A stretch of 64,000 bases of DNA. Origin: Haloarcula salina (GTDB lineage: Archaea; Halobacteriota; Halobacteria; Halobacteriales; Haloarculaceae). A program made the translations under genes and the position numbers. Below the pieces are notes generated by a model. It made no database searches. It was not told the DNA's origin and was given only the letters and a program-made list of their open reading frames with translations. The first letter of the stretch is position 1. Every line of letters begins with the position of its first letter. The stretch covers positions 434,001-498,000 of the forward strand of contig NZ_WRXL01000002.1 of NCBI RefSeq assembly GCF_010119195.1, written 5' to 3'. Of the stretch, positions 1 through 64,000 are shown piece by piece.

Positions 1-878
1 AGGAGGTGCTGGGGCGCGCTGTCGTCCTCGTACTGCGAGGCAATGAACGACTCCAGGGCGACCTGCAGCGGGACGCTCGCACAGAGACCGTCGCCGTCGG
101 CGTGGTGACGCATCCGGATCGGGCGGCCCGAGAGCACCGTCTTGCGGAGTTCGGTCGCGACCTCTCGGAGGTCGTCCCACAGCTTCTCGAAGGCGGGCCA
201 CTCGACGAGCGGTTCCACGTCGGCCGGCTCGGCGGCCGCTTCGAGCGCCGCGTCGAGGTCGGCCGCCACGTCGGCGGCCGCGTCGCCGGAGAGGACGGAA
301 AGCGAGTCGGCCTCGATCTGGAGGCCGTCGTCGCGCTCCTCGGCCCGGCCCGAGACGCGGACGATGTCGTCGATCTCTACGTCTGGGTACGCGCGGACGC
401 CCGCCTCCTCGAAGGCGGCACAGGGGACGATGCCGGTCTCGTCGCGGACCTGGAACACCGTCGGGCCGCCGGTCTGTTTGATCTGGACGACCTGGCCTTC
501 GAGGACGACGGTCGAACCGGTCGCGCCGTCGAGGTCGTCGACGGTCGTCGCGTCGCCGTGGACGACGTGCTGTTCCTCGTAGCCGTCGACGCGGACCTCT
601 TCGAAGCTGAGATCGCCGTCGGGGCGGATCTCGCCCAGTTCGACGATGAGCTCGTCGCCCACGTCGTAGGGGCCGATCAGGTTCGAGTCGTGGACGAGCC
701 CGGAGACGGCGTCCGAGAGGTCGACGAACACGCCGTACTCGACGACGCCGTTGACGGTTGCGTGGTACAGTGCGCCCTCTTCGAGATCATCTACCGTACA
801 TTCATCCGCGAGATCGTAGACGACGGTCCCGCCGTCGGGGACCGCGGCACCGTCGTCGGTGCCAGTTGGCGAAGACAT
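1..878 (-). CDS. RecJ-like DHH phosphoesterase, S1 and OB-fold N-terminus (3' part cut by window edge)
   Basis: This minus-strand frame is open from the ATG at 876-878 to the left edge, so only about 292 residues are visible. An S1-like RNA/DNA-binding domain lies near residues 35-90 (VVEYGVFVDLSDAVSGLVH). A second OB-fold follows near 105-175 (VVLEGQVVQIKQTGGPTVFQ). The start of a DHH catalytic domain lies near 255 (MRHHADGDGLCAS, a metal-binding HxDxDG-type motif). S1 plus OB plus DHH is the arrangement of haloarchaeal RecJ-like single-strand exonucleases. The gene is divergent from the JAMM gene. The family is clear; the substrate is inferred. Confidence 0.82.
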   Translation of the reverse strand, partial: MSSPTGTDDGAAVPDGGTVVYDLADECTVDDLEEGALYHATVNGVVEYGVFVDLSDAVSGLVHDSNLIGPYDVGDELIVELGEIRPDGDLSFEEVRVDGYEEQHVVHGDATTVDDLDGATGSTVVLEGQVVQIKQTGGPTVFQVRDETGIVPCAAFEEAGVRAYPDVEIDDIVRVSGRAEERDDGLQIEADSLSVLSGDAAADVAADLDAALEAAAEPADVEPLVEWPAFEKLWDDLREVATELRKTVLSGRPIRMRHHADGDGLCASVPLQVALESFIASQYEDDSAPQHL

Positions 879-971
879 TTGCCGTTTCTTCGGTGCTCCC
901 CGGTTTGTACTCTTCGGAATCGAGGGAGGTCCGAACACAACGCGTAAAAAGCGGCCGACCCGACTGTGAGT

Positions 972-1469
972 ATGGGGTTGTTCCGAACGGGCGGGATTCT
1001 CGGGATCGCGGAGTCGGCCCTCGAGTTCGCGCTCGCGGCCTCCGAGGAGTCCCATCCCAACGAGTACATGGGGCTCCTCCGGGGCGATGACGCCAGCAAG
1101 CTCGGGCTCGACGAGGACGGGACGGTCCTGACCGACGTGCTCGTCATCCCGGGGACGCAGTCGAACCCGGTGAGCGCGACCGTCAAGACGAGCATGGTGC
1201 CGAACGACATGCGAGCCGCGGGGTCGATCCACTCGCACCCGAACGGCGTCCTCAAGCCGAGCGACGCCGACCTCGCAACGTTCGGGCGCGGCGACGTGCA
1301 CATCATCGTGGGCTATCCGTACGGCCGCGACGACTGGCAGGCCTTCGACAACGACGGCAACGAGGTCGAACTGCCGGTACTCGACGTGGACCCGCCCGAG
1401 GAGGCGTTCTTCGACTTCGACCAGTCCGACATCGACGCCGAACTCCGCGAGGAGGAGTTCGACCGGTGA
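972..1469 (+). CDS. JAMM/MPN+ metalloprotease (desampylase-type)
   Basis: 165-residue single-domain protein with a complete JAMM zinc motif: H87-x-H89-x7-S97-x2-D100 ([16 protein letters not shown]), plus a candidate catalytic Glu upstream ([10 protein letters not shown]). Archaeal JAMM proteins cleave ubiquitin-like SAMP proteins from targets, and desampylase is the likely activity. I use the ATG at 972; a GTG at 966 would add two residues. An A-rich stretch near 950 suits a near-leaderless transcript. Its stop overlaps the start of ribL, so the two are probably co-transcribed. The link to riboflavin metabolism is positional only. Confidence 0.85.
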
Positions 1470-1894
1470 CCCGCGTCGTCGCGCAGGGCACGTTCGACAT
1501 TCTCCACCCGGGCCACGTCCACTACCTGCGTGACGCCGCCGACATGGGCGACGAACTCCACGTCATCGTCGCCCGCTCGGTCAACGTCACGCACAAGGCT
1601 CAGCCAGTGGTCCCCGACGAGCAGCGCCGCGAGATGGTCGCCGCGCTCAAGCCCGTCGACGAGGCGCACCTGGGCCATCCGGAGGACATCTTCGTGCCCA
1701 TCGAACGCATTCAACCGGACGTCATCGCGCTCGGCTACGACCAGCACCACGACGACGAGCAACTGAAAGCGGCGCTCGCCGCCCGCGGCCTCGACTGCGA
1801 GATTCGTCGCGCGAGCCCGCTCGAAGCCGAGGCGGCAGAGCGGCTGCTGTCGACCGGACGGATCATCGACAAGGTGCTCGACGAGCGAGACTGA
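1466..1894 (+). CDS. ribL: FAD synthase (archaeal RibL-type cytidylyltransferase-like)
   Basis: 142-residue nucleotidyltransferase. The N-terminal HxGH-class motif H14-P-G-H17 sits in [18 protein letters not shown], and a downstream candidate nucleotide-binding segment resembles the family ([12 protein letters not shown]). Archaeal RibL transfers AMP from ATP to FMN to make FAD. It starts at a GTG that overlaps the JAMM stop (GTGA), which suggests translational coupling. Length and motif fit the archaeal monofunctional enzyme rather than bacterial bifunctional RibF. A glycerol-3-phosphate cytidylyltransferase-like role is the main alternative. Confidence 0.87.
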
Positions 1895-1906
1895 GGGGTC
1901 GACTCC

Positions 1907-2365
1907 TCAGCCCGACGGGTCCGTCGTCGGCGTTCCCGCGCTCTCGACGGTGATGATCGCCTCCGAGACGACCCGCTCGTCTGTGGTTTCGGAGCCCGCT
2001 TCGACGGGGAGCGCGTACGTTCCGGGCGCTGCCGTCGGCGGGACGGCGACCGATAACTGGCCGCGCACCGAGTCGACCGCCGGATCCCAGACCAGTTGCG
2101 GCGGATACGACTCTCGGACGGCGGTCGGCTGTGGCTCGAAGTTCTCGTAGGTGATCTGCCAGCTCTCGGGCACGTCGCCCAGCCGCCAGGTGAGGACGCC
2201 GACGAGGGACGCCTGTACGTCGATGGTCGCCGTCTCGCCCGGCACGACGGTCGCACCCGACGTTTCGACGGAGAGCGAACCGCCGGAACCCCCGCCGGGC
2301 GAGCGACAGCCGGCGACCAGCGTGGTTCCGGCGGCGAGCGCGAGAAGTGTACGCCGAGTAACCAT
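1907..2365 (-). CDS. Predicted secreted lipoprotein, unknown function
   Basis: 152 residues. The N-terminus has a twin arginine (MVTRRTLLAL), a hydrophobic stretch and a lipobox ending in Cys-20 (LVAGC), so a Tat-exported lipoprotein is likely. The mature part is Gly/Ser-rich at first, then a single beta-rich domain of about 100 residues ending in a Thr/Pro/Ser tail. I recognise no enzyme motif. It converges with ribL (stop codons 12 bp apart) and lies downstream of the aminotransferase on the same strand, without an obvious shared operon. Confidence 0.75.
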   Translation of the reverse strand: MVTRRTLLALAAGTTLVAGCRSPGGGSGGSLSVETSGATVVPGETATIDVQASLVGVLTWRLGDVPESWQITYENFEPQPTAVRESYPPQLVWDPAVDSVRGQLSVAVPPTAAPGTYALPVEAGSETTDERVVSEAIITVESAGTPTTDPSG

Positions 2366-2413
2366 ACCGGCGGTTCCGGCGGCGGGGTGAAAACAGTTCG
2401 TGGAACGGCCGGC

Positions 2414-3574
2414 TCAGAGCAGGTCTTCCGCGGCGAGGCGGTCGACGGCCTCCTCGAGGCGGTCCTTGCTGTTGGCGTAGGAGAAGCGGGCGTAGCCCGG
2501 CGTCCCGAACGCGCTGCCGGGGACGGTCGCGACCTGCGCGTCGGAGATCGCCCTGTCGCACCACTCGGTGTCGTCGACGTCGGGGGCGACTTCCGGCATC
2601 ATGTAGAACGCGCCCTGCGGTTCGGGGACGCGGACGCCGCGCTCCTCCAGCAGGTCGATGAGGAACTCGCGGCGCTCGGCGAAGGCCTGGCGCATCTCCT
2701 CGACGGCGTCGTCGGTGTTCGTGAGCGCCTCGACGCCGGCGTGCTGGACGAAGTTCACCGCACAGGAGACGGAGTGGGAGTGGACCTTCCCCGCCTGCGA
2801 GACGAGATCCTCGGGGCCGGCGAAGTAGCCGAGTCGCCAGCCGGTCATCGCGTAGGCCTTCGAGAAGCCGTTGAGCGTGACCGTCCGGTCGGTCATGCCG
2901 TCGAGCGTGCCGAGCGAGACGGCCTCCGCGCCGTCGTAGGTAATTTCCTTGTAAATCTCGTCGGAGATGACCGTGATGTCGTGCTCGACGGCGAGGTCGC
3001 GGACGCCCTCCATCGCCTCTCGGGAGTACACCGCGCCGTGGGGGTTGCCCGGCGAGTTGACGACGAGGAGCGCGGTGTCGTCGGAGACGGCCTCGGCGAG
3101 GTCGTCGAGCGCGCCCTCCAGCTGGAAGTCGTGGGCCGCCGTGTCGACGCGGGTCAGCGTCCCGCCGGCGAGCTTCGCCATCGCCTCGTAGGAGACCCAC
3201 GCGGGGTCCAGCAGGGCGACCTCGTCATCGCCGTCGATGATCGTCTGGAAGATCTCGTAGAGGGCCTGCTTGCCGCCCGGCGTGACGATGAGGTTGTCCG
3301 CGCCGTACTGAGTGAGGCCGTCGTCGTGGAGCTTGTCGACGAGCGCGTCCTTGAGTTCGGGGATGCCGTTCGAGGGGGTGTAGCCGGTGTGGCCGGCGTC
3401 GAGCGCGGCCTTGGCGGCGTCCTTGATGTTCTCAGGCGTGTCGAAGTCGGGCTCGCCGACGCTCAGGTCGACGACGTCCTTGCCCTCGGCTTCGAGCTCT
3501 GCGGCCTTGTTGCTGATCGCGAGCGTGGCGCTCGGTTCTACACGTTCGACGCGGGATGCGAAGTCCATAGTCAT
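2414..3574 (-). CDS. Class I/II PLP-dependent aminotransferase (AspC-like)
   Basis: 386 residues from the ATG at 3572-3574, which overlaps the ribH stop by four bases (ATGA). A start two codons later (MDFASR) is also possible; the longer frame to 3991 is antisense-type sequence and not credible. Fold-type I features are present: the N-terminal LSVGEPDFDTP, NSPGNPHG, the cofactor lysine near residue 239 in LNGFSKAYAMTGWRLG, and the C-terminal ARFSYANS substrate-carboxylate Arg region. It probably transaminates aspartate or aromatic amino acids with 2-oxoglutarate; the exact substrate cannot be read from sequence. Confidence 0.9.
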   Translation of the reverse strand: MTMDFASRVERVEPSATLAISNKAAELEAEGKDVVDLSVGEPDFDTPENIKDAAKAALDAGHTGYTPSNGIPELKDALVDKLHDDGLTQYGADNLIVTPGGKQALYEIFQTIIDGDDEVALLDPAWVSYEAMAKLAGGTLTRVDTAAHDFQLEGALDDLAEAVSDDTALLVVNSPGNPHGAVYSREAMEGVRDLAVEHDITVISDEIYKEITYDGAEAVSLGTLDGMTDRTVTLNGFSKAYAMTGWRLGYFAGPEDLVSQAGKVHSHSVSCAVNFVQHAGVEALTNTDDAVEEMRQAFAERREFLIDLLEERGVRVPEPQGAFYMMPEVAPDVDDTEWCDRAISDAQVATVPGSAFGTPGYARFSYANSKDRLEEAVDRLAAEDLL

Positions 3575-3984
3575 TGTTCGAGTTCCGTGGCGAGTTCGAT
3601 GGCGCTCGTGACGGCCGAAGCACCCTTGTCGGTCCGGGCCTCGGCCTCGTCCTGGCTCATGCCCGGGCCGATGATGCCCAGCGTGACGGGGGTGTCGCGG
3701 TCGAGGGACACGTCGGTCAGCCCCTGGGCGGCGGCGTGACCGATGACCGCGTCGTGGTCGGTGTCGCCGCTGACGATGGCTCCGAGGACCGCGACGGCGT
3801 CGACGTCCGACCGGCGCGCGAGGCGGTCGGCCGCGAGCGGCGTGTCGTACGAGCCCGGGACGGACACCGTGTCCACGATGTCCGCCTCGCGGTCCGCGGC
3901 CGCCTCGCGCGCCCCGCGCTCCATCTCGCCGATGACCTCCCCGTGTTTGTCGTACTGGGCGATGACCAGCCCGAGCTGCACCAT
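3571..3984 (-). CDS. ribH: 6,7-dimethyl-8-ribityllumazine synthase
   Basis: 137 residues, the usual length of archaeal RibH. Recognisable family segments are the N-terminal VIAQYDKH, the VPGSYDTPLAADRL helix start, AVLGAIVSGDTDHDAV with the catalytic His, and TLGIIGPGMSQDEAEAR with GAS following for phosphate binding. It condenses the ribityl-aminouracil with dihydroxybutanone phosphate, the next-to-last riboflavin step. It is the first gene of a two-gene operon with the aminotransferase. With ribL 2 kb away, two flavin genes share the neighbourhood but not the operon. Confidence 0.93.
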   Translation of the reverse strand: MVQLGLVIAQYDKHGEVIGEMERGAREAAADREADIVDTVSVPGSYDTPLAADRLARRSDVDAVAVLGAIVSGDTDHDAVIGHAAAQGLTDVSLDRDTPVTLGIIGPGMSQDEAEARTDKGASAVTSAIELATELEQ

Positions 3985-4112
3985 ACGTCACACCGAGGCA
4001 GGGGTCAATAAAGTACTACCGTTCCGTCCTCAGCGCCCTACCCCGGCACTCGCGGCCGACAGCGTCGACGCGCCCCGCGCTCGCGACACTTCTGTAAACC
4101 AGAAGGATTCTA

Positions 4113-6110
4113 ATGCCCCCTGTGCTTCCCACAGACATGGCTGCGTCGTCTTCGCTCTCCGCCCTCCGCCGTCTCCGCGACCGAACTCGGTCCTGGGTCG
4201 ACGACGACCCGCACGCCGCGACGAAGCTCGTCGTCGGCGTGACGCTGCTTGGCCTCCTGTGCCGACTCGTCGCGCTCGGCCACCGCGTGGCCCACTTCGA
4301 CGAGGGACGGGTCGCCTACTGGGCGCTCAATCTCCGCGACTCCGGCTCGTTCGCCTACCGGTACATCATCCACGGCCCGTTCATCCAGCACGTCGACTCG
4401 TGGCTGTTCGCGGTCGTCGCGCCCACCGACTTCTGGATGCGGTTCCCCGTCGCGGTCATCGGCGGGCTCCTTCCGCTGACGGCCCTGCTGTTTCGCGAGC
4501 ACCTCCGGGACGAGGAGACGGTTCTCACCGCGGTCTTCCTGGCGGTCAATCCCGCCTTGCTGTACTTCTCGCGGTTCATGCGCAGCGACGTGCTGGTCGC
4601 GGCGTTCATGTTCACGGCGTTCGGCTTTCTCGTCCGGTTCCGCGACACCCGGAAGGCGCGCTACCTCTACGCCGTGGCGACCTTCGTGGCTTTCGGATTC
4701 GCGGCGAAGGAGAACGCTATCGTCTACATACTGACGTGGCTCGGGGCAAGCGGCCTGCTGCTGGCCAAGCTGTTCGTCCTCCCCAACGGCTACCGCGACG
4801 CGCTCGGGTTCCTCCGAACCGTCCCGAGCGCCGGCGCGGTCTGGAGTCGTGTCACCGGCCGCGTTCGCGGCGATGTCGCCATGCTGAAGGGCGTCGTCGG
4901 ATCGTTTCGCGACCGCCACGACAGCGCCGGGACGGTCCTCGCCGCCTACGCCGGCCACGTCGTCCTCGCGGTGGTAGTGTTCGCCTTCGTCTCGCTGTTC
5001 TTCTACGCGCCCCGCGGCGCGGGCGTCGCAGGCATCGAGCACCCGCCGACACCGGCGACGGCGGGCGACGTGAACTTCTGGTCGGGCGTGACGAACCCGA
5101 CGCTGTTCCCCGAACTCGTTCAGGTGACCTGGGAGCGCGTCGTCGACCAGTTCAGCGAGTGGTTCTCGCCGGCTTCCGAGAAGGCGACGACGACGGAGAC
5201 CGGCCTCATCGAGTCCCTCGAAGGATTCTACGAGAGCGTCGACGGCCACTACGAGGTGCTGCTGAAGGCCCTCGCGTTCACGTCGATGCCGCTGCTCGCG
5301 TTCTCCGTCTTCGGCTACGCCCTCGACCGCCTCGGGGCCGTCGAGGCGCGCCACCTCGTCCCGTTCGTCGCCTACGGCGGCTTCGTCTCCATCCTCGGCT
5401 ACCCGATCGGCACGGACATCGGCGCGCCGTGGCTGGCCGTCCACGTCGTCGTCCCGCTGTCGATCCCGGCCGCCGTGGGGCTGGCCGCCGTCTTCCGCTG
5501 GGGCGGCGAGGCGCTGTCGGCCGACGACGTGACCGGCGTCGCCATCGCGGCCGTCATCCTGCTGCTGGTCTCCGCGCTCGTCGTCAACACCGCCGCGACG
5601 CGGGTGTACTCGAACGAGCACCTCGAAGGCAACTCCCTCGTGCAGTTCGCCCAGCCACAGGAGTCGCTGCGCGAGGACCTCAACGCGATGGACCGCATCG
5701 CGACGGCCCACGACGGCGGGCCCGACCTGGTCGTCTACTACGGCGAGTCCGGTGACGCGTACGACGGCGACGACGCCTACGTCAAGGAGAACCGCGACAA
5801 CTGGAACGAGTCGTGGTGGGTCACCAGGCCGACCTGCCTGAACTGGTACAACACGCTGCCGCTGCCGTGGTACTTCGCGGCCGACGACGTGAGCGTCGCC
5901 TGCGAGAACAGCGAGCGCGCACTCGCCGAGCGCGCCGAGGGCACGACGCCGCCGATGGTCATCACCCAGCCAATCGACGGGACGGTCCCCGCCGAGCGGC
6001 TCCGCGCCGCCGGCTACGAGCCGCGGACGCACCTGATGCGCACGAAGTACGACTCCAACGAGATCACCGTTTGGGTCCACGAGTCCCACGCCCGAGAAAC
6101 GAACGCTTAA
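4113..6110 (+). CDS. Polytopic GT-C-like membrane protein of the Agl23 / TIGR03663 family
   Basis: 665 residues from the ATG at 4113; an in-frame ATG at 4137 (MAASSS) would also serve. Many transmembrane helices follow a basic N-terminus. The first external loop holds AHFDEGRVAYW, an acidic GT-C-type motif, and FSRFMRSDVLVAAFMF follows, as in PMT-type glycosyltransferases. A soluble C-terminal domain starts near residue 500. The family is annotated in haloarchaea as flippase activity-associated protein Agl23, linked to lipid-bound glycans for N-glycosylation. A perfect 6-bp inverted repeat (CTTCTG-TAAAC-CAGAAG, 4089-4105) lies just upstream. Function is inferred from the family. Confidence 0.82.
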   Translation: MPPVLPTDMAASSSLSALRRLRDRTRSWVDDDPHAATKLVVGVTLLGLLCRLVALGHRVAHFDEGRVAYWALNLRDSGSFAYRYIIHGPFIQHVDSWLFAVVAPTDFWMRFPVAVIGGLLPLTALLFREHLRDEETVLTAVFLAVNPALLYFSRFMRSDVLVAAFMFTAFGFLVRFRDTRKARYLYAVATFVAFGFAAKENAIVYILTWLGASGLLLAKLFVLPNGYRDALGFLRTVPSAGAVWSRVTGRVRGDVAMLKGVVGSFRDRHDSAGTVLAAYAGHVVLAVVVFAFVSLFFYAPRGAGVAGIEHPPTPATAGDVNFWSGVTNPTLFPELVQVTWERVVDQFSEWFSPASEKATTTETGLIESLEGFYESVDGHYEVLLKALAFTSMPLLAFSVFGYALDRLGAVEARHLVPFVAYGGFVSILGYPIGTDIGAPWLAVHVVVPLSIPAAVGLAAVFRWGGEALSADDVTGVAIAAVILLLVSALVVNTAATRVYSNEHLEGNSLVQFAQPQESLREDLNAMDRIATAHDGGPDLVVYYGESGDAYDGDDAYVKENRDNWNESWWVTRPTCLNWYNTLPLPWYFAADDVSVACENSERALAERAEGTTPPMVITQPIDGTVPAERLRAAGYEPRTHLMRTKYDSNEITVWVHESHARETNA

Positions 6111-6135
6111 CCCCGACGCTGTGAAAGCGCGCGGT

Positions 6136-7281
6136 ATGACGCTCACTTCGCCCGGCCCCACCGTCGGCGTCGTCGGCGGCGGCCAGCTCGGACGGATGCT
6201 CGGCGAAGCGGCCGCGCCGCTCGGCCTCGAACTGCTCGTCGCCGACCCGACGCCGGACTGCCCGGCCGCGCCGGTCGTCCGCGACCAGCTCGTCGGCGGC
6301 TTCGAGGACGAAGAGACGTTCCGCGACCTCGCCGAGCGCTCTGACTACCTCACCTTCGAGATCGAACTGGCCGACCCGGACGTGCTCGAACGCGTCGCCG
6401 AGGAGACCGGCACGCCGGTCCACCCCGCGCCCGAGACGCTCCGGACGATTCAGGACAAGCTCGTCCAGAAGCGCCGCCTCGCCGACGCCGGCGTCCCGGT
6501 CCCCGAGTTCCGCGCCGTCGACAGCGCCGCGGACCTCCGCGAGGCCTGCGAGGACCTCGGCTACCCGGCGATGCTCAAGGCCCGGACCGGCGGCTACGAC
6601 GGCCGCGGGAACGTCCCCGTCGAGGGGCCCGACGCCGTCGAGGACGCTGTCGACGACATCGCCGGCCCGGCCATGGTCGAGGAGATGGTCGACTTCGAAC
6701 GCGAGCTCGCCGTGATGGGCTGTCGCGGCGACGGAGAGCGCGACGCCTTCCCGGTCACGGAGACGATCCACGAGGCCGAGATCCTCCGAGAGTCGGTCGC
6801 GCCCGCCCGCGCGTCGGACGACGTGCGCGAGCGCGCCAGAGACGTGGCCCACGACGTGCTCGACGCGATGGACGGCCGCGGCGTCTTCGGCATCGAACTG
6901 TTCGAGACGACCGACGGCGAGATCCTGCTCAACGAGATCGCTCCGCGGCCGCACAACTCCGGGCACTGGACCATCGAGGGCTGTCACACCTCCCAGTTCG
7001 AACAGCACCTCCGCGCCGTCGCCGGCCTCCCGCTCGGCACGACCGACCAGCGGTTCCCAACCGTCTCGACGAACATCCTCGGCGACGTGGCCGAGCGCCA
7101 GCCCGCGGCACTCAGCGGCGAGGAGGGAATCCTGGAAACGCCGCGCGCGCACCTCCACTGGTACGGCAAGCGCGAGGTGTACGACCTCCGGAAGATGGGC
7201 CACGTGACGCTGACCGGCGACGACCCGGACGCCCTGCTCGCGGACGCGCGAGACCTCCGCGACGGGCTGACCTTCGAGTGA
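6136..7281 (+). CDS. purK: 5-(carboxyamino)imidazole ribonucleotide synthase
   Basis: 381-residue ATP-grasp enzyme. It opens with the Rossmann-like VGVVGGGQLGRMLGEAAAPL, has the ATP-grasp lysine segment YPAMLKARTGGYDGRGN, and the metal-binding ELFETTDGEILLNEIAPRPH with the family NSGHWTIEG segment. It makes N5-CAIR from AIR, bicarbonate and ATP in purine synthesis. I use the ATG at 6136; a GTG at 6121 would add five residues. The usual partner purE is not adjacent: the next gene is a halocyanin. Confidence 0.94.
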   Translation: MTLTSPGPTVGVVGGGQLGRMLGEAAAPLGLELLVADPTPDCPAAPVVRDQLVGGFEDEETFRDLAERSDYLTFEIELADPDVLERVAEETGTPVHPAPETLRTIQDKLVQKRRLADAGVPVPEFRAVDSAADLREACEDLGYPAMLKARTGGYDGRGNVPVEGPDAVEDAVDDIAGPAMVEEMVDFERELAVMGCRGDGERDAFPVTETIHEAEILRESVAPARASDDVRERARDVAHDVLDAMDGRGVFGIELFETTDGEILLNEIAPRPHNSGHWTIEGCHTSQFEQHLRAVAGLPLGTTDQRFPTVSTNILGDVAERQPAALSGEEGILETPRAHLHWYGKREVYDLRKMGHVTLTGDDPDALLADARDLRDGLTFE

Positions 7282-7344
7282 GGCCGGCGACGGGCCGCCG
7301 TCGAGAACCGAGCGGCCTTTGCCCGTCCGGTTCCGAGTCCGACT

Positions 7345-7788
7345 ATGGAGCGACGGGACTTCCTCCGCGCCGTCGGACCGGCCGCCGGCATCGGGCTGGC
7401 GGGCTGTATCGGAAACGGGACAGCGGGCGGCGACTACGACGTGGGGATGTCGGCCAAGGCGTTTCGCCCCACCCGTATCGAGGTCCGACCGGGAACGACC
7501 GTCAGGTGGCTCAACACCAGCAAGCAGGGTCACACGGTCACCGCCTACGGCGAGCAGATCCCCGACGAGGCCGAGTTCTTCGCGAGCGGCGATTTCGACA
7601 GCGAGCAGGCGGCCCGCGACGCCTGGGGTAACGCCACGGAGGGCACGCTGTTCGAGGGCCAGGAGTACACCCACACGTTCGAGGTGCTCGGGACGTACCC
7701 CTACTTCTGTATTCCCCACGAGCGGGGCGGGATGGTCGGGACCGTCGTCGTGACCGAAGACGCGGCGACGCCGACCGCGAGCGAGTGA
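7345..7788 (+). CDS. Halocyanin-type blue copper lipoprotein
   Basis: 147 residues. Twin-arginine start (MERRDFLRAVG), lipobox LAGC, then a plastocyanin-like domain. Type-1 copper ligands are all visible: His-63 (GHTV), Cys-122, His-125 (YFCIPHE) and Met-130 (GGM). Halocyanins are membrane-anchored one-electron carriers on the outer face of haloarchaeal cells. An insertion near 85-100 (SEQAARDAWGN) is typical of haloarchaeal members. It stands alone between purK and the convergent S3Ae gene; its redox partner cannot be inferred here. Confidence 0.92.
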   Translation: MERRDFLRAVGPAAGIGLAGCIGNGTAGGDYDVGMSAKAFRPTRIEVRPGTTVRWLNTSKQGHTVTAYGEQIPDEAEFFASGDFDSEQAARDAWGNATEGTLFEGQEYTHTFEVLGTYPYFCIPHERGGMVGTVVVTEDAATPTASE

Positions 7789-7978
7789 GCGGCCCCGGTA
7801 CGTCGTCGGGGGGCTCAGCGACGCAACTCCGTCAGTATCGGTCGGAGCCGCCCGGCTGTTGTCACTCGAGGAGGCTCCCCGTCACGTCGTGGCCGACGGC
7901 GTGGCTACGCGGGGCTGGTTCGCGACGACGGAAAAATGCGAATCGAACGGTCCGACGGCGAAGCGACCGTCGACGGCG

Positions 7979-8620
7979 TTAGCTCTCGACGTCGACGTCT
8001 TCTTCGTCCACGTCGACGGCGGTCTCCTCTTCGGCGGCGACTTCCTCGGGGCGGGCCTCGAGGGTCGTCTTCTGGATCTCGACGCGGCGCAGGGGGTAGA
8101 TGTCCTTCGCCTCGCCGTAGATGGCCGAGGAGAGTCGGCCCTCGACGACGCTGTCGACGAGTTCCTCGAAGGTGCGGTCTTCGGCCGTCTCCTCGACGAG
8201 GTCGATCATCGTCCGGCGGATGGCCTTCTCCTGGGAGGCGTCGGCCTTCTTCGTCGTGACGGCGACGGGCTGGACCTGGACGCGGTAGTCGTCCGTGGTC
8301 AGCACGGTGACGAAGGCCTCGACCTTCGAGGAGCCGCGGCGGACGAGCGAGCGCAGGTAGTCCCGCGTCAGCTCGTGGCGGACGAACTCCGTGTACGCGG
8401 AGTCCGAGGCGACCTCGTTGATCTTGAAGGTCAGCTTGGTGTTGTTCTCGCTGGCGTCGTCGGTCAGTTCGCCGAGCGTGGTTTCGATGGTGCGTCCGAG
8501 CACCTTGTCCGGTTCGTCTGCGGGTGTCTTGCCGAGCGCCTCCCGGTCGAACTGTTCGGGAGCCTGCACGGTGTACCACCGCTTCTGCTGTGCGCGTTTG
8601 GATACGCTTCGTTCACTCAT
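7979..8620 (-). CDS. rps3ae: 30S ribosomal protein S3Ae (eS1)
   Basis: 213 residues with the archaeal/eukaryotic S3Ae signature near the N-terminus (KRWYTVQAPEQFDREALGKT). Family segments follow (RTIETTLGEL, HELTRDYLRSLVRRGSSKV, IYPLRRVEIQKTTL), ending in a very acidic tail typical of halophiles. It is a small-subunit protein near the mRNA exit site. Its ATG overlaps the stop of pcc1, making it the last gene of an S15, RecJ-like, Pcc1, S3Ae operon read leftward. Confidence 0.96.
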   Translation of the reverse strand: MSERSVSKRAQQKRWYTVQAPEQFDREALGKTPADEPDKVLGRTIETTLGELTDDASENNTKLTFKINEVASDSAYTEFVRHELTRDYLRSLVRRGSSKVEAFVTVLTTDDYRVQVQPVAVTTKKADASQEKAIRRTMIDLVEETAEDRTFEELVDSVVEGRLSSAIYGEAKDIYPLRRVEIQKTTLEARPEEVAAEEETAVDVDEEDVDVES

Positions 8621-8843
8621 GGTTGGATCGTGTGTCGTTGTTGGCTAGCTGTGCTGCGACTCTGAGGTTGACGACGTAGTCGTCGACGGTCGCCTGGAGG
8701 CCGCCGGTCGTGTCGCGCTCGACGGTCGTGACCACCGCGTCGTCTTCGACGCGGGTGGTCATCTCGTCGGTGTTGTCCGGGCGGAGCGCGTTCGCGACGC
8801 GCTCGGGCGAGTCGTGCGTGGTGCGGATCTCGGCCCGTCTCAT
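8613..8843 (-). CDS. pcc1: KEOPS complex subunit Pcc1
   Basis: 76 residues, matching the small Pcc1 family: a ferredoxin-like core beginning RRAEIRTTHDSPERVANALRP and ending in the helix TVDDYVVNLRVAAQLA. Pcc1 dimerises and bridges Kae1 in the KEOPS complex, which puts threonylcarbamoyl on A37 of tRNAs that read ANN codons. It overlaps both neighbours by a few bases, in the conserved archaeal position next to S3Ae and S15. Family known; partners (Kae1-Bud32, Cgi121) lie outside the window. Confidence 0.9.
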   Translation of the reverse strand: MRRAEIRTTHDSPERVANALRPDNTDEMTTRVEDDAVVTTVERDTTGGLQATVDDYVVNLRVAAQLANNDTRSNHE

Positions 8844-9949
8844 AGTGCCTCCCGGAACGCTTCGATGAAGTCCGCCGTCGACACGTCGAACCGGGCGCGC
8901 GCCCGATCGTCGGTCCCGACGGCGTCGCCGCCGACGGACTCGGCGGCCGCTCGCGTCGGCGCGGCCACGTCCCGGCCGTCGGTGGCGCGGACTGCGGCCT
9001 CGCCGTCGGTGACGACGAGCGTCACCGGTTCCGGCGCGCGGAAGTCGGCGAACAGTCGAGCGACGGTCCCGGTCGGCATCGCGTCGCCGCGGGCGACGAA
9101 CAGGCCGTCGTACCGGCCCGTCGTCGCGTCTGTGACCGCCCCGTGGGCGCGCCGGGCGTGCGTCCGCCAGGCGTCGAGCGCGTCCTCGCGGACGGCGTCG
9201 TGGCCGAGCGCGAGGGCGACGGCGGTTCCGGGCCGTTCGCGCGCGGCCGCGTCGAGTACGTCGGCGTAGCCGCCGACCGTCTCGAAGGGGCCGCCGACCG
9301 CGGGACGGAGCGCGCGCTCGACCGCGTCAGCGGCCCGCGGCGGTGCGTCCTCGGTGACGGCGAGCGCGACCAGCGACGCGGGGCGTCGGCGGTCGTCGGC
9401 CGTCGGGTAGTCGCCCGGGTCGACGTCGAGGTCGGCCAGGGCGGCCCGCGCGGCGTCCGCCTCGCCCGAGAAGGGCGCGACGAACAGCGTCGAGTGGGCC
9501 AGGCCGTCCGCGAGGTCTGCGACCGGAACGGCGACGCCGGGGCGACGTTCGAGCCCCGCCTGCGCCGCGGCTTCGGCGATGGACCCGTCGACCTCGCCGG
9601 CGGCGATCGTGCCTGCCAGGGCGAGGGCGGGGTCGGCCGTGCCGAGTTCGCGGGCGGTCTCGAACGCCGTCGCGGCGGGTCGGTCGGTCAGCGCCACGTC
9701 GGCGGCCGACCGCGCGCGACCGACGGCGACCGTGAGGTCGGCCTCCGTGGTCCGATCGGGGTCCTCGAAGGGGCGGACGACGCTCGCCTGGAACGGCGTG
9801 TCGTCGAGCGCCCGGGCCAGCAGGCCGGTCGCGGCCAGCGCCTCGCCGGTCGCGCCGCTGACGAGGCGCACGAAGGCGGCCTCGCGCAGCGACCCGGCGA
9901 GGTCACTGGGCGACGTGGCTGGCGTCGGTTCCCGACCGGTCGCGGACAT
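8840..9949 (-). CDS. RecJ/Cdc45-like protein with degenerate catalytic motifs
   Basis: 369 residues, Ala/Asp-rich. Position between rps15 and pcc1 is where archaeal genomes carry a RecJ/Cdc45-type gene, and the alternating Rossmann-like segments with a C-terminal DHHA1-like RYDGLFVARGDAMPTGTVAR and QARARFDVSTADFIEAFREAL-like end fit. However I see none of the DHH metal motifs that the RecJ-like protein at the left edge keeps (HHADGDG). A structural, Cdc45-like replisome role is therefore more likely than nuclease activity. The assignment rests mostly on context. Confidence 0.65.
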   Translation of the reverse strand: MSATGREPTPATSPSDLAGSLREAAFVRLVSGATGEALAATGLLARALDDTPFQASVVRPFEDPDRTTEADLTVAVGRARSAADVALTDRPAATAFETARELGTADPALALAGTIAAGEVDGSIAEAAAQAGLERRPGVAVPVADLADGLAHSTLFVAPFSGEADAARAALADLDVDPGDYPTADDRRRPASLVALAVTEDAPPRAADAVERALRPAVGGPFETVGGYADVLDAAARERPGTAVALALGHDAVREDALDAWRTHARRAHGAVTDATTGRYDGLFVARGDAMPTGTVARLFADFRAPEPVTLVVTDGEAAVRATDGRDVAAPTRAAAESVGGDAVGTDDRARARFDVSTADFIEAFREAL

Positions 9950-10420
9950 CTATGCGTCGTCCAGCAGCTCGACGGCCGTGTCGTAGCTGTAGGTGAAGTC
10001 CGCGTCGAGCTCGTCGCCGCGGTAGTAGTCGGCGAGCCGTCGGATCTTCGACTGCGTGTTCTGGAGGGCGCGCTTGTTCTGGTAGTCGCCGGGGTTCTCG
10101 TCCATGTGGTCGCGGAGGCGGACGGCCCGCTCCATGAGGTTCCGGAGGTCCTCGGGGAGCTCCGGCGAGGCCTCGTTGTCCGCGAGGATCTCGGTGACCT
10201 TCTTGCCGGTCGCGAGCGAGACGTCGGGAATCGGGGTACCCTGGACGCCCTCGTCGCGCAGCTTCAGGCCGATCTGGCTGGGCGAGTGGCCCTGTTCGGC
10301 GAGCTCGACGACGCGCTCTTCGACGGCGTCTTCGTCTACGTCGCTCCACTCCGGGGGTTCGTCTGCCGCCGGTTTGTCCGAGCCGGACGAACCGCGGCGG
10401 CGTGTGTGCATTCGTGCCAT
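9950..10420 (-). CDS. rps15: 30S ribosomal protein S15 (uS15)
   Basis: 156 residues, the archaeal length with an N-terminal extension (MARMHTRRRGSSGS). Diagnostic segments: HSPSQIGLKLRDEGVQGTPI, then the S15 core LRDHMDENPGDYQNKRAL and SKIRRLADYYR. It binds 16S rRNA in the central domain. First gene of the leftward operon; the adjacent 296 bp (10421-10716) serve as a divergent promoter region with the pilin-like gene at 10717. An isolated CTTAAG box for that gene is visible, and I saw nothing else coding there. Confidence 0.96.
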   Translation of the reverse strand: MARMHTRRRGSSGSDKPAADEPPEWSDVDEDAVEERVVELAEQGHSPSQIGLKLRDEGVQGTPIPDVSLATGKKVTEILADNEASPELPEDLRNLMERAVRLRDHMDENPGDYQNKRALQNTQSKIRRLADYYRGDELDADFTYSYDTAVELLDDA

Positions 10421-10716
10421 AGTTCTGATTGGAACGGCACAGACCGCTCGTCGCTAACCGGTAGCGAGGCGTATTGGCATCTGGTGATGCCGAACACGGC
10501 CGCAATCCCGAGTCCTGGAAGCCCAGGACGTGTCAGATTTGCGGTCGTGCTGTTCCCGTCTGTCCGTGAACGGTGGCGCGACTAAACCGTTCCGTTTCGG
10601 GCCGCCGCCGCGCCCGCACGAGACGGTCACCGCTCGCGACCGCGCGGCCCGCAGTATTCACGTCTGATAACCAGTCCCGCTCGCTTAAGGCCCGGTTCGA
10701 CGTAGCTTCGCGTAGT

Positions 10717-12468
10717 ATGGCGAGCGCAGGGTCCCGGCCGGGAACGCGCGGGCAGACCGCACCGCTGGGTGTCGCGCTCGTGTTCGCGGTCATGATCGTC
10801 ACGACGACCGCGGTCGTGGCCTTCGGGTCCGACGCGATCGGGACCACGCAGGACCGACTCGACCTCGAACGAACGGAGAAGTCGATGACGCAACTGAAGT
10901 CGCGGGCCGCGATGGTCGCGCTCGGACGGTCGGGCGCACAGCGGGTTACGCTGCCCTCGACCGGGCCGAACGGCTATCGGGTGAACGAGGGCGCGGGGTG
11001 GATGAACGTCTCCTACCGGAACACGTCATCCGGGGAGACGAAGACCGTCTTCAACGAGACGATGGGCGAAGTGGTGTACGCGGCCGAGGGCGGGGACCGC
11101 ATCGCGTACCAGGGCGGCGGACTGTGGCGGGGTACCCGGGAGAACGGTTCGTTGATGGTGTCACCGCCGGAGTTCCACTACCGCGACGCGACCATCACGC
11201 TTCCGCTCGTGACCGTCAGCGGCGACCCGGCGGTCGGGAACAGCGTCCGCATCACCCGGAATCGCTCGACGCAGTACTACCCCAACACCACGCGCGACGG
11301 GAACTTCACGAACCCGCTCCGCGACGGGAAGATGACCGTCACCGTCCAGAGCGACTACTACCGTGGCTGGGGGCAGTACTTCGAGACGCGGACCGGCGGC
11401 GACGTGCGCTACGACCACGCGAACGACCGCGTGACGCTGTTGTTGACCGTTCCGGCCGACTACCCCTCGCTGGAAGCCGGGGTCGTCTCCGGGTCGCCCG
11501 GATCGACGCTCACCGTCGACAACAACGTCGTGATGGACAGCTACAACTCCTCTGTCGGGCCGTACGCGGGCGGCGGATCGAGCACGAAAGTCGTCGTCGC
11601 CGGCGACCTCGTCGTCGAGAAGGGCGAGATCTACGGGAACGTCGAGGTCGGCGGCGACATGGCGTTCGACCACAACAACGGCCGCCTCTACGACGGGAAC
11701 ATCTCCTACGGCGGCGGGTACAGCCAGAAGAAGCCGAACAACTGGCAGCCCGGGCCGAACAACTGGAAGAACGACAACGCGAGCGTCTCGGCCCCGGACT
11801 CCGTCGCGGGCGTGATCGGCGACCGGGGTGACGCCCTCCGGGACCCGGCCGACAACGACAACGACACGACCCCCGTCGTCGACGCCGGGACCATCGACTA
11901 CGGAGCCCTCGGGCCGTCCGACGAGGCGACGCTGTCCGACGGCGACTACCATCTCTCACAGCTCGACGTGCCCAACGGCAAGACGCTGACGCTCGACACC
12001 TCGGGCGGCGACATCGACATCTACGTCGAGAACGACCTGTCCATCGACCGGGGCGAGATCGAGGTCACGGGCCCCAGCCGCGTGAACGTCTACCTCGAGG
12101 GCGACGCCTTCGTCGAGGGTCAGAACGGGAACGCGGAGATCTCGACGCCGGGCGACGACTCCACGCAGTTCTGGCTGTACATGAACCCGGACCGGCGGAT
12201 CGAGTTCGGGAGCAAGTTCAGCGTCACCGGCGTCGTCTACGGTCCCGGACAGGGGCCGAACGAGGGCGTTGACCTGGTCCTGACGGCGGCCTCCAGTGGC
12301 AACGAGATCAAGGGCGCGTTCGTCGGCGGCGCGACGACGATCAACAACGTCGCGTTCCACTACGACGAGGCGCTCGCGAACGCCGACACCGTCGAGCAGA
12401 ACTCCCAGATTCCCGCCGTCACCTACGTCCACGCCTCGACGAACGACGTGAACGTCACCGCGGGCTGA
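10717..12468 (+). CDS. Large secreted pilin-like protein with beta-helix-type domain (paralogue 1)
   Basis: 583 residues from the ATG at 10717; a CTTAAG TATA-like box near 10684 places the transcript start just before it, so the longer frame from 10573 is rejected. A class III (type IV pilin-like) leader TRGQTAPLG precedes a single hydrophobic segment (VALVFAVMIVTTTAVVAFG). The exterior part has an N-terminal conserved unit (GWMNVSYRN, RIAYQGGGLWR, SPPEFHYRDAT) and a repetitive C-terminal half with short Gly/Asp strands like polymer-forming (bactofilin/DUF7305-like) folds. It resembles DUF7289-type proteins. Surface location is likely, function unknown. Confidence 0.8.
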   Translation: MASAGSRPGTRGQTAPLGVALVFAVMIVTTTAVVAFGSDAIGTTQDRLDLERTEKSMTQLKSRAAMVALGRSGAQRVTLPSTGPNGYRVNEGAGWMNVSYRNTSSGETKTVFNETMGEVVYAAEGGDRIAYQGGGLWRGTRENGSLMVSPPEFHYRDATITLPLVTVSGDPAVGNSVRITRNRSTQYYPNTTRDGNFTNPLRDGKMTVTVQSDYYRGWGQYFETRTGGDVRYDHANDRVTLLLTVPADYPSLEAGVVSGSPGSTLTVDNNVVMDSYNSSVGPYAGGGSSTKVVVAGDLVVEKGEIYGNVEVGGDMAFDHNNGRLYDGNISYGGGYSQKKPNNWQPGPNNWKNDNASVSAPDSVAGVIGDRGDALRDPADNDNDTTPVVDAGTIDYGALGPSDEATLSDGDYHLSQLDVPNGKTLTLDTSGGDIDIYVENDLSIDRGEIEVTGPSRVNVYLEGDAFVEGQNGNAEISTPGDDSTQFWLYMNPDRRIEFGSKFSVTGVVYGPGQGPNEGVDLVLTAASSGNEIKGAFVGGATTINNVAFHYDEALANADTVEQNSQIPAVTYVHASTNDVNVTAG

Positions 12469-12540
12469 CGGCGCAGATTGGTGACAGACGAACGATACGT
12501 GGCCAGAGACGTTATCAGCGGTGATAGCAATTGAGGGGGC

Positions 12541-14334
12541 ATGAAGATGCCTCTGGGTCGGGGCGGCGGACAGCGGGGACGCCGCGCGCAATCGGCACCG
12601 CTGGGGGTGGCGCTGATCTTCGGGATCATGGTCGTCTCGACGACGGTGATCGTGGCCTTCGGGGCGGGGGCAATCACGGACACGGAGTCGCACCTCGGTG
12701 CGGAGCGCACGCAGAAGGCGCTGACCGAGTTCGACTCGCGGGCGGCGCTCGTCGGCCTCGGCCAGTCGAACGTCCAGCAGGTCGAGCTCACTTCGCGCGG
12801 GTCCGAGCGCTACCGCGTCGACGAGGACGCGGGGTGGATGAACGTCTCCTACAAGGACCCCGAGACGGGAGCCACGACGGTCGTGTTCCGCAAGCGGATG
12901 GGCGCGGTCGTCAACGACGACGAGACGGCGACCTCGATCGCGTACCAGGGCGGCGGCGTCTGGCGCTCCGACGGTGCGGGACAGTCAGTGATGATCTCGC
13001 CGCCGGAGTTCCACTACCGCGGGGCGACGCTGACCCTGCCGCTGATAACGGTCCGGGGCGACGCCTCGCTGGGCCGACGCGGCGTCATCAGCCGGAACGG
13101 GACGACGCGGTACTTCCCGAACGAGTCGATGAACCCCGCGTTCGTCAATCCGATGGCGAACGGCGAGGTGACGGTGTCGGTCCGCAGCGACTACTACCGC
13201 GGCTGGGGCCAGTACTTCGAGACGCGGACCGAGGGCGACGTGAGCTACACGCACTCGAAGAACATGGTCAACGCCACGCTCGTCACGCCCGTCGGCGCAC
13301 GGACCGTCCGGAGCGCCGTCAGGTCGTCGTCGCCCGCCGGCGTCATCAAATTCAAGGGATCGACCGATCCCGGATTCGACGCCTACAACTCCTCAGACGG
13401 TGACGGCTACGCCGGCGAGGGCGCGGCCAACGGCTGGAACAACGCCTCGATCAACACGGCCGGCGACGTGGAGATACAGGACAACGGCGTCCGCGTCCAC
13501 GGCAACATCACGTCCGGTGGGTACGTCGACCTGAAGGACTGGAGCAACAACTTCAACGGCGAGCGCGTCGCGTACGCCGACGGGTTCTCGCCGTCGCCCG
13601 CGCCGGCATCCGTCGAGACCGAGCAGATCTCCGGCGTCGAGAGCGTGTCGGCCATCGACGGCTACGTCAATCGCAGGGTGGACCACATCCGCTCGAACCC
13701 CGACAGCGGGTACTACACCGGGGACACGATCACCAGTAGCGGCACGCTCGACTCCGCGGGCGGCGACAAGCAGTACTACGTCGAGCACATCGACCTCGAC
13801 TCCGGCGAGACGCTCACGGTCGACACGAGCGGCGGCAACGTCTCCGTGGCGGTCCGAGACTACGTCAGCCTCGACGAGGCGAGCATCGAGGTCGACGGGA
13901 CCCACGACGCGCGCTTCTTCGTCAAGGGCGAGAGCGCCTGGGGCGACCGGTCGATCAAGGGCGAGACGACGACCTCGCACATCGACATCACCGGCGGACG
14001 GGTCGTCACCGTCGGGAGCGGCCCGAGCGAGAACGCCACGCAAGTCGCCTTCTACGGCAAGAGTCACGTCAACGCGACGCTCTCGAAGGACGGGAGCAAC
14101 TCGAAGTTCGTCGGCATCGTGTACGCGCCCAGCCAGGGGACCAACAAGCTCGCGATGCGCCAGAGCGAGATCTACGGCGGCGTCGTCACCGGCGAGGTCG
14201 ACGTCTGGCAGGACGGCGCGATCCACTACGACCGGAGCCTCAGGAACACCCGAGCGGTTCCGGAAGAAGTCAACATCATCCGCATCACGTACCTCCACAT
14301 CTCCGTCAACCGCGTCAACGTGACCTCGCCCTGA
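12541..14334 (+). CDS. Large secreted pilin-like protein (paralogue 2)
   Basis: 597 residues, 72 bp downstream of its paralogue and similar throughout: the leader RRAQSAPLG plus hydrophobic helix, then GWMNVSYKDPETG, IAYQGGGVWR, SPPEFHYRGATLTLPL and YYRGWGQYFETRT. The C-terminal region again carries strand-rich repeats (LDSGETLTVDTSGGNVSVAV) that match the first copy. Both end with a similar TYLHxSxNxVNVT segment. A local duplication with divergence in the middle is the simplest reading. Likely anchored by the N-terminal helix or assembled as a pseudopilin. Confidence 0.8.
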   Translation: MKMPLGRGGGQRGRRAQSAPLGVALIFGIMVVSTTVIVAFGAGAITDTESHLGAERTQKALTEFDSRAALVGLGQSNVQQVELTSRGSERYRVDEDAGWMNVSYKDPETGATTVVFRKRMGAVVNDDETATSIAYQGGGVWRSDGAGQSVMISPPEFHYRGATLTLPLITVRGDASLGRRGVISRNGTTRYFPNESMNPAFVNPMANGEVTVSVRSDYYRGWGQYFETRTEGDVSYTHSKNMVNATLVTPVGARTVRSAVRSSSPAGVIKFKGSTDPGFDAYNSSDGDGYAGEGAANGWNNASINTAGDVEIQDNGVRVHGNITSGGYVDLKDWSNNFNGERVAYADGFSPSPAPASVETEQISGVESVSAIDGYVNRRVDHIRSNPDSGYYTGDTITSSGTLDSAGGDKQYYVEHIDLDSGETLTVDTSGGNVSVAVRDYVSLDEASIEVDGTHDARFFVKGESAWGDRSIKGETTTSHIDITGGRVVTVGSGPSENATQVAFYGKSHVNATLSKDGSNSKFVGIVYAPSQGTNKLAMRQSEIYGGVVTGEVDVWQDGAIHYDRSLRNTRAVPEEVNIIRITYLHISVNRVNVTSP

Positions 14335-14346
14335 GGTGCCCGAACG

Positions 14347-15084
14347 CTACTGGTCGATGTCGACCCGGATGTCGTGGTAGACGACGTACGTCCGCTCGAT
14401 GCCGCCCCCGTCGGTGTACTCACACCAGTCGTCGCCGGTGGCGCACGTGAACCCTTTCTCCTCGAAGTAGGCCTCCCAGAGGTCCGACCGCGGCCCGGTG
14501 ACGTTGATCCGGACTCCCTCGACGTCGCCGCTCGTGTCCTCGAACGCGATGTCCGTATCCCGGTGGTTCGCCCGCACGAGCACGGTCGACCCGCCGAGGC
14601 TCTGGGTCTCCGGCCTGTTGATACCGACGACGGTGATCAGTACGTGATTCTCGTCGACGACGAGCGGCGGATCCCGGATTCTGAGTCCGCCGTCCCGGTT
14701 CGTCCGGTATACGCCGCCGGCCTCGTAGACGATCCGCCGCTCCTCGTCGCCCTCGAAGACGATGGGCCGGATCTCCCACTGGCCGACCCGCGAGTACCCG
14801 CTTCCGCTGTCGACCTCGACGGACATCGTGACGTTCTCGCCCGTCCGGAGTTGGGCTTCGCCGAGGCTGATCTCGGTGGCCCGGCTCGGCGCGCCGCGCT
14901 GGTAGAGGTCCGCAATGTTGTCGGTCAGGATGTCGAAGGCCCGCTCGGCGTTGTTGAGCTGCTCGGCGTTACGCGCGTCCTGGAGGGTCCCGAGACCGCC
15001 CACCGACACGAGGGTGATGGAAGCGATGATCAGCGTGAACACCAGAACGAAGCTCAGTACCTCGCTGACGCCCCGGTCAGCCAT
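14347..15084 (-). CDS. Pilin-like secreted protein (DUF7289-like)
   Basis: 245 residues. N-terminal MADRGVSEVLSFVLVF is an archaeal type IV pilin-like leader followed by one hydrophobic helix ending at SVGG. The exported part has YEAGGVYR, a short form of the YQGGGVWR unit in the two large neighbours, so it shares their fold. Convergent with the larger paralogue (12 bp between stops). Last gene of a five-gene leftward operon; its start overlaps the preceding stop by eight bases. Family name from memory; role in a pilus or pseudopilus unproven. Confidence 0.78.
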   Translation of the reverse strand: MADRGVSEVLSFVLVFTLIIASITLVSVGGLGTLQDARNAEQLNNAERAFDILTDNIADLYQRGAPSRATEISLGEAQLRTGENVTMSVEVDSGSGYSRVGQWEIRPIVFEGDEERRIVYEAGGVYRTNRDGGLRIRDPPLVVDENHVLITVVGINRPETQSLGGSTVLVRANHRDTDIAFEDTSGDVEGVRINVTGPRSDLWEAYFEEKGFTCATGDDWCEYTDGGGIERTYVVYHDIRVDIDQ

Positions 15085-15514
15085 TGCGGGCCTCCAGCTG
15101 GGAGCTGTCGTAGGTCACGACCACGACGCCGCCGTCGACCGCGCTCGTGCCCATCGCCGACGTGGTCCGGATGTCGACGGTGACCGACAGCGACGGCTCG
15201 ACCGACTCGAGGACGACGCGGTCGTTCGGCCCGTCCAGCGAGATCCGGTAGCCGCTGCCCGCCACGCGCTCGGGATAGCTCCGCCGGAGTTCGACCGTCG
15301 GCGACCCACCGTGGGCCGCCTGGACCAGTCGGTCGGCCTGTGAGAGGTCCGAGGCGACCTGCTGGCCGATGACCGCGAGTTCCTCGCGGACCACCTCTTC
15401 GCGCCGGTCGTTCACGAAGTCGCTGCCAGCGACGACCAGTCCGGTCACCAGCAGCGTCGCGATGGTGAGCGTCAGCGTGTAGCTCAGCGTCGTCGAGACG
15501 GCGCGGCTATCCAT
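15077..15514 (-). CDS. Small pilin-like secreted protein (DUF7266-like)
   Basis: 145 residues from the ATG at 15512-15514; a GTG at 15523 would add three codons. The N-terminus SRAVSTTLSYTLTLTIATLL resembles a class III leader and helix. Typical of the family is the YTLTL segment and an Arg/Glu-rich stretch (FVNDRREEVVREELAVIG). The remaining domain is beta-rich with no enzyme motif. It overlaps both neighbours in the operon. Name given from recollection of the haloarchaeal cluster DUF7261/7266/7287/7288/7289. Confidence 0.75.
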   Translation of the reverse strand: MDSRAVSTTLSYTLTLTIATLLVTGLVVAGSDFVNDRREEVVREELAVIGQQVASDLSQADRLVQAAHGGSPTVELRRSYPERVAGSGYRISLDGPNDRVVLESVEPSLSVTVDIRTTSAMGTSAVDGGVVVVTYDSSQLEARNG

Positions 15515-16511
15515 CCGGCTCACCCGGGGCGACCCGAATCTCCGTCGTGTAGTTGATGTTCGGATTCGCGTACGTGAACGCCACCTCGACGTCGTAGACC
15601 GCGCTCGTCACGTACGGCGCGGGGCCGGCGCTCGGGCCGGAATCAAGCGTGGTGGTCGCCGGTGCGTTCGCCGTGACGAACGAGTAGTTGCCCTTCACCT
15701 GGTCGCCGTTCTCGAAGCTGACGTTGTACGGCGTCGAGACGCCCGCCGCGTAGCCGAAGTAGGTGTTGCTCACCTGATCGTATCCGAGCGCGTGACACGG
15801 GCGACCGTCGACCGTCCCGTCGGTCAGCGAGACGGAGAATTCGTCGGCGGTGATCGTTTCGGTGCACTCCTCGGCGTCACCGTTCGGTCGCTCTGTCCGG
15901 AGGTGCAACAAATCCGGGTTCGACCCATCCCACCAGATCTCCACGGTCCAGGTCTTGCTCGGCGACCCCGTGTTGTTCACGACGACGGCGAACTCGCTGG
16001 TATCGCTGAGCGAGCTCGTCTTCTTGATCTCCATGTCGAATGCCCGGGTCGCGTGCGGTCGCCCGTTCTCGTCGACGCCCTCGACAAGCTGCCAGTCGGG
16101 GTCGCCGCCGCTCAGGCCCGTCGCGGTGAAGTTCCCGCCGCCGCTGTCGTTCATCGCGATCCGTGACCCGTCGTGGTAGTCGTGCGGGTTCGAGACGTTC
16201 ACTAGTCCGCCGGAGCGCACCTGCTGTTTCTCGCGCTGACGGCTCATCGCCCGCACGTCGCGCTCGATGGACGGCTCGGGCGCGGAGTGGTTGTAGCGAT
16301 TGGCCGCCGCGACGCTTTGCTCGACGCTCGCCTCGACCATCGCGCGCGCGTCCAGCGCGCCGTCGCCGCCGGCTGTCTCCCCGCGACTCGCGAGGTTCTC
16401 GGTGAAGATTGCGGAGTTGACGATGAGCGCGAGCGAGACGAACGTCACCGCGAGCGCGAACGCCGCGATCAGGATGATCTGGCCGCGGTCGCCACCGGCT
16501 AGATCCGCCAC
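15507..16511 (-). CDS. Secreted pilin-like protein (DUF7261-like)
   Basis: 334 residues from a GTG at 16509-16511. N-terminal DRGQIILIAAFALAVTFVSL is a leader plus helix as in TadE/pilin-like minor subunits, followed by ARAMVEASVEQSVAAANRYN. The large exported part is Asn/Thr-rich with several N-x-S/T sequons and beta character (FAVVVNNTGSPSKTWTVEIW). Cys pairs such as EECTE and PCHALG could form a disulfide. It overlaps the upstream gene by 13 bases. Function not known. Confidence 0.77.
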   Translation of the reverse strand: MADLAGGDRGQIILIAAFALAVTFVSLALIVNSAIFTENLASRGETAGGDGALDARAMVEASVEQSVAAANRYNHSAPEPSIERDVRAMSRQREKQQVRSGGLVNVSNPHDYHDGSRIAMNDSGGGNFTATGLSGGDPDWQLVEGVDENGRPHATRAFDMEIKKTSSLSDTSEFAVVVNNTGSPSKTWTVEIWWDGSNPDLLHLRTERPNGDAEECTETITADEFSVSLTDGTVDGRPCHALGYDQVSNTYFGYAAGVSTPYNVSFENGDQVKGNYSFVTANAPATTTLDSGPSAGPAPYVTSAVYDVEVAFTYANPNINYTTEIRVAPGEPDG

Positions 16512-17086
16512 GCGATCACCTCCACGCGGACCGTGTTGTAGTGGTTTCGTCCCGTGTCCGGGATCAGGTACGTCGAACCCGGGTCGCCGAGAGTCGTCTC
16601 GTTCGCCGTCCCGTCCGCGTCGTACAGCGGGTCGTCGTCGGACAGCGTCACCGTATATGTCGCCGTCACTGCGTTGTCGGTCGGGACGCCGTTGTAGACG
16701 TATCGCCGGGGGACGATGTCGCCGCTCGGACTGACGAAGTCGAGGTAGACGTTGTAGGCGATACCTCGCTGGTCGAACGACCGCGAGAGCATCTCCCCGA
16801 ACCTGTTGTCCGGCGGCCCGCTCGTGTAGAAGTTCTCCTGCCCGGTGACGCCGTGGAACTGCCGCGTCGAGTTGTTCCAGAACAGGAGCGCCGGCTTGAG
16901 CGCGCCGGCCTCCGCCGCCGCCGTGAGCACGCCCTTCCCCGTCGCTGCCTGCTGGTTCTCGATGTGCTGGCTCGACGTGCTCGCCGACAGCGGCGTCACC
17001 GCCGTCATCTGGAGCGCGAACACCAGGCTCGACAGCAACATCAAACTCGCGATGACCGCCTCCAGCGTGTGTGCCTGTCCTCGCAT
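16499..17086 (-). CDS. Secreted pilin-like protein (DUF7288-like)
   Basis: 195 residues. N-terminal MRGQAHTLEAVIASLMLLSS is a compact class III-type leader (RGQ) with one hydrophobic helix ending near residue 30. The rest is a small exported domain rich in aromatic residues and Asn (LLFWNNSTRQFHGV, NRFGEMLSRSFDQRGIAYNVYL), with an immunoglobulin-like feel. One base separates it from the gene upstream, so co-translation is likely. No enzymatic motif. Confidence 0.77.
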   Translation of the reverse strand: MRGQAHTLEAVIASLMLLSSLVFALQMTAVTPLSASTSSQHIENQQAATGKGVLTAAAEAGALKPALLFWNNSTRQFHGVTGQENFYTSGPPDNRFGEMLSRSFDQRGIAYNVYLDFVSPSGDIVPRRYVYNGVPTDNAVTATYTVTLSDDDPLYDADGTANETTLGDPGSTYLIPDTGRNHYNTVRVEVIAWRI

Positions 17087-17087
17087 C

Positions 17088-17684
17088 TCACCACACCTCC
17101 ACGGAGACGGTCACGTCGTGGTGATCGAGCGAGACCACCCGGGTGGCCGTCACCGACTGATCGTTGTTCGTCGGGGCCGTCTCACCGCGACTGAACGGCA
17201 CCGAGCACGTCGCGGACGCGTTCCCTTCTTCGACGATGGCCTCCGCGGTGTCGTCCCAGCACAGGCGGTCCGAGCCCGATCCGGCCGTCGACACGTTTCC
17301 GTATATCGTGACGTTGAGATGCTGTCTGGTCGGGTCGAGTCCCACCTGCGACTCGACGGGCTGGCCGCCGCTCCAGCTGCCTGCACAGGACGCCGGCGCA
17401 GCCTGGTCGTCGAAGAACTCCACCGTGCAGTACCGATCGAGCCGGTACGGTCGTTCGGGCGACCCGAGCATCGACTTGGTGAGCCCGTCGGCCACGCGGT
17501 TCGACACGACCGTCTCCTCCTGTGCCCCCTCCGTGAACGGGGACAGCAGGCCGGGCACGAACAGGAAGATGAAGATGAGCACCGCGAGGAACACGCTGAT
17601 CCCGATGGCGAAATCGAGCGTCGTCTGTCCACGCGTCGCTCTCTCGTCCCCGCGACGCTTCGATCGGACTCGACGCCTCAACAC
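17088..17684 (-). CDS. Secreted pilin-like protein (DUF7287-like), first gene of operon
   Basis: 198 residues from a GTG at 17682-17684. A basic start (RRRVRSKRRGDERATRGQ) leads to TTLDFAIGISVFLAVLIFIF, a TadE/pilin-like helix with the conserved Asp/Glu-type position after the leader. The exported part has two Cys pairs (RYCTVEFFDDQAAPASC; RLCWDD and ATCSVPF) likely to form disulfides. In other haloarchaea I recall this operon lying near secretion ATPase and TadC genes; here only tRNA-Ala and the provirus lie upstream. Confidence 0.77.
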   Translation of the reverse strand: MLRRRVRSKRRGDERATRGQTTLDFAIGISVFLAVLIFIFLFVPGLLSPFTEGAQEETVVSNRVADGLTKSMLGSPERPYRLDRYCTVEFFDDQAAPASCAGSWSGGQPVESQVGLDPTRQHLNVTIYGNVSTAGSGSDRLCWDDTAEAIVEEGNASATCSVPFSRGETAPTNNDQSVTATRVVSLDHHDVTVSVEVW

Positions 17685-17811
17685 GCTCCCTCTCCTCGCT
17701 GCATGCCCGTTTCTGCGTAGTCGAGGCCCCCGACGCTCTTATCCATTGTGGCCGATCTGTGCAGGCCACCCAGGATGCCAGCCGTTCTCACTCCCGAACC
17801 GCTTCGATGGG

Positions 17812-17820
17812 TTTAATAAA
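17812..17820 (+). promoter_or_regulatory. TATA box of tRNA-Ala
   Basis: TTTAATAAA, centred about 32 bases before the first base of the tRNA, the right place for an archaeal TATA element with a short 5' leader. Confidence 0.6.
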
Positions 17821-17847
17821 AGCCACCGGATACCAGAAGTACGAAGC

Positions 17848-17919
17848 GGGCTCGTAGATCAGGGGTAGATCACTCCCTTGGCATGGGAGAGGCCCCGGGT
17901 TCAAATCCCGGCGAGTCCA
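17848..17919 (+). tRNA. tRNA-Ala (anticodon GGC)
   Basis: 72 bases fold as a full cloverleaf: acceptor GGGCTCG/CGAGTCC with discriminator A, anticodon stem CTCCC/GGGAG around loop TTGGCAT (anticodon GGC, reads GCC), and the T-arm CCCGGGTTCAAATCCCGG. No encoded CCA. Its 3' end is the left attachment site of the provirus; integration keeps the tRNA intact. Confidence 0.96.
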
Positions 17920-17920
17920 T
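17907..17920 (+). repeat. attL core (14 bp)
   Basis: CCCGGCGAGTCCAT, spanning the end of the T-arm and acceptor stem of tRNA-Ala plus one base. The same 14 bases recur at 35054-35067. Confidence 0.9.
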
Positions 17921-18068
17921 TGAAATAAACCGTCGTGGGGAATTCACCCCCGATGGCGGTACAACTTCTAACGACGCTGATTTCGGCACTTCCAAGTCTG
18001 CGTCGACTCCCTCACGAAAAAGAGAGCGTCTAGACTCTCAACGCGGCCCACCGCCGTCCGGCGATTCC

Positions 18069-18167
18069 GTGAGGGAGTGGCGGGCGCTCTGCTACTACTG
18101 CGGGCTTCCCATCAACCACGACAGCCAGCCGTGTCCGGCTCTGCAAGACGGGGTGTGCCGCCCATGA
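18069..18167 (+). CDS. Small Cys-rich (zinc-binding) protein, provirus left end
   Basis: The GTG at 18069 gives 32 residues: CYYC, then C and C in PCPALQDGVC, i.e. four cysteines in zinc-ribbon style spacing. The stop overlaps the next ATG by four bases (ATGA). The frame is open back into the tRNA, so the true start is uncertain; the part before 18069 does not look coding. Such tiny zinc proteins are common in haloviruses; role unknown. Confidence 0.45.
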   Translation: MREWRALCYYCGLPINHDSQPCPALQDGVCRP

Positions 18168-18718
18168 GCCGCGCGAGTCGTGGCTGGCAATCGAGCGACG
18201 ACCTCCCCGGCCAGATCGGCGGCCCGCCGACGCTGTCCATGCCCGACGACTGGACGCTGTCGACGGCGTGGGAGCGCGCCCAGACCGAGAGCGACCGAGG
18301 CGGCGCTATCAACGACGCCGAGCGTGTCGTCTACCTCAGTGGCGGGGACAGCACTCACCGCGTTCTGTGGGCGCTTACGGGCCGCACGCTCGCCGCTGAA
18401 TGCGACTGCGCCGGCTACCAGTACCACGGCGAGTGGTGCGCTCACGTCGCCTCACTGTGGTGGCAGTGGGTCCGTGGCGGGATCGTCGTCACGCACCTCG
18501 ACACCGGCCGCCAGTACCCAGCGCCACCAGCGTGGCTCCGCCTTGACGACGACCCGACCGCCTTCGACCACCTCACTCCTGCCGAACTCGACGCCTACCT
18601 GACCTGCGAACTCGGGAGCCTCGGCGTTCGGGAGTACGCTCGTCTCTCCGGTCGCTCGCCCGGTACGATCGGGAACCTGCTTGCATCTGCCCGTGACGGG
18701 ATGGAGGGCCGCCGATGA
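18164..18718 (+). CDS. SWIM zinc-finger protein
   Basis: 184 residues. The SWIM motif C-x-C-x(n)-C-x-H is visible near residues 85-101 (CDCAGYQYHGEWCAHV), preceded by VLWALTGRTLAAE as in other haloarchaeal SWIM proteins. The C-terminal part ends in a helix-turn-helix-like stretch (VREYARLSGRSPGTIGNLLA) resembling a sigma-70 region 4 or XRE recognition unit, which suggests DNA binding. Starts and stops overlap neighbours (ATGA at both ends). Likely an early or regulatory viral gene; substrate unknown. Confidence 0.78.
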   Translation: MSRASRGWQSSDDLPGQIGGPPTLSMPDDWTLSTAWERAQTESDRGGAINDAERVVYLSGGDSTHRVLWALTGRTLAAECDCAGYQYHGEWCAHVASLWWQWVRGGIVVTHLDTGRQYPAPPAWLRLDDDPTAFDHLTPAELDAYLTCELGSLGVREYARLSGRSPGTIGNLLASARDGMEGRR

Positions 18719-18861
18719 CGCGCCCGCACGCCCGCCCGCTAGCGCGAGACCTTCCGGCGACCCCACGGGGGGCTGTCCTACAAGTACCAACATCGGCGAC
18801 CATCACCGCGCTGTATGGGGATTCGGCCCCGTCTTACGAGGAGGTGGCTAGTCAGACATGA
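18715..18861 (+). CDS. 48-residue hypothetical protein
   Basis: ATG overlaps the SWIM gene's stop and its own TGA overlaps the next ATG (ATGA both times). This double overlap is the main support. It is Pro/Arg-rich at the start (MTRPHARPLARDLPATPRG), with an acidic end (SYEEVASQT). No recognisable domain. Confidence 0.5.
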   Translation: MTRPHARPLARDLPATPRGAVLQVPTSATITALYGDSAPSYEEVASQT

Positions 18862-19313
18862 CCGGCGGTTCCCAGCTCCACGAGGAGACCGGCAGTGACA
18901 AGATCACGTTCCGACTGCCGACCCACCTGAAGGAACAGTTCAAGGAGCAGGTCGACAACATGAGCGCCGACCTCGAAAACTACGTACGCCGCACGGTCTC
19001 GGAGCCGACCGAGGACGGGGGCGTGAAACCCTACGCCGACCCCGACGACCGAGACCTCGCCGTCGCCTACCGGACGCTGTGCAAGAAGCGCTCCACGAGC
19101 GGTATCGTTCGGGGCGAGACCGCCAAGCGGGCACTGGCGCAAGCCGTCGACAACGTCGATCAGAAAGACGCTCAGCGCCTTCTCAACCGACTGGCGAAGC
19201 GTGGGTACGTCCACCTACAGAACGGGATTCCGCCGAGCGATTACATGGCTGTCCACGTTCGGCCGTTCTCCCGACACGACCCCGCTCAGGGAGGTGTGAA
19301 AGCCAATGTGTGA
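18858..19313 (+). CDS. Ribbon-helix-helix plus winged-helix-like regulator
   Basis: 151 residues. Residues 13-50 read as a ribbon-helix-helix unit (DKITFRLPTHLKEQFKEQ followed by ADLENYVRRTV). The C-terminal part has a predicted winged-helix arrangement (RGETAKRALAQAVDNVDQ, then LLNRLAKRGYVHLQNG) where the last strand pair forms the wing. Two DNA-binding folds in one small protein suggest a viral transcription regulator. Coupled to both neighbours by overlapping codons. Domain calls by eye. Confidence 0.7.
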   Translation: MTGGSQLHEETGSDKITFRLPTHLKEQFKEQVDNMSADLENYVRRTVSEPTEDGGVKPYADPDDRDLAVAYRTLCKKRSTSGIVRGETAKRALAQAVDNVDQKDAQRLLNRLAKRGYVHLQNGIPPSDYMAVHVRPFSRHDPAQGGVKANV

Positions 19314-20040
19314 GCAGTCTGTGAGCGGTACTGACCGAATCCTTCACCTCTTCGCAGATACTGGAATCGAGGACGAAGTGCTGCACACGTTCGGCGACGT
19401 GACGCGGGTCGGAATCGACCCGGAGCCGAACCCGTTCAGCACCGTTATCCAGGCCGACGCCTGCGACCCGCCGCTCAACGGCGGATTTGACCTAGCCTTC
19501 GCACACCCGCCGTGCCAGCGATGGAGTGTCGCCACAGAAGGCGGTGGCGGAGACCCGGAGGACCACCCGGACCTCATCAACGAGGCGCGCGAGGTTTGCG
19601 AGCGGCTGGCCGACCACTACGTCATCGAGAACGTGCGAGACGCCCCGCTTCGGGATCCGGTAGTCATGTCTGGCGGTCAATTCGGGCTGCCGATTCACTA
19701 CCCGAGAGCCTTCGAAACGTCGTTCCCTATTGACCACCCGAAGCCCGTTCCCAGATGGTCGCCGGACGTTGGCCCGCTCGCCGAACAGGGTAAGTCGGGG
19801 AACGCCTGGGTCGGTCGAAACGTCGGCTGGCGGCTGGCAAAGGGCTACGGCCACGACTGGCCCGCTCGACCGCTGAAGCGCCACGGAATACCGGCGGCGT
19901 ATATCCGACGGCTGCTGTACTGGTGGCTGGCGGCCCGAAACGGCGATACCAGGCCTAAACAGTCTCGATTAGTCGCAGCGACTGACGGCGGAAACGACCA
20001 CAGTCTACAAGCGGACATTAGCCAGTCTAGCGACACGTAG
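19306..20040 (+). CDS. C5-cytosine DNA methyltransferase-like protein
   Basis: 244 residues. Motif IV with the catalytic Cys is clear (FAHPPCQRWS), and motif VI is YVIENVRDA. The SAM-binding motif I region is degenerate (ILHLFADTGIEDEVL has no GxG), and no QxRxR motif VIII or large target-recognition domain is present, so it is shorter than typical C5 enzymes. It may protect viral DNA from host restriction, or be a divergent or inactive relative. Last gene of the left module; its stop is followed by a 100-bp AT-rich regulatory gap. Confidence 0.65.
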   Translation: MCEQSVSGTDRILHLFADTGIEDEVLHTFGDVTRVGIDPEPNPFSTVIQADACDPPLNGGFDLAFAHPPCQRWSVATEGGGGDPEDHPDLINEAREVCERLADHYVIENVRDAPLRDPVVMSGGQFGLPIHYPRAFETSFPIDHPKPVPRWSPDVGPLAEQGKSGNAWVGRNVGWRLAKGYGHDWPARPLKRHGIPAAYIRRLLYWWLAARNGDTRPKQSRLVAATDGGNDHSLQADISQSSDT

Positions 20041-20061
20041 CTATCCGGCTACAGTCGCCTT

Positions 20062-20128
20062 GGTTATTTATTAACCTATTAACTAAGCAACAGGTTTTAT
20101 TTCTAGTACTTCCGTCCGTTCTGACGGA
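20062..20128 (+). promoter_or_regulatory. Promoter/operator region of the long viral operon
   Basis: Between the methyltransferase-like gene and 20142. It holds GGTTA-TTTAT-TAACC (20062-20076), the 9-mer ATTAACTAA (20078-20086), which recurs in the repressor intergenic region at 33239-33247, a T-rich TATA-like stretch near 20095-20103, and TCCGTC-CGTTCT-GACGGA (20111-20128). The arrangement suggests a repressible promoter driving the rightward operon; binding is inferred. Confidence 0.5.
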
Positions 20129-20141
20129 GGACTACTGACGA

Positions 20142-21290
20142 GTGACAGAGCGAATTGAGTATGGTACGAAAGCGACCGCAGACGCCGCCAGAAATCGACA
20201 CAGCGAGTACCTGTGTACTGACGACGATAGGCGACTGAAAACTGTCGCATACAGCAGCGACACACCCGACAGCGTACTCGAAACGGAACGACTAGAAGCG
20301 GCCGACGGCCGGGCCGAGCGAGAGGACGGCCCCGGACAAGTACCGCTTTCCGAGTCCGAGAAGGACCGAATCGACTTCTCGCAGGAGCGGGCCAACGTCC
20401 CCCACGCCAAAGCGGTGAAAGGTATCGCACAGGCCGAGGGCGTCGAGGACTGGGTGAGTTACTACGACGGGACGTTGACCGTCGACGAACACCGCGAGGT
20501 GATGGCCGACGCCGCGACCGAGAGCGGGAAGCGGTCGGCCGACGAAAGCGCTGACGAGAAAGCAGGACGAGCGGCGCGAGCGGCCCAGTCGAACCAGTGT
20601 GACCACGCCCAAGGGCACTGTGAGAACGGCGACCCCGAAGCCTGCGAATTCCTGTCTCAGACCTGCGGCTACTCCGAGCAGGAGATCGCGCAGTTCGTCG
20701 ACGAGAGTCAGCCCGACCGGAGCGAGCAGCAGGAACTTGTGACGGTCGGCGGTGGCGACTACCCGGAGATGGAAGTACGACCGGAGACAGCCGGCGCTCT
20801 CCGGCGCGGTTGGCAGGGGTACAAAGCGGGTATCTCAGACCTCGAAGCGGCGCTATCGCAAAGCCGCGAAGCGGTCATCAACGCCCGGCAGGCGTGGCAA
20901 GCGATCAACCGGATTCGGGAAGCCAACGGTCAGGAGCCGATGCACCCCGACCGGCTGCATACGCTTCTCGATGCGCTCGATGGGATGCCCGGAAGCATCC
21001 CGACTGTCAGAACGCTGGATCACTTCGACCAGGAGGGAGCGACCGACCCGGCCGAGGTAATCGAGACCGACGACCAGCGCACGCTCTCCGGCGAGCGAGC
21101 GGACGACCAAGCGCGATTGGCTGATGGTGAGCGCGGTGAGCAGGGGCAGGGAGAGGTGGTCGACGTATCTGAGGAGAATCCCGGCGGTCTGCTGGCCGAT
21201 GAGCGCGCTCAGACCGCCGGTTCGGGTGAGACAGAGCAGCAGATACCGGACGCCTTCGCGGTTGCTGAGGGCGGTCAGGAGACACTATGA
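20142..21290 (+). CDS. Provirus protein with Cys/His motif, unknown function
   Basis: 382 residues from a GTG, first gene of the long rightward operon. Highly acidic and Glu/Gln/Ala-rich. A compact Cys/His cluster near residues 155-180 (CDHAQGHCENGDPEACEFL and a following TCGYSEQEI) could bind zinc. A helical segment near 225-290 (KAGISDLEAALSQSREAVI) may form coiled coil. The C-terminal 80 residues look disordered. No replication, polymerase or capsid motif that I recognise. As the largest viral protein it is a candidate for replication or virion assembly. Confidence 0.72.
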   Translation: MTERIEYGTKATADAARNRHSEYLCTDDDRRLKTVAYSSDTPDSVLETERLEAADGRAEREDGPGQVPLSESEKDRIDFSQERANVPHAKAVKGIAQAEGVEDWVSYYDGTLTVDEHREVMADAATESGKRSADESADEKAGRAARAAQSNQCDHAQGHCENGDPEACEFLSQTCGYSEQEIAQFVDESQPDRSEQQELVTVGGGDYPEMEVRPETAGALRRGWQGYKAGISDLEAALSQSREAVINARQAWQAINRIREANGQEPMHPDRLHTLLDALDGMPGSIPTVRTLDHFDQEGATDPAEVIETDDQRTLSGERADDQARLADGERGEQGQGEVVDVSEENPGGLLADERAQTAGSGETEQQIPDAFAVAEGGQETL

Positions 21291-21841
21291 ACGGACCAGA
21301 ATGCCCCGCAGAGGGGTGCGACTACAACGAGAACGGTGAGAAAAGCAAGCAGAGCGTCCGGCGACACATCAACGCGAAGGCCGACGACGCTCACAGCGAC
21401 GTGCAAGCACTCAGGAGCGCGCTGAACCGCCCCGATGAAGGGGAACAGAACGGTGCTGAGGGCGCTCCCGACGACACCGAGGACGACGAGCAGGACGAAG
21501 CGGCGCAAGAGGGCGCTGAAGTGGACGAAAACACCGAAACAGAGCAGCAAGAGATGGACCAATCAAGCGAGTACGAGCAGCAGGTCGTCGCCACTACGGG
21601 CGAGGAGAGCACCGACGAGGGGACCGAAACCGAGGGACAGCAGGGGAATCAGACCAACCAGACGACCAGCGGTCGAGGGGTCCCTGTACTGCCCCTGATG
21701 GCCGGTCTTGTCCTGCTCGTCGTGCTCGCTATCGCCCTCTCCGGTGGTGACGACCAGCCGACTGAGGTAGAGAGCGAAGTCGTCGAAGATACCGACGCCG
21801 AGCCGGTCGTTGACGACCCCGAACCGGAGGTGGCATGGTGA
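21287..21841 (+). CDS. Zinc-finger and single-TM acidic protein
   Basis: 184 residues. N-terminal C2H2-like unit (CPAEGC, then H31 and H-type positions in RRHINAKADDAH). A long acidic linker (residues 45-130) leads to one transmembrane segment near 137-157 (PLMAGLVLLVVLAIAL) and a short acidic C-terminus. Probably a virion internal-membrane protein; the finger suggests it contacts DNA or another protein. Overlaps both neighbours. No family recognised. Confidence 0.68.
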   Translation: MNGPECPAEGCDYNENGEKSKQSVRRHINAKADDAHSDVQALRSALNRPDEGEQNGAEGAPDDTEDDEQDEAAQEGAEVDENTETEQQEMDQSSEYEQQVVATTGEESTDEGTETEGQQGNQTNQTTSGRGVPVLPLMAGLVLLVVLAIALSGGDDQPTEVESEVVEDTDAEPVVDDPEPEVAW

Positions 21842-22377
21842 GCGAAGCAGTCACCGAGGAGACCAGCGACGAGGCCACCGAAGAAGCGCCGGACATCGAC
21901 CCCGACGAGCAGGCCGAAATCTCGCTCGATGACCTCGATGTAGACCCGGACGAGGTAGAGGAGCAAGCGGGGGCAGGAAACGACGAGAGCGAACCGGACG
22001 AGGAAACGGACACGGACGAGCAAGGAACCGACGAGACGGCGAGCCAGCCGACGACGCCCGACGGAGAGACGTGGGGCGACCAGTACGTCTCGCTGCTGGC
22101 ACTTCTGCTCGGAGAGATCGCCGAATCGACCGAGGGTGAACCGGGCAAGACAGCCGAGGACATCGAGGAGTTGGCCCGCGCTCCCCCGGTCAAACTGGAC
22201 GACTCGGTGGACCGCTGGCTACAGGAGGCCGGGATGGGGCAGGACATCCCGCCCGGCAAAGCCGTGGCACTCGGTACAGCCGGTCTCGTCGCGGTGGTTC
22301 TGCTGACCGAGACCGACGTAGCGAGCGACCTGATGGACGGACTGAGCGACCAACTGAGCGGTGCAGACCTATTCTAA
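21835..22377 (+). CDS. Acidic single-TM provirus protein
   Basis: 180 residues. The first 75 are very acidic and probably disordered. A more structured part follows (YVSLLALLLGEIAEST; VDRWLQEAGM) with a hydrophobic segment near 145-162 (AVALGTAGLVAVVLL). Likely a virion or assembly protein associated with the internal membrane. The start overlaps the preceding stop; a GTG three bases later is equally possible. Confidence 0.65.
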   Translation: MVSEAVTEETSDEATEEAPDIDPDEQAEISLDDLDVDPDEVEEQAGAGNDESEPDEETDTDEQGTDETASQPTTPDGETWGDQYVSLLALLLGEIAESTEGEPGKTAEDIEELARAPPVKLDDSVDRWLQEAGMGQDIPPGKAVALGTAGLVAVVLLTETDVASDLMDGLSDQLSGADLF

Positions 22378-22381
22378 GACC

Positions 22382-22957
22382 ATGATGGGCAAAATCAAGC
22401 AGATTCAAGAAGCAAAGCACGAGATCGAGAACCCTCACGAGAGCGACCGACTCCGCGCTCTGGCCGAGATACTGGCCGAAATCGAGACAGCACAGCGTGA
22501 CGCCGTCATGGACCAGCGAGAGGCGGCGGGTATCGACCCCGACGACGGCCGTGAGCGAATTGACAAGGAGGCGCGGACCAGCGAGATTCTGGACCTCGTC
22601 GATGGCTACGGCCCCGGTGGGCGGCCGCTCTCCGAGGTGTGGCTGGCACGGTGCGCCGAGATCGACGGTGACCCGGCGGCGCTCTCTCACTACGCCGCGA
22701 TGGACGGCGACCAGTGGGAACAACAGATCGAGCGATGGGCCGACACCTACCGTAACAGCGCCGGGGAGATCGACGCGACCGACCGGGACCTGGCCGACCA
22801 TCACATCAGCAAGAAGTGGGGTGTCTCGCTCCCCGAGTTCGAGCGCATCGTCGTCGAGTTCGACCCGTCCGACGCGCTTGAGGACCTGCTGGCCGGTCCG
22901 TCCGAGGCGACTGAACGGGCCATCAAAGCGAACACGGAGGCACTGGCAGAAGCGTGA
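22382..22957 (+). CDS. Hypothetical provirus protein before the packaging ATPase
   Basis: 191 residues from the first of two adjacent ATGs. Mostly helical, soluble and acidic (IKQIQEAKHEIENP; LRALAEILAEIETAQRD). The frame extends back to 22361 inside the previous gene, but the ATG at 22382 follows the stop directly. The GTGA overlap couples it to the packaging ATPase, so a packaging accessory or vertex role is plausible but unproven. Confidence 0.66.
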   Translation: MMGKIKQIQEAKHEIENPHESDRLRALAEILAEIETAQRDAVMDQREAAGIDPDDGRERIDKEARTSEILDLVDGYGPGGRPLSEVWLARCAEIDGDPAALSHYAAMDGDQWEQQIERWADTYRNSAGEIDATDRDLADHHISKKWGVSLPEFERIVVEFDPSDALEDLLAGPSEATERAIKANTEALAEA

Positions 22958-23754
22958 ACCTCGCGTTTGTCGCACAGAGCGGCTGGGGCAAATCGTACCA
23001 CGCTCAGGCGTGGATGGAGAGCAACGCCAGAGAGTACGAGGCCCTCGTCGTGATGGACTACTGCGCGGAGTATCGTGGGTTGGTCAAGGCGGGTCTTGCC
23101 GACCATCTCATCGTCGGCCCGCTCGAAGCCCAGTTGTCGGTCTCGGACTGGATGCAGGTCCTACAGGCCAACCCTCACATCGTGCTGGAACGGCACAAGG
23201 CGGAAATCGGGACCGACCGCTGGCGGGAAATCTGCACCCGCATCGCGTCGGCCGTCCGCCGCCTCGACCGGGATCAGCTCGTCGTCGTCGACGAAGCCCA
23301 CTTCGTCGCACCGCAGCGCCAGAAGCTCCCGCAACCGGTGAAGGAACTGGCGACGACCGGTCGGGGAGCAGGCACGTCGACCATGTGGGTCACACAGCGT
23401 ACGGCAGAGATCGACAAGACGATTCTCACGCAGTGTCAGGCCCGGATGATAGGCGGCTTCGACGGCGGAGAGATCGGGCCGCTGGCCGGTTCGATCCAGT
23501 ACCCGGCTGACCTGCACGACCCCGGTGCTGACCTCCCTCCGTCCCGTGTCCCCGATGAACTGCTTCCGACCGGCAGGGAGCGGCCTTCGTCGCTCCAGAA
23601 GCACAAGGACGAAAGCGGTTCCATCACCGGCACAGAGTGGATATACAGTGACGACGACGGCGAGCGTCAACGGGTCAATACGGGTCGTGTCTCGATGAAT
23701 AGTACACACTACGGAAGCGAAGGGAACGACCTCAACGCACCAGAATACGCATGA
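22954..23754 (+). CDS. Genome-packaging ATPase (HerA/FtsK-like, A32-type)
   Basis: 266 residues. It begins almost at the Walker A motif (AQSGWGKS, residues 7-14), with Walker B near 109-116 (LVVVDEAH), and a sensor or arginine-finger region (MWVTQRTAEIDKT). The lone P-loop with an immediate N-terminal start is usual for packaging ATPases of the PRD1/SH1 type viruses. Start is a GTG overlapping the previous stop. It lies three genes before the two candidate capsid genes, as in SH1. The C-terminal 70 residues look flexible. Confidence 0.85.
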   Translation: MNLAFVAQSGWGKSYHAQAWMESNAREYEALVVMDYCAEYRGLVKAGLADHLIVGPLEAQLSVSDWMQVLQANPHIVLERHKAEIGTDRWREICTRIASAVRRLDRDQLVVVDEAHFVAPQRQKLPQPVKELATTGRGAGTSTMWVTQRTAEIDKTILTQCQARMIGGFDGGEIGPLAGSIQYPADLHDPGADLPPSRVPDELLPTGRERPSSLQKHKDESGSITGTEWIYSDDDGERQRVNTGRVSMNSTHYGSEGNDLNAPEYA

Positions 23755-23891
23755 TGACACAGATAACCCTACGCGGCGACGACAGCGACCGATTCGAGGA
23801 AGCCCGCGAGCGCATCGACCGCGACCTCCCCGGTAGCACTCCGAATAACGCTGAAGTGGTCCGCATCCTGATGGACGACTCCCAGTACTGA
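23751..23891 (+). CDS. 46-residue ribbon-helix-helix-like protein
   Basis: ATG overlaps the ATPase stop. The sequence opens with a strand (TQITLRGDD) followed by two helices (DRFEEARERID; NAEVVRILMDD), the pattern of small RHH/CopG proteins. It may regulate the capsid genes or bind packaged DNA. After its stop the short gap 23892-23937 contains a T5 run (near 23921) that could act as a weak terminator. Confidence 0.6.
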   Translation: MMTQITLRGDDSDRFEEARERIDRDLPGSTPNNAEVVRILMDDSQY

Positions 23892-23937
23892 CCGAAGCAT
23901 CTCGAAGCGACCCGCTCCGATTTTTCGTCGGTTCTTG

Positions 23938-24231
23938 ATGGTAGACCCCGGTAAACGGCGGGAATGCATGGATTTTGGTAATGCAATGTCGACGCTCGCA
24001 TCCGAGGACTACGTCGTAGACGTGGCCCTCGTGGTTGCCGGGTTCGTCGGCCCCGCAGTCGTCAAGTACGGAGTCGAGACCAAGATGGGCAAGAACCTGC
24101 CCGACGAGGCGTACGGCGCAACCGTCGCGGTCGGCGGCGCTCTCTACGGCGGAGAGGGCCGGAAGGTCGCGCTCGGTGGCGGTGTCCACGTCGTGGAGGC
24201 CCTTCGAGAGCGATTCACGGGAGGTAACTGA
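23938..24231 (+). CDS. Small membrane protein, VP12-like position
   Basis: 97 residues from the ATG at 23938; ATGs at 23968 and 23986 would give shorter forms starting MDFGN or MSTLAS. Hydrophobic stretches VDVALVVAGFVGPAVVKYG and AYGATVAVGGALYGG suggest one or two membrane passages. In SH1 a small membrane protein (VP12) sits between the ATPase and VP7, and this gene has the same size class and place. Assignment is by synteny, not by detected homology. Confidence 0.62.
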   Translation: MVDPGKRRECMDFGNAMSTLASEDYVVDVALVVAGFVGPAVVKYGVETKMGKNLPDEAYGATVAVGGALYGGEGRKVALGGGVHVVEALRERFTGGN

Positions 24232-24761
24232 TGTCCGAGGACCTATTCGCGTCTGAGGGCAGCACGGCCGAGGCGGTCACGGTCGCACAGAACGCGCCGG
24301 CCAGCCCCCGGCCGACGCCGATTCTCGAAATCACGCCGGAGCGCGGCCAGTTCCTCCGGTTCCTCAACTACGTCGCTCAGGGCGAGCAGGACGGCATGCC
24401 CGTCTACATGGACCTGCGCGACTCCAACGGCGACCCGCTCCCGACCAACACTTCGCTGTACTTCGCGGTCGAACCGAGCGGCCACGAAAGCACGATGAAG
24501 GTCTCGGAGGTGCTGAAGAACATCAGCCAGTACGTCAAGCTGGGCATCTCCGACCAGCGCAACGTGGACAACATCGACAGTGTGAAGATCGAGCTTCAGG
24601 CCCCGGAGAACGCCCCGAACGGCGGCGATTCCGTGCCGAAGATCGACGTACGCGACATCGACACGCTGTACCTCATGTGCGACTCAGCCGCCCAAATCGA
24701 CTGGTCGCAGTCCGAGCTCTACATCGAGAGCAACGCCGTCGAGCAGCACGGACGGAGGTAA
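24231..24761 (+). CDS. Candidate small major capsid protein (VP7-like)
   Basis: 176 residues, close to SH1 VP7 (about 185). A short flexible N-terminus leads into a strand-rich single domain (ILEITPERGQFLRFLN, VYMDLRDSNGDPLPTN, SVKIELQAPEN, VRDIDTLYLMC), compatible with a single jelly roll. A strong ribosome-binding sequence (GGGAGGT) lies just before the ATG, more obvious than for most neighbours, as expected for an abundant virion protein. Followed immediately by the second capsid candidate. Structure inferred. Confidence 0.75.
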   Translation: MSEDLFASEGSTAEAVTVAQNAPASPRPTPILEITPERGQFLRFLNYVAQGEQDGMPVYMDLRDSNGDPLPTNTSLYFAVEPSGHESTMKVSEVLKNISQYVKLGISDQRNVDNIDSVKIELQAPENAPNGGDSVPKIDVRDIDTLYLMCDSAAQIDWSQSELYIESNAVEQHGRR

Positions 24762-24765
24762 ACCG

Positions 24766-25491
24766 ATGGGTCTGATGAATCGACTGGCCGACGCTCGACG
24801 CCAGCCCGGCCACATCACGCCCGACGAGATGGACAAGTCCGTCAACTCGCAGGGCCAGCGGTCCCGAATCGGCCGCTACCGGGCCACCACGGCCCACATG
24901 CTCCGCGAGGGGCGAGGCAACCCGCTCAAGATCGCCGTCCCCGCCTACGAGTCGTTCACGACTGACGGGACGGCTGACAACACCGAGACGTTCAACCTCG
25001 CCCACTCGGTCACTGACACGCCGGTCACGCAGCCGGTCGTGGTCTGGCTCGACGGGGCGTACTACGGGACGCCCGACGCGGTGGACTTCGACGCTGATAC
25101 CATCGACGTGACCGACTCGGGGACCGCAAGCAACGTTCACGTCTACTACATCAGTGACGCGGCCGCCTCTCTCGAAATCCGCAAGGCGGCGAGCAACGCC
25201 GACACCGGCTCGCAGCGGGTCTATACGGGCAACCTCGGTCTGATTCACGAGGCCCCGCAGATCGAGCAGCCCGAGTACCTGCGGCTCAACCAGACGCCGC
25301 TTCACCCGTGGATCGGCACCGACATGACCGTCGACGTCTACCTCGACGCGCCGTACACCGTCCGCTGGACGGACAACGACGGCGACGGGACCGAGCCGAC
25401 GAACGCACTCCTGCACGTCCCCGCCATGATCGGCCAGAGTGAGATCAGCGGACTCACCTCGGCGGTCGGGGCGGACATGGGACGGCAGTAA
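24766..25491 (+). CDS. Candidate large major capsid protein (VP4-like)
   Basis: 241 residues, near SH1 VP4 (about 232). Basic N-terminal arm (NRLADARRQPGHITPDEMD), then a strand-rich domain (NPLKIAVPAYESFT, QPVVVWLDGAYYGTPDAVDF, VHVYYISDAAASLEIRKA, TVDVYLDAPYTVRWTDND). The pairing of two consecutive single-barrel proteins after a packaging ATPase is the hallmark of Halopanivirales. A GGAGG ribosome site precedes the ATG. With its partner it would build the hexagonal capsomers. Confirmation needs a structure-based comparison. Confidence 0.78.
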   Translation: MGLMNRLADARRQPGHITPDEMDKSVNSQGQRSRIGRYRATTAHMLREGRGNPLKIAVPAYESFTTDGTADNTETFNLAHSVTDTPVTQPVVVWLDGAYYGTPDAVDFDADTIDVTDSGTASNVHVYYISDAAASLEIRKAASNADTGSQRVYTGNLGLIHEAPQIEQPEYLRLNQTPLHPWIGTDMTVDVYLDAPYTVRWTDNDGDGTEPTNALLHVPAMIGQSEISGLTSAVGADMGRQ

Positions 25492-25506
25492 GAGAGCCTT
25501 TTACCC

Positions 25507-25782
25507 ATGATTTCGGTAGAAGCTACGCCCGTTTGGGAGGAGGGACAGCACCCGGCCAGCGGCGGCAACAGCGGACAGAGTGGGGGAACCACCATGTCCG
25601 TCACGTCGACCGAGACCGACGCCGACGCGGTGGCCGGCAGTAACAGCGAGACGAACGGGCCGCTCACGGCCCACGTCGCACAGTCCGAGTGGACGACCGA
25701 CGACGTGATGATGGCGCTCTCGGCGCTGAACGTCCTGATGTTCGCCGCCCTGCTGTACCTGACCGTCGAGGGGGGTGCCTGA
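25507..25782 (+). CDS. Small single-TM virion protein candidate (VP13-like position)
   Basis: 91 residues. The first 60 are acidic, Ser/Thr/Gly-rich and probably exposed; the C-terminal MMALSALNVLMFAALLYLTV is a transmembrane helix. SH1 also has a small membrane protein right after VP4. An internal ATG at 25594 would give a 62-residue form. Likely part of the internal membrane. Confidence 0.65.
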   Translation: MISVEATPVWEEGQHPASGGNSGQSGGTTMSVTSTETDADAVAGSNSETNGPLTAHVAQSEWTTDDVMMALSALNVLMFAALLYLTVEGGA

Positions 25783-25783
25783 G

Positions 25784-26314
25784 ATGGGTGCCTCTCGGAC
25801 GTTCACCGAGGCGTTCCAGCGGTTCCCCGACAACGAGCAGGCCCGGCAGGAGTGGCTTGCAGGCAGTGACAGCTACGACGGCGACGGGACGGACAACAAC
25901 AACAGCAACAGCGACCTCGACCTCATCGAAGGCGACGGCATCGGCGGCGACAACTCGTTGGACTCCAACGAGCAAGCGGCCGAGGACTTCGCTGAAAGCA
26001 TCGCCACTGGCGAGTACGAGGGGCACGCTCCGGATTCCGAAGTGAACGCGGCGCTCGGGTCCGATGGTGACGCGGTGGCCGTCGCGGCGACCGCCGACGA
26101 AATCGAGCAGGCCGGAGGGTCCGTACTCTCGTACGGGGCCGACAACTCCGCTCCCGGTACGACCGGCGCGACCGGCGGCCCGTCGAGCGTCCTGTCGGCC
26201 AGCCTGTCGCCGTCGACGGCGGCGCTCGGCGGAGACCTGACGACGCCGCTCGGCGTTTTCGCCGGTATCCTGCTGCTGGGCATCGCCTACTTCAAGATGG
26301 AGGGGTCGGCGTGA
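25784..26314 (+). CDS. Virion protein candidate with C-terminal TM
   Basis: 176 residues. Acidic and Asn/Ser/Asp-rich (DNNNSNSDLDLIEGDG) with low-complexity stretches; a hydrophobic C-terminal helix (LGVFAGILLLGIAYF) followed by KMEGSA. A GGGGGG-type ribosome site precedes the ATG. The frame reads three codons further upstream within the previous gene, but the ATG is clearly placed. Same plan as the neighbours: soluble domain plus C-terminal anchor. No family recognised. Confidence 0.68.
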   Translation: MGASRTFTEAFQRFPDNEQARQEWLAGSDSYDGDGTDNNNSNSDLDLIEGDGIGGDNSLDSNEQAAEDFAESIATGEYEGHAPDSEVNAALGSDGDAVAVAATADEIEQAGGSVLSYGADNSAPGTTGATGGPSSVLSASLSPSTAALGGDLTTPLGVFAGILLLGIAYFKMEGSA

Positions 26315-26817
26315 CCGAGTGGCTACCCGACAACCTTGAGCCCGAGGACGGTACACTGGCCGACACTGCGGCCGAGGCGGCCGGAACCTCGCTCGACTGG
26401 ACAGTGACGCCGGTCCAGTCAGCCACCGGAGTAGGCCCCACACTCTCTGAGACGGCCGATTTCGCATACGGAGCGTACGGGACTGTCCCCGAGGAGGGAT
26501 ACAACGATGACGCTGTGCTGACCGGCCCGGCCCGGGACCTGTACGACTACGCGTTTGACTACGATGGCGAATGGGGCGGCCAAGAGGACCAGCACGACAT
26601 GGCTGGGCCGTCGATTGACTTCGGCGCGCTACTCGACACGTCGGACGGCGACCCGGTGTTTCGCCGGCAGTCCGACCCGGACGCCGGCCCCGGTCTTTTC
26701 GGGTACGGCATGGTCGGGGTCAAGGAAGCCGGCGGTATCCTCGCCGCGCTCGTGCTTCTGTGGCTTCTCGCTCCCTACGCACAGGTGGCCGCTTCGGCCA
26801 CGGGAGGGAGCGCGTGA
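26311..26817 (+). CDS. Virion protein candidate with C-terminal TM
   Basis: 168 residues from a GTG overlapping the previous stop. Strongly acidic soluble part with many Tyr/Asp (YDYAFDYDGEWGG), then a C-terminal helix (AGGILAALVLLWLLAPYA) and a short Gly/Ser tail. The repeated architecture over three consecutive genes suggests successive membrane proteins of the virion. Function not recognised. Confidence 0.68.
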   Translation: MTEWLPDNLEPEDGTLADTAAEAAGTSLDWTVTPVQSATGVGPTLSETADFAYGAYGTVPEEGYNDDAVLTGPARDLYDYAFDYDGEWGGQEDQHDMAGPSIDFGALLDTSDGDPVFRRQSDPDAGPGLFGYGMVGVKEAGGILAALVLLWLLAPYAQVAASATGGSA

Positions 26818-27014
26818 TGATCCCCGACCCGATCATCTACCAGACGGCCGCCATCCTCGGCGCGTCCGGTCTCGCCGGTCTGGCGCTCGAAGCCCGCTGG
26901 CAACACAAGGCGGTCCTGCGACACGAGCGGCAACTGTCGGGAACCGACTACCGGCGCGGTATCGTCTCGCTGGTGAACGAGCATCTGCGCGGCAAGGAGG
27001 ACCATGAGAACTAA
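26817..27014 (+). CDS. Small membrane-associated provirus protein
   Basis: 65 residues. N-terminal hydrophobic segment (IIYQTAAILGASGLAGLAL) followed by a charged helix (EARWQHKAVLRHERQL). Starts at ATG overlapping the previous TGA. Size and place suggest a minor virion protein. Confidence 0.62.
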   Translation: MIPDPIIYQTAAILGASGLAGLALEARWQHKAVLRHERQLSGTDYRRGIVSLVNEHLRGKEDHEN

Positions 27015-27099
27015 CGTCAGCGCGACGGTCGAGGAGATGAGCGAGGAGGAGATCGAGGAGCAACGGAGCCGTATCGACGGCGAGAGGGGCGCGGCATGA
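27004..27099 (+). CDS. 31-residue acidic peptide
   Basis: Supported by a strong AAGGAGG ribosome site ending three bases before the ATG, and by overlaps with both neighbours (its TGA shares bases with the next ATG). Very Glu-rich (VEEMSEEEIEEQ). No domain. Confidence 0.5.
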   Translation: MRTNVSATVEEMSEEEIEEQRSRIDGERGAA

Positions 27100-27455
27100 T
27101 CGTGCCCGAGCCGGCCCCCGACGACGTGCCGTACAACGACCCCATCACCCGGTCGGTCGACCCCGGACAGCAGTTGATCGTGACCTTCGAGCCGACCCAG
27201 CAGGTCACGGAGTTCGTCTTACCGACGCTGGCCGTCTCGAAGCACCCCAGCAGCAGTTACGAGGTGTGGCGCGACGGGGAGAAGGTCTACGGCCCCGCGC
27301 CGATCCCGCCGACGGACATTGACGACCTGACCGCGACGTGGCTTCCCGCCCGGCGGTTCAGCACCAAACTCCGTATCATCGTCCGCAACCTGTCGGACGC
27401 GACGACCCGCCGGTACAGTATCCAGCCTATCGGCTGGGAGGTGACGGGACGGTGA
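27096..27455 (+). CDS. Hypothetical beta-rich provirus protein
   Basis: 119 residues, strand-rich with no membrane helix (QQLIVTFEPTQQVTEFVLP; TKLRIIVRNLSDATTRRYSI). Shape and position after the membrane proteins fit an external vertex, spike or penton protein. The ATG overlaps the previous stop and its own stop overlaps the next GTG. Confidence 0.62.
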   Translation: MIVPEPAPDDVPYNDPITRSVDPGQQLIVTFEPTQQVTEFVLPTLAVSKHPSSSYEVWRDGEKVYGPAPIPPTDIDDLTATWLPARRFSTKLRIIVRNLSDATTRRYSIQPIGWEVTGR

Positions 27456-27838
27456 CGCTCGAAACCAACACGAAGGTAGAGCGCCTCAACGTCGTGCAGG
27501 ACTCCGAGGGCAACGACGCGGCCCCTGCGACCGAGCAGGAGCAGCAGGCCATCTCGTCGGCTCTCTCCAACAACGACAGCCTCACGGCGTTCACCCACTC
27601 GACCAGCGGGACCGACGCCGAGCCGCTACCCGAGAACGCCGTCCCCGACGGCGTGGAGGTGCTGATGTACGCGAAGGACGCGAACGGCGGTTTCGTGTGG
27701 GTCGGGGACTCGGCTACGCAGGCGGTCCCCATCAAGCCCGGCGGGTCCCTGACGCTCGCAGTCTCGGACACGTCCGCTATCTACGTCCGCACGCCGACCA
27801 GCGGCGACGAAGTGGGGGTGCTGTACGAGGATGGCTGA
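27452..27838 (+). CDS. Hypothetical beta-rich provirus protein (spike/vertex candidate)
   Basis: 128 residues from a GTG. After a helical start (PATEQEQQAISSALSNNDSL) come strands (GVEVLMYAKDANGGFVWVGD; SLTLAVSDTSAIYVRTPTSG), a pattern of small beta-barrel attachment domains. The longer frame beginning at 27338 lies inside the previous gene and is ignored. It precedes the best receptor-binding candidate, so both may form a spike complex. Confidence 0.63.
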   Translation: MTLETNTKVERLNVVQDSEGNDAAPATEQEQQAISSALSNNDSLTAFTHSTSGTDAEPLPENAVPDGVEVLMYAKDANGGFVWVGDSATQAVPIKPGGSLTLAVSDTSAIYVRTPTSGDEVGVLYEDG

Positions 27839-28391
27839 CCTGAGCAACCCCACCGGAGGCGGCGGCTTCGACTACGTGCAGGCCGAGCCGCCCGGCGACC
27901 CCGTAGAGGGTCAAGAGTGGTACGACACCGACGACGACGGGGCGTACGTCTACGACGGCAGCACGTGGGTCGAGCAGACCGTCGTGGACCACTCGCAACT
28001 GTCTGGGGTCGGAGCAAACGACCACATCGACAACCTAACCGACATTCCGACCCGCAACCATGACGACCTGAGCGGCATCAACTCGGGAGACCACCACAGC
28101 CGCTACACGGACAGCGAGGCGCGGTCGGCAAACTACACGGTGGTAGCTACCGGCTCCGTGACCAAGAGCAAGACGCAGAACCACATGTATCAGGACGGCG
28201 GCCGGACGGACAACTCTCCCGCGACTCAGTTTGTGGTGGAGCATCCCACCGGGAGCGGCGATAAATATTACGTTCACACGGAGGCTCACGGCCAGACAAG
28301 CGGGATTCTCTACGAGACAGTCTACATGTCCTACAAGGACTCCAACGGGGACGCCGTGGTAAACTGGGAGATTCGGAGGGTAGACGCATGA
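27831..28391 (+). CDS. Candidate spike / receptor-binding protein
   Basis: 186 residues. The N-terminal part (GQEWYDTDDDGAYVYDGSTW) and the middle repeat-like stretch (LTDIPTRNHDDLSGINSGDH, then HSRYTDSEARSANY) match the style of tail-fibre and spike proteins, where such units form trimeric stalks. The C-terminal 80 residues are beta-rich and aromatic and could be the receptor-binding head. The ATG overlaps the previous stop. SH1-type viruses carry spike genes at this relative place. Confidence 0.65.
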   Translation: MADLSNPTGGGGFDYVQAEPPGDPVEGQEWYDTDDDGAYVYDGSTWVEQTVVDHSQLSGVGANDHIDNLTDIPTRNHDDLSGINSGDHHSRYTDSEARSANYTVVATGSVTKSKTQNHMYQDGGRTDNSPATQFVVEHPTGSGDKYYVHTEAHGQTSGILYETVYMSYKDSNGDAVVNWEIRRVDA

Positions 28392-28621
28392 TTCCGGTTG
28401 ATTCGGTACTCATCCAGTACGACGAGACAGGCACGGTACTGCTGACGTGGCATAGCTACAACACTCCGGACGAAAACGGGGAGCTAACGCCTGCAGAACC
28501 CCCTACTCAGGAGAACCAGTATGGCTCTGTCGTTGTCCCGACGGACTCGCTACCGGATGCCCCCGTCGGTCAAATGACAGTGGACGACCCGGACGACCCG
28601 CAGGCGGTGACTCTCAAATGA
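28388..28621 (+). CDS. Hypothetical provirus protein
   Basis: 77 residues, ATG overlapping the previous stop. N-terminal strands (DSVLIQYDETGTVLLTWHSY), then a Pro/Asp/Glu-rich stretch. Base composition is slightly less GC-rich than its neighbours. It may be a cap or chaperone for the preceding spike candidate. Confidence 0.58.
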   Translation: MIPVDSVLIQYDETGTVLLTWHSYNTPDENGELTPAEPPTQENQYGSVVVPTDSLPDAPVGQMTVDDPDDPQAVTLK

Positions 28622-28890
28622 TGCAAGCAGCAATCACTCAGATTCCGACGCCAGAAGCACAGACGCTCGCATACTGCCTACTCAGCGGACTCGCGGGGCT
28701 GGCAGTCCCGACGCGGTACGGCATGGAACGCATCGAGGGCTTCGGCCGGCTCGCGGCATCGAAGCTCCCGTACAAGTCGCCGCCGGGGACCGACAAGGAG
28801 ACGGCCCTGATTCGGGCCACTCGCGGCCAGCCGCCGGCCGAAGATCGCGACGACCAGGAGAGCGCGACCGACGCGGACGGAGGTGCCTGA
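28618..28890 (+). CDS. Small membrane-associated provirus protein
   Basis: 90 residues. A hydrophobic N-terminal segment (TLAYCLLSGLAGLAVPT) followed by a basic/amphipathic part (KLPYKSPPGTDKETALIRA) and an acidic tail. Organisation resembles the gene at 26817. Starts with two ATGs overlapping the previous stop. Confidence 0.6.
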   Translation: MMQAAITQIPTPEAQTLAYCLLSGLAGLAVPTRYGMERIEGFGRLAASKLPYKSPPGTDKETALIRATRGQPPAEDRDDQESATDADGGA

Positions 28891-28891
28891 G

Positions 28892-29365
28892 ATGGGGCGC
28901 ATCGTTGTCGACGGGAGCGGCCCGCCCTACGTCGCTGGTGGCGACGACTACCGCATCACCGTCGACGGGGACGTTGTGAAAGCGTCCGGCGCGACGGACC
29001 AAGACAGCGTTGTCGGCGGACAGATCGGTGGGAAGATCGGGGACGGGACGGACTCCTACGAGTTCGAGGGGACCGTAATCAGCGCGTCTATCCCGTCGCA
29101 CTCGGACCTGTACGTGGACGGTCAGAAGGTCTCGCCGAGCGAGCTACCCATCCGCTCGGGCAGCACGTCGTCCGGGTCGTCCGGGTCGTCCGGGTCGTCC
29201 GGCAGCTCCGGTTCGTCGGCTCTGACCGCCTCGACGCCGACCGCTCCGACGGGCAGCCCGTCGACGCCAGCCCCGGTGGCGGCGGGACTCGGTGAGGGCA
29301 ACACGGCGTTGCTGGCCGGCACGGCGGCGCTCGCACTGCTGGCGGTCTACATGGTGCAGTCGTGA
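28892..29365 (+). CDS. Virion protein candidate with SGS repeat linker and C-terminal TM
   Basis: 157 residues. A beta-rich head (residues 1-90) is followed by a low-complexity linker of repeated Ser-Gly-Ser triplets (about residues 92-108), encoded by tandem 9-base units at 29168-29200. A Thr/Pro stretch and a C-terminal transmembrane helix (ALLAGTAALALLAVYMV) end it. A flexible tether between membrane and an outer head domain is the natural reading. The gap before the ATG is one base after the preceding TGA. Confidence 0.66.
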   Translation: MGRIVVDGSGPPYVAGGDDYRITVDGDVVKASGATDQDSVVGGQIGGKIGDGTDSYEFEGTVISASIPSHSDLYVDGQKVSPSELPIRSGSTSSGSSGSSGSSGSSGSSALTASTPTAPTGSPSTPAPVAAGLGEGNTALLAGTAALALLAVYMVQS

Positions 29366-29775
29366 GATTCCCGTACCACACAGTCCCGGATGGGAGCGCG
29401 GCGCTTCCGCACCACTACGTGACGGCGCTGCTGGCCGTACTGGTACCCATACTGATAGTGTGGGACGACCACCGACAACGGGAACCGTGGATAGTCCTGT
29501 GCGGCGTACTGGGTGGTCTGGCGAGCTTCGGGTTGGTGTGGCCCCGCTATCCTCGCCTCGGCGCAGTACTGTCGCTGGTTGCGGTTCTACTGGTGATCCT
29601 AGCTCCACTCCGGCCGGTGTGGTCGTCCTACTGGCCCCGCCGACAGAGGGTTGCGGTGATGTTCCTGGGACTAGTCGCGGCCGACGACGTGATCCAGCAT
29701 GCGTTCGGGTGGTGGGTGCCGATTGACGCTGCATGGAAGGCTGGTGGTCGGGAGCTACTGACCGCGGCAGGTTAG
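29362..29775 (+). CDS. Polytopic membrane protein, end of long viral operon
   Basis: 137 residues from a GTG overlapping the previous stop. About four hydrophobic segments (ALLAVLVPILIVW; PWIVLCGVLGGLASFGLVW; LSLVAVLLVILAPL; VAVMFLGLVAADDVIQHAF). Last gene of the operon that began at 20142. Release or membrane-scaffold function is possible but there is no motif to decide. Confidence 0.65.
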   Translation: MRFPYHTVPDGSAALPHHYVTALLAVLVPILIVWDDHRQREPWIVLCGVLGGLASFGLVWPRYPRLGAVLSLVAVLLVILAPLRPVWSSYWPRRQRVAVMFLGLVAADDVIQHAFGWWVPIDAAWKAGGRELLTAAG

Positions 29776-29790
29776 ATCATCTCGTGCAGC

Positions 29791-29810
29791 AGCTGACGAT
29801 TTTTGTTGGT
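29791..29810 (+). terminator. Possible terminator of the viral operon
   Basis: A T5 run (29800-29804) in the gap after 29775, where GC-rich viral coding changes to AT-rich sequence. Archaeal termination needs only such U-runs; no strong hairpin is seen. Confidence 0.35.
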
Positions 29811-29859
29811 CTCTGATTAGACTATGTGAATATTTATTCGATTAGTGATAGAGGAAAAT

Positions 29860-30414
29860 ATGGGCATTACTTCAAGAGTAAACAGAGGGCTACGTCGGTT
29901 CAGTAGATTCTTGCGTGATTCCATTGGTGACGAGATGCGGGGTTTTTTCGCAAGCTATGTCTGGGTGGTTCTGGGGCTGTTTTTGTTTAGTGCTGGTTCC
30001 ATAATTTCTCCCTTCTACGCCCCAGAACGGGTGAGTGGTATCGTATTCTCACATGCAGCACTCATCGCCGCTATAGCCTTTCATTTGTTCTCTGTGGGTA
30101 ATTCTGTCAGTGCAATCGCGGTTTCGATCAAAAGCCGGGAAATGCTTGATAAAGGTACAGAGATTGCTGGTAATGCTACTATTGTAGCTATCGCTGCTGG
30201 TATTCTATTTATGACGGGTTATGGATGGAATATTCCCTGGCAATCTCTTCCAATATCTCCATACATCGCTTGGATGTCGCTGAAATGGAATGCAGCTATT
30301 ATGATTGGGATTTCCCAGTTGTTCCTCTTCATCGGCCTATTTCTGCACATGCCTCTCCACAAGTGGTATCAAGAAGTCGCAGATCGGTTGGAGAGGAACT
30401 GGACGCTGCAATAA
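29860..30414 (+). CDS. AT-rich four-TM membrane protein
   Basis: 184 residues from ATG (MGITSRVNRG); a GTG at 29845 adds five residues. Helices near FASYVWVVLGLFLFSAGSII, ALIAAIAFHLFSVGNSV, ATIVAIAAGILFMTGY and MIGISQLFLFIGLFL. Base composition is far more AT-rich than the operon before it, and codon choice differs (many ATT, TTT, AGA), a mark of separate acquisition. Function unknown; superinfection exclusion is one guess for a provirus moron. Confidence 0.7.
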   Translation: MGITSRVNRGLRRFSRFLRDSIGDEMRGFFASYVWVVLGLFLFSAGSIISPFYAPERVSGIVFSHAALIAAIAFHLFSVGNSVSAIAVSIKSREMLDKGTEIAGNATIVAIAAGILFMTGYGWNIPWQSLPISPYIAWMSLKWNAAIMIGISQLFLFIGLFLHMPLHKWYQEVADRLERNWTLQ

Positions 30415-30466
30415 CTGGACTGTCTCCTTGTCCGGTTCTGCGGTGAATATCGGACATCTTTGTGCC

Positions 30467-30485
30467 CGAGAACCCCCCATTCTGG
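30467..30485 (+). repeat. 19-bp direct repeat, copy 1
   Basis: CGAGAACCCCCCATTCTGG; matches copy 2 at 30908-30926 in 18 of 19 bases. The pair brackets the AT-rich gene at 30658 and stops just before the small recombinase. Confidence 0.7.
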
Positions 30486-30657
30486 CTCAGGAATGTAGTG
30501 ATGGATGTAGATACTCTTACTAAACTCTAGAACTGCCCGTCGTCGCTGGAATCATTCCGAAGATCGCATGCAACCATATCCTCTTCTCTCTTATTCTGAT
30601 GCTACACCATCTCTTTCATCGCAAGTTATTTGGTAAAATATTAGAATGTTATTTTAG

Positions 30658-30891
30658 ATGGCTGGAAACATAATCGCAGATATCTCTGGGATTACTGGAT
30701 ATGCTCTGATGATAATATTAGGCATGGCAATTTGGGTAGGAGTCCCTATTGCTAATACTGTCTTTGGGACACACATCATGACTGACTTAATTATGGTATT
30801 CAATGATTATCCAATCTACATGTACCGAGGGCTGGGTGGCGGATTAATGGGTTTGGGAACAATCTCGTACATTGGATTCCGATTTACCTGA
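30658..30891 (+). CDS. AT-rich two-TM protein in repeat-flanked segment
   Basis: 77 residues, two hydrophobic stretches (GYALMIILGMAIWVGVPIAN; YRGLGGGLMGLGTISYIGF). AT-rich like the gene at 29860. An AT-rich upstream region (30600-30657) could hold its promoter. It lies between two copies of a 19-bp direct repeat. The 243 bp before it (30415-30657) contain repeat copy 1 and no other gene that I can support. Confidence 0.6.
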   Translation: MAGNIIADISGITGYALMIILGMAIWVGVPIANTVFGTHIMTDLIMVFNDYPIYMYRGLGGGLMGLGTISYIGFRFT

Positions 30892-30907
30892 TCGTCGAAG
30901 GACTGCG

Positions 30908-30926
30908 CGAGAATCCCCCATTCTGG
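30908..30926 (+). repeat. 19-bp direct repeat, copy 2
   Basis: CGAGAATCCCCCATTCTGG, 87 bases before the ATG of the small recombinase; one mismatch to copy 1. Confidence 0.7.
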
Positions 30927-31012
30927 TGCAATCTTCCCCGATCTGACCCCTGTTGACCCCCGAGTTGACCGAAAAAACTAGATGTTTTGCAATAGAACTG
31001 GGGAACGAGTGC

Positions 31013-31669
31013 ATGCGTCTGAAGGACTACGACAACGACGACGGGAAACGGGTGTGGCTGTCGGACGACGAACTAACGCGATTCATCGAGCAGGCCGAGA
31101 CACCACACCAGCGGCTCGCGTTCCTCCTGGCCGGTCGGGTCGGACTCCGGCGGTCGGAAATCATCGAGGTGTGTCCGCAAGACCTCGTCAACGGGCCGAC
31201 CGGCGACCATATCCGCGTCTGGGAGAGCTACGCGAAGCGAGACAAGTACCGAGAACCGCCCATCCCGCAGGAAGTCGTCACCATCGCGGAGACGCTGGCG
31301 TACCAGCAGGACGACGACGAGCCGCTGCTGGACGTAGCCGGGTCGACCGTCTACCGCTGGGTCCGGCGTGCAGCTGACAAACTGGAAGAGGAAACCGGAG
31401 ACGAGGGCTGGCAGTATCTCGACGTCCACGATCTCCGCCGGACCTGGGGAACGTACCTACTGGAACAGGGCGTAATCCCGTCAGTCGTGATGTCCTTCGG
31501 CGGCTGGGAGGACTGGGATACGTTCAGAAAACACTATCTCGGAGAGTTCAGCCCGGAGGCGATTCGACGAGAGCGCGGCAAGGTCGACTTTCTCGAAGGC
31601 GGCGACGAGAGTGCGGAGGTGGTTCATCCTGGTACGATGCCAGCGACATCACACCACTCCGCGGACTAA
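31013..31669 (+). CDS. Tyrosine recombinase, catalytic domain only
   Basis: 218 residues from the ATG at 31013; the frame opens earlier at a TTG (30953), which is less credible. Catalytic residues: Arg-46 (GLRRSEI), H139-x-x-R142 (VHDLRRTWGTYL), Trp in FGGWEDWDTFRKHYL, and Tyr-175. The N-terminal SAM-like DNA-binding domain usual in phage integrases is largely missing, so this is a minimal recombinase. It is not next to an end of the provirus; the 19-bp repeats upstream are its nearest candidate sites. It could work as a resolvase, invertase or cassette recombinase. Confidence 0.82.
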   Translation: MRLKDYDNDDGKRVWLSDDELTRFIEQAETPHQRLAFLLAGRVGLRRSEIIEVCPQDLVNGPTGDHIRVWESYAKRDKYREPPIPQEVVTIAETLAYQQDDDEPLLDVAGSTVYRWVRRAADKLEEETGDEGWQYLDVHDLRRTWGTYLLEQGVIPSVVMSFGGWEDWDTFRKHYLGEFSPEAIRRERGKVDFLEGGDESAEVVHPGTMPATSHHSAD

Positions 31670-31720
31670 TTCTCACAGTCACCGAAAGAGATACCAACAC
31701 CACGTACACAACGTATACAT

Positions 31721-31942
31721 ATGAGCACTATCCGAGTCACCGACGAAGTGAAAGAGCGGCTGCGGGACCTGAAGCGGGACGATGAGAGCTTCAACGACCT
31801 ACTGGACCGGCTTAGTCGAAGCGAGAAAGACGTAGAAGCAATTGCTGAATCGCTTAGTGAACTTGGTGGAGACGACTTCGCTGAGCGGACGAAAGAAGCA
31901 CACGAAGAACTGAACGAATCGCTGGAGCAGCGCACCGAATGA
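31721..31942 (+). CDS. VapB-type antitoxin (RHH-like)
   Basis: 73 residues. The N-terminal strand-helix unit (STIRVTDEVKERLRDLKRDD) is the standard haloarchaeal VapB/CopG-like DNA-binding start, followed by ESFNDLLDRLSRSEKD and an acidic C-terminal helix expected to wrap the toxin. TATA-like ACGTATACATATG lies immediately upstream. The stop overlaps the toxin ATG. Confidence 0.82.
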   Translation: MSTIRVTDEVKERLRDLKRDDESFNDLLDRLSRSEKDVEAIAESLSELGGDDFAERTKEAHEELNESLEQRTE

Positions 31943-32340
31943 TTGTTCTCGACCGGGATATACTCGTCAAGCTTGTCGAATCTAATTCGGAGATAATCGA
32001 CCACCTGAAGCAGTATCGCGGCGAGGAGTGGACTATCCCGTCGTTAGTCGCTTGGGAGTCGTACAAGGCCCAGGACTCTCGACAGGAGATGTTGCAAGCA
32101 CAGCGGCGCTTGCAGTCCGATTTTGACCGGATACTGAACTTCTCCGACGACGCTGCGCTTGAAGCCGCTTACCTACAGGAACGGCTCCAGTCACAAGGTA
32201 AGTCTCTCGACACTGTCGATCTACTGAACCTCGCAACTGCACACAGCGAAGGTGCGACGTTTGTTACCCATAACAAGCGTGACTTCGACAAAGATGCGCT
32301 ACTTGAACTCGCGGATGTAGACGTTGTACACACGGAATAA
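31939..32340 (+). CDS. VapC-type PIN-domain toxin
   Basis: 133 residues with the PIN acidic set visible: Asp near residue 5-7 (VLDRDILVKLVES), Glu in VAWESYKAQD, Asp in LDTVDLLNLATAH and Asp in THNKRDFDKD. PIN toxins are Mg-dependent RNases that cleave tRNA or rRNA. Overlap with the antitoxin by four bases supports the pair. In a provirus it may stabilise the element or act in superinfection immunity. A T6 run at 32376-32381 follows as a likely terminator. Confidence 0.85.
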   Translation: MIVLDRDILVKLVESNSEIIDHLKQYRGEEWTIPSLVAWESYKAQDSRQEMLQAQRRLQSDFDRILNFSDDAALEAAYLQERLQSQGKSLDTVDLLNLATAHSEGATFVTHNKRDFDKDALLELADVDVVHTE

Positions 32341-32408
32341 GGCCGAGAGCCCGTCGTCACACATAGCAGACTGATACTTTTTTGCCACCCGTTTCTGACA
32401 GATACTAC

Positions 32409-32582
32409 ATGGTGAGCAAAACGCTACACGTGACATTCACGATGATGCCAGAAATGTACGACCGACTCGAAGAATCGAAACCAGAGGGCATTACGATGGA
32501 CCAATATATTCGAGAGACACTGAAAGAGGAAATAGACGAATCAGACCTTCACGGCAATATTCACACTACAGACGAATCCTAA
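32409..32582 (+). CDS. Small RHH-like protein
   Basis: 57 residues from the ATG at 32409; the frame extends to 32382 but with no better start. Strand TLHVTFTMMPEMYDRLEES then the helix MDQYIRETLKEEID fit a ribbon-helix-helix regulator, possibly an orphan antitoxin. It converges with the repressor at 32566: their 3' ends overlap by 17 bases. Confidence 0.65.
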   Translation: MVSKTLHVTFTMMPEMYDRLEESKPEGITMDQYIRETLKEEIDESDLHGNIHTTDES

Positions 32583-32913
32583 ACTTCACACCTGCCTCGA
32601 TCCAGTTCGGCGGTGTCGCGTACCGATCCTCGAAGACCTTACTCGGCGTTGGTCTTGGGCAGTGTCTCGCGTCAAGCTCGCCTTTCAGATACAGGATACC
32701 CTCGCTCGTGAGATCGTACAGGTCTCCGCTGATGGGCGAGAGTAGGCCAGCGTACTGAAGCCACTTGCACCGATCTCGAATGTGTCCAGCGGAGACATTG
32801 AAGCCGCGTTCACGGGCGAGAATACCCGGTGAAGCAAATCCGTTCTCGCGTATCCACTCCATGACACGCTCATCTACCTGAACCATCCACGGTGCGGGTT
32901 TTCGTGGTGTCAT
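32566..32913 (-). CDS. PhiH1 repressor-like winged-helix protein
   Basis: 115 residues. Winged-helix core with MEWIRENGFASPGILARERG as the first helices, AGHIRDRCKWLQYAGLLSPI as recognition helix, and the family ending DLYDLTSEGILYLKGELDA. This Y-x-x-T-x-x-G-x-x-Y-L-x-G-E-hydrophobic-D signature is that of the repressor of halophage PhiH1 and many haloviral regulators. Its ATG abuts the stop of the paralogue upstream; both are read leftward from the intergenic region at 33232-33350. Confidence 0.8.
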   Translation of the reverse strand: MTPRKPAPWMVQVDERVMEWIRENGFASPGILARERGFNVSAGHIRDRCKWLQYAGLLSPISGDLYDLTSEGILYLKGELDARHCPRPTPSKVFEDRYATPPNWIEAGVKFRIRL

Positions 32914-33231
32914 TCACGCCTGTTCGTGATTTCCGCTTGCGCTGGGACCGTCATCAACGGCCGACTCGACTTCATCGGGTGCGTTTTCGGAGGTGTCGAT
33001 CTCGCCGGCTAAGTATCTCTCCCCACGCTCCGTGATTCGGTAGACACCGTTTCCGAGATCCTTCACAAGACCGTGTTCAGCCAGTTTGTTCAGTCGATTA
33101 GATACCTGTTGTCGACTCCGCACGATGAAATCTTGTTCTGATAGTTCTTTGGCGGTGGTTGTTTCCACACCTTCTAAATGCTCTAATATCCGGTCATCGA
33201 GAAGTACCATCCATTCTCCGCTATATCTCAT
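32914..33231 (-). CDS. PhiH1 repressor-like winged-helix protein (upstream paralogue)
   Basis: 105 residues. Core ILEHLEGVETTTAKELSEQD, then RQQVSNRLNKLAEHGLVKDL as recognition helix, and GVYRITERGERYLAGEID matching the PhiH1-type wing. The last 25 residues are acidic and flexible. First gene of a two-gene leftward operon; divergent from an RHH gene at 33351. Probably the lysogeny repressor, with its operators in the 120 bp upstream. Confidence 0.8.
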   Translation of the reverse strand: MRYSGEWMVLLDDRILEHLEGVETTTAKELSEQDFIVRSRQQVSNRLNKLAEHGLVKDLGNGVYRITERGERYLAGEIDTSENAPDEVESAVDDGPSASGNHEQA

Positions 33232-33350
33232 GTTGATAATTAACTAATCGAGGTGCTAATATTCCTGTGAATAGCAAACCTATAGTTACTTACCAAATTA
33301 GCCATCTTGCGTAAAATATATTTGCTAAGGGTTAATTGATTGCTAACGCA
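33232..33350. promoter_or_regulatory. Divergent immunity-type control region
   Basis: AT-rich 119 bp between the leftward repressor operon and the rightward RHH gene. It holds ATTAACTAA (33239-33247, shared with 20078-20086), an inverted GTTAATT/AATTAAC pair (33331-33337 and 33237-33243), a tandem TTGCTAA-rG repeat (33322-33330 and 33340-33348, start-to-start 18 bp), and a TATA-like AAAATATATTT (33313-33323) for the rightward gene. Looks like a lysis/lysogeny switch. Confidence 0.6.
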
Positions 33351-33563
33351 ATGGTGCGAAAGAGTCTATCCGTGTCCATCTCGCTACCACGCTGGATGGA
33401 TGATAAGATAGTTGAAGAGGCAGAAAAACACGGTGTCGCGTACTCTGAGTACGTTCGGGAAGTTCTCCGGGACCACCACAGGACTCCGTTTGACCGACCG
33501 AACGAGCCAGTGGTCTGTGTCGACGAGAACGGAGACGATTCTCGAAATGAGGGGGCCGCCTAA
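33351..33563 (+). CDS. RHH transcription regulator
   Basis: 70 residues. MVRKSLSVSISLPRWMDDK is a classical RHH strand and first helix, followed by YSEYVREVLRDHH as the second helix, then an acidic tail. Divergent from the PhiH1-like repressors across a repeat-rich control region, the classical place for an opposing regulator of excision or lysis. The first gene of the rightward run that ends with the integrase. Confidence 0.78.
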   Translation: MVRKSLSVSISLPRWMDDKIVEEAEKHGVAYSEYVREVLRDHHRTPFDRPNEPVVCVDENGDDSRNEGAA

Positions 33564-33566
33564 ACT

Positions 33567-33650
33567 ATGTCCAGTAGCGTGCTGGCCCCCGAATCAGACG
33601 AGGACGCCGGTCAGGAAAAGCGTGACGACGACGTGGAGGGCGGTCCATGA
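33567..33650 (+). CDS. 27-residue acidic peptide
   Basis: ATG four bases after the RHH stop; its own TGA overlaps the next ATG (ATGA). Sequence is charged (SDEDAGQEKRDDDVEGG). Supported only by position and overlap. Confidence 0.4.
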   Translation: MSSSVLAPESDEDAGQEKRDDDVEGGP

Positions 33651-33970
33651 ACGGGGACCGTGTCGACCCCGAAAACCTGCCCCAGAACCCGCGCTACACG
33701 CCGGCTCTCGTGCAGGTTCGTAAGCAGGGACCGGTCTACGTCGCTGACTACCAGACACTCCAGAGCGGCTGGGTGCGTGTCACGGAGTGGGAGGGCCACC
33801 GTGTGAAACTTCCGCCCCACAAGGTCGCGGCGATCCGCGAGGTGCGGACGGAAACCTACGGGAGCCGATCTGACCCGGAGGGCCTGAAGGTCCGCGTCGC
33901 GGACGACGAGCGCCGCGAGCAGGCGAGTGCCGACGAGTCGGCCGGTATGGCCGTGGTCGCGGATGACTAA
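33647..33970 (+). CDS. Hypothetical protein before the integrase
   Basis: 107 residues. Central part is beta-rich (TPALVQVRKQGPVYVADYQT; GWVRVTEWEGHRVKLPPHK), reminiscent of a small SH3- or MarP-like fold, with a flexible acidic C-terminus. Overlaps the integrase start by eight bases, so it may be an excisionase-like partner; there is no clear helix-turn-helix to prove it. Confidence 0.6.
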   Translation: MNGDRVDPENLPQNPRYTPALVQVRKQGPVYVADYQTLQSGWVRVTEWEGHRVKLPPHKVAAIREVRTETYGSRSDPEGLKVRVADDERREQASADESAGMAVVADD

Positions 33971-34973
33971 CGATCTGGAACCGCTCACACCCTTCGACGC
34001 GGTGGAGATGTACCTCAGCCACCGCGAGCCGGAACTGAGCGAGAAGTCCCTGCACAACCATCGGTACCGCCTCGACGTGTTCCTTGAGTTCTGCGAGGAG
34101 CGCGGGATCGAGAACCTGAACAACCTGACTGGGCGCGATCTCCACAGGTTCCGAACGTGGCGGAGTAAGCAGGACATCACGACGATGACTCTACGGACGA
34201 ATCTCGCCACGTTACGGGTGTTCTTGGAGTTCTGTGCGTCCATCGACGGTGTGGAGCAGGGGATTCGGGAGAAGGTCGTGCTGCCGGAGGTGGACAAGGA
34301 GGAACAGGCGAAAGACGTGAAGCTCGAAACCGGTCGGGCGGAGAAGATACTTGAGCACCTGAACCGCTTCGAGTACGCCAGTCGGGACCACGTCGTCATG
34401 GCGATTCTGTGGCACACGGGGATGCGTCTCGGAACGCTCCGGGCGCTCGATGTCGACGATGTCGACCTCGATACCCCGTGCCTTCGAGTTCGCCACCGAC
34501 CGGAGACCGGGACGCCGCTGAAGAACCGGACGGCAGCCGAGCGTGTCATCGCTCTCGGCGAGGGCTACGCCCGTATTCTCGGCGACTACATCGAGCACAA
34601 CCGGATTCCGTCCGAGGACTCTCACGGCCGCGAGCCGCTGATTTCCTCGAAACAGGGGCGACTCGCCGAGTCGTCTATCCGCATGACGGTCTACAAGTGG
34701 ACCCGCCCCTGCATGGTGGGCGAGTGTCCCCACGATGAGGACCCGAAGACCTGCGACTACATGTTGGTGAGACAGGCCAGCGAGTGCCCGAGTTCGCACT
34801 CGCCTCACGGGATTCGGCGCGGGGCACTCACCCGGATGCTTCGACAGGGGACGCCCGAGGAGGTTGTGGGCGACCGGAGTAACGTTTCGCGGGACGTGCT
34901 GGAACAGCACTACGACCGACGCACTGAGCGAGAGCGCATGGAGCTGCGGCGCGACCTACTGGAGGACATATGA
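33963..34973 (+). CDS. Tyrosine integrase (full length), provirus integration
   Basis: 336 residues from the ATG at 33963. The N-terminal SAM-like core-binding domain (EMYLSHREPELSEKSLHNHR, LTGRDLHRFRTWRS) spans about 1-110. Catalytic domain: Arg-155 (HTGMRLGTLRAL), H282-G-I-R285 (SPHGIRRGALTRML), and nucleophile Tyr-317 (LEQHYDRR). A Cys-rich insertion (GECPHDEDPKTCDYM and ASECPSSHSP) may bind zinc, as in other haloarchaeal integrases. Its stop is 80 bp from attR, and it reads toward it. This is the enzyme expected to use the tRNA-Ala site. Confidence 0.92.
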   Translation: MTNDLEPLTPFDAVEMYLSHREPELSEKSLHNHRYRLDVFLEFCEERGIENLNNLTGRDLHRFRTWRSKQDITTMTLRTNLATLRVFLEFCASIDGVEQGIREKVVLPEVDKEEQAKDVKLETGRAEKILEHLNRFEYASRDHVVMAILWHTGMRLGTLRALDVDDVDLDTPCLRVRHRPETGTPLKNRTAAERVIALGEGYARILGDYIEHNRIPSEDSHGREPLISSKQGRLAESSIRMTVYKWTRPCMVGECPHDEDPKTCDYMLVRQASECPSSHSPHGIRRGALTRMLRQGTPEEVVGDRSNVSRDVLEQHYDRRTERERMELRRDLLEDI

Positions 34974-35491
34974 CGCCACCAACGCACCCACCACGAGAGC
35001 GAGCGAACGAACCAACGAACCGACGGAGTGCCGGTCGGTCGAAATGCCCGTACCCCGGCGAGTCCATCCGTATTTTACCGCCATACGCGGGGAAACTAAA
35101 ACAACGCGAGAGCGTCGCTTTTTCTCTGTATCGACGGAATCGGGTTCTTCGGAACCTCCCCGTAGAAATAGAGTTCATCCGGAAAGCGGATGTACCCGCC
35201 GCAGTCATCTGTGGCGACGACCGGGAGAGTATCGTCGCGTTAGTCGATGTGAGAGACGATTCAGGGGCGGTCGACTCGGCACATAAGACCGCGCCGAGTC
35301 AAATCGGGCCGATCGGACGGGAGCGAGTGCGCCTCTCTGAGCACAGCCGGCACATTGTGGCTAAGCGGACCGGCACAGGGCACGATAGAGAAGAGCGGTG
35401 TGTGTCACGATTTCCGCCGGAGAGACGCTTTCGATGGAAAATATGATAGTTTACACACAGTAAAGCAATACTTTTTTGTGCAACAGTTGGC
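34974..35491. other. Intergenic region carrying attR
   Basis: 518 bp. The first 80 belong to the provirus end; the attR core is at 35054-35067. Beyond it the old chromosome resumes: a T5 run at about 35118-35122, then about 300 bp with a plausible but startless open frame that I do not call, and an AT-rich promoter area with a T6 run near 35472-35477 before the CARDB pilin-like gene. Confidence 0.6.
35054..35067 (+). repeat. attR core (14 bp)
   Basis: CCCGGCGAGTCCAT, identical to the end of tRNA-Ala at 17907-17920. It marks the right limit of the provirus. Confidence 0.9.
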
Positions 35492-38400
35492 ATGTATATG
35501 TATATGTCAGCGTGGGGTAAACAGGGGGAAACAGACCGTGGTGTGTCGCACGTCCTCGGAGTCGTGCTACTTGCCAGCGTGGTGGTGATCGGCGCGTTTC
35601 TGATCGTTCAGGTGGGTCAACAGACGCTTGGGGACGTGAACAACGAGGCGAACGTCGAGATCGCTGAAGAAGTGATGCTGTCCGTCGACAACAGCTTCCA
35701 GCGATCGGAGACGGACGAATCGGTCGTCGTTCCGAACCGGGTCCGGTCGGATGTCGGTGTACGGGCGAACGCGACGTACAATCTGACCCTGAACGGGTCG
35801 CCGTCGTGTTCTACCGGGAACCGCTCTCTCCACACGATCGAGTACCAGCGAGACGGCAAGCGAGTCGGCTACGAGGGGGGCGGCGTGTGGCGACAGACGG
35901 AGTCCGGAGCGACGATGTCCGCGCCGCCGGCGGTGACCTACGACAACGGGTCGCTGTCGCTCTCGTTCGCAAACATCTCCGGCCGACATATCGGCGGTGA
36001 GTCGGTGACGGTCCGATCGAACGCGACGAACAAGCGGTCCCACGAGGCCGCACTGAAGATGGCGATGTTCACGGACGCGACCTACGAGCAGGCGCGGAGC
36101 GGTGCAGTCACGTCGCCGTCGCAGTCGTGTGTCCCGTCCCACATCCAGAATGCGACCTTGACCGTAGGCAACAGTACGTACGCACGCGCGTGGGCAGACT
36201 GGGCGCGCGACACGTACGACGAGAAGTACGTCACCGTGACGCCGAAGGCCGTCGAACCCGGCGACACGGTTCGGATCCGATTCGCGCTCGGCGACGTCTC
36301 GGATTCCCGGTACGAAGTCGAGAATCTCTCCGTGACTCCCAACGACGCGGGCCCCGGCGCGAACGTCTCGGCGACCGTGACGAACGTCGGTGGCCTGCGC
36401 GACACGCAGAACGTGACGCTGGCTCACAATCGGTCAGGGTCGTCGTCGGTGAACCGATCCGTCACGCTCGGTGGCGGTGACACGGTCGATGTCAACGCAA
36501 CGTTGCCGGTGACCGTCAACGCTCCGCACAATTTCAGCGTCTCGACGAGCGCCGACGCGGAGAACGTAACGGTCGTCTACACGTCGCCGGGCGGGTCGCC
36601 GAACCTTGCGATCACCGACAACACGATGCCGGCGAGCGCGCGGCTGAATCAGGTCCCGTCGGCGTCGGTGACGGTGAACAACACCGGCGCGATGACGGCG
36701 ACCCAGCGAGTCGAATTCCTCGTCAACGGGTCGCTGAACGCGACGCGGTCCGTGACCGTCCACCCGAACGACAACCGGACACTCGACTTCGGGCCGTCGC
36801 TTCCGACGGGCGAGAACGGGACGTACAACCTCACCGTGGTGACGAACGACAGCAGTTACATCCAGCACAGCGACGACGGGCACTACTTCGTGGTCGGACG
36901 AGTGGGGGTATTCGAGATAACGTCCGTTGCGCCGCCGGGCGGCCTCCAGAGCGGCGACACGGCGACGGTCGACGCGACGATCGAGAACACCGGTGACATC
37001 CGGAAGGCGTCGCCGGTTGAGGTCCGCATCGAGAACGCTTCGACTGGAACCGTGATCGCGACCCAGACGACGACGCTGGACCTCGACGGCACGCAGAGCG
37101 GGGCCGAGTCCGGGACGGTCTCGGTCACGAGCGGTCCGATAACCGTCTCGTCGCCGACACACTACCGCTACGTCGTCGAGACGCCCGACCGGACGGAGTC
37201 GGGGTCGTTCGTCGTCGGCGCGTCACCGCCGCCGCTGTTCGAGATCACGGCGGCCGACGTGAAGAACCCGGTTCGGCCGGGCAATCAGACGACGACCACT
37301 TTCACCGTCAGGAACACCGGTGGGACAGAAGGCGAGCAGACGCTCCGCATCGAGCGCAACGGAACGACCGTGATCTCGGAGACCGAAGAGTTAGATCCGG
37401 GCGAGAGCGTCACGCTGAACCGGACGGTCACCGCGCCTGACGAGCCTGGGAAGTATCCACTGACGTTCTCGACGGCGAACCGGTCGCGGCGGCTGACGAT
37501 GAACGTCCAGCCGGAGTCGCTGATCGAGGGGAACGGCTCGACGATCACCATCGAGCAGTCGGTCAACGCGTCCGTCGCGCTCAAGGGCGCTGACCTCGAG
37601 GGGTTCTGGCAATCGCGTATCATTCACGCGCCCGTACAGATGTCGCTCTACGTCCGCGACGAGTCCGGGACGGAGACGATCGGCCTCTGGCGTGACTACG
37701 AAAACGGCGATGTCAACGGGCCCCACGCCGAACAGCGACTCGTCTCCAGCGACCACGAGAACCCGTACACGTACTCCGCCTCGTTCGAGCCCGGGACGGA
37801 GATCTCCGTCTTCGCACAATCCTACTACTGCTCGGGACACCGTGAGACCGACCCGACCATCTGGCTCGCGGGCTACGAGACCATGTACTGCGACGACTGG
37901 GGCGGCGAGCGAATCGAGGTCAGCCAGACCCAGAACAGCGAGAATCTGGTGATCCTCGGCGACGGCGAGGCGCTCCCGGCGTTCGAACAGGCTCAGTGGT
38001 ATCAGCGCGACATTCAGGACACGCTCGGGAGCCGCGTCGACGACACGGGGCACCTCCGCCTGGCCGACGGCGAGCGAGCGTTCCTGTACGAGCTCTCGAC
38101 ACCGAACGCCGACCCGGAGGACGCGAGTCGCGAGGGCGACCCCGACTACAACGACGCCGTAGTGCTGTTCACGGTCAACGCCATCGAGAGAGACGTTCGA
38201 ACGGGGCCGAAGTACCGGATCATCGACGTTGATGCGCCGGCACGCGTCGACGAGACCACCGACGCCGTGGTGACGGCCGAGGTCAAGAACGTCGGCGGCC
38301 AGGACGGGACGGCGACGGTCGAAACCACGTTCGACGGATCGGAAGCCGGAAGCGAATCGATCGAAATCGAGGCTAACGAGACCGAAGAGGTCACGTTCGA

Positions 38401-39265
38401 ACTCGACACCGACAGCAAGATCCCCGAAAACTCGTACGGGTACAACGTGACCGTGGCCGGATCCGACGAGCGATGGAGCGGGAACGTCTACGTCGGCGAA
38501 CTGGACGAACAGTTCATGCAGGTCGACTCGGTCCGGGTCCCCGGTGCGATCGACAGCGACGACACCGCGGCCGCGACCGTCAACGTCACCAACGTCGGCG
38601 ACGAGGCGGGGACCGACACGGTCGTCCTGAAGGCGAAAAACGACGACGATGGCAGCCCGTCGTTCACCACGGTCGACTCGGTGACGATGTCGACGATCCT
38701 TGCACCCGGCGACACGCGCCAGTTCACGCTCGACCTGCCGACCGACCGCGGGAACTACACCGTCCGCGCCGAGACGTCGAACTCCACCTCGCCCGGCCAG
38801 TCGTTCTTCGTCGGCCGCTCGGACGTCGCGGTGGCCGACACCCAGTCGATCAACATCGGCGCGCAGACCTACAACACCTCGGAGTTAATCGAGCGTCGCG
38901 GGGGCGCCAGTCGGATGACCGTCGAGGTCGTCAACAGGGGCACGATCGGCGACGAGCGAACCGTGAACCTCACGGTCAAGAACGAGAGTGACGGCGAGAC
39001 GGTGTTCGCGGCGTCGAAAAACGTCACCGCCGGAAGCGGCGACCTGACCGGGGTGTCCGAGTATCCGGCGTGGGCGGGCTACGACGTCGGCCTCGATCCG
39101 GGGTACTACACCTACGAGGTGACGGTGTACAACGAGACGACCGGCGAGCCGGTCGACGACGCGGCGTCCGGTGAATTGTTCCTCAAGGAACTCGACGAGA
39201 CGGGGGCATCCGGCGACAACGCTCCCATCTCGGTCGACTCGGACTCGGTGACGCTGGGCGAGTAA
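35492..39265 (+). CDS. Giant pilin-like surface protein with CARDB-type repeats
   Basis: 1257 residues; ATGs at 35492, 35498 and 35504 are possible. Class III-type leader TDRGVSHVLGVVLLASVVV and one helix at the N-terminus. The next 180 residues share YEGGGVWR with the pilin-like proteins of 10.7-17.7 kb. Then about seven Ig-like CARDB repeats (such as NVSATVTNVGGLRDTQNVTL, VDATIENTGDIRKASPVEV, VTAEVKNVGGQDGTATVET) separated by a larger segment at 690-900. Many N-x-S/T sequons suggest glycosylation. It probably extends far from the cell as an adhesin or stalk. No C-terminal anchor, so attachment is through the N-terminus. Confidence 0.85.
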   Translation: MYMYMSAWGKQGETDRGVSHVLGVVLLASVVVIGAFLIVQVGQQTLGDVNNEANVEIAEEVMLSVDNSFQRSETDESVVVPNRVRSDVGVRANATYNLTLNGSPSCSTGNRSLHTIEYQRDGKRVGYEGGGVWRQTESGATMSAPPAVTYDNGSLSLSFANISGRHIGGESVTVRSNATNKRSHEAALKMAMFTDATYEQARSGAVTSPSQSCVPSHIQNATLTVGNSTYARAWADWARDTYDEKYVTVTPKAVEPGDTVRIRFALGDVSDSRYEVENLSVTPNDAGPGANVSATVTNVGGLRDTQNVTLAHNRSGSSSVNRSVTLGGGDTVDVNATLPVTVNAPHNFSVSTSADAENVTVVYTSPGGSPNLAITDNTMPASARLNQVPSASVTVNNTGAMTATQRVEFLVNGSLNATRSVTVHPNDNRTLDFGPSLPTGENGTYNLTVVTNDSSYIQHSDDGHYFVVGRVGVFEITSVAPPGGLQSGDTATVDATIENTGDIRKASPVEVRIENASTGTVIATQTTTLDLDGTQSGAESGTVSVTSGPITVSSPTHYRYVVETPDRTESGSFVVGASPPPLFEITAADVKNPVRPGNQTTTTFTVRNTGGTEGEQTLRIERNGTTVISETEELDPGESVTLNRTVTAPDEPGKYPLTFSTANRSRRLTMNVQPESLIEGNGSTITIEQSVNASVALKGADLEGFWQSRIIHAPVQMSLYVRDESGTETIGLWRDYENGDVNGPHAEQRLVSSDHENPYTYSASFEPGTEISVFAQSYYCSGHRETDPTIWLAGYETMYCDDWGGERIEVSQTQNSENLVILGDGEALPAFEQAQWYQRDIQDTLGSRVDDTGHLRLADGERAFLYELSTPNADPEDASREGDPDYNDAVVLFTVNAIERDVRTGPKYRIIDVDAPARVDETTDAVVTAEVKNVGGQDGTATVETTFDGSEAGSESIEIEANETEEVTFELDTDSKIPENSYGYNVTVAGSDERWSGNVYVGELDEQFMQVDSVRVPGAIDSDDTAAATVNVTNVGDEAGTDTVVLKAKNDDDGSPSFTTVDSVTMSTILAPGDTRQFTLDLPTDRGNYTVRAETSNSTSPGQSFFVGRSDVAVADTQSINIGAQTYNTSELIERRGGASRMTVEVVNRGTIGDERTVNLTVKNESDGETVFAASKNVTAGSGDLTGVSEYPAWAGYDVGLDPGYYTYEVTVYNETTGEPVDDAASGELFLKELDETGASGDNAPISVDSDSVTLGE

Positions 39266-39432
39266 TCGCTCCACTCTCTTCTTCCCCGAGGGCGCTCCTT
39301 TCTTGGCTGAGACTCCCCTCTCTTCGAGGACGCGACACCGCTCGCGTGTCCGTCAGTGCACGAGCGGGTGAGAGACGGCGCTGTCGCTGGGCGGTCGAGC
39401 GCAAAGAAAGACTGATTCGATAGACCGGTGAC

Positions 39433-39780
39433 TTAGCCGAAGAGTTCGCCGAGGCCCTCGCCGCTGGCCTCGTCGTCCTCGTCATCGTCGTCGTCGCCGT
39501 CGTCGTCGGCTTCCGCTTCCTCGGCCTCGTCGGCCTCGTCGGCCTCGTCGTCGGCGTCGCCCTCGGCGGGCGCGGCCGCGCCACCGCTGGCGGGAACGGG
39601 AGCCGCGGCGGCCTGCTCGACGGCCTCCTCGATGTCGACGTCCTCGAGGGCGGCGACGAGGGCCTTGACGCGGGACTCCTCGACGTCGACGCCGGCGGCT
39701 TCGAGCACGTCGGTCAGGTTGTCTTCGTTGATCTCTTCGTCAGCTTCGTTCAGGATGAGTGCGGCGTATACGTATTCCAT
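39433..39780 (-). CDS. rpl12: 50S ribosomal protein L12 (P1-type)
   Basis: 115 residues with the archaeal P1 N-terminal dimer domain ([40 protein letters not shown]), an Ala-rich hinge, a very acidic stretch, and the conserved C-terminal end GLGELFG (stalk factor-binding tail in short form). Recruits translation GTPases. Last gene of the L11-L1-L10-L12 set, 18 bp after L10. Confidence 0.95.
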
Positions 39781-39798
39781 TGGTATCTGTGTGAGTTG

Positions 39799-40845
39799 TT
39801 AGAACATCGCTCCGAGCGCGTCGCCGGCGTCTTCGTCGTCATCGTCGTCGTCGGCCTCGTCGTCGTCGGCCGCCGACTCGTCGGCGTCGTCCTCGGATGC
39901 GGTGTCGTCGTCTTGTTCGTCAGTCGATTCCTCTGTCGCGGCCGCGGTCTCGACGCCCTGGAGCTCCTCGGGGAGCGCCTCGTCGTCGTCGATTTCGGCG
40001 GCCAGTGCACGCAGCTGCGCGTCGGCTTTGCTCACGAGGTCGGGGACGACCTCGGGGTCTTCGATAGCGGCCTGGAGCGCGAGGCTCTTGGCGTCGCCAC
40101 GGGCCGACTGCAGCATCGTCTTGACGGTCGTCGCGGTCGGGTACTCGGCGTTGACCGAGAGGTTGAACGCCCGACCGGCGGCCGCCTTGATGTCGCGCTC
40201 GTACTCGTCGATGTCGAGTTCGAGCTCCTCGGGTTCGAACAGGACGCCGTCGGCGAAGACGGCGCGGAGGTCGAGCCCGACCTCCTTCGGTTCGATACCC
40301 AGTTCGCTGAGGACGTTCGAGAGGTCCTGTGAGACCTCCTCGCCAGCGTCCAGCACGACGGAGTCCGAGAGCACCTGAATGGACCCCTCCTGGATGCGTG
40401 CGTCCGCGCCGACGCTCTGGAGTTCACCGACGAACGGACCGGGGTCGACGCCCGTGTCGCCTTCCGGGATGACGATCTCGTTCGGGGCCACCTCGCCGGC
40501 GCTGATGGGGGCCGGCGTCTTGGAGGCCTCGAGCTCCTGGAACAGCGAGAACGGGTTGTCGTTCGTGCCGATGAGGCCGACCTGCCCGGTGACGAAGCCG
40601 TTGAGGTCTTCCAGACCGTCGTCGACTTCGTCGAGCGCGCGCTTCAGGAGCGTGTTCCGGGAGACGCGAAGCTCCGCGGTGCCGTGCAGGTCACGGCGCA
40701 TGTCCTGGAGCTGTCGCGAGGGGATGCCGGCGATGTTGACGACGCCGACGCTCTCGTAGGACTCGATCATCTCGACGATCGAGTCGACCTCTTCCTGTTT
40801 CCACTCGGGGATGGTCTCGGTCTTGCGTTCGGACTCGGCGCTCAT
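39799..40845 (-). CDS. rpl10: 50S ribosomal protein L10 (P0)
   Basis: 348 residues, the archaeal P0 length. N-terminal rRNA-binding domain ([40 protein letters not shown]), the extra archaeal/eukaryotic insertion, stalk helices for L12 dimers ([20 protein letters not shown]), then an acidic linker ending in DALGAMF. Anchors the stalk. One base separates it from L1. Confidence 0.96.
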
Positions 40846-40846
40846 A

Positions 40847-41485
40847 TCACGCCACCTCCATGGCCGGGCCCATCGTCGTCTTGACGTAGACGGTGTCGAT
40901 GTTCAGCGGGCCCTTCTCGAGGTCCGCGTGCAGCCGGCGGAGGATGACGTCGATGTTGTCCGCGATGTCCTCGGCGGACATGTCCTCTGCGCCGACCCGC
41001 GTGTGGAACGTTCGTCGTTCCCCGCTGCGGAGCTGCACGGTGTTTTTCATGCGTTCGATGACCTCGACGACGTCGTCGTCGGGGTCGAGCGGTTCCGGCA
41101 TCTTCCCGCGGGGACCGAGGACGGTCCCGAGGTACCGACCGATGTCCTGCATCATGTCCTTCTCCGCGATGAAGAAGTCAGTGGAGTCGGCCAGGTCCTT
41201 GGCGGCGTCGTCGTCGCCACCGAGTTCCTCGAGTTCGTCCTCGTCGAGTACGTCGTCTGCGACTTCCTCGGCACGAAGGGCGGTTTCGCCCTCGGCGAAG
41301 ACCACAATGGTGGTCTCCTGACCGGTGCCAGCAGGAAGCACGACGGACTCGTCGACACGGTTCGACGGGTCGTTAAGATCTAAGTCGCGCAGGTTCACTG
41401 CGAGGTCCACCGTTTCGCGGAAGTTCCGCTCGGGTGCGTCCTCGAGTGCGCGCGAGACTGCGTTCTCTATTTCCTGATCTGCCAT
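40847..41485 (-). CDS. rpl1: 50S ribosomal protein L1
   Basis: 212 residues. Characteristic [20 protein letters not shown] start and the central [16 protein letters not shown] motif for 23S rRNA binding. L1 forms the E-site stalk and in archaea often represses its own operon by binding the mRNA leader. The 248 bp upstream (41486-41733) hold no gene and would be the place for such a leader; I could not point to a definite L1-like stem. Confidence 0.96.
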
Positions 41486-41733
41486 TGTTCACCTCCGTAG
41501 TGCGCCGTATGGCTTCTACGGGTCAGTGAAACAGGCGGATGCCTGTCTCGTCCGGCACAACGCTAATGCGACACTTAAACCCGTCGAACCAGCCCCAGGG
41601 CGTCTCACGACCGTGTTTCCGCGTCTCAGGGGCAGTCACAAAACGATGAGATTCCGGCGGGCCACAGCCGTGACTCGCCGGTCGGGCCGCGAAAAACTCG
41701 CGCTGCTGACGGTCGCGTTCGAAGCGGCTCGGA

Positions 41734-42222
41734 CTACGCCGAGGCTTCGGCGGCGAACTCGTCGTCGTACTCGCCGGCGTCGATGCGCTCTTTGAACTCG
41801 CGGGGGTTCTCGCCCTCGATGGTGACGCCCAGCGAGGTGCAGGTGCCGACGACTTCCTTCGCGGCGTTTTTCAGGTCGTAGGCGAGCAGGTCGGGGTGCT
41901 TCTGCTCGGCGATCTGCTTGACCTGTTCGACCGTGAGGTCGGCGACGAAGTTCTCCTGGGGTTCGCCGCTTCCGGTCTCGAAGCCGGCCTCGTCCTTGAT
42001 GAGCTCGGCCGTCGGCGGGACACCGACGTCGATGCTGAACGAGCCGTCGTCGTCGTAGTCGACAGTGACCGGGACCTCGGTGCCGTCGAACGCGGCCGTC
42101 TGGTCGTTGATCTCCTGTACGACTGCCTGCACGTCCACGGGTGTCGGGCCGAGTTCCGGACCGAGCGGCGGACCGGGGTTGGCCTGTCCACCGGGAACGA
42201 GGACTTCGATAGTTCCAGCCAT
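41734..42222 (-). CDS. rpl11: 50S ribosomal protein L11
   Basis: 162 residues. The conserved proline-rich N-terminus (VPGGQANPGPPLGPELGPT) and C-terminal rRNA-binding region (LTVEQVKQIAEQKHPDLL, GTCTSLGVTIEG) are clear. It builds the GTPase-associated centre with L10/L12. Separated from L1 by about 250 bp, so it may have its own promoter. Confidence 0.96.
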   Translation of the reverse strand: MAGTIEVLVPGGQANPGPPLGPELGPTPVDVQAVVQEINDQTAAFDGTEVPVTVDYDDDGSFSIDVGVPPTAELIKDEAGFETGSGEPQENFVADLTVEQVKQIAEQKHPDLLAYDLKNAAKEVVGTCTSLGVTIEGENPREFKERIDAGEYDDEFAAEASA

Positions 42223-42335
42223 GTATGGGCAAATCGCCGCGGCGGTTTAAAGGATTGCGTTTCGCAGACGGCTGCGTGAGGGGCACACACGCTCGAACTC
42301 CGAGCAGTGAGGGCTGTGGTAGGGCTCGGGCCGCG

Positions 42336-42545
42336 TCAGGCGACGGTGACGCCGTTCATCGCGAGGAAGTCACTCGCGTCCTTGATTTCGATCGGAGATC
42401 CGATGACGCGGACGCGGTCGCCTTCGCGGTGCACCGTCACGGTGAACTGCCGCTCCAGTTCCTCGCGGACCCCCTCCAGCGCCCCGGCTGGCAGGAGGAT
42501 CTGCGTACTGTCGCGGAACCTGTCGGCGGCACCCATTGTCGACAC
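42336..42545 (-). CDS. Small conserved-type protein beside L11 (KH-like?)
   Basis: 69 residues. One compact domain with alternating helix/strand (GALEGVREELERQFTVTVHR, GDRVRVIGSPIEIKDASDFL) similar in style to a mini KH or ferredoxin-like fold. Read in the same direction as L11, 113 bp upstream of it. Function unknown; RNA binding is a guess from context. Confidence 0.68.
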   Translation of the reverse strand: MSTMGAADRFRDSTQILLPAGALEGVREELERQFTVTVHREGDRVRVIGSPIEIKDASDFLAMNGVTVA

Positions 42546-42685
42546 GTGACGGAGGATACCCTATAGGTGTGTCGAATTATGTGAGTGTCGGCAATCGTTT
42601 CCGGTCGACAGCTCACCGTCCGGACGGACCGCATCCCGTCCGGGGAGGAAAGCCTTATTCGGCACGGGCGGCCGACATACACCTA

Positions 42686-43795
42686 ATGGGGCTCGAAGAG
42701 GAGATACAGGAACTCGAAGAAGAAATCGCCAACACGCCCTACAACAAGTCGACAGAGGCGCATATCGGTCGGCTGAAGTCCAAGCTCGCTGAAAAAAAGG
42801 AGAAGCTCGAACAGCAGGCCTCCTCCGGCGGCGGCGGTGGCTACGGCGTCGAGAAGCACGGCGACGCGACCGTCGCCCTCGTCGGGTTCCCGAGCGTCGG
42901 CAAGTCGACGCTGCTCAACGCGCTGACCAACGCCGAGTCCGAAACGGGGGCCTACGAGTTCACCACGCTCGACGTGTATCCCGGGATGCTCAAGCACAAA
43001 GGGGCGAACATCCAGATCCTCGACGTGCCCGGGCTCATCGAGGGCGCGGCCGGCGGCCGCGGCGGCGGCAAAGAAGTCCTCTCGGTCGTCCGGACTGCAG
43101 ACCTCATCGTCTTCCTCGTCTCCGTCTTCGAAATCGACCAGTACGACCGGCTCCGGAAGGAACTGTACGAGAACAAGATCCGACTCGACCAGGAACCGCC
43201 GTGGGTGAACATCCGCAAGAAAGGAAAAGACGGGATTTCCGTCAACACGGCCTCCGACGTGTCGCTCGACGAGGAGACGATCAAGGCGGTCCTGCGCGAA
43301 CACGGTTACGTCAACGCCGACGTGACCGTCGGTGCGGACGTCGACATCGACCAACTGGTCGACGGCGTGATGGACAACCGCGTGTACCTCCCTTCGCTCG
43401 TCGCCGTCAACAAAGCCGACCTCATCGAACCGGACTACCTCCCGACGGTCGAGAGCGAACTGGAAGAGCGCGATATCGACCCCGACGAGGCCATCTTCAT
43501 CAGCGCCGAGGAGGAGAAGGGGCTGGACAGCCTCACCGAGCGGATCTGGGATGAACTCGGCCTCATCCGCATCTACATGGACAAGCCGGGCCGGGGCGTC
43601 GACTACGAGGAACCGCTGATCCTCCGCGAGGGCGACACCGTCGACGACGCCTGCGAGAAGCTCGGCGGAAGCTTCGACGAGCGGTTTCGCTTCGCACGCG
43701 TCACCGGCCCGAGCGCCAAGCACGACGAACAGCAGGTGGGACGGGACCACGAACTCGCCGACGAGGACGTGCTCCGGATCGTCGCGAACCGCTGA
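42686..43795 (+). CDS. DRG-family GTPase (Obg-like)
   Basis: 369 residues from the ATG at 42686; the frame upstream from 42536 is not needed. An N-terminal coiled coil (GLEEEIQELEEEIANTPYNK) precedes the G domain: G1 GFPSVGKST, G3 DVPGLIEGAAGG with the DRG-typical GGRGGGKE following, G4 NKAD. A C-terminal TGS domain ends at LRIVANR. DRG proteins bind ribosomes or polysomes. Divergent from the L11 cluster, as often in archaea. Start supported by TAATG just after an A/T-rich promoter. Confidence 0.95.
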   Translation: MGLEEEIQELEEEIANTPYNKSTEAHIGRLKSKLAEKKEKLEQQASSGGGGGYGVEKHGDATVALVGFPSVGKSTLLNALTNAESETGAYEFTTLDVYPGMLKHKGANIQILDVPGLIEGAAGGRGGGKEVLSVVRTADLIVFLVSVFEIDQYDRLRKELYENKIRLDQEPPWVNIRKKGKDGISVNTASDVSLDEETIKAVLREHGYVNADVTVGADVDIDQLVDGVMDNRVYLPSLVAVNKADLIEPDYLPTVESELEERDIDPDEAIFISAEEEKGLDSLTERIWDELGLIRIYMDKPGRGVDYEEPLILREGDTVDDACEKLGGSFDERFRFARVTGPSAKHDEQQVGRDHELADEDVLRIVANR

Positions 43796-43873
43796 GCGCA
43801 TGTCGACGGATTTCCCGTCGCACGCACGTGCGGAAAGAACAGCTACTATCTCCGGCCGTCTCCGACTCCGCGT

Positions 43874-44314
43874 ATGAACCACGCGCCACGCCGCCGTCTC
43901 GGTGCCGTCGTCGTCGCGGGCCTCGTCCCGTGGACGGTACTGCTGGTCGGACGCGACCTGACGCTGGTGTTCTCGTTCGGGCTCGTCAACACGGACCCGC
44001 TCGCGCTCGTCACCGTTTACGACTACTTCGTCCGGTTCACCGAGGGCCTGCCACGCTTCCTCGAAGCCTGGGGGACCGGCGTCCTGCTGTATCTGCTCGG
44101 TCTGACGAGCGCCGTCGCCGGAGTCGTCTGGCGCGAGGACCGCCGCCTCACCGCCTTCGCGCTCACGGCCGCCGGGCTCTCGCAGGTCACCGTCGCGCTG
44201 GGTTTCAACAGACGGCTCGGTTCCGTGGCAGTCCCAGTGGGGACGGTCGTCCTGTTGGCGGTGGTGTGGTGGTACTACTGGCCCGCACTCCGCGACGGCG
44301 GGACGGCCGACTGA
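43874..44314 (+). CDS. Four-TM membrane protein (TIGR04206-like)
   Basis: 146 residues: basic start, then helices at AVVVAGLVPWTVLLVG, a loop with FSFGLVNTDPLALVTVYDYF, and helices at GTGVLLYLLGLTSAVAGVVW, AFALTAAGLSQVTVALGF, VPVGTVVLLAVVWWYYW. The YDYFVRFTEGLPRFLEAW segment is the recognisable haloarchaeal signature, from memory. No known function. Confidence 0.75.
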   Translation: MNHAPRRRLGAVVVAGLVPWTVLLVGRDLTLVFSFGLVNTDPLALVTVYDYFVRFTEGLPRFLEAWGTGVLLYLLGLTSAVAGVVWREDRRLTAFALTAAGLSQVTVALGFNRRLGSVAVPVGTVVLLAVVWWYYWPALRDGGTAD

Positions 44315-44386
44315 TACGCACGCCGAAGCCGGTCGCTTCCGCCTGTGGCGGTACCCTTTTCGCTCGCTCGCCCGATAGTGCGTCGT

Positions 44387-45139
44387 ATGTTGTCGCTCGA
44401 TCATACAATGATGCGCGTCGAGGATCTCGACGCCTCGCTCGACTGGTACCAGACACACTTCGACTACGAGGAGAAGGGACGCTGGGAGGCTGATACGTTC
44501 ACGAACGTCTTCCTCGGTCCGGCGGACGCCCACGACGAGGGCGCGCTCCTCGAACTCACGTACAACCACGACGGCCGGTCCTACACGATGGGTGATGCTT
44601 GGGGGCACATCGCCGTCCGGACCGACGACGTGTACGACGCCTACGATGAGCTGATGGAGGCGGGCGTCGAGGACTACCGTGACCCCGACTCCTGTGGCGG
44701 CTCCTACGCCTTCGTCACTGACCCCGACGGCCACGAGATCGAGATCGTCGAGCGAGACCACGGCGCGAAGTGGTCGCTCGACCACACGATGATCCGCGTC
44801 GAAGACGCCGAACGAGCCATCGGCTGGTACGCTCGCAAACTCGACTACGAGCTGTTCCGCCGCTCGGAACACGACGACTTCGCGCTGTACTTCCTCAAGC
44901 CGGCGGACGCGCCCGACGAGGCGATGTCCGTCGAGCTCACGTACAACTACGACGGCCGATCGTACGAACTCGGCGACGCGTGGGGGCACCTCGCCGTCCG
45001 GACCGACGATCTCCACGACACTTGGGAGACACTGATGGACCGCCACGCGGAGGACTACCGCGATCCCGAGAGCTGCGACGACCGCTACGCGTTCACCAAG
45101 GACCCCGACGGGCGCGAGATCGAGATCGTCACCAACTAG
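44387..45139 (+). CDS. Two-domain VOC-family protein (glyoxalase I-like)
   Basis: 250 residues from the ATG at 44387. Two tandem VOC domains of about 120 residues, clearly related to each other: LDHTMMRVEDLDASLDWYQT vs LDHTMIRVEDAERAIGWYAR, LELTYNHDGRSYTMGDAWGH vs VELTYNYDGRSYELGDAWGH, and VTDPDGHEIEIV vs TKDPDGREIEIV. Metal ligands of glyoxalase I (His in LDHT, Glu in LELTYN, His in WGH, Glu in GxEIEI) are retained in both halves. It probably handles methylglyoxal thiol adducts; haloarchaea lack glutathione, so the thiol is likely gamma-glutamylcysteine. Confidence 0.88.
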   Translation: MLSLDHTMMRVEDLDASLDWYQTHFDYEEKGRWEADTFTNVFLGPADAHDEGALLELTYNHDGRSYTMGDAWGHIAVRTDDVYDAYDELMEAGVEDYRDPDSCGGSYAFVTDPDGHEIEIVERDHGAKWSLDHTMIRVEDAERAIGWYARKLDYELFRRSEHDDFALYFLKPADAPDEAMSVELTYNYDGRSYELGDAWGHLAVRTDDLHDTWETLMDRHAEDYRDPESCDDRYAFTKDPDGREIEIVTN

Positions 45140-45378
45140 GGCTGTCACACTCCGTCCCGCGGCGGCCGCCGCACTACCTGTCACTGCGGTTGTAGAATGA
45201 CGTGGGTCCACTTCTGCCGAGAACCAGTCGGTTCCGTACCTAAACCCCCGCTGTCAGACGGGTGAATGACACGCGTCTGAAAAGAGCCACAAAGCCCTTA
45301 TGTGGGAGTTTCACCGGCGCTATTGCCAATTCTTCGGCATGCAATATAGTGTCATACACTCGTCGTGACCACAAAACA

Positions 45379-45527
45379 TTTATAATTGACAGCAGTGGTT
45401 TTGATTGTACCCCTACCCATGGCGCCAGAAGTGAGTACACCGGTCCGGTCTATGCGCGCTCGCGGTGACTGCGTTCCGACCACGTGGAAAACTGCTGGTG
45501 TCGCCCGATAGCAACACAACACAAACT
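45379..45527 (+). promoter_or_regulatory. Promoter and long leader of S-layer gene 1
   Basis: Good TATA box TTTATAA at 45379-45385; a start of transcription near 45408 is predicted, giving a leader of about 120 nt, as known for haloarchaeal S-layer genes. The leader is near-identical to that of the second S-layer gene and holds a 30-codon upstream ORF. The upstream 45140-45378 shows no gene. Confidence 0.7.
45419..45511 (+). CDS. Upstream ORF in S-layer leader 1 (30 codons)
   Basis: ATG just after CCCCTACCC, stop TAG 16 bases before the S-layer ATG. Encodes MAPEVSTPVRSMRARG then a basic end (WKTAGVAR). The second S-layer leader has an ORF of the same length, start and stop. Predicted transcript start is only about ten bases upstream. 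Might be translated or just conserved leader sequence. Confidence 0.4.
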   Translation: MAPEVSTPVRSMRARGDCVPTTWKTAGVAR

Positions 45528-48290
45528 ATGACAGGAACTAACGACAAACTCCGCAGCCTGTTCCTCACGGCGCTGATGGTGTTTTCGGTATTCGCCGGCA
45601 CCGTCGCGTTCTCCGGTGGCGCAGCCGCCGCCGCAAACGTGGGTATCAATCAGGCAACGGAGTATACCGCCAATGGCGGTACCAACACGATCGAAGTGGC
45701 GCTGAACGATAGTACCGACACCGCTGTCACCAGCGGTGACGTCGATATCTTCATCGACGGCAACCAGAACCCGAGCGGCTACTCGACGAACATCGACCCC
45801 GATAGCGACGGATCCGACGCGACGAACGGTCGGATCGCCATCGGCATCGGGGAAGACGTCCAGCCGAACCGGAACCTGACGGTCCGGGTCGACGTGACCA
45901 ACGGTGGTCAGACGTCCACGCTCGTCGCGAAGGACATCGACGTGACCTCGCGAACGTTCACGCCATCTGGCTCCGACCGCTCGTACACGAACGTGTACCG
46001 CGGTGAGGTCATCGCCATCGAGGACCCCGACGCGACGAACAACCCCAGCGTCGAGATCGAAGAGGACGGCGGGTCCATCGTCGCTGACGACAGCTACAGC
46101 GACAACAGCGAGGTCTACGTCTTCAATACGGACGACCTCGACACCGGCCAGAACTACAACATCACGGTCGACGGCTCCGACGAGGCCGGCTTCCGTGTCA
46201 GCGACCTCAACCTGGACGTCGAGATGGACGACAACGACGTCACCGACGAGGACGACATCATCGCTAACGCGACGATCCGCCGCGGTGGCCAGCCGGCCAA
46301 CGCGACGCTGTTCTCCGACGACGGTGAGAAGGTCGATTCCATCGTCAAGAACCTCAAGGGTAACGACGTTACCCAGTTCAACTTCGGTAACATCAGCGAC
46401 GCCGACGGCTTCGACGCCAACGACGGTCCGTACTACGTCAACGTGACGGACAACCAGACCGGCGTCACGGCGACGTCCGAGCAGATCAACGTCTCCGAAG
46501 CCCAGGACGGAGAAGTGAGCTTCGAGGACAGCGTCGTCTCCGACGAACGTGGTGACGTGGTCAACATCACGTACGAACTCTCGAACACCGACGACGGCTT
46601 CATCGTTATCGGTGACGAGGACGACGACAACTACGCAATCTCCGGCCAGATCACTGACGACGACGACGACGGCGAAGTCACCGTCCAGTTCAACAGCTAC
46701 CTGGCTGGCACGTCCGCTAACGTCGGCGGTATCAACGCGAACGACGTCCTCTCCGTCGCCGGCGACGACGACATCGAGAACGTCAACGAGTACGGAGACT
46801 TCGAGCGAGCGACGCTCGACGAGGAGACGCTCGACGCGTCCAGCTACAACATGAACGCGACCGCGGGTACCAGCTCGGACGACAATCCCGACTCCGTCGG
46901 GACGCTCCGACTCGAGGAGCGCTCGACCGAGAGCCTCCGTAGCTGGGTCGCCCCGCAGGACGCCGACCTCGAGGACGAGGACATCGACATCTACGACCGC
47001 GTCGGCGCGAACCTGACGCAGGCCAACGACATCGCCGACGGCGACATCGTCGTCCACCAGATCGTCGCCTCCGGTGTCGAAGGTCCGCTCGCCTACGAGG
47101 AAGACGTCAACGGTTCGTCCGACGTCACGCAGGCGTTCCTCCGCTCGACCGGCGGTGACGCCGGCGAGAACGACGTATTCAACCTCACGGTCAACCGCAC
47201 GAACGTGGGCGCGAACGCTGACGAGGACCCGATCGTCCTCACCTCGAACAACGTGACCGTCGTCGACGACCCCGACAACAACACGTACTTCGTCGCCGTC
47301 GAACTGGACAACGTCAACCAGTACGAGAGCGGCACTGTGGTCCGCGAGGACGACGAAGACGACCAGATCACCGCTAACTTCACGGTGTCCAAGGACACCG
47401 GTCTGAGCGATGACAGCGAAGGCGTCGAAGACGACTACACGATCACGGACCGTGACGCGTCCCTCAACACGGCCAACGGTCTCGTGACCGTCCAGGCCGC
47501 CGCGGATCAGCCCGTCTCGGGCACGACGACGATCGCGCCCGGCTCGGAGATCGAGGTCCGCCTCGACTCCGAGAGCGATGCGAATCCGTTCATCACCCGC
47601 CCCGAGGCGACCGTCTCGCCGAACGGGACGTTCACCGCCATGGCGGACATGAGCGACTACTCCGCCGGAACGAACTTCACGGCGCAGGTGCTCGACGTCG
47701 ACGGTGACGAACTCGGCGACGAGGAGGACGGACGGATCACGTCCGCACCGACCGCGACGGTGAGCATCAGCGACCAGGAATCCGACGGTAGCGAAGTCGT
47801 CGTCGACAGCGCGCAGCTGTCCCAGGGCGGCTTCATCGCGATCCACGCCGGGAACGCCACTGGCGACGTGATCGGGAACTCCGAGTACCTCGAGGCAGGC
47901 AGCCACGAGGACATCACGGTGACCCTCGACACGCCCCAGGACGGCGACTTCACGGCCGTCGCGATGCCGCACCTCGACACCAACGACAACCAGGCCTACG
48001 ACTTCGACGGCGGTTCGACGGACGGTCCGTACACGTCCAACGGCTCCGCCGTAGTCGAGTCCGCGAACGTCACTGTCACTGGTGGCGAGACGCCGACTGA
48101 AGGCCCGACGCCGACCGACGAGCCGACGCCGACCGAAGGCCCGACTGCAGAGCCGACCACGATGGCAGGTACCGACGAGCCGACTGACGAGACCGGTACG
48201 ACGGCCTCCGAAGGTCCCGGCTTCACGGCCGCCATCGCGCTCATCGCGCTCGTCGCCGCGGCGCTCCTGGCTGTCCGACGCGACAACTAA
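45528..48290 (+). CDS. csg1: S-layer glycoprotein (copy 1)
   Basis: 920 residues from the ATG at 45528; the in-frame GTG at 45465 lies in the leader. Sec signal peptide (TGTNDKLRSLFLTALMVFSV, cut near AAAA). A long acidic, strand-rich ectodomain has many N-x-S/T sites and Ig-like units (ERSTESLRSWVAPQDADLED, NNVTVVDDPDNNTYFVAVEL); a DUF7282-like unit follows (VVVDSAQLSQGGFIAIHAGN). A Thr/Pro/Glu spacer fits O-glycosylation. The end is PGF-CTERM type: PGF, hydrophobic helix, then RRDN, the substrate signature of archaeosortase A, whose gene lies 4 kb away. Forms the cell wall lattice. Confidence 0.95.
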   Translation: MTGTNDKLRSLFLTALMVFSVFAGTVAFSGGAAAAANVGINQATEYTANGGTNTIEVALNDSTDTAVTSGDVDIFIDGNQNPSGYSTNIDPDSDGSDATNGRIAIGIGEDVQPNRNLTVRVDVTNGGQTSTLVAKDIDVTSRTFTPSGSDRSYTNVYRGEVIAIEDPDATNNPSVEIEEDGGSIVADDSYSDNSEVYVFNTDDLDTGQNYNITVDGSDEAGFRVSDLNLDVEMDDNDVTDEDDIIANATIRRGGQPANATLFSDDGEKVDSIVKNLKGNDVTQFNFGNISDADGFDANDGPYYVNVTDNQTGVTATSEQINVSEAQDGEVSFEDSVVSDERGDVVNITYELSNTDDGFIVIGDEDDDNYAISGQITDDDDDGEVTVQFNSYLAGTSANVGGINANDVLSVAGDDDIENVNEYGDFERATLDEETLDASSYNMNATAGTSSDDNPDSVGTLRLEERSTESLRSWVAPQDADLEDEDIDIYDRVGANLTQANDIADGDIVVHQIVASGVEGPLAYEEDVNGSSDVTQAFLRSTGGDAGENDVFNLTVNRTNVGANADEDPIVLTSNNVTVVDDPDNNTYFVAVELDNVNQYESGTVVREDDEDDQITANFTVSKDTGLSDDSEGVEDDYTITDRDASLNTANGLVTVQAAADQPVSGTTTIAPGSEIEVRLDSESDANPFITRPEATVSPNGTFTAMADMSDYSAGTNFTAQVLDVDGDELGDEEDGRITSAPTATVSISDQESDGSEVVVDSAQLSQGGFIAIHAGNATGDVIGNSEYLEAGSHEDITVTLDTPQDGDFTAVAMPHLDTNDNQAYDFDGGSTDGPYTSNGSAVVESANVTVTGGETPTEGPTPTDEPTPTEGPTAEPTTMAGTDEPTDETGTTASEGPGFTAAIALIALVAAALLAVRRDN

Positions 48291-48330
48291 CTGGAAGCGC
48301 TCCAGTCCCTGAACATCCGCTTTTTTTCGC
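48291..48330 (+). terminator. Trailer and terminator of S-layer gene 1
   Basis: Shared trailer (CTGGAAGCGCTCCAGTCCC..., containing the small inverted repeat GGAAGCGCTCC) followed by a T7 run at 48321-48327. The same trailer follows copy 2. Confidence 0.65.
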
Positions 48331-48369
48331 GCGCTACACCGGTAGCGACAGCCTCGAAATCCACCCCGG

Positions 48370-49017
48370 TCAGGACTGCGTGGCCTGGGTTCGCTTGCGA
48401 ACGGCCAATTGCTGGTCGTCGGTCGTGACCGGAACGCACTCGAACGTCGACGAGACGCGGTAGTAATCCAGTACCTGCCGAACGTCACCTGCGATCGTCG
48501 TGTTCCGGAGGTTCGCCTCGGTGATCGTGTCGCCGAGTGACTCGTAGATGTCGTGGAGTGACGTTTCCCCGGGGATGCGTGCACTCCCGGTTTCGCTCGT
48601 CGTGTATCGCCGGTCGACCCGCGTCTCGTACCGGTCGCGGTTGATCACCCACTGCGTCCCGTCCTCGTGCGTCTCTACGACGACGGTCGGATACCTCTCG
48701 ATATCGCGGCGACCGGAGGCGTCGAGAATCAGGTCGTACAGCTCGCGTGCGAGGCTCGTCTGCAGCACGTTTCGAGCGGACAGGTCGAGTTGTTCCAGAA
48801 GGGCCGCGTTCTCTGCTGCAAACGTTTCCGCGGCCGCTTTCTCCTCGCCGTCGAGGTAGAACACGTCGGTGAACTTCCCGGGATTGTTCGTCTGCGAGAG
48901 ACCGCTCGTTCCCTTGACCTGAATCGCCCGCACTTCGGATCGCTCCTCGAAATTCAGATCCGAACGAGAGATGCCCGTCTGCGGGCACTGTTGCAGTTGC
49001 TCGTATGTCCCCGTCAT
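48370..49017 (-). CDS. Hypothetical protein between the S-layer genes
   Basis: 215 residues from the ATG at 49015-49017; an ATG at 49032 adds five. A TATA-like CTAAATATTG centred near 49046 would start the transcript at about the 49017 ATG. Soluble, no signal peptide; segments such as FEERSEVRAIQVKGTSGLSQ and ETHEDGTQWVINRDRYETRV suggest alpha/beta structure. No family recognised. It is opposite in direction to both S-layer genes and less GC-rich in its first part. Confidence 0.7.
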   Translation of the reverse strand: MTGTYEQLQQCPQTGISRSDLNFEERSEVRAIQVKGTSGLSQTNNPGKFTDVFYLDGEEKAAAETFAAENAALLEQLDLSARNVLQTSLARELYDLILDASGRRDIERYPTVVVETHEDGTQWVINRDRYETRVDRRYTTSETGSARIPGETSLHDIYESLGDTITEANLRNTTIAGDVRQVLDYYRVSSTFECVPVTTDDQQLAVRKRTQATQS

Positions 49018-49269
49018 TACCTGAATGAACATGCTTTATGCAATATTTAGATATCGTTTACTTATCACTCGGTGATGCTTTGCAGCACGTGTCTCCAGTT
49101 ACCGGCCGCAATTGAATCGTCGGTAGAGCAGCGCCACTCTAACCCCGACAGAAGACAATCCTGAAGTTCGTTTCACCGAAGGCTTGTCAAGACAGGATAC
49201 GAATAACTTCATCCAGACTGAATTTTTGATTGTCATATTTGTGTTTTACTTACCACATTTGTTCCACAA

Positions 49270-49420
49270 AGCATTTACCTCACTTCGGGGAATGTGTGGA
49301 TACCCCTACCCATGACGCCAGAAGTGAGTACGCCGGTTCGGTCTACGCGTGGTCGCGGTGACCGCGTTCCGACCACGCGGAAAACTGCTGGTGTCGCCCG
49401 ATAGCAACACAACACAAACT
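49270..49420 (+). promoter_or_regulatory. Promoter and leader of S-layer gene 2
   Basis: From about 49300 on, near-identical to the leader of copy 1. At the position of copy 1's TATA box it reads TTTACCT, a poor TATA, and the spacing to the leader is two bases shorter. AT-rich sequence upstream (49220-49260) might offer another promoter. The gap 49033-49269 holds no gene. Confidence 0.55.
49312..49404 (+). CDS. Upstream ORF in S-layer leader 2 (30 codons)
   Basis: Same length, start and stop as the ORF at 45419; encodes MTPEVSTPVRSTRGRG then a basic end (RKTAGVAR). Three silent and five amino-acid changes separate the two copies. Stop lies 16 bases before the S-layer ATG. Confidence 0.4.
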   Translation: MTPEVSTPVRSTRGRGDRVPTTRKTAGVAR

Positions 49421-52135
49421 ATGACAGGAACTAACGAGAAGCTCCGCAGTCTGTTCCTCACGGCGCTGATGGTGTTTTCGGTATTCGCCGGCACCGTCGC
49501 GTTCTCCGGTGGCGCAGCCGCCGCGAGTAACGTGAGCGTCGAGCAGGCAGTGGAGTACTCCGCCAACAGTGGCGGAAGTACAATCGAACTGGCACTCAAC
49601 CAATCTGTTGCGAATGGTCTCGACGGCAACGGCGAACTCGAGATTTACCTCGACGGTAACGAGGTCTCCGGTACGCTGTTCAACAACGTCGACGCAGACG
49701 GTACCAACGGCCGCGTCGAAATCGACCTTACCGAGGACGTCACGCCGAACCGTAACCTGACGGTCAAGCTCACCGACATCGGTAGCGGCTCCGTCACGGC
49801 GAAGGACATCGACGTAACCTCGCGGACGTTCACCCCTGACGCGCTGGGTAACTCGGAATCCCGCTCGTACACGAACGTGTACCGCGGCGAGTCCATCGCC
49901 ATCGAGGACACCTCTGCTGGCTCCAGCACGAGTGTCCTCCTCGAGGAAGACGGCGGTAGCGTCGTCGCTGACGACACCTTCACGGCGAACAGCCAGGTCT
50001 ACGTCGTGGACACCAGTGACCTCGACACCGGTCAGCGCTACAACATCACCACCGACGGCGACCAGGAAGCTGGCTTCAAGGTCAGCGACCTCGGTCTCGA
50101 CGTCGAGATGGACGACAACGACGTCACTGACGAGGACGCCATCATCGCCAACGTCACGGTCAAGCGCGGTGGCCAGCCGGCCAACGCGACGCTGTTCGAC
50201 GAGGACGGCGAGAAGGTCAAGTCGATCGTCAAGAACCTCAAGGGTAACGACGTCGTCCAGTTCGACTTCAGCAACCACACCGCCGACGACGCTCCGTACA
50301 CGGTCAACGTGACCGACAACCAGACCGGCGTCACGGTGTCCTCTGACCAGATCAACGTCACCGAGGCCGAAGACGGTGAAGCGAGCTTCGACGAGAGCGT
50401 CGTCTCCGACCAGCGCGGTGACGTGGTCAACGTGACGGTCCAGCTCGACAACACCGACGACGGCTACATCTTCATCGGTGACGAGGACGACGACAACTAC
50501 GCGATCTCCGGTCAGATCACTGACGACGACGACGACGGTGAAGTCACCGTCCAGTTCAACAGCTACCTGGCTGGTACGTCCGGCATCGCCGGCATCAACG
50601 CGAACGACGTTCTCTCCGTCCCCGGTGACGACGACATCAGCGGTGTCACCGAGCACGGTACGTTCAGCCGTACGACCCTCAACGAAGAGACGGTCGACGC
50701 GTCCAGCTACAACATGAACGTGACTGCGGGCACCAGCAAGAGCGGTAGCCCGGACAACGTCGGGACGCTCCGCCTGAGCGAGCGCTCGACCGAGAGCGTC
50801 CGCAGCTGGGTCGCCCCGCAGGACGCTGACCTCACGGACGAGGACATCGACATCTACGACCGCATCGGCGCGAACCTGACCCAGGCCAACGACATCGCTG
50901 ACGGCGACATCGTCGTCCACCAGGTCGTCGCTTCCGGTGTCGAAGGTACGCTCGCCTACGAGGAAGAGGTCAACGGCTCGTCCGACGTCACGCAGGCGTT
51001 CCTCCGCTCGTCCAACCCCGGTAACCCGATCAACTTCACGGTCAACCGGACGAACGTCGGCGCGAACGCCGACGAGGACTCCATGGTCCTCACCTCGAAC
51101 AACGTGACGGTTGTCGACGACCCTGACAACAACACGTACTTCATCGCTGTCGAACTGGACAACGTCAACCAGTACGAGAGCGATACCGTGGTCCGCGAGG
51201 ACAACGAAGACGACCAGATCACGGCCAACTTCACCGTCTCCGAAATCAGCGCTATCGCTGACGACAACGACGGCGTCGAAGACGACTACACGCTCGTCGA
51301 GCGAGACGCGTCCATCAACACGGCCAACGGTCTCGTGACCCTGCAGGCTGCTGCTGACCAGCCTGTCACCGGCACGACCTCCGTCGCGCCCGGCTCGGAG
51401 ATCGAGGTCCGCCTCGACTCCGAGAGCGAAGCGAACCCGTTCATCCTCCGCCCCGAGGCGACCGTCACGCCGAACGGCACGTTCAGTGCCGCGGCTGACA
51501 TGAGCGAGTACTCCGCCGGAACGAACTTCACGGCGCAGGTGCTCGACGTCGACGGTGACGACCTCGGCGACGAGGAAGACGGTCAGCTTACCGCTGCTGC
51601 CACCGCGACGGTGAGCATCAGCGACCAGGAATCCGACGGTAGCGAAGTCGTCGTCGACAGCGCACAGTTGTCCGACGGTGGCTTCATCGCGATCCACGTC
51701 GGGAACGCCTCCGGCGACGTGATCGGGAACTCCGAGTACCTCGAGGCAGGCAGCCACGAGGACATCACGGTGACTCTCGACACGCCCCAGGACGGCGACT
51801 TCACGGCCGTCGCGATGCCGCACCTCGACACGAACGGCAACGAGGCCTACGACTTCCCCGGCGCTGACGGTCCGTACACTGCGAACGGCTCCGCCGTGAC
51901 GCAGTCCGCCAACGTCACCGTTGGTGGCGAGACGACCGAGGAGCCGACGGAAGAGCCGACCGAGGAGCCGACCTCCGAACCGACGGAGGAGCCGACCTCT
52001 GAGCCCACGATGGAGCCGACCGACGAGCCGACCGACGAAGGCACGACGGCCTCCGAAGGTCCCGGCTTCACGGCCGCCATCGCGCTCATCGCGCTCATCG
52101 CTGCGGCGCTCCTGGCCGTCCGACGCGACAACTAA
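49421..52135 (+). CDS. csg2: S-layer glycoprotein (copy 2)
   Basis: 904 residues from the ATG at 49421. Close to copy 1 over most of its length (signal peptide nearly identical; SYLAGTS, RSWVAPQDADL, SGVEG, DNVNQYES regions shared). It differs most in the first 130 mature residues and in the C-terminal spacer, here Glu-Pro-Thr repeats (EEPTEEPTSEPTEEPTSEPT). Same DUF7282-like unit and PGF-CTERM end (EGPGFTAAIALIALIAAALL, RRDN). Tandem S-layer genes are known in Haloarcula-type genomes. Whether both are expressed is unclear, given the weaker promoter. Confidence 0.94.
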   Translation: MTGTNEKLRSLFLTALMVFSVFAGTVAFSGGAAAASNVSVEQAVEYSANSGGSTIELALNQSVANGLDGNGELEIYLDGNEVSGTLFNNVDADGTNGRVEIDLTEDVTPNRNLTVKLTDIGSGSVTAKDIDVTSRTFTPDALGNSESRSYTNVYRGESIAIEDTSAGSSTSVLLEEDGGSVVADDTFTANSQVYVVDTSDLDTGQRYNITTDGDQEAGFKVSDLGLDVEMDDNDVTDEDAIIANVTVKRGGQPANATLFDEDGEKVKSIVKNLKGNDVVQFDFSNHTADDAPYTVNVTDNQTGVTVSSDQINVTEAEDGEASFDESVVSDQRGDVVNVTVQLDNTDDGYIFIGDEDDDNYAISGQITDDDDDGEVTVQFNSYLAGTSGIAGINANDVLSVPGDDDISGVTEHGTFSRTTLNEETVDASSYNMNVTAGTSKSGSPDNVGTLRLSERSTESVRSWVAPQDADLTDEDIDIYDRIGANLTQANDIADGDIVVHQVVASGVEGTLAYEEEVNGSSDVTQAFLRSSNPGNPINFTVNRTNVGANADEDSMVLTSNNVTVVDDPDNNTYFIAVELDNVNQYESDTVVREDNEDDQITANFTVSEISAIADDNDGVEDDYTLVERDASINTANGLVTLQAAADQPVTGTTSVAPGSEIEVRLDSESEANPFILRPEATVTPNGTFSAAADMSEYSAGTNFTAQVLDVDGDDLGDEEDGQLTAAATATVSISDQESDGSEVVVDSAQLSDGGFIAIHVGNASGDVIGNSEYLEAGSHEDITVTLDTPQDGDFTAVAMPHLDTNGNEAYDFPGADGPYTANGSAVTQSANVTVGGETTEEPTEEPTEEPTSEPTEEPTSEPTMEPTDEPTDEGTTASEGPGFTAAIALIALIAAALLAVRRDN

Positions 52136-52172
52136 CTGGAAGCGCTCCAGTCCCTGAACATCCGATTTTTCT
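52136..52172 (+). terminator. Trailer and terminator of S-layer gene 2
   Basis: Same trailer as copy 1 with a T5 run at 52166-52170, one base changed in the T-run context. Supports duplication of the whole transcription unit. Confidence 0.6.
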
Positions 52173-52283
52173 TCGCGCGCGACGCCGGTAGCGGTTGCTG
52201 TACCGACCGCTGCGGTCTGGTACTGAGGCCGCACACGGGCGCAACGACAAAACATATAGGACGGTTTGGCTAACGTACAGCAA

Positions 52284-53285
52284 ATGAGCGAGACGGTGCT
52301 GCAGGCGGGCGTCGACGTGGCGGGGCTGTCGTTCGAGCCGGTCGCCGTCTCGGAGCCGCTGATGTGGCTCGTTCTCGCGGCGTTCCTCGGGAGCTCGCTA
52401 GCCGCTCTGTACGACGACCGGCTCGCCCGCCCCGTCGCCACCGCGGGCTGGGTCCTGTTCGGTGCGTACTGGCTCGTTCTCGCGCCGCACTTCATCCTGA
52501 TACAGAAGAGCGTCATCGAAGGGCTCGGGAGCGTCGCGGCGGTCCCGCTGTCGCTGTACGCCGGCTACCTGCTCTGGCACGGGCGCGAATCGCTGCTCGT
52601 TCTGACGCGTGCGATCGGCGTCATGGGGCTGATCTACGTGCCGTTCCTGACGATTGCGCCTCTCAGGCAGGCGATCATCGAGTCGGTCACCGACCAGGTG
52701 GCATTCCTGATGACGCTCGTCGGCCACGACCCGCTCGTGGTCAACGGGCTGTCGCACAACGGGATCGAGATCACGGGGAAACAGTATCCCTACGAGAACA
52801 CGTTCTGGTTCGACGGCGACGGCAGGCCGATCACCTACACGATCATCCTCGCCTGTACGGGCATCGGGAGCATCTCCATCTTCGCCGGCGGCATCCTCGC
52901 GGTCGACGCGCCGTGGCGACGCAAACTCCGCACGCTGGCGGTGACGGTCGGCGTCATCTACGTCCTGAACCTGTTCCGGAACGTCGTCATCGGTCTGGCG
53001 TTCGGGCTCCAGAAAGCGCAGTTCTTCGAGGGGACGATCATGACGCTGTTCGGCATCAGCGATCCGCGGCTGGTGTCGTACTACATCGTGGACCGCATCC
53101 TCGCCCAGACCGGGTCCGTTGTCGTGCTCGTCGCGCTCACGTGGGTACTCATGCGCGAACTCCCCGAGCTAGCGGTGATCGTCGAAGACTTGCTGTACCT
53201 GGTGACCGGGACGGAGTACGACCTCGGGGCGACGTTCGAGGCCGACGAGACGGACGCTGGGACGCCGACGCCCGGCGACGACTGA
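52284..53285 (+). CDS. artA: Archaeosortase A
   Basis: 333 residues from the ATG at 52284. Polytopic (about eight helices). Active-site residues: Cys-191 in ILACTGIGSISIF, Arg-232 in NLFRNVVIG, and Arg-271 in YYIVDRIL; the 41- and 39-residue spacings agree with the Cys-Arg-Arg triad described for Haloferax volcanii ArtA. ArtA cuts PGF-CTERM proteins and links them to lipid. Two such substrates, the S-layer proteins, lie just upstream on the same strand. Confidence 0.95.
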   Translation: MSETVLQAGVDVAGLSFEPVAVSEPLMWLVLAAFLGSSLAALYDDRLARPVATAGWVLFGAYWLVLAPHFILIQKSVIEGLGSVAAVPLSLYAGYLLWHGRESLLVLTRAIGVMGLIYVPFLTIAPLRQAIIESVTDQVAFLMTLVGHDPLVVNGLSHNGIEITGKQYPYENTFWFDGDGRPITYTIILACTGIGSISIFAGGILAVDAPWRRKLRTLAVTVGVIYVLNLFRNVVIGLAFGLQKAQFFEGTIMTLFGISDPRLVSYYIVDRILAQTGSVVVLVALTWVLMRELPELAVIVEDLLYLVTGTEYDLGATFEADETDAGTPTPGDD

Positions 53286-53308
53286 GGGTGCGAGAACGCC
53301 GTCGCGGT

Positions 53309-54088
53309 TCACTCGATCGGTGCGCCGGCGAACGCCGTCAGCGCGTCGCGTTCGAGCGGGTGAAGCGAGCCCGGAACGACCAGTAAGTGGAGCGGGTCGC
53401 CGAAGGTCCGCGTGGCGAGGTCCTCCAGCGTGTCGGCGGCGACCAGCGGGTCCGGGCTGCCGGCCCTGGCGACGACGACGCCGAGCGTGTCGGGGAACGG
53501 CTCCGAGAGGAGGGACGCCGCGGCGTCTGCCGTCATGTACGTGTCGTCGCTGTCGTCCCAGTGGGGGTCGTCCACCTTGATGTCGAGGTAGACGAGGGTG
53601 TGGAGGTCGCGGTCGCGGTTGTCTTCGATGGTCGCGACGACGCTGTCGGGGACGCCGTCGCCGCCGTGGGCGTCCTCGAAGGGGAGCGTCGTGGCCTTCC
53701 CGAAGCGGTAGTTCTGCAGGCCGGTCAGCGAGCCGGCGGCCGTCTGGGCGGTCGTCCCGTGGACGATGCGCGTCTCGATGCCGCGGTTCTCGGCGCGAAG
53801 CCGGAGGTCGGCGTGCGTCGTCGAGACCATCGTGTCCCCGGCGGTGCAGAAGACCACGTTCCGGTCCGCTGCGGCCGAGAGGATCGGTTCAGGGTCCTGT
53901 TCGATGCCCGCGCGGTCGCGGACCTCGATGGTCGTGTCGAGCGTCGATTCGAGCGTTTCGAGATCAGTTCCGACCAGCCGGCTCGTGTAGAACTCCGCGA
54001 ACACGCGGTCGGCGTCGCGGATGGCGTCGCGACCGGCGACCGTGACGGAGCGGTCGTCGTAGAGCCCGAGCCCGACGAAGGTGAGCAT
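53309..54088 (-). CDS. dph5: Diphthine synthase
   Basis: 259 residues. Starts MLTFVGLGLYDDRSVTVAG, with the SAM-binding loops CTAGDTMVSTTHADL and ENRGIETRIVHGTTAQTAA, and QNYRFGKATTLPF: all typical of the tetrapyrrole-methylase fold enzyme Dph5. It methylates the elongation factor 2 histidine intermediate in diphthamide formation. The start is fixed by loss of homology upstream; the frame to 55153 is antisense to trm5. Divergent from trm5. Confidence 0.95.
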   Translation of the reverse strand: MLTFVGLGLYDDRSVTVAGRDAIRDADRVFAEFYTSRLVGTDLETLESTLDTTIEVRDRAGIEQDPEPILSAAADRNVVFCTAGDTMVSTTHADLRLRAENRGIETRIVHGTTAQTAAGSLTGLQNYRFGKATTLPFEDAHGGDGVPDSVVATIEDNRDRDLHTLVYLDIKVDDPHWDDSDDTYMTADAAASLLSEPFPDTLGVVVARAGSPDPLVAADTLEDLATRTFGDPLHLLVVPGSLHPLERDALTAFAGAPIE

Positions 54089-54163
54089 ACCGGCAGTGGG
54101 GTAGCGCCGGGCATAAAGGGCGCGAAGCGTCAGGCTTACCGCCCGCGGTCGGGGAGGAGTAGT

Positions 54164-55144
54164 ATGGGCGTTCCCTGCGTTCGCGTGCCGCGAGAGGACG
54201 GCGAGGCGACGCGGAGCCGGCTCGCGGCGGCCGACCTCGTCGACGACGGCTATGACATCACGGCGGCGGACGGCAATCTGTACGTGCCGGTGACCGACCC
54301 TTCTGCGGTGCCGGCCGACCTCGACGTGGTGGAGTTCGACCCACCGGTCCGCGAGGGCCAGACGATGCCGGCAGACGAACTCGGATCCGACCCGAGCTAC
54401 GAACGCATCGGCGACGTGGTGATCGTCGACGAGGACGATGCCGAGCGGGCGAGGGAGATCGCCGACGCCATCGTGGCGTCGGACCTGCCGGTGCGGACGG
54501 TGTTGAACCGGGCGTCGAAGGTCAAAGGCGAACAGCGGGTCCGCGAGTGGGACGTGCTGGCCGGCGAGAGCACGGAGGTCGTCCACCGGGAGTACGGCTG
54601 CGAGTTCGCGCTGGACCTCACCGAAGTGTACTTCTCGCCGCGCCTGGCGACCGAGCGACACCGCGTCGTCGAGCAGGTCGCCGAGGACGAGCGGGCCTTC
54701 GATATGTTCGCCGGCGTCGGCCCGTTCGTCGTCCCCTTCGCCAAGCGCGGGGCGACCTGCGTCGGGACCGACATCAACGAGACGGCGATCGAGTACCTGC
54801 GGGAGAATGCCGAACGGAACGGCGTCGCGGACCGGGTGACGGGCATCTGCGGCGACGTGCGCGAAGTCGCAGACGACTACGAGGGGTGGGCCGACCGACT
54901 CGTGATGAATCTCCCGCACAGCGCCGACGAGTTCCTCGATACCGCCGTCCGACTGGCCGGCGCGGAGTGCGTGCTTCACTACTACGACATCCAGCACGAG
55001 GACGACCCGTTCGGTCCGGGCGAGCGCGCTATCCGGGCGGCCGCCGAACCCGAGTACGACGTGACGGTCGAGACACGACACGTCGTTCGGTCGTACGCAC
55101 CGCACGAGCACAACGTCGTTCTGGACGTTCGTTTGACAGAATAA
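54164..55144 (+). CDS. trm5: tRNA (guanine37-N1)-methyltransferase Trm5-type
   Basis: 326 residues. An N-terminal domain (PCVRVPREDGEATRSRLAAA), then a class I methyltransferase: motif I MFAGVGPFVVPFAKRG, second acidic VGTDINETAIEYL, and the catalytic NLPHSADEF (NxPH of Trm5). VYFSPRLATERHR precedes motif I as in the family. It makes m1G37, which prevents frameshifting; haloarchaea also have wyosine-related Taw2 paralogues, the main alternative. A GGAGG site lies 12 bases before the ATG. Confidence 0.92.
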   Translation: MGVPCVRVPREDGEATRSRLAAADLVDDGYDITAADGNLYVPVTDPSAVPADLDVVEFDPPVREGQTMPADELGSDPSYERIGDVVIVDEDDAERAREIADAIVASDLPVRTVLNRASKVKGEQRVREWDVLAGESTEVVHREYGCEFALDLTEVYFSPRLATERHRVVEQVAEDERAFDMFAGVGPFVVPFAKRGATCVGTDINETAIEYLRENAERNGVADRVTGICGDVREVADDYEGWADRLVMNLPHSADEFLDTAVRLAGAECVLHYYDIQHEDDPFGPGERAIRAAAEPEYDVTVETRHVVRSYAPHEHNVVLDVRLTE

Positions 55145-55190
55145 GACGAACAATTATGTACATTGCTCCGATGATGGAACGTAGTGGCAG

Positions 55191-55442
55191 ATGGGTGTGA
55201 GCGAGGTAGACGAGATAGACGTCCACGACATCTCGCCGATGGCGTGGCGACTACTGCGGGTCGCCGCGGGGTACGGCCAGCGAGAGGTCGAGGTCGAGAT
55301 CGACGACATCATGCAGGCTCACATCTCCATGCTTGAGAACAACAACCGGAGTCTCTCTCAGGAGCGACTCGACGTGCTGTTCGACCTGTATCACTCTGAA
55401 CTGACGGACGAACAGGTCTGCGTCCTGGTGTCGAACTTCTAG
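55191..55442 (+). CDS. Small XRE-like HTH protein
   Basis: 83 residues. Central helix-turn-helix (VEIDDIMQAHISMLENNNRS, where QAHISMLEN is the recognition helix, as in Cro/C1 proteins), preceded by RLLRVAAGYGQREVE. Single short domain; probably a regulator. AT-rich promoter (ACAATTATG) upstream. Target unknown; the adjacent permease on the same strand is a candidate. Confidence 0.78.
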   Translation: MGVSEVDEIDVHDISPMAWRLLRVAAGYGQREVEVEIDDIMQAHISMLENNNRSLSQERLDVLFDLYHSELTDEQVCVLVSNF

Positions 55443-55479
55443 CTATGACCGACCAACGAGACGAGGGAACGGAACGACG

Positions 55480-57042
55480 GTGGAGGGGACGACCGTGACG
55501 TGGTCCGGGCGGGCGACGCCGCGGCGGACGGCGGCGTCGATCGTACTCGCGCTCGTCGTGACGGGGGCCATCGCCGCAGCGCCGACGCCTGCGCGACTCG
55601 ACGTGGCGGCCCAGTACGCGCTCGCGACGATGGCGCTGGCGGCGATCCTGTGGGTGACGAACGCGCTCCCGCTGTCGGTGACGGCGCTTCTCATCCCGGT
55701 CGCGCTGACCGTCTTCGGCATCTACGACACGATGGAACCGGCGTTGTCGGGCTTTGCGGACCCGCTCATCTACCTGTTCGTCGCGGGGTTCATGCTCGCC
55801 GAGGCGCTCCAGACCCACAACATCGACCGGCGTATCGCCCTGTACCTCATCGGCTGGATGGGGCGCTCGCCGCGACTGCTCATCCTCGCGATCATGGTCG
55901 CGACGGCGTTCCTCTCGATGTGGGTGTCGAACACGGCGACGACGGCGATGATGACGCCGGTCGCGCTGGGCGTCCTCGCCGAGGTCGTCGGCCGAGAGAT
56001 CCCCGACGGCGAGGCGTCGAACATGCGGATCGCGACTCTCCTCGGAACGGCCTACGCGGCGAGCGTCGGCGGCGTCGGGACGCTGATCGGCACGCCGCCG
56101 AACGTGGTCGCCGTGGCCTTCCTCGACCGCCTCGCCGGCGTCGAGATATCCTTCGCGCAGTGGCTCGTCGTCGGCCTGCCCATCGTCGTGCTGACGCTCC
56201 CGCTCACCTGGTACGTCCTGACGTTCTGGCTGTACCCGCCGGAGGTCGAGGACGTGAGCGACGCGCAGGCCCAGGCCAGCAAGTACTTAGAGGAGGAGGG
56301 TGCGCTCTCACGAAGCGGTCGCCGCGCGGCGTACATCTTCGCCGCGACGGCCGTCCTGTGGATGCTCGGCGGCCTCGGCTTCCTGTTCGAGGGCGTCCTC
56401 CCGGGACCGGTGTTCGTGACGCTGTTCGGCGGTACGGGGCCGAGCGTGTTCGGGTTGGAAGGCCATCGCGGAATCCTCTACTTCGTCGTCGTCGGCCTGC
56501 TCGCCATCCCCGCCCTGGTGCTCTCGGGGGCCGACGACTGGGAGAACCTGATCGACATCGACTGGGGGACCATCGTCCTGTTCGGCGGCGGCCTCTCGCT
56601 CGCGGACGCGCTGGCCGAGACCGACGCGACCCAGTGGCTGGCCCGCTCGGTCTTCGACGCCGTCGTCAACGCGCCGCTCGCGCTCGTCGTCCTCGCGGTG
56701 ATCGTCTTCACGGTCCTCGTGACGGAACTGTCTTCCAACACGGCGACCACGACGATCCTCGCGCCGGTCCTCATCAGTCTCGGGAGCGTCCTCGCCGGGA
56801 CCCTCGGCGTCGACCCGGTGCACGCGGCCGTCACGCTGGCGATCACCGGCGCGATCGCGGCGAGTTTCGCCTTCGCGCTGCCCGTCGCCACGCCGCCGAA
56901 CGCCATCGTCTTCGGGAGCGGACACCTCGATCAGCGGGACATGATCCGGGCGGGAATCGTGTTGAACGTCCTGATGACCCTCGTCCTGACGGTGCTCGTC
57001 GTCGTCTCCTTCTCGCTGTTCTGGCCGCACGTCCTGTGGTAG
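55480..57042 (+). CDS. SLC13 / DASS-type anion:sodium symporter
   Basis: 520 residues from a GTG at 55480; another in-frame GTG at 55495 is possible and overlaps the stop of a 17-codon ORF that begins at ATG 55445 (GTGA). About eleven helices. Both signature SNT motifs of the inverted repeats are present: MWVSNTATTAMMTP and LSSNTATTTILAP. The family imports dicarboxylates, sulfate or phosphate with Na+. Substrate unclear. Next to a small HTH gene, 37 bp upstream. Confidence 0.92.
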   Translation: MEGTTVTWSGRATPRRTAASIVLALVVTGAIAAAPTPARLDVAAQYALATMALAAILWVTNALPLSVTALLIPVALTVFGIYDTMEPALSGFADPLIYLFVAGFMLAEALQTHNIDRRIALYLIGWMGRSPRLLILAIMVATAFLSMWVSNTATTAMMTPVALGVLAEVVGREIPDGEASNMRIATLLGTAYAASVGGVGTLIGTPPNVVAVAFLDRLAGVEISFAQWLVVGLPIVVLTLPLTWYVLTFWLYPPEVEDVSDAQAQASKYLEEEGALSRSGRRAAYIFAATAVLWMLGGLGFLFEGVLPGPVFVTLFGGTGPSVFGLEGHRGILYFVVVGLLAIPALVLSGADDWENLIDIDWGTIVLFGGGLSLADALAETDATQWLARSVFDAVVNAPLALVVLAVIVFTVLVTELSSNTATTTILAPVLISLGSVLAGTLGVDPVHAAVTLAITGAIAASFAFALPVATPPNAIVFGSGHLDQRDMIRAGIVLNVLMTLVLTVLVVVSFSLFWPHVLW

Positions 57043-57111
57043 CGATTCGCTAATACGGTACCCGGTGTCGGTTTCGCCGCACGTGACAGCCGAGAAACCA
57101 TCACGAACAAC

Positions 57112-57175
57112 TATCCTTAACATTTAATAGGATAAATCACAACGGTCAGTATAGGCCGTGTATCACTGATACACG
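57112..57175 (+). promoter_or_regulatory. Promoter and 19-bp palindrome of the ABC transporter operon
   Basis: TATCC and GGATA (57112-57116, 57130-57134) flank an AT-rich TATA region (TTAACATTTAATA). Further down, CGTGTATCA-C-TGATACACG (57157-57175) is a perfect 9-bp inverted repeat with a one-base centre, 15 bases before the ATG of the binding-protein gene. It is a strong operator candidate for a dimeric repressor, just downstream of the predicted transcript start. Confidence 0.7.
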
Positions 57176-57190
57176 ACCGGCTCGAAACCT

Positions 57191-58537
57191 ATGACGGGAA
57201 AGAAAGACCGACGCACGTTTCTGAAGGTGGCGGGAAGTACAGGTGTCCTGGGGCTCACCGGCCTCGCAGGCTGTTCCGGTGACGGCGGCGACGGCGGTGG
57301 CGGTGACGGTGGTGACGGTGGTAGCGATGGAGGCAGTGGCGGCGACGGCGGTGACGGTGGCAGCGACGGCGGCTCGACCGGCGAGAGCGGAAGCGGTACG
57401 AGCGTCATCACGCTCGGTGGGTCGATGAGCCTCACCGGCGACAACGCCGACCTCGGGAAACTGTACAAAGACGCCTACGAACTGACGATCCAGCGAATCA
57501 ACGAGTCCGGCGGCATCGAGGCCGGCGACGGCAACACCTACGAACTGGAGATGATACTCCGGGACGACAGCACCGACGCCTCGCAGTCGAAGTCCATCTA
57601 CCAGGAGCTCATCGACCGCGAGGGCGTCGACTACCTGCTCGGCCCCTATTCCAGTACGGTGACGCTGCCGGCCAGCGCGGTCGCCGCCCAGAACCAGAAG
57701 CCGATGGTCGAGGGCGGCGGCGCGAGCCCGGAGATCTTCGCACAGGGCAACGAGTGGATCTTCGGGCTGCTCCCGACGGCCAACAAGTACGCGAAGAGCT
57801 TCATCGACATGTGTACGGCCCAGGAATCCGCGCCGGAGTCCATCGCCATCCTCGCGGAGGACGGGACGTTCAGTCAGTCCACCGCCGAGGGCGCACGCCA
57901 GAAAGTCCAGCAGACGGACCTCGAACTGGTCGTCGACCAGACGTTCCCCTCGGACACGTCGGACCTCTCGACGAACCTCGGCCGGGTGCGGGACAACGAC
58001 GCCGACATCCTGCTGCTGTGTGCCCACCAGAAGCACAACATCATCCTGGCGAACCAGATGGAGAGCCAGAACGTGAACCCCGACGCCGTGATGGGGACGG
58101 TCGGCAGCCTCAACGACTCGTTCAAGGGCGAGGTCGGGGCCAACGGCGACTACATGTACGGCCCGTCTTCCTGGGCAGTCAACGCGAACTTCGACGACCC
58201 GGTGTACGGCAAGACCGGCGACTTCGTCTCCGCCATCGAAGAGAACTACGGCTACACGCCCGACTACCACAGCGCGGCCGGTGAGGCGGTCATCCTCACG
58301 TACATGAACGCCTTCCAGAACGTCTCCGAACTCGGGCCGACGGCGGTGCGCGACCACATTCGGCAGGCCGAGTTCTCCTCGGTGTACGGGACGGTCGCCT
58401 TCGACGACAGCGGGGTCATCGACAAGAACATGCTGGTCTACCAGTGGCAGCCCGACCCCGGCCTCCAGATCGTCCACCCGAGCAACGTGGCACAGTCTGA
58501 CCCGGTCTACCCGATGCCCGCCTGGAGCGAGCGCTGA
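57191..58537 (+). CDS. livK: ABC transporter substrate-binding lipoprotein (branched-chain amino-acid type)
   Basis: 448 residues. Tat-type start (KKDRRTFLKVAG) and lipobox TGLAGC, then a Gly/Asp/Ser spacer (residues 30-68) before a type I periplasmic-binding fold (ITLGGSMSLTGDNADLGKLY, YLLGPYSSTVTLPASAVAAQ). Typical LivJ/LivK ligand-binding serines and the hinge are present. It catches the ligand outside the membrane for LivHMGF. Ligand could be branched-chain amino acids, amides or urea-type compounds. Confidence 0.92.
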   Translation: MTGKKDRRTFLKVAGSTGVLGLTGLAGCSGDGGDGGGGDGGDGGSDGGSGGDGGDGGSDGGSTGESGSGTSVITLGGSMSLTGDNADLGKLYKDAYELTIQRINESGGIEAGDGNTYELEMILRDDSTDASQSKSIYQELIDREGVDYLLGPYSSTVTLPASAVAAQNQKPMVEGGGASPEIFAQGNEWIFGLLPTANKYAKSFIDMCTAQESAPESIAILAEDGTFSQSTAEGARQKVQQTDLELVVDQTFPSDTSDLSTNLGRVRDNDADILLLCAHQKHNIILANQMESQNVNPDAVMGTVGSLNDSFKGEVGANGDYMYGPSSWAVNANFDDPVYGKTGDFVSAIEENYGYTPDYHSAAGEAVILTYMNAFQNVSELGPTAVRDHIRQAEFSSVYGTVAFDDSGVIDKNMLVYQWQPDPGLQIVHPSNVAQSDPVYPMPAWSER

Positions 58538-58542
58538 GACAC

Positions 58543-59430
58543 ATGGCCGCCACCCAATTCGTCGTCAACGGACTGCTCGTCGGTGCGCTGTTCGCAGCCG
58601 TGGCGGTCGGATTCGCGCTCATCTGGGGCGTCGTCGACATCATCAACCTCGCCCACGGCGAGATGGTCATGCTCGGCGGCTACACGTCGTACTGGGTCCT
58701 GTCGCTCGTGACCGGGAACGCCGAGGGCTCGCCGGTGCTGTTCCTGGCGACCATCCCGGTCGCGATCGCCGTGCTGTTCGTCGTCGGGTACGCGCTCCAG
58801 CGGACGCTCGTCTCCAGGGTCATCGGCACCGACATCTTCCTGACGCTGCTGGTGACCTTCGGCGCGAGCATCGCCATCCAGCAGCTGGCGATCCAGGCGT
58901 GGTCGGCGAACCCGCGATCCATCCAGGTGCGGTTCGCCGACCCGTCCATGACGCTTGGCGGAATTGTCGTGCCGAAGATGAAGCTGATCGCCTTCGTGGG
59001 AGCCATCGTGTTGACGGCGCTGTTGTACGTCTTCCTCCAGAAGACGCGCACGGGACGCGCCATCCGCGCCGTCTCGCAGAACCCCGAGGCGGCCGCGCTG
59101 GTCGGCATCGACGTCGAACACACCCGCGCGGTGACCTTCGGCGTCTCGTCGGCCATCGCCGGCGGCGTCGGCTCGTTCATCGCCGTCATCCTGAACATCC
59201 AGCCGCAGATGGGGCTCATCTACACGCTGAAGAGCTTCGTCATCGTGGTGTTCGGCGGCGTCGGGAGCATCCCCGGTGCGCTCATCGGCGGCCTCCTGCT
59301 GGGTTCCATCGAGGAGCTCGTCGCTGGGTTCATCTCCTCGCAGTGGACGCTCGCGGTCACCTTCTCGCTGCTCATCGTCCTGCTCGTCGTCAAGCCGAAG
59401 GGCCTGTTCGGCCAGGGGGTCGAACAATGA
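58543..59430 (+). CDS. livH: Branched-chain amino-acid-type ABC permease LivH
   Basis: 295 residues with about eight helices. Family segments are FALIWGVVDIINLAHGEMVMLG at the start (split by the first loop), RAIRAVSQNPEAAALVGIDV (the coupling loop to the ATPase), and FVIVVFGGVGSIPGALIGGL at the end. It is five bases after livK and overlaps livM. Confidence 0.93.
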   Translation: MAATQFVVNGLLVGALFAAVAVGFALIWGVVDIINLAHGEMVMLGGYTSYWVLSLVTGNAEGSPVLFLATIPVAIAVLFVVGYALQRTLVSRVIGTDIFLTLLVTFGASIAIQQLAIQAWSANPRSIQVRFADPSMTLGGIVVPKMKLIAFVGAIVLTALLYVFLQKTRTGRAIRAVSQNPEAAALVGIDVEHTRAVTFGVSSAIAGGVGSFIAVILNIQPQMGLIYTLKSFVIVVFGGVGSIPGALIGGLLLGSIEELVAGFISSQWTLAVTFSLLIVLLVVKPKGLFGQGVEQ

Positions 59431-60485
59431 GCACGAGCGACGAGGACTCACGTGGCGCGCTCCGGTCGATTCTCCCGCCGGAGGCGGTCGACCGATTCCT
59501 CGACACCTGCAATGATCACGGGTGGCTGTTGCTCGGGCTCGGGACTGTCGCGGCCGTCTCGCTTCCCGTGCTCGGCTTGGAGGCCGGCTACTTCATGACG
59601 GTCATCACCGAGATGTTCCTGTTCGCCATCCTCGCCCTGTCGTGGGACATCGTCGGCGGACAGACCGGCTACCCGAGTTTCGGGAACATGGCCTTCTTCG
59701 GCATCGGCGCGTACACCACCGCCATCCTGACGAAGGACTTCGCGTTCGCGTTCCCGGTCGCCTTCGTGCTGGCCGGCGTGGCCGCCGTCGCTATCGCCGC
59801 CGTCATCGGCGCAGTCGTGCTCCGACTGCGCGGGCACTACTTCGCGATCGCGACGCTCGGCGTCTTGCTGGCCGCACAGCAGGTGTCGCGGATCCTCGAC
59901 ATCACCGGCGGCGCCAGCGGGAAGATCTTGCTCCAGACGCCCTCGGGAGAGACCTTCTACTTCCTCTTCCTCGCGGTGCTGGTCGTCGAGATGGGCGTGG
60001 TGTACTACCTCTCCAGCACGCGCTTTGGCTTCGTCCTCAACGCGATCCGCGACGACGAGGAGAAAGCCACCGCGATGGGGTTCAACACTACCTACTACAA
60101 GACGGCCGCGTGGATGCTGGCGGCGCTGTTCACCGGCTTCGCAGGCGGCGCGTACAGCCTGTTCAACACGTTCATCGACCCGCAGACGGCCTACAACGGG
60201 GCGTGGAACGTCGAACTCATCGCGATGGCGCTGCTGGGCGGGTCCGGCACCGTCGCCGGTCCGGTCATCGGCGCGTTCGGCCTCCACACCATCATCGAGA
60301 TCGTCGAATCGTACGCCGTCGGATGGCAACTGGTCCTGTTGGGCGGGGCCGTCATCGTCACCGTCATCGGCTTTCCCAACGGCGTCGTCGGGACGCTCCG
60401 CGAGTACGCCAGCGAGATGGACTACTACAAGCACGGCGGCATGGCCGCCACGAACGACGACGCAGAGGTGAGTTCGGATGAGTAA
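59427..60485 (+). CDS. livM: Branched-chain amino-acid-type ABC permease LivM
   Basis: 352 residues from the ATG overlapping the livH stop (ATGA). Key segments: ALSWDIVGGQTGYPSFGNMA, LRGHYFAIATLGV, FGFVLNAIRDDEEKATAMGF (coupling loop) and MALLGGSGTVAGPVIGA. A short soluble N-terminal tail precedes the first helix; the C-terminus is acidic. Second membrane half of the transporter. Confidence 0.93.
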   Translation: MSTSDEDSRGALRSILPPEAVDRFLDTCNDHGWLLLGLGTVAAVSLPVLGLEAGYFMTVITEMFLFAILALSWDIVGGQTGYPSFGNMAFFGIGAYTTAILTKDFAFAFPVAFVLAGVAAVAIAAVIGAVVLRLRGHYFAIATLGVLLAAQQVSRILDITGGASGKILLQTPSGETFYFLFLAVLVVEMGVVYYLSSTRFGFVLNAIRDDEEKATAMGFNTTYYKTAAWMLAALFTGFAGGAYSLFNTFIDPQTAYNGAWNVELIAMALLGGSGTVAGPVIGAFGLHTIIEIVESYAVGWQLVLLGGAVIVTVIGFPNGVVGTLREYASEMDYYKHGGMAATNDDAEVSSDE

Positions 60486-61263
60486 GGCGACTGCAGGCAC
60501 TGAGACGGCCGTCGAGAGCGACCGCGCGGTCCTCCGGACGGACGGCGTCACGAAGCGCTTCGGCGGCCTGACCGCCGTCAGCGACGTGAACGTCGAGATC
60601 CACCGGGGCGAGATCGTCGGTCTCATCGGGCCGAACGGGGCCGGCAAGTCGACCCTGTTCAACTGCATCACCGGGACGCTGACTCCCGACGAGGGGCAGG
60701 TCTACCTGCAGGGCGAGGACGTGACGGACTGGCCCGAGCACAAGATCGCCCGCGCCGGCCTCGGCCGGATGTTCCAGGAGACGCGGGTCTTCGGGGACAT
60801 GACCGTCCGGAAGAACCTGCTGCTGGCCGCCCAGGAGGGCGGGGCCGACGTGGGGAACCTCCTGCGTCGCCCGGACGACTCGTTGCTGGCGCGAACCGAC
60901 GAACTGCTGGACTACGTCGACCTCGCCGGCCTCGCGGACACCCGCGCCGGCCGGATGAGCTTCGGTCAGCAGAAGCTGCTGGAGTTCGCGATGGAACTGA
61001 TGTCCGAGCCGGAGATCCTGCTGATGGACGAGCCGGCCGGAGGGATCAACCCCTCGATGCTGGAGAACCTCATCGACTACATCCGCAACGCCAACGAGGA
61101 CGAGGAGACGACCATCTTCCTCATCGAACACAACATGGACTTCGTCATGGAGATCGCAGACCGGATCTACGTCCTGGCACACGGCGAGCGCATCGCCGAG
61201 GGGACGCCCGAGGAGATACAGAACGACCAGACCGTCCTCGACGCCTACCTCGGGAGGGAATGA
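60478..61263 (+). CDS. livG: Branched-chain amino-acid-type ABC ATPase LivG
   Basis: 261 residues. Walker A GPNGAGKST, Q-loop FQETRVFGDM, signature MSFGQQKLLEFA (a LivG-type variation of LSGGQ), Walker B EILLMDEPAGGINP, and H-loop IEHNMDFVM. Overlaps livM and livF. Forms a heterodimer with LivF that drives uptake. Confidence 0.95.
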   Translation: MSKATAGTETAVESDRAVLRTDGVTKRFGGLTAVSDVNVEIHRGEIVGLIGPNGAGKSTLFNCITGTLTPDEGQVYLQGEDVTDWPEHKIARAGLGRMFQETRVFGDMTVRKNLLLAAQEGGADVGNLLRRPDDSLLARTDELLDYVDLAGLADTRAGRMSFGQQKLLEFAMELMSEPEILLMDEPAGGINPSMLENLIDYIRNANEDEETTIFLIEHNMDFVMEIADRIYVLAHGERIAEGTPEEIQNDQTVLDAYLGRE

Positions 61264-62015
61264 CCGTGGCGACGACACCAGACGACGGCGTCAGGATGAC
61301 AACCGATCCCATCCTCCGGATGGACAACGTCACGTCGGGCTACGGCAACACGACCGTGCTCCACGACGTGAGCATCGCCGTGGAGGACGGCCAGATCGCC
61401 TGTCTCATCGGGCCGAACGGCTCCGGGAAGTCCACGCTGATGAAGAGCATCTACGGCTTCGCGGACGTCCAGTCAGGCACGGTCACGCTCCGCGGCGAGG
61501 AGATCACCGGCCGGTCGCCACAGGACAACCTCGCCAACGGCATGAGCTACGTCCTGCAGGACGCCAGCGTGTTCCCGGGGATGAGCGTCCACGAGAACAT
61601 GCTGATGGGCGGCTACGTGTTCAACGACGACGACCGGGCCGCCGCCCGCGCCGAGGAACTGTACGACGAGTTCCCGGTGCTCGGCGACATCCGCGGCCAG
61701 AAGGCCGGAACGCTCTCGGGCGGTCAGCGCCGCCTGCTCGAACTGGCCCGGGCGCTGATGGTCGACCCCGACGTAATGATGCTCGACGAACCGTCTATCG
61801 GCCTCGAACCGCGGTTCATCGACGACGTGTTCGAGCGCATCGAACAGCTCAACGACCTCGGAACGACCATCCTGCTGGTCGAACAGAACGCCGAGAAGGG
61901 GCTGTCCGTGGCCGACCGCGGCTTCGTCCTCGCCAGCGGCGAGATCAAGTTCACCGGTACGGGGACCGAACTGCTTAACGACGAGGAAGTCGGACGACTC
62001 TACCTAGGAGGCTGA
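61260..62015 (+). CDS. livF: Branched-chain amino-acid-type ABC ATPase LivF
   Basis: 251 residues. Walker A GPNGSGKST, Q-loop VLQDASVFPGMSVHENM, signature LSGGQRRLLELARAL, Walker B DVMMLDEPSIGLEPRF, H-loop LVEQNAEKGL. Starts at the ATG overlapping livG; 12 residues further in lies another Met (MTTDPI). Last transporter component. Confidence 0.95.
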   Translation: MTVATTPDDGVRMTTDPILRMDNVTSGYGNTTVLHDVSIAVEDGQIACLIGPNGSGKSTLMKSIYGFADVQSGTVTLRGEEITGRSPQDNLANGMSYVLQDASVFPGMSVHENMLMGGYVFNDDDRAAARAEELYDEFPVLGDIRGQKAGTLSGGQRRLLELARALMVDPDVMMLDEPSIGLEPRFIDDVFERIEQLNDLGTTILLVEQNAEKGLSVADRGFVLASGEIKFTGTGTELLNDEEVGRLYLGG

Positions 62016-62018
62016 GAG

Positions 62019-62432
62019 ATGTACACGATACTGGTCCCCGTCGACGCCGACGAAGACCGCGCCCGCGGACAGGCCGCCTTCGTCTCGGAACTGCCGGCCG
62101 CCGATACCGACATCGAGGCCGTGATCACCCACGCGCTCACCGGCGAAGAGGTGGACGCTCCCGAGGAGATCCGCAACGTCGAGCGCATCGCGACGGTCCG
62201 CGTCGTCCGCGACTACCTCGAAGAGCGAGACGTCGACGTCCGGCTCGCCGAGGGCCAACAGCCCCCGGCCGACGGGATTCTCTCCCTCGCCGAGGAGTTC
62301 GACGCCGACCACATCGCGATGGGGTCCCGGAAGCGGTCCCCGACCGGCAAAGCGGTCTTCGGCAGCGTCTCGCAGCAGGTCCTGCTCGAAGCCGACGTAC
62401 CGGTCACCGTCGTCGGCGCCCGCGAGGAGTGA
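62019..62432 (+). CDS. Universal stress protein (UspA family)
   Basis: 137 residues, three bases after livF, so in the same operon. UspA fold with first strand MYTILVPVDADED and the ATP-binding loop ending GSRKRSPTGKAVFGSVSQQV (the G-x2-G-x9-G-S/T type in modified form), then PVTVVGA. UspA proteins after transporter genes are common in haloarchaea and may sense ATP or tune uptake. Confidence 0.9.
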   Translation: MYTILVPVDADEDRARGQAAFVSELPAADTDIEAVITHALTGEEVDAPEEIRNVERIATVRVVRDYLEERDVDVRLAEGQQPPADGILSLAEEFDADHIAMGSRKRSPTGKAVFGSVSQQVLLEADVPVTVVGAREE

Positions 62433-62509
62433 GAGAGGCTCCCTCGCCGGGTCCGATTCGCAATCCTTATTGCGGTTATCCGTCCAAGAACGTAGTACGC
62501 GAACGCCGC

Positions 62510-62584
62510 GCCGGTGTAGCTCAGACTGGCTAGAGCGAATCCTTCGTAAGGATTAGGCCGAGGGTTCAAATCCCTCCACCGGCT
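62510..62584 (+). tRNA. tRNA-Thr (anticodon CGU)
   Basis: 75 bases: acceptor GCCGGTG/CACCGGC with discriminator T, anticodon stem AATCC/GGATT around loop TTCGTAA (anticodon CGT, reads ACG), T-arm GAGGGTTCAAATCCCTC. No encoded CCA. A TTATT-type box lies about 45 bases upstream. No integrated element seen beside it. Confidence 0.95.
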
Positions 62585-62791
62585 CTCCTTCCCGCTACCG
62601 AATTCCCGAGAGCCGGTCGGCTCGCATTCGATCGGTTGATAAACGACCCTCACTGGTGGGGCGACACCGCCTCGGCGACGCGAGGCGAACCCTCGACCGT
62701 ACACGATGCTGGCACACGACTGTTCGCTCCCGGCACGACGACGGACCGCTCGGCGACCGACCGCTCGTCCCGCTGGCGGAGGTGGTCGGTG

Positions 62792-63094
62792 ATGGGCTTT
62801 CGGGATCGCTGTCACCGTGACGCCGACGCCGAGGTGACCTGCATCGCCTGCGGCGAGACCGTCTCGCGCTCGGACGCCCGCGAGTACGACAAGTACGGCG
62901 ACCGCTGGGACCGCGACGGCAAGTCCTTCGAGTACCTCTGTAAGCCCTGCGACGGGGAGTGCTGTCACGTCGACCGGACGGGGCTGGAAGACCGCCTCGA
63001 AGCGGCCGGGGCCGGGATCGCGAGCCGAGGCGAGTTCCTCCGGCGGTATCACGATCTGGCCGGCGGGGAGCGACCGCGGACCGGGCGGCGGTAA
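62792..63094 (+). CDS. Small zinc-binding protein (DUF7562-like)
   Basis: 100 residues from the ATG at 62792; a GTG lies one codon before it, and the frame is open further back without a credible start. Two CxxC knuckles (CIAC and CKPC) about 35 residues apart, with SRSDAREYDKYGDRWDRDGK between; this pattern is common to a small haloarchaeal family. The second knuckle is followed by GECCHVDR. Function unknown. Confidence 0.72.
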   Translation: MGFRDRCHRDADAEVTCIACGETVSRSDAREYDKYGDRWDRDGKSFEYLCKPCDGECCHVDRTGLEDRLEAAGAGIASRGEFLRRYHDLAGGERPRTGRR

Positions 63095-63141
63095 CCGATC
63101 CGTCGGTTCGGGATTCGCTTCAGGGGACGGTCGCCACCCGC

Positions 63142-64000
63142 TCAGGGCGTGATGACCGCCCGGCCGTCGATTTCACGGGCTTCGAGTTTCTGGGCGACGG
63201 AGTTCACGTCGTCGAGGTCGTACCGTGTCGTGTGGAGCGCGACCGCGTCGCGTTCGACCAGCGCGACGAGTTCCTGGAGCTCGGTGTAGCGGCCGACGAT
63301 GTTGCCCTGGTAGGCGAACTCGCCGTTGACCAAGGCCTGCGCGGGTTCGTGAATGTGCCCGCCGTAGCCGATGATCTGGTGGTCGCCGCCGGCGGCACAG
63401 ACGTCCGGAGCGAGCGCGGTGGTCTCGTCGGCCCCGACGAAATCGAGCACCTGTGCGGCCCCCGTTCCCTCCGTGATGTCCTCGATTTCGCTCGCTACGT
63501 CCTCGGTCTCGGGGTCGATGGTGTAGTGCGCCCCCAGGTCCTCGGCGAGGTCGCGAGCAGATCTCTTGAGGTCGACGGCGACGATGTCGGCGGCGCACAT
63601 CGCGTCGAGGCACTGGAGTCCGATGTGACCGAGGCCGCCGACGCCGATGACGACGGCGGTGTCACCGGGGTTGAGCCCGTCGACGGCTCGCTTGGCCGCG
63701 TGGTAGGCGGTGATGCCGGCGTCGGCGTGGGGCGCGATGTCGACCGGATCGACGCCGTCGGGCAGCGGGACGACCGCGCGCTCGCTGGTCAGCAACTGGT
63801 CGGCGAAGCCGCCGTCGGTCGTGAGGCCGTTGAACGCGTCGTTCTCGCAGTACATCGTCTCGCCCTGCCGACAGGGCCGGCAGGTCCCGCAGGTCTGGAC
63901 GGGATGACAGATGACTTGGTCGCCCTCCGAGACCACGTCTACCTCCGCCCCCGTCTCGACGACGGTCCCGGCGTTCTCGTGGCCGAGCGTCAGCGGCAGG
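63142..64000 (-). CDS. Zinc-dependent alcohol dehydrogenase (MDR family), N-terminus cut by window edge
   Basis: The visible 286 residues run from LGHENAGTVVETGAEVD (the catalytic zinc His-Glu) to the end. Structural-zinc cysteines are in CGTCRPCRQGETMYC, and the Rossmann cofactor motif is VIGVGGLGHIGLQ followed by Asp in VAVDLKRS, which favours NAD. A substrate-domain segment GYGGHIHEPAQALVN follows. Only the first part (about 60 residues) is missing on the right. Oxidises alcohols or reduces aldehydes; substrate not predictable. Confidence 0.9.
   Translation of the reverse strand, partial: LPLTLGHENAGTVVETGAEVDVVSEGDQVICHPVQTCGTCRPCRQGETMYCENDAFNGLTTDGGFADQLLTSERAVVPLPDGVDPVDIAPHADAGITAYHAAKRAVDGLNPGDTAVVIGVGGLGHIGLQCLDAMCAADIVAVDLKRSARDLAEDLGAHYTIDPETEDVASEIEDITEGTGAAQVLDFVGADETTALAPDVCAAGGDHQIIGYGGHIHEPAQALVNGEFAYQGNIVGRYTELQELVALVERDAVALHTTRYDLDDVNSVAQKLEAREIDGRAVITP

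Follow-up and report, generated by a model that had tools for sequence, protein, structure and literature searches.

Capsid and packaging genes of a probable SNJ1-group provirus integrated in Haloarcula salina

Gene content and ends of the element

The window analysed in this study, a stretch of 64,000 bp from the 3.79-Mb provirus-carrying genome of Haloarcula salina (the genus includes Haloarcula marismortui, H. marina, H. sebkhae and H. pellucida), contains five ORFs of 266, 46, 98, 176 and 241 aa, all on the plus strand and at the positions given in the initial annotation, which had read them as the capsid module of an internal-membrane virus. The first protein begins with MNLAFVAQSGWGKS, in which a Walker A-like motif opens at residue 7, and GGAGGT lies upstream of both capsid ORFs, in agreement with the early Walker A motif and the strong ribosome sites described there. 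The second ORF had been taken for a tiny RHH protein; it is real and conserved in relatives, but neither Pfam nor PHROGs gave a convincing family match or any support for RHH. The features of the locus are listed in Table 1.

In congeneric genomes, the tRNA-Ala gene adjoins a homologue of the window sequence from 35054 onward, and eight empty sites show this joined arrangement. Together with the 14-bp repeat at 17907 and 35054, the empty sites delimit a provirus of 17,147 bp (17907-35053). The repeat was not reported by a generic search with a minimum length of 18 and was revealed by the empty-site comparison. The integrase gene ends 80 bp before attR. The earlier guess that the module belongs to an integrating relative of known viruses is thus borne out by the att repeats, the empty sites in congeners and the integration in tRNA-Ala.

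Table 1 Features of the provirus and its integration site (window coordinates)
Feature	Position	Strand	Evidence
tRNA-Ala (GGC), integration target, intact at provirus end	17848-17919	+	ARAGORN; same gene in congeners
attL, CCCGGCGAGTCCAT, 14 bp in tRNA-Ala 3' end	17907-17920	+	Direct repeat with 35054-35067; empty congener sites
SWIM zinc-finger / sigma-70 region 4-like protein	18164-18718	+	Pfam SWIM above cut-off; SNJ1 ORF9 and ORF7 match adjacent parts
Conserved 151-aa protein, weak winged-helix similarity	18858-19313	+	75-91% in several relatives; phrog_22505
DNA methyltransferase	19306-20040	+	phrog_363; 75% to pleolipovirus HRPV-9 protein
SNJ1 structural protein VP2 homologue	20142-21290	+	42% over 359 columns, E 6e-73
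SNJ1 structural protein VP3 homologue	21287-21841	+	E 3e-16
SNJ1 structural protein VP4 homologue	21835-22377	+	E 4e-20
NVIV1 ORF2 / HJIV1 ORF19 / SNJ1 VP5 homologue (structural)	22361-22957	+	E 5e-11 and 7e-13; SNJ1 VP5 0.002
Packaging ATPase (FtsK/HerA superfamily), 266 aa	22954-23754	+	40-42% to SNJ1/NVIV1/HJIV1 packaging ATPases; dN/dS 0.08-0.13
46-aa protein at SNJ1 gp24 position	23751-23891	+	SNJ1 order; 57-89% conserved in relatives
Small hydrophobic protein, 98 aa, SNJ1 VP6 homologue	23935(23938)-24231	+	35%, E 2e-9
Small major capsid protein, 176 aa (SNJ1 PB7; predicted single jelly roll)	24231-24761	+	37%, E 2e-26 to 4e-26; Foldseek HCIV-1 and SH1 VP7
Large major capsid protein, 241 aa (SNJ1 PB2; predicted single jelly roll)	24766-25491	+	37%, E 9e-36; profile to SH1 VP4; Foldseek
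SNJ1 ORF28 homologue	25507-25782	+	E 6.5e-7
Variable block 3' of capsid genes	25775-29365	+	Conservation across relatives
Conserved 119-aa protein inside variable block	27096-27455	+	Conservation across relatives
Variable protein inside variable block, putative host-recognition spike	27831-28391	+	Spike role inferred
Hydrophobic 137-aa protein kept in lineage	29362-29775	+	31-74% in relatives
Second, short tyrosine recombinase (catalytic domain only)	30953-31669	+	Pfam Phage_integrase; 92-96% in several relatives
VapB and VapC/PIN toxin-antitoxin pair	VapB 31721-31942; VapC/PIN 31939-32340	+	Pfam VAPB_antitox, PIN
Two winged-helix regulators, putative lysogeny control	32566-32913; 32914-33231	-	phrog_2440 transcription regulator; 29-39% to HRPV-9 regulator
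SNJ2-type tyrosine integrase	33963-34973 (ORF listed from 33927)	+	48% over 345 aa to IntSNJ2; Pfam integrase domains
attR, CCCGGCGAGTCCAT	35054-35067	+	Followed by sequence that adjoins the tRNA in empty congeners

Near the left end, the SWIM protein reads as a fusion of SNJ1 ORF9 and ORF7, which are separate in SNJ1. PDB matches of the methyltransferase were judged spurious. Searches of the provirus for SNJ1 RepA and RepSNJ2 gave no match, and no replication initiator was recognised in it. The region between 29.8 and 33.6 kb is low in GC (51%), and some of its ORFs occur in few relatives.

Capsid and packaging proteins

The capsid and packaging proteins were identified by tblastn against 50,697 phage records. 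The ATPase matched only those of SNJ1, NVIV1 and HJIV1 (coverage 96-98%, E 1e-51 to 6e-54); the same three viruses supplied the matches of the small protein (PB7 in SNJ1 and its counterparts; 36-37%, E 1e-24 to 2e-26) and of the large one (PB2 and its counterparts; 33-37%, E 2e-31 to 9e-36). The genes of the module stand in the order of the collinear SNJ1 block (ATPase - 55-aa ORF - VP6 - PB7 - PB2), and beyond it the whole SNJ1 order VP2-VP3-VP4-VP5-ATPase-small ORF-VP6-PB7-PB2-ORF28 is kept: ten SNJ1 genes were matched collinearly at E <= 1e-6, and VP5 weakly in addition. The same capsid block was found again in many genomes. Such collinearity, the best of the E-values for each of the three proteins and the recurrence across genomes together indicate that the gene set is not a product of chance. 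The order had initially been likened to that of SH1, where the ATPase is in fact encoded on the opposite strand and separated from VP12-VP7-VP4 by five ORFs; therefore, the co-directional order found here fits SNJ1 and not SH1.

Are the two strand-rich proteins indeed capsid proteins of the single-jelly-roll type? Pfam, PHROGs and NCBIfam gave no convincing match for either, so that direct comparison with viruses and profiles alone revealed them. Single-sequence phmmer searches of the PDB reached SH1 at E 0.019 at best and gave no match for the small protein. A profile of the large protein built from 30 homologues matched VP4 of SH1 (E 3.4e-6), HHIV-2 (0.004) and HCIV-1 (0.009), whereas the best match of the small-protein profile, P23-77 VP16 at E 0.028, was non-significant. 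AlphaFold models, calculated from seven-sequence alignments, were of low confidence (pLDDT 57.6 and 59.3). In Foldseek searches of the whole PDB with these low-confidence models, the large protein gave E < 0.001 only for capsid proteins of SH1, HHIV-2, P23-77 and HCIV-1 (best 6e-7), and the small protein found HCIV-1 VP7 first (1.5e-4), followed by SH1 VP7 and P23-77 VP16. Both predicted folds therefore match single-jelly-roll capsid proteins, as had been expected, at the stated model confidence. The similarity to PB7 and PB2, the SH1 VP4 profile match and the top Foldseek matches support the assignment of the two proteins as the major capsid proteins, one small and one large, of a virus of the SNJ1/SH1 type.

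Against four relatives, dN/dS was 0.08-0.30 for the ATPase, the capsid genes and the neighbouring genes of the module (22954-25491). The capsid genes are under purifying selection.

Related elements and pleolipovirus-like genes

According to a passage of a published report, HaloMukP1, HaloMukP2 and an integrated Haloarcula provirus, IHP, have genes in common with SNJ1 (PMC4284463). A locus in H. marismortui ATCC 43049 is probably this IHP; the passage gives no coordinates. The H. marismortui genome was recognised by 6 kb of a 33,303-base contig that match NC_006389.1 at 100%, and that of Halomicrobium mukohataei likewise by plasmid sequence identical to it. The H. marismortui provirus has the same layout as the Haloarcula salina element, with an SNJ2-type integrase, a tRNA att site and 87% identity over the ATPase and both capsid proteins; it differs in its location in tRNA-Pro (GGG) instead of tRNA-Ala, its larger size (about 19.2 kb), an integrase 40% identical to that of Haloarcula salina and other accessory genes. 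Two elements of Halomicrobium mukohataei are 40-47% identical to the Haloarcula salina element over the three core proteins. A layout of tRNA - SWIM - structural genes - integrase - att is common to the elements of H. marismortui, H. sebkhae, H. marina and one further genome (G033), in which att repeats of 15-22 bp lie in tRNA-Pro or tRNA-Ala. The features that distinguish IHP-type elements, in a list derived from the loci compared here and not from a published definition, namely an att site in a tRNA 3' end, an SNJ2-type integrase on the right, a SWIM gene on the left and an SNJ1-like module, are all found in the Haloarcula salina element.

Plasmid unnamed2 of Haloarcula marina DT1 (NZ_CP100406.1) resembles it in gene order, in its SNJ2-type integrase and in core identity (65%), and differs in that it is found both as an 18-kb circle and, in tandem, in the chromosome at tRNA-Pro. 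As assembled, the two tandem copies lie 17.86 kb from each other, and they are 99.8-100% identical to the circular plasmid record of 18,001 bp. At its att junction, the circle carries 157 bp twice, perhaps because an overlap was left untrimmed. The circle and the tandem copies support excision at the level of the lineage.

SNJ1, NVIV1 and HJIV1 (Simuloviridae, Yingchengvirus), with genomes of 16-19 kb, share with the Haloarcula salina element the collinear structural module at 38-39% core identity; unlike it, none carries an SNJ2-type integrase. RepA is present in SNJ1 and HJIV1, and absent from NVIV1 as it is, by our searches, from the Haloarcula salina element. The integrase resembles those of the betapleolipoviruses SNJ2 (48%) and HRPV-9 (46%), and HRPV-9 also has counterparts of a winged-helix regulator (39%) and of the methyltransferase (75%). 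These pleolipovirus-like genes occupy the left part (methyltransferase) and the right part (integrase and regulator) of the provirus. Pleolipovirus particles are enveloped vesicles that have no capsid, and a search of the element for their structural and replication genes found none. SNJ1-type capsid genes stand beside pleolipovirus-type integration genes in one element, an example of capsid-bearing and capsid-less archaeal viruses with integration and regulatory genes in common.

Interpretation and classification

The module is very probably the packaging and capsid part of an SNJ1-group provirus. This reading rests on the collinear homology, the profile and fold matches, the att repeats and empty sites, the layout shared with relatives, the H. 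marina circle, the dN/dS values and the SNJ2-type integrase. In the proposed cycle, the integrase would insert the element by recombination between a 14-bp attP and the tRNA-Ala 3' end and would release it again as a circle, and the winged-helix pair would hold the provirus silent. Upon induction, the ATPase would package circular dsDNA, and the small and large single-jelly-roll proteins would form a capsid around an internal membrane; the variable genes that follow those of the capsid may serve host recognition. We infer these virion functions by transfer from SNJ1 through homology.

The element could be a defective remnant in which the capsid genes persist while excision, replication and virion production have been lost, and the missing replication protein, together with the low-GC region and its sparsely shared ORFs, which suggest insertions, would agree with this. 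We consider it unlikely, since the conserved genes are full-length ORFs under purifying selection, the att repeats and the integrase are in place, and the circular relative likewise lacks SNJ1 RepA. The provirus looks complete and is probably functional; it would then form virions.

A second possibility, a chromosomally integrated member of the SH1-like Sphaerolipoviridae proper, is highly improbable. SH1, HHIV-2 and HCIV-1 do share the two-capsid-protein architecture by profile and fold, the large capsid protein resembles SH1 VP4 weakly by profile, and the ATPase is 27% identical to that of SH1 over 173 aa. However, core identity is 20-22% to SH1 and HCIV-1 as against 38-39% to SNJ1, the ATPase tree sets the SH1 pair apart from all SNJ1-like rows, the ATPase gene is divergently oriented in both SH1 and HCIV-1, and the genomes of this group are linear and of 30 kb (30.9 kb in SH1). 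Thus, of the SH1/SNJ1 kinship first proposed, the SNJ1 side holds and the SH1 side does not. A plasmid-like or conjugative element with an ATPase that merely resembles a viral one can practically be dismissed: the ATPase does give weak, partial HerA matches, but its full-length matches are viral packaging ATPases, its plasmid matches at full coverage are SNJ1-type records (the others cover 18%), and the reading is refuted by the two homologous capsid genes downstream; the outcome that was to have spoken against the initial annotation, a conjugation or plasmid HerA protein, did not occur.

How, then, should an SNJ1-group provirus of this kind be classified? Simuloviridae comprises one genus of extrachromosomal proviruses, with three viruses of Natrinema and Haloterrigena (PMC12642351). 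The Haloarcula salina element has the collinear structural module with a packaging ATPase that characterises the family. Genomes of the family are circular dsDNA of 16-19 kb in icosahedral virions with an internal membrane; a putative circle of this element would have 17,147 bp, the distance between its att sites, and the circle of its relative has 18 kb. The element is integrated in tRNA-Ala with an SNJ2-type integrase and is not an extrachromosomal episome. Since the ICTV text records on this point how the three members known so far live (PMC12642351), we prefer the term SNJ1-group element to that of a classified simulovirus. Members of Yingchengvirus share 17-21 homologous ORFs, against the ten SNJ1 ORFs matched here at 38-39% core identity, and have a RepA (HUH) rolling-circle initiator, which was not found here and which cannot be strictly defining, since NVIV1 also lacks it. 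Sphaerolipoviridae have linear dsDNA of ~ 30 kb that ends in repeats and bears terminal proteins, in contrast to this 17-kb att-bounded provirus, whose capsid proteins and ATPase do not cluster with those of SH1 and HCIV-1 by the ATPase tree and the identities. The placement uses only these two sources, capsid-protein trees with SH1 and P23-77 being unreliable at this depth (long branches).

On its gene content and identities, we place the Haloarcula salina provirus, as a new member, in an integrating branch of the SNJ1 group that is known but unclassified; it is a further member and not the first, because IHP, an SNJ1-related integrated provirus of Haloarcula, already appears in the passage cited above (PMC4284463). 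Genus-level rank for the element, which had been suggested at the outset, is plausible in view of its core identity and about ten genes shared with SNJ1. The wider proposal would make the integrating Haloarcula branch a separate genus or larger SNJ1-related taxon. Its members would share integration and in part regulation with pleolipoviruses by exchange, and would alternate between a chromosomal, a tandem and a circular state, using a replication initiator that escaped recognition here; we regard the case for and against this proposal as evenly balanced. The kind of element was already known from the H. marismortui provirus; the Haloarcula salina copy clearly shows the integration mode of the branch and its circular relative, and it supplies precise boundaries, an integration system open to experiment and intact close relatives, one of them circular in a named strain.

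Scans of IMG/VR, which rely on exact peptide seeds, returned only three contigs when the capsid alignment was used, and single sequences found none. Among 391 sampled Halobacteria genomes, the large-capsid profile detected homologues in 63, distributed over 30 of 86 genera, which indicates that the SNJ1 group extends far beyond its present taxonomy. The single-sequence search found them in 26 of the 146 genomes of the family to which Haloarcula salina belongs.

Head-to-tail tandem proviruses

Head-to-tail tandem proviruses of the SNJ1 type were found in three genomes belonging to different genera, with 98.8-99.97% identity between copies. Such arrays reflect either real tandem integration or integrated and circular forms left unresolved by assembly.

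Tandem SNJ1-type proviruses (L numbers, proviral loci)
Genome:contig	Positions	Loci	Period (kb)	Related circular record
G019:C1 (Haloarcula marina)		L068, L069	17.86	NZ_CP100406.1
G415:C1	2766856-2828450	L101-L104	about 22.0	
G193:C1	886559-930000	L105-L107	22.3	

Exchanged, fused and variable genes of the window provirus

The second tyrosine recombinase (30953-31669), which consists of the catalytic domain only, shares 92-96% identity with some relatives and about 44% with others. On sequence comparison, it is a mosaic gene that was exchanged recently. The DNA methyltransferase (19306-20040) is 75% identical to a protein of the pleolipovirus HRPV-9, and a match (29%) was detected in only one of the related proviruses compared. 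A single gene (18164-18718) joins a SWIM zinc finger and a sigma-70 region 4-like domain, whereas the counterparts, ORF9 and ORF7, are separate genes in SNJ1 and its relatives. The variable protein 27831-28391, a candidate receptor-binding spike, contains repeated short HSQLSG and HDDLSG motifs and has conserved genes nearby.

Capsid genes in related loci

In Halomicrobium mukohataei (L096, G059:C2 445001-463000), a RepSNJ2-like (Rep-Arvir) protein match of 38% over 225 aa was located less than 18 kb from an SNJ1-type capsid gene, which may represent a swapped replication module or a pleolipovirus-type element next door. Large capsid genes in four genomes of a single genus, g24 (G156, G248, G397 and G166), each carry one in-frame TAG, which may be either a pseudogene common to all four or an unusual reading of TAG.
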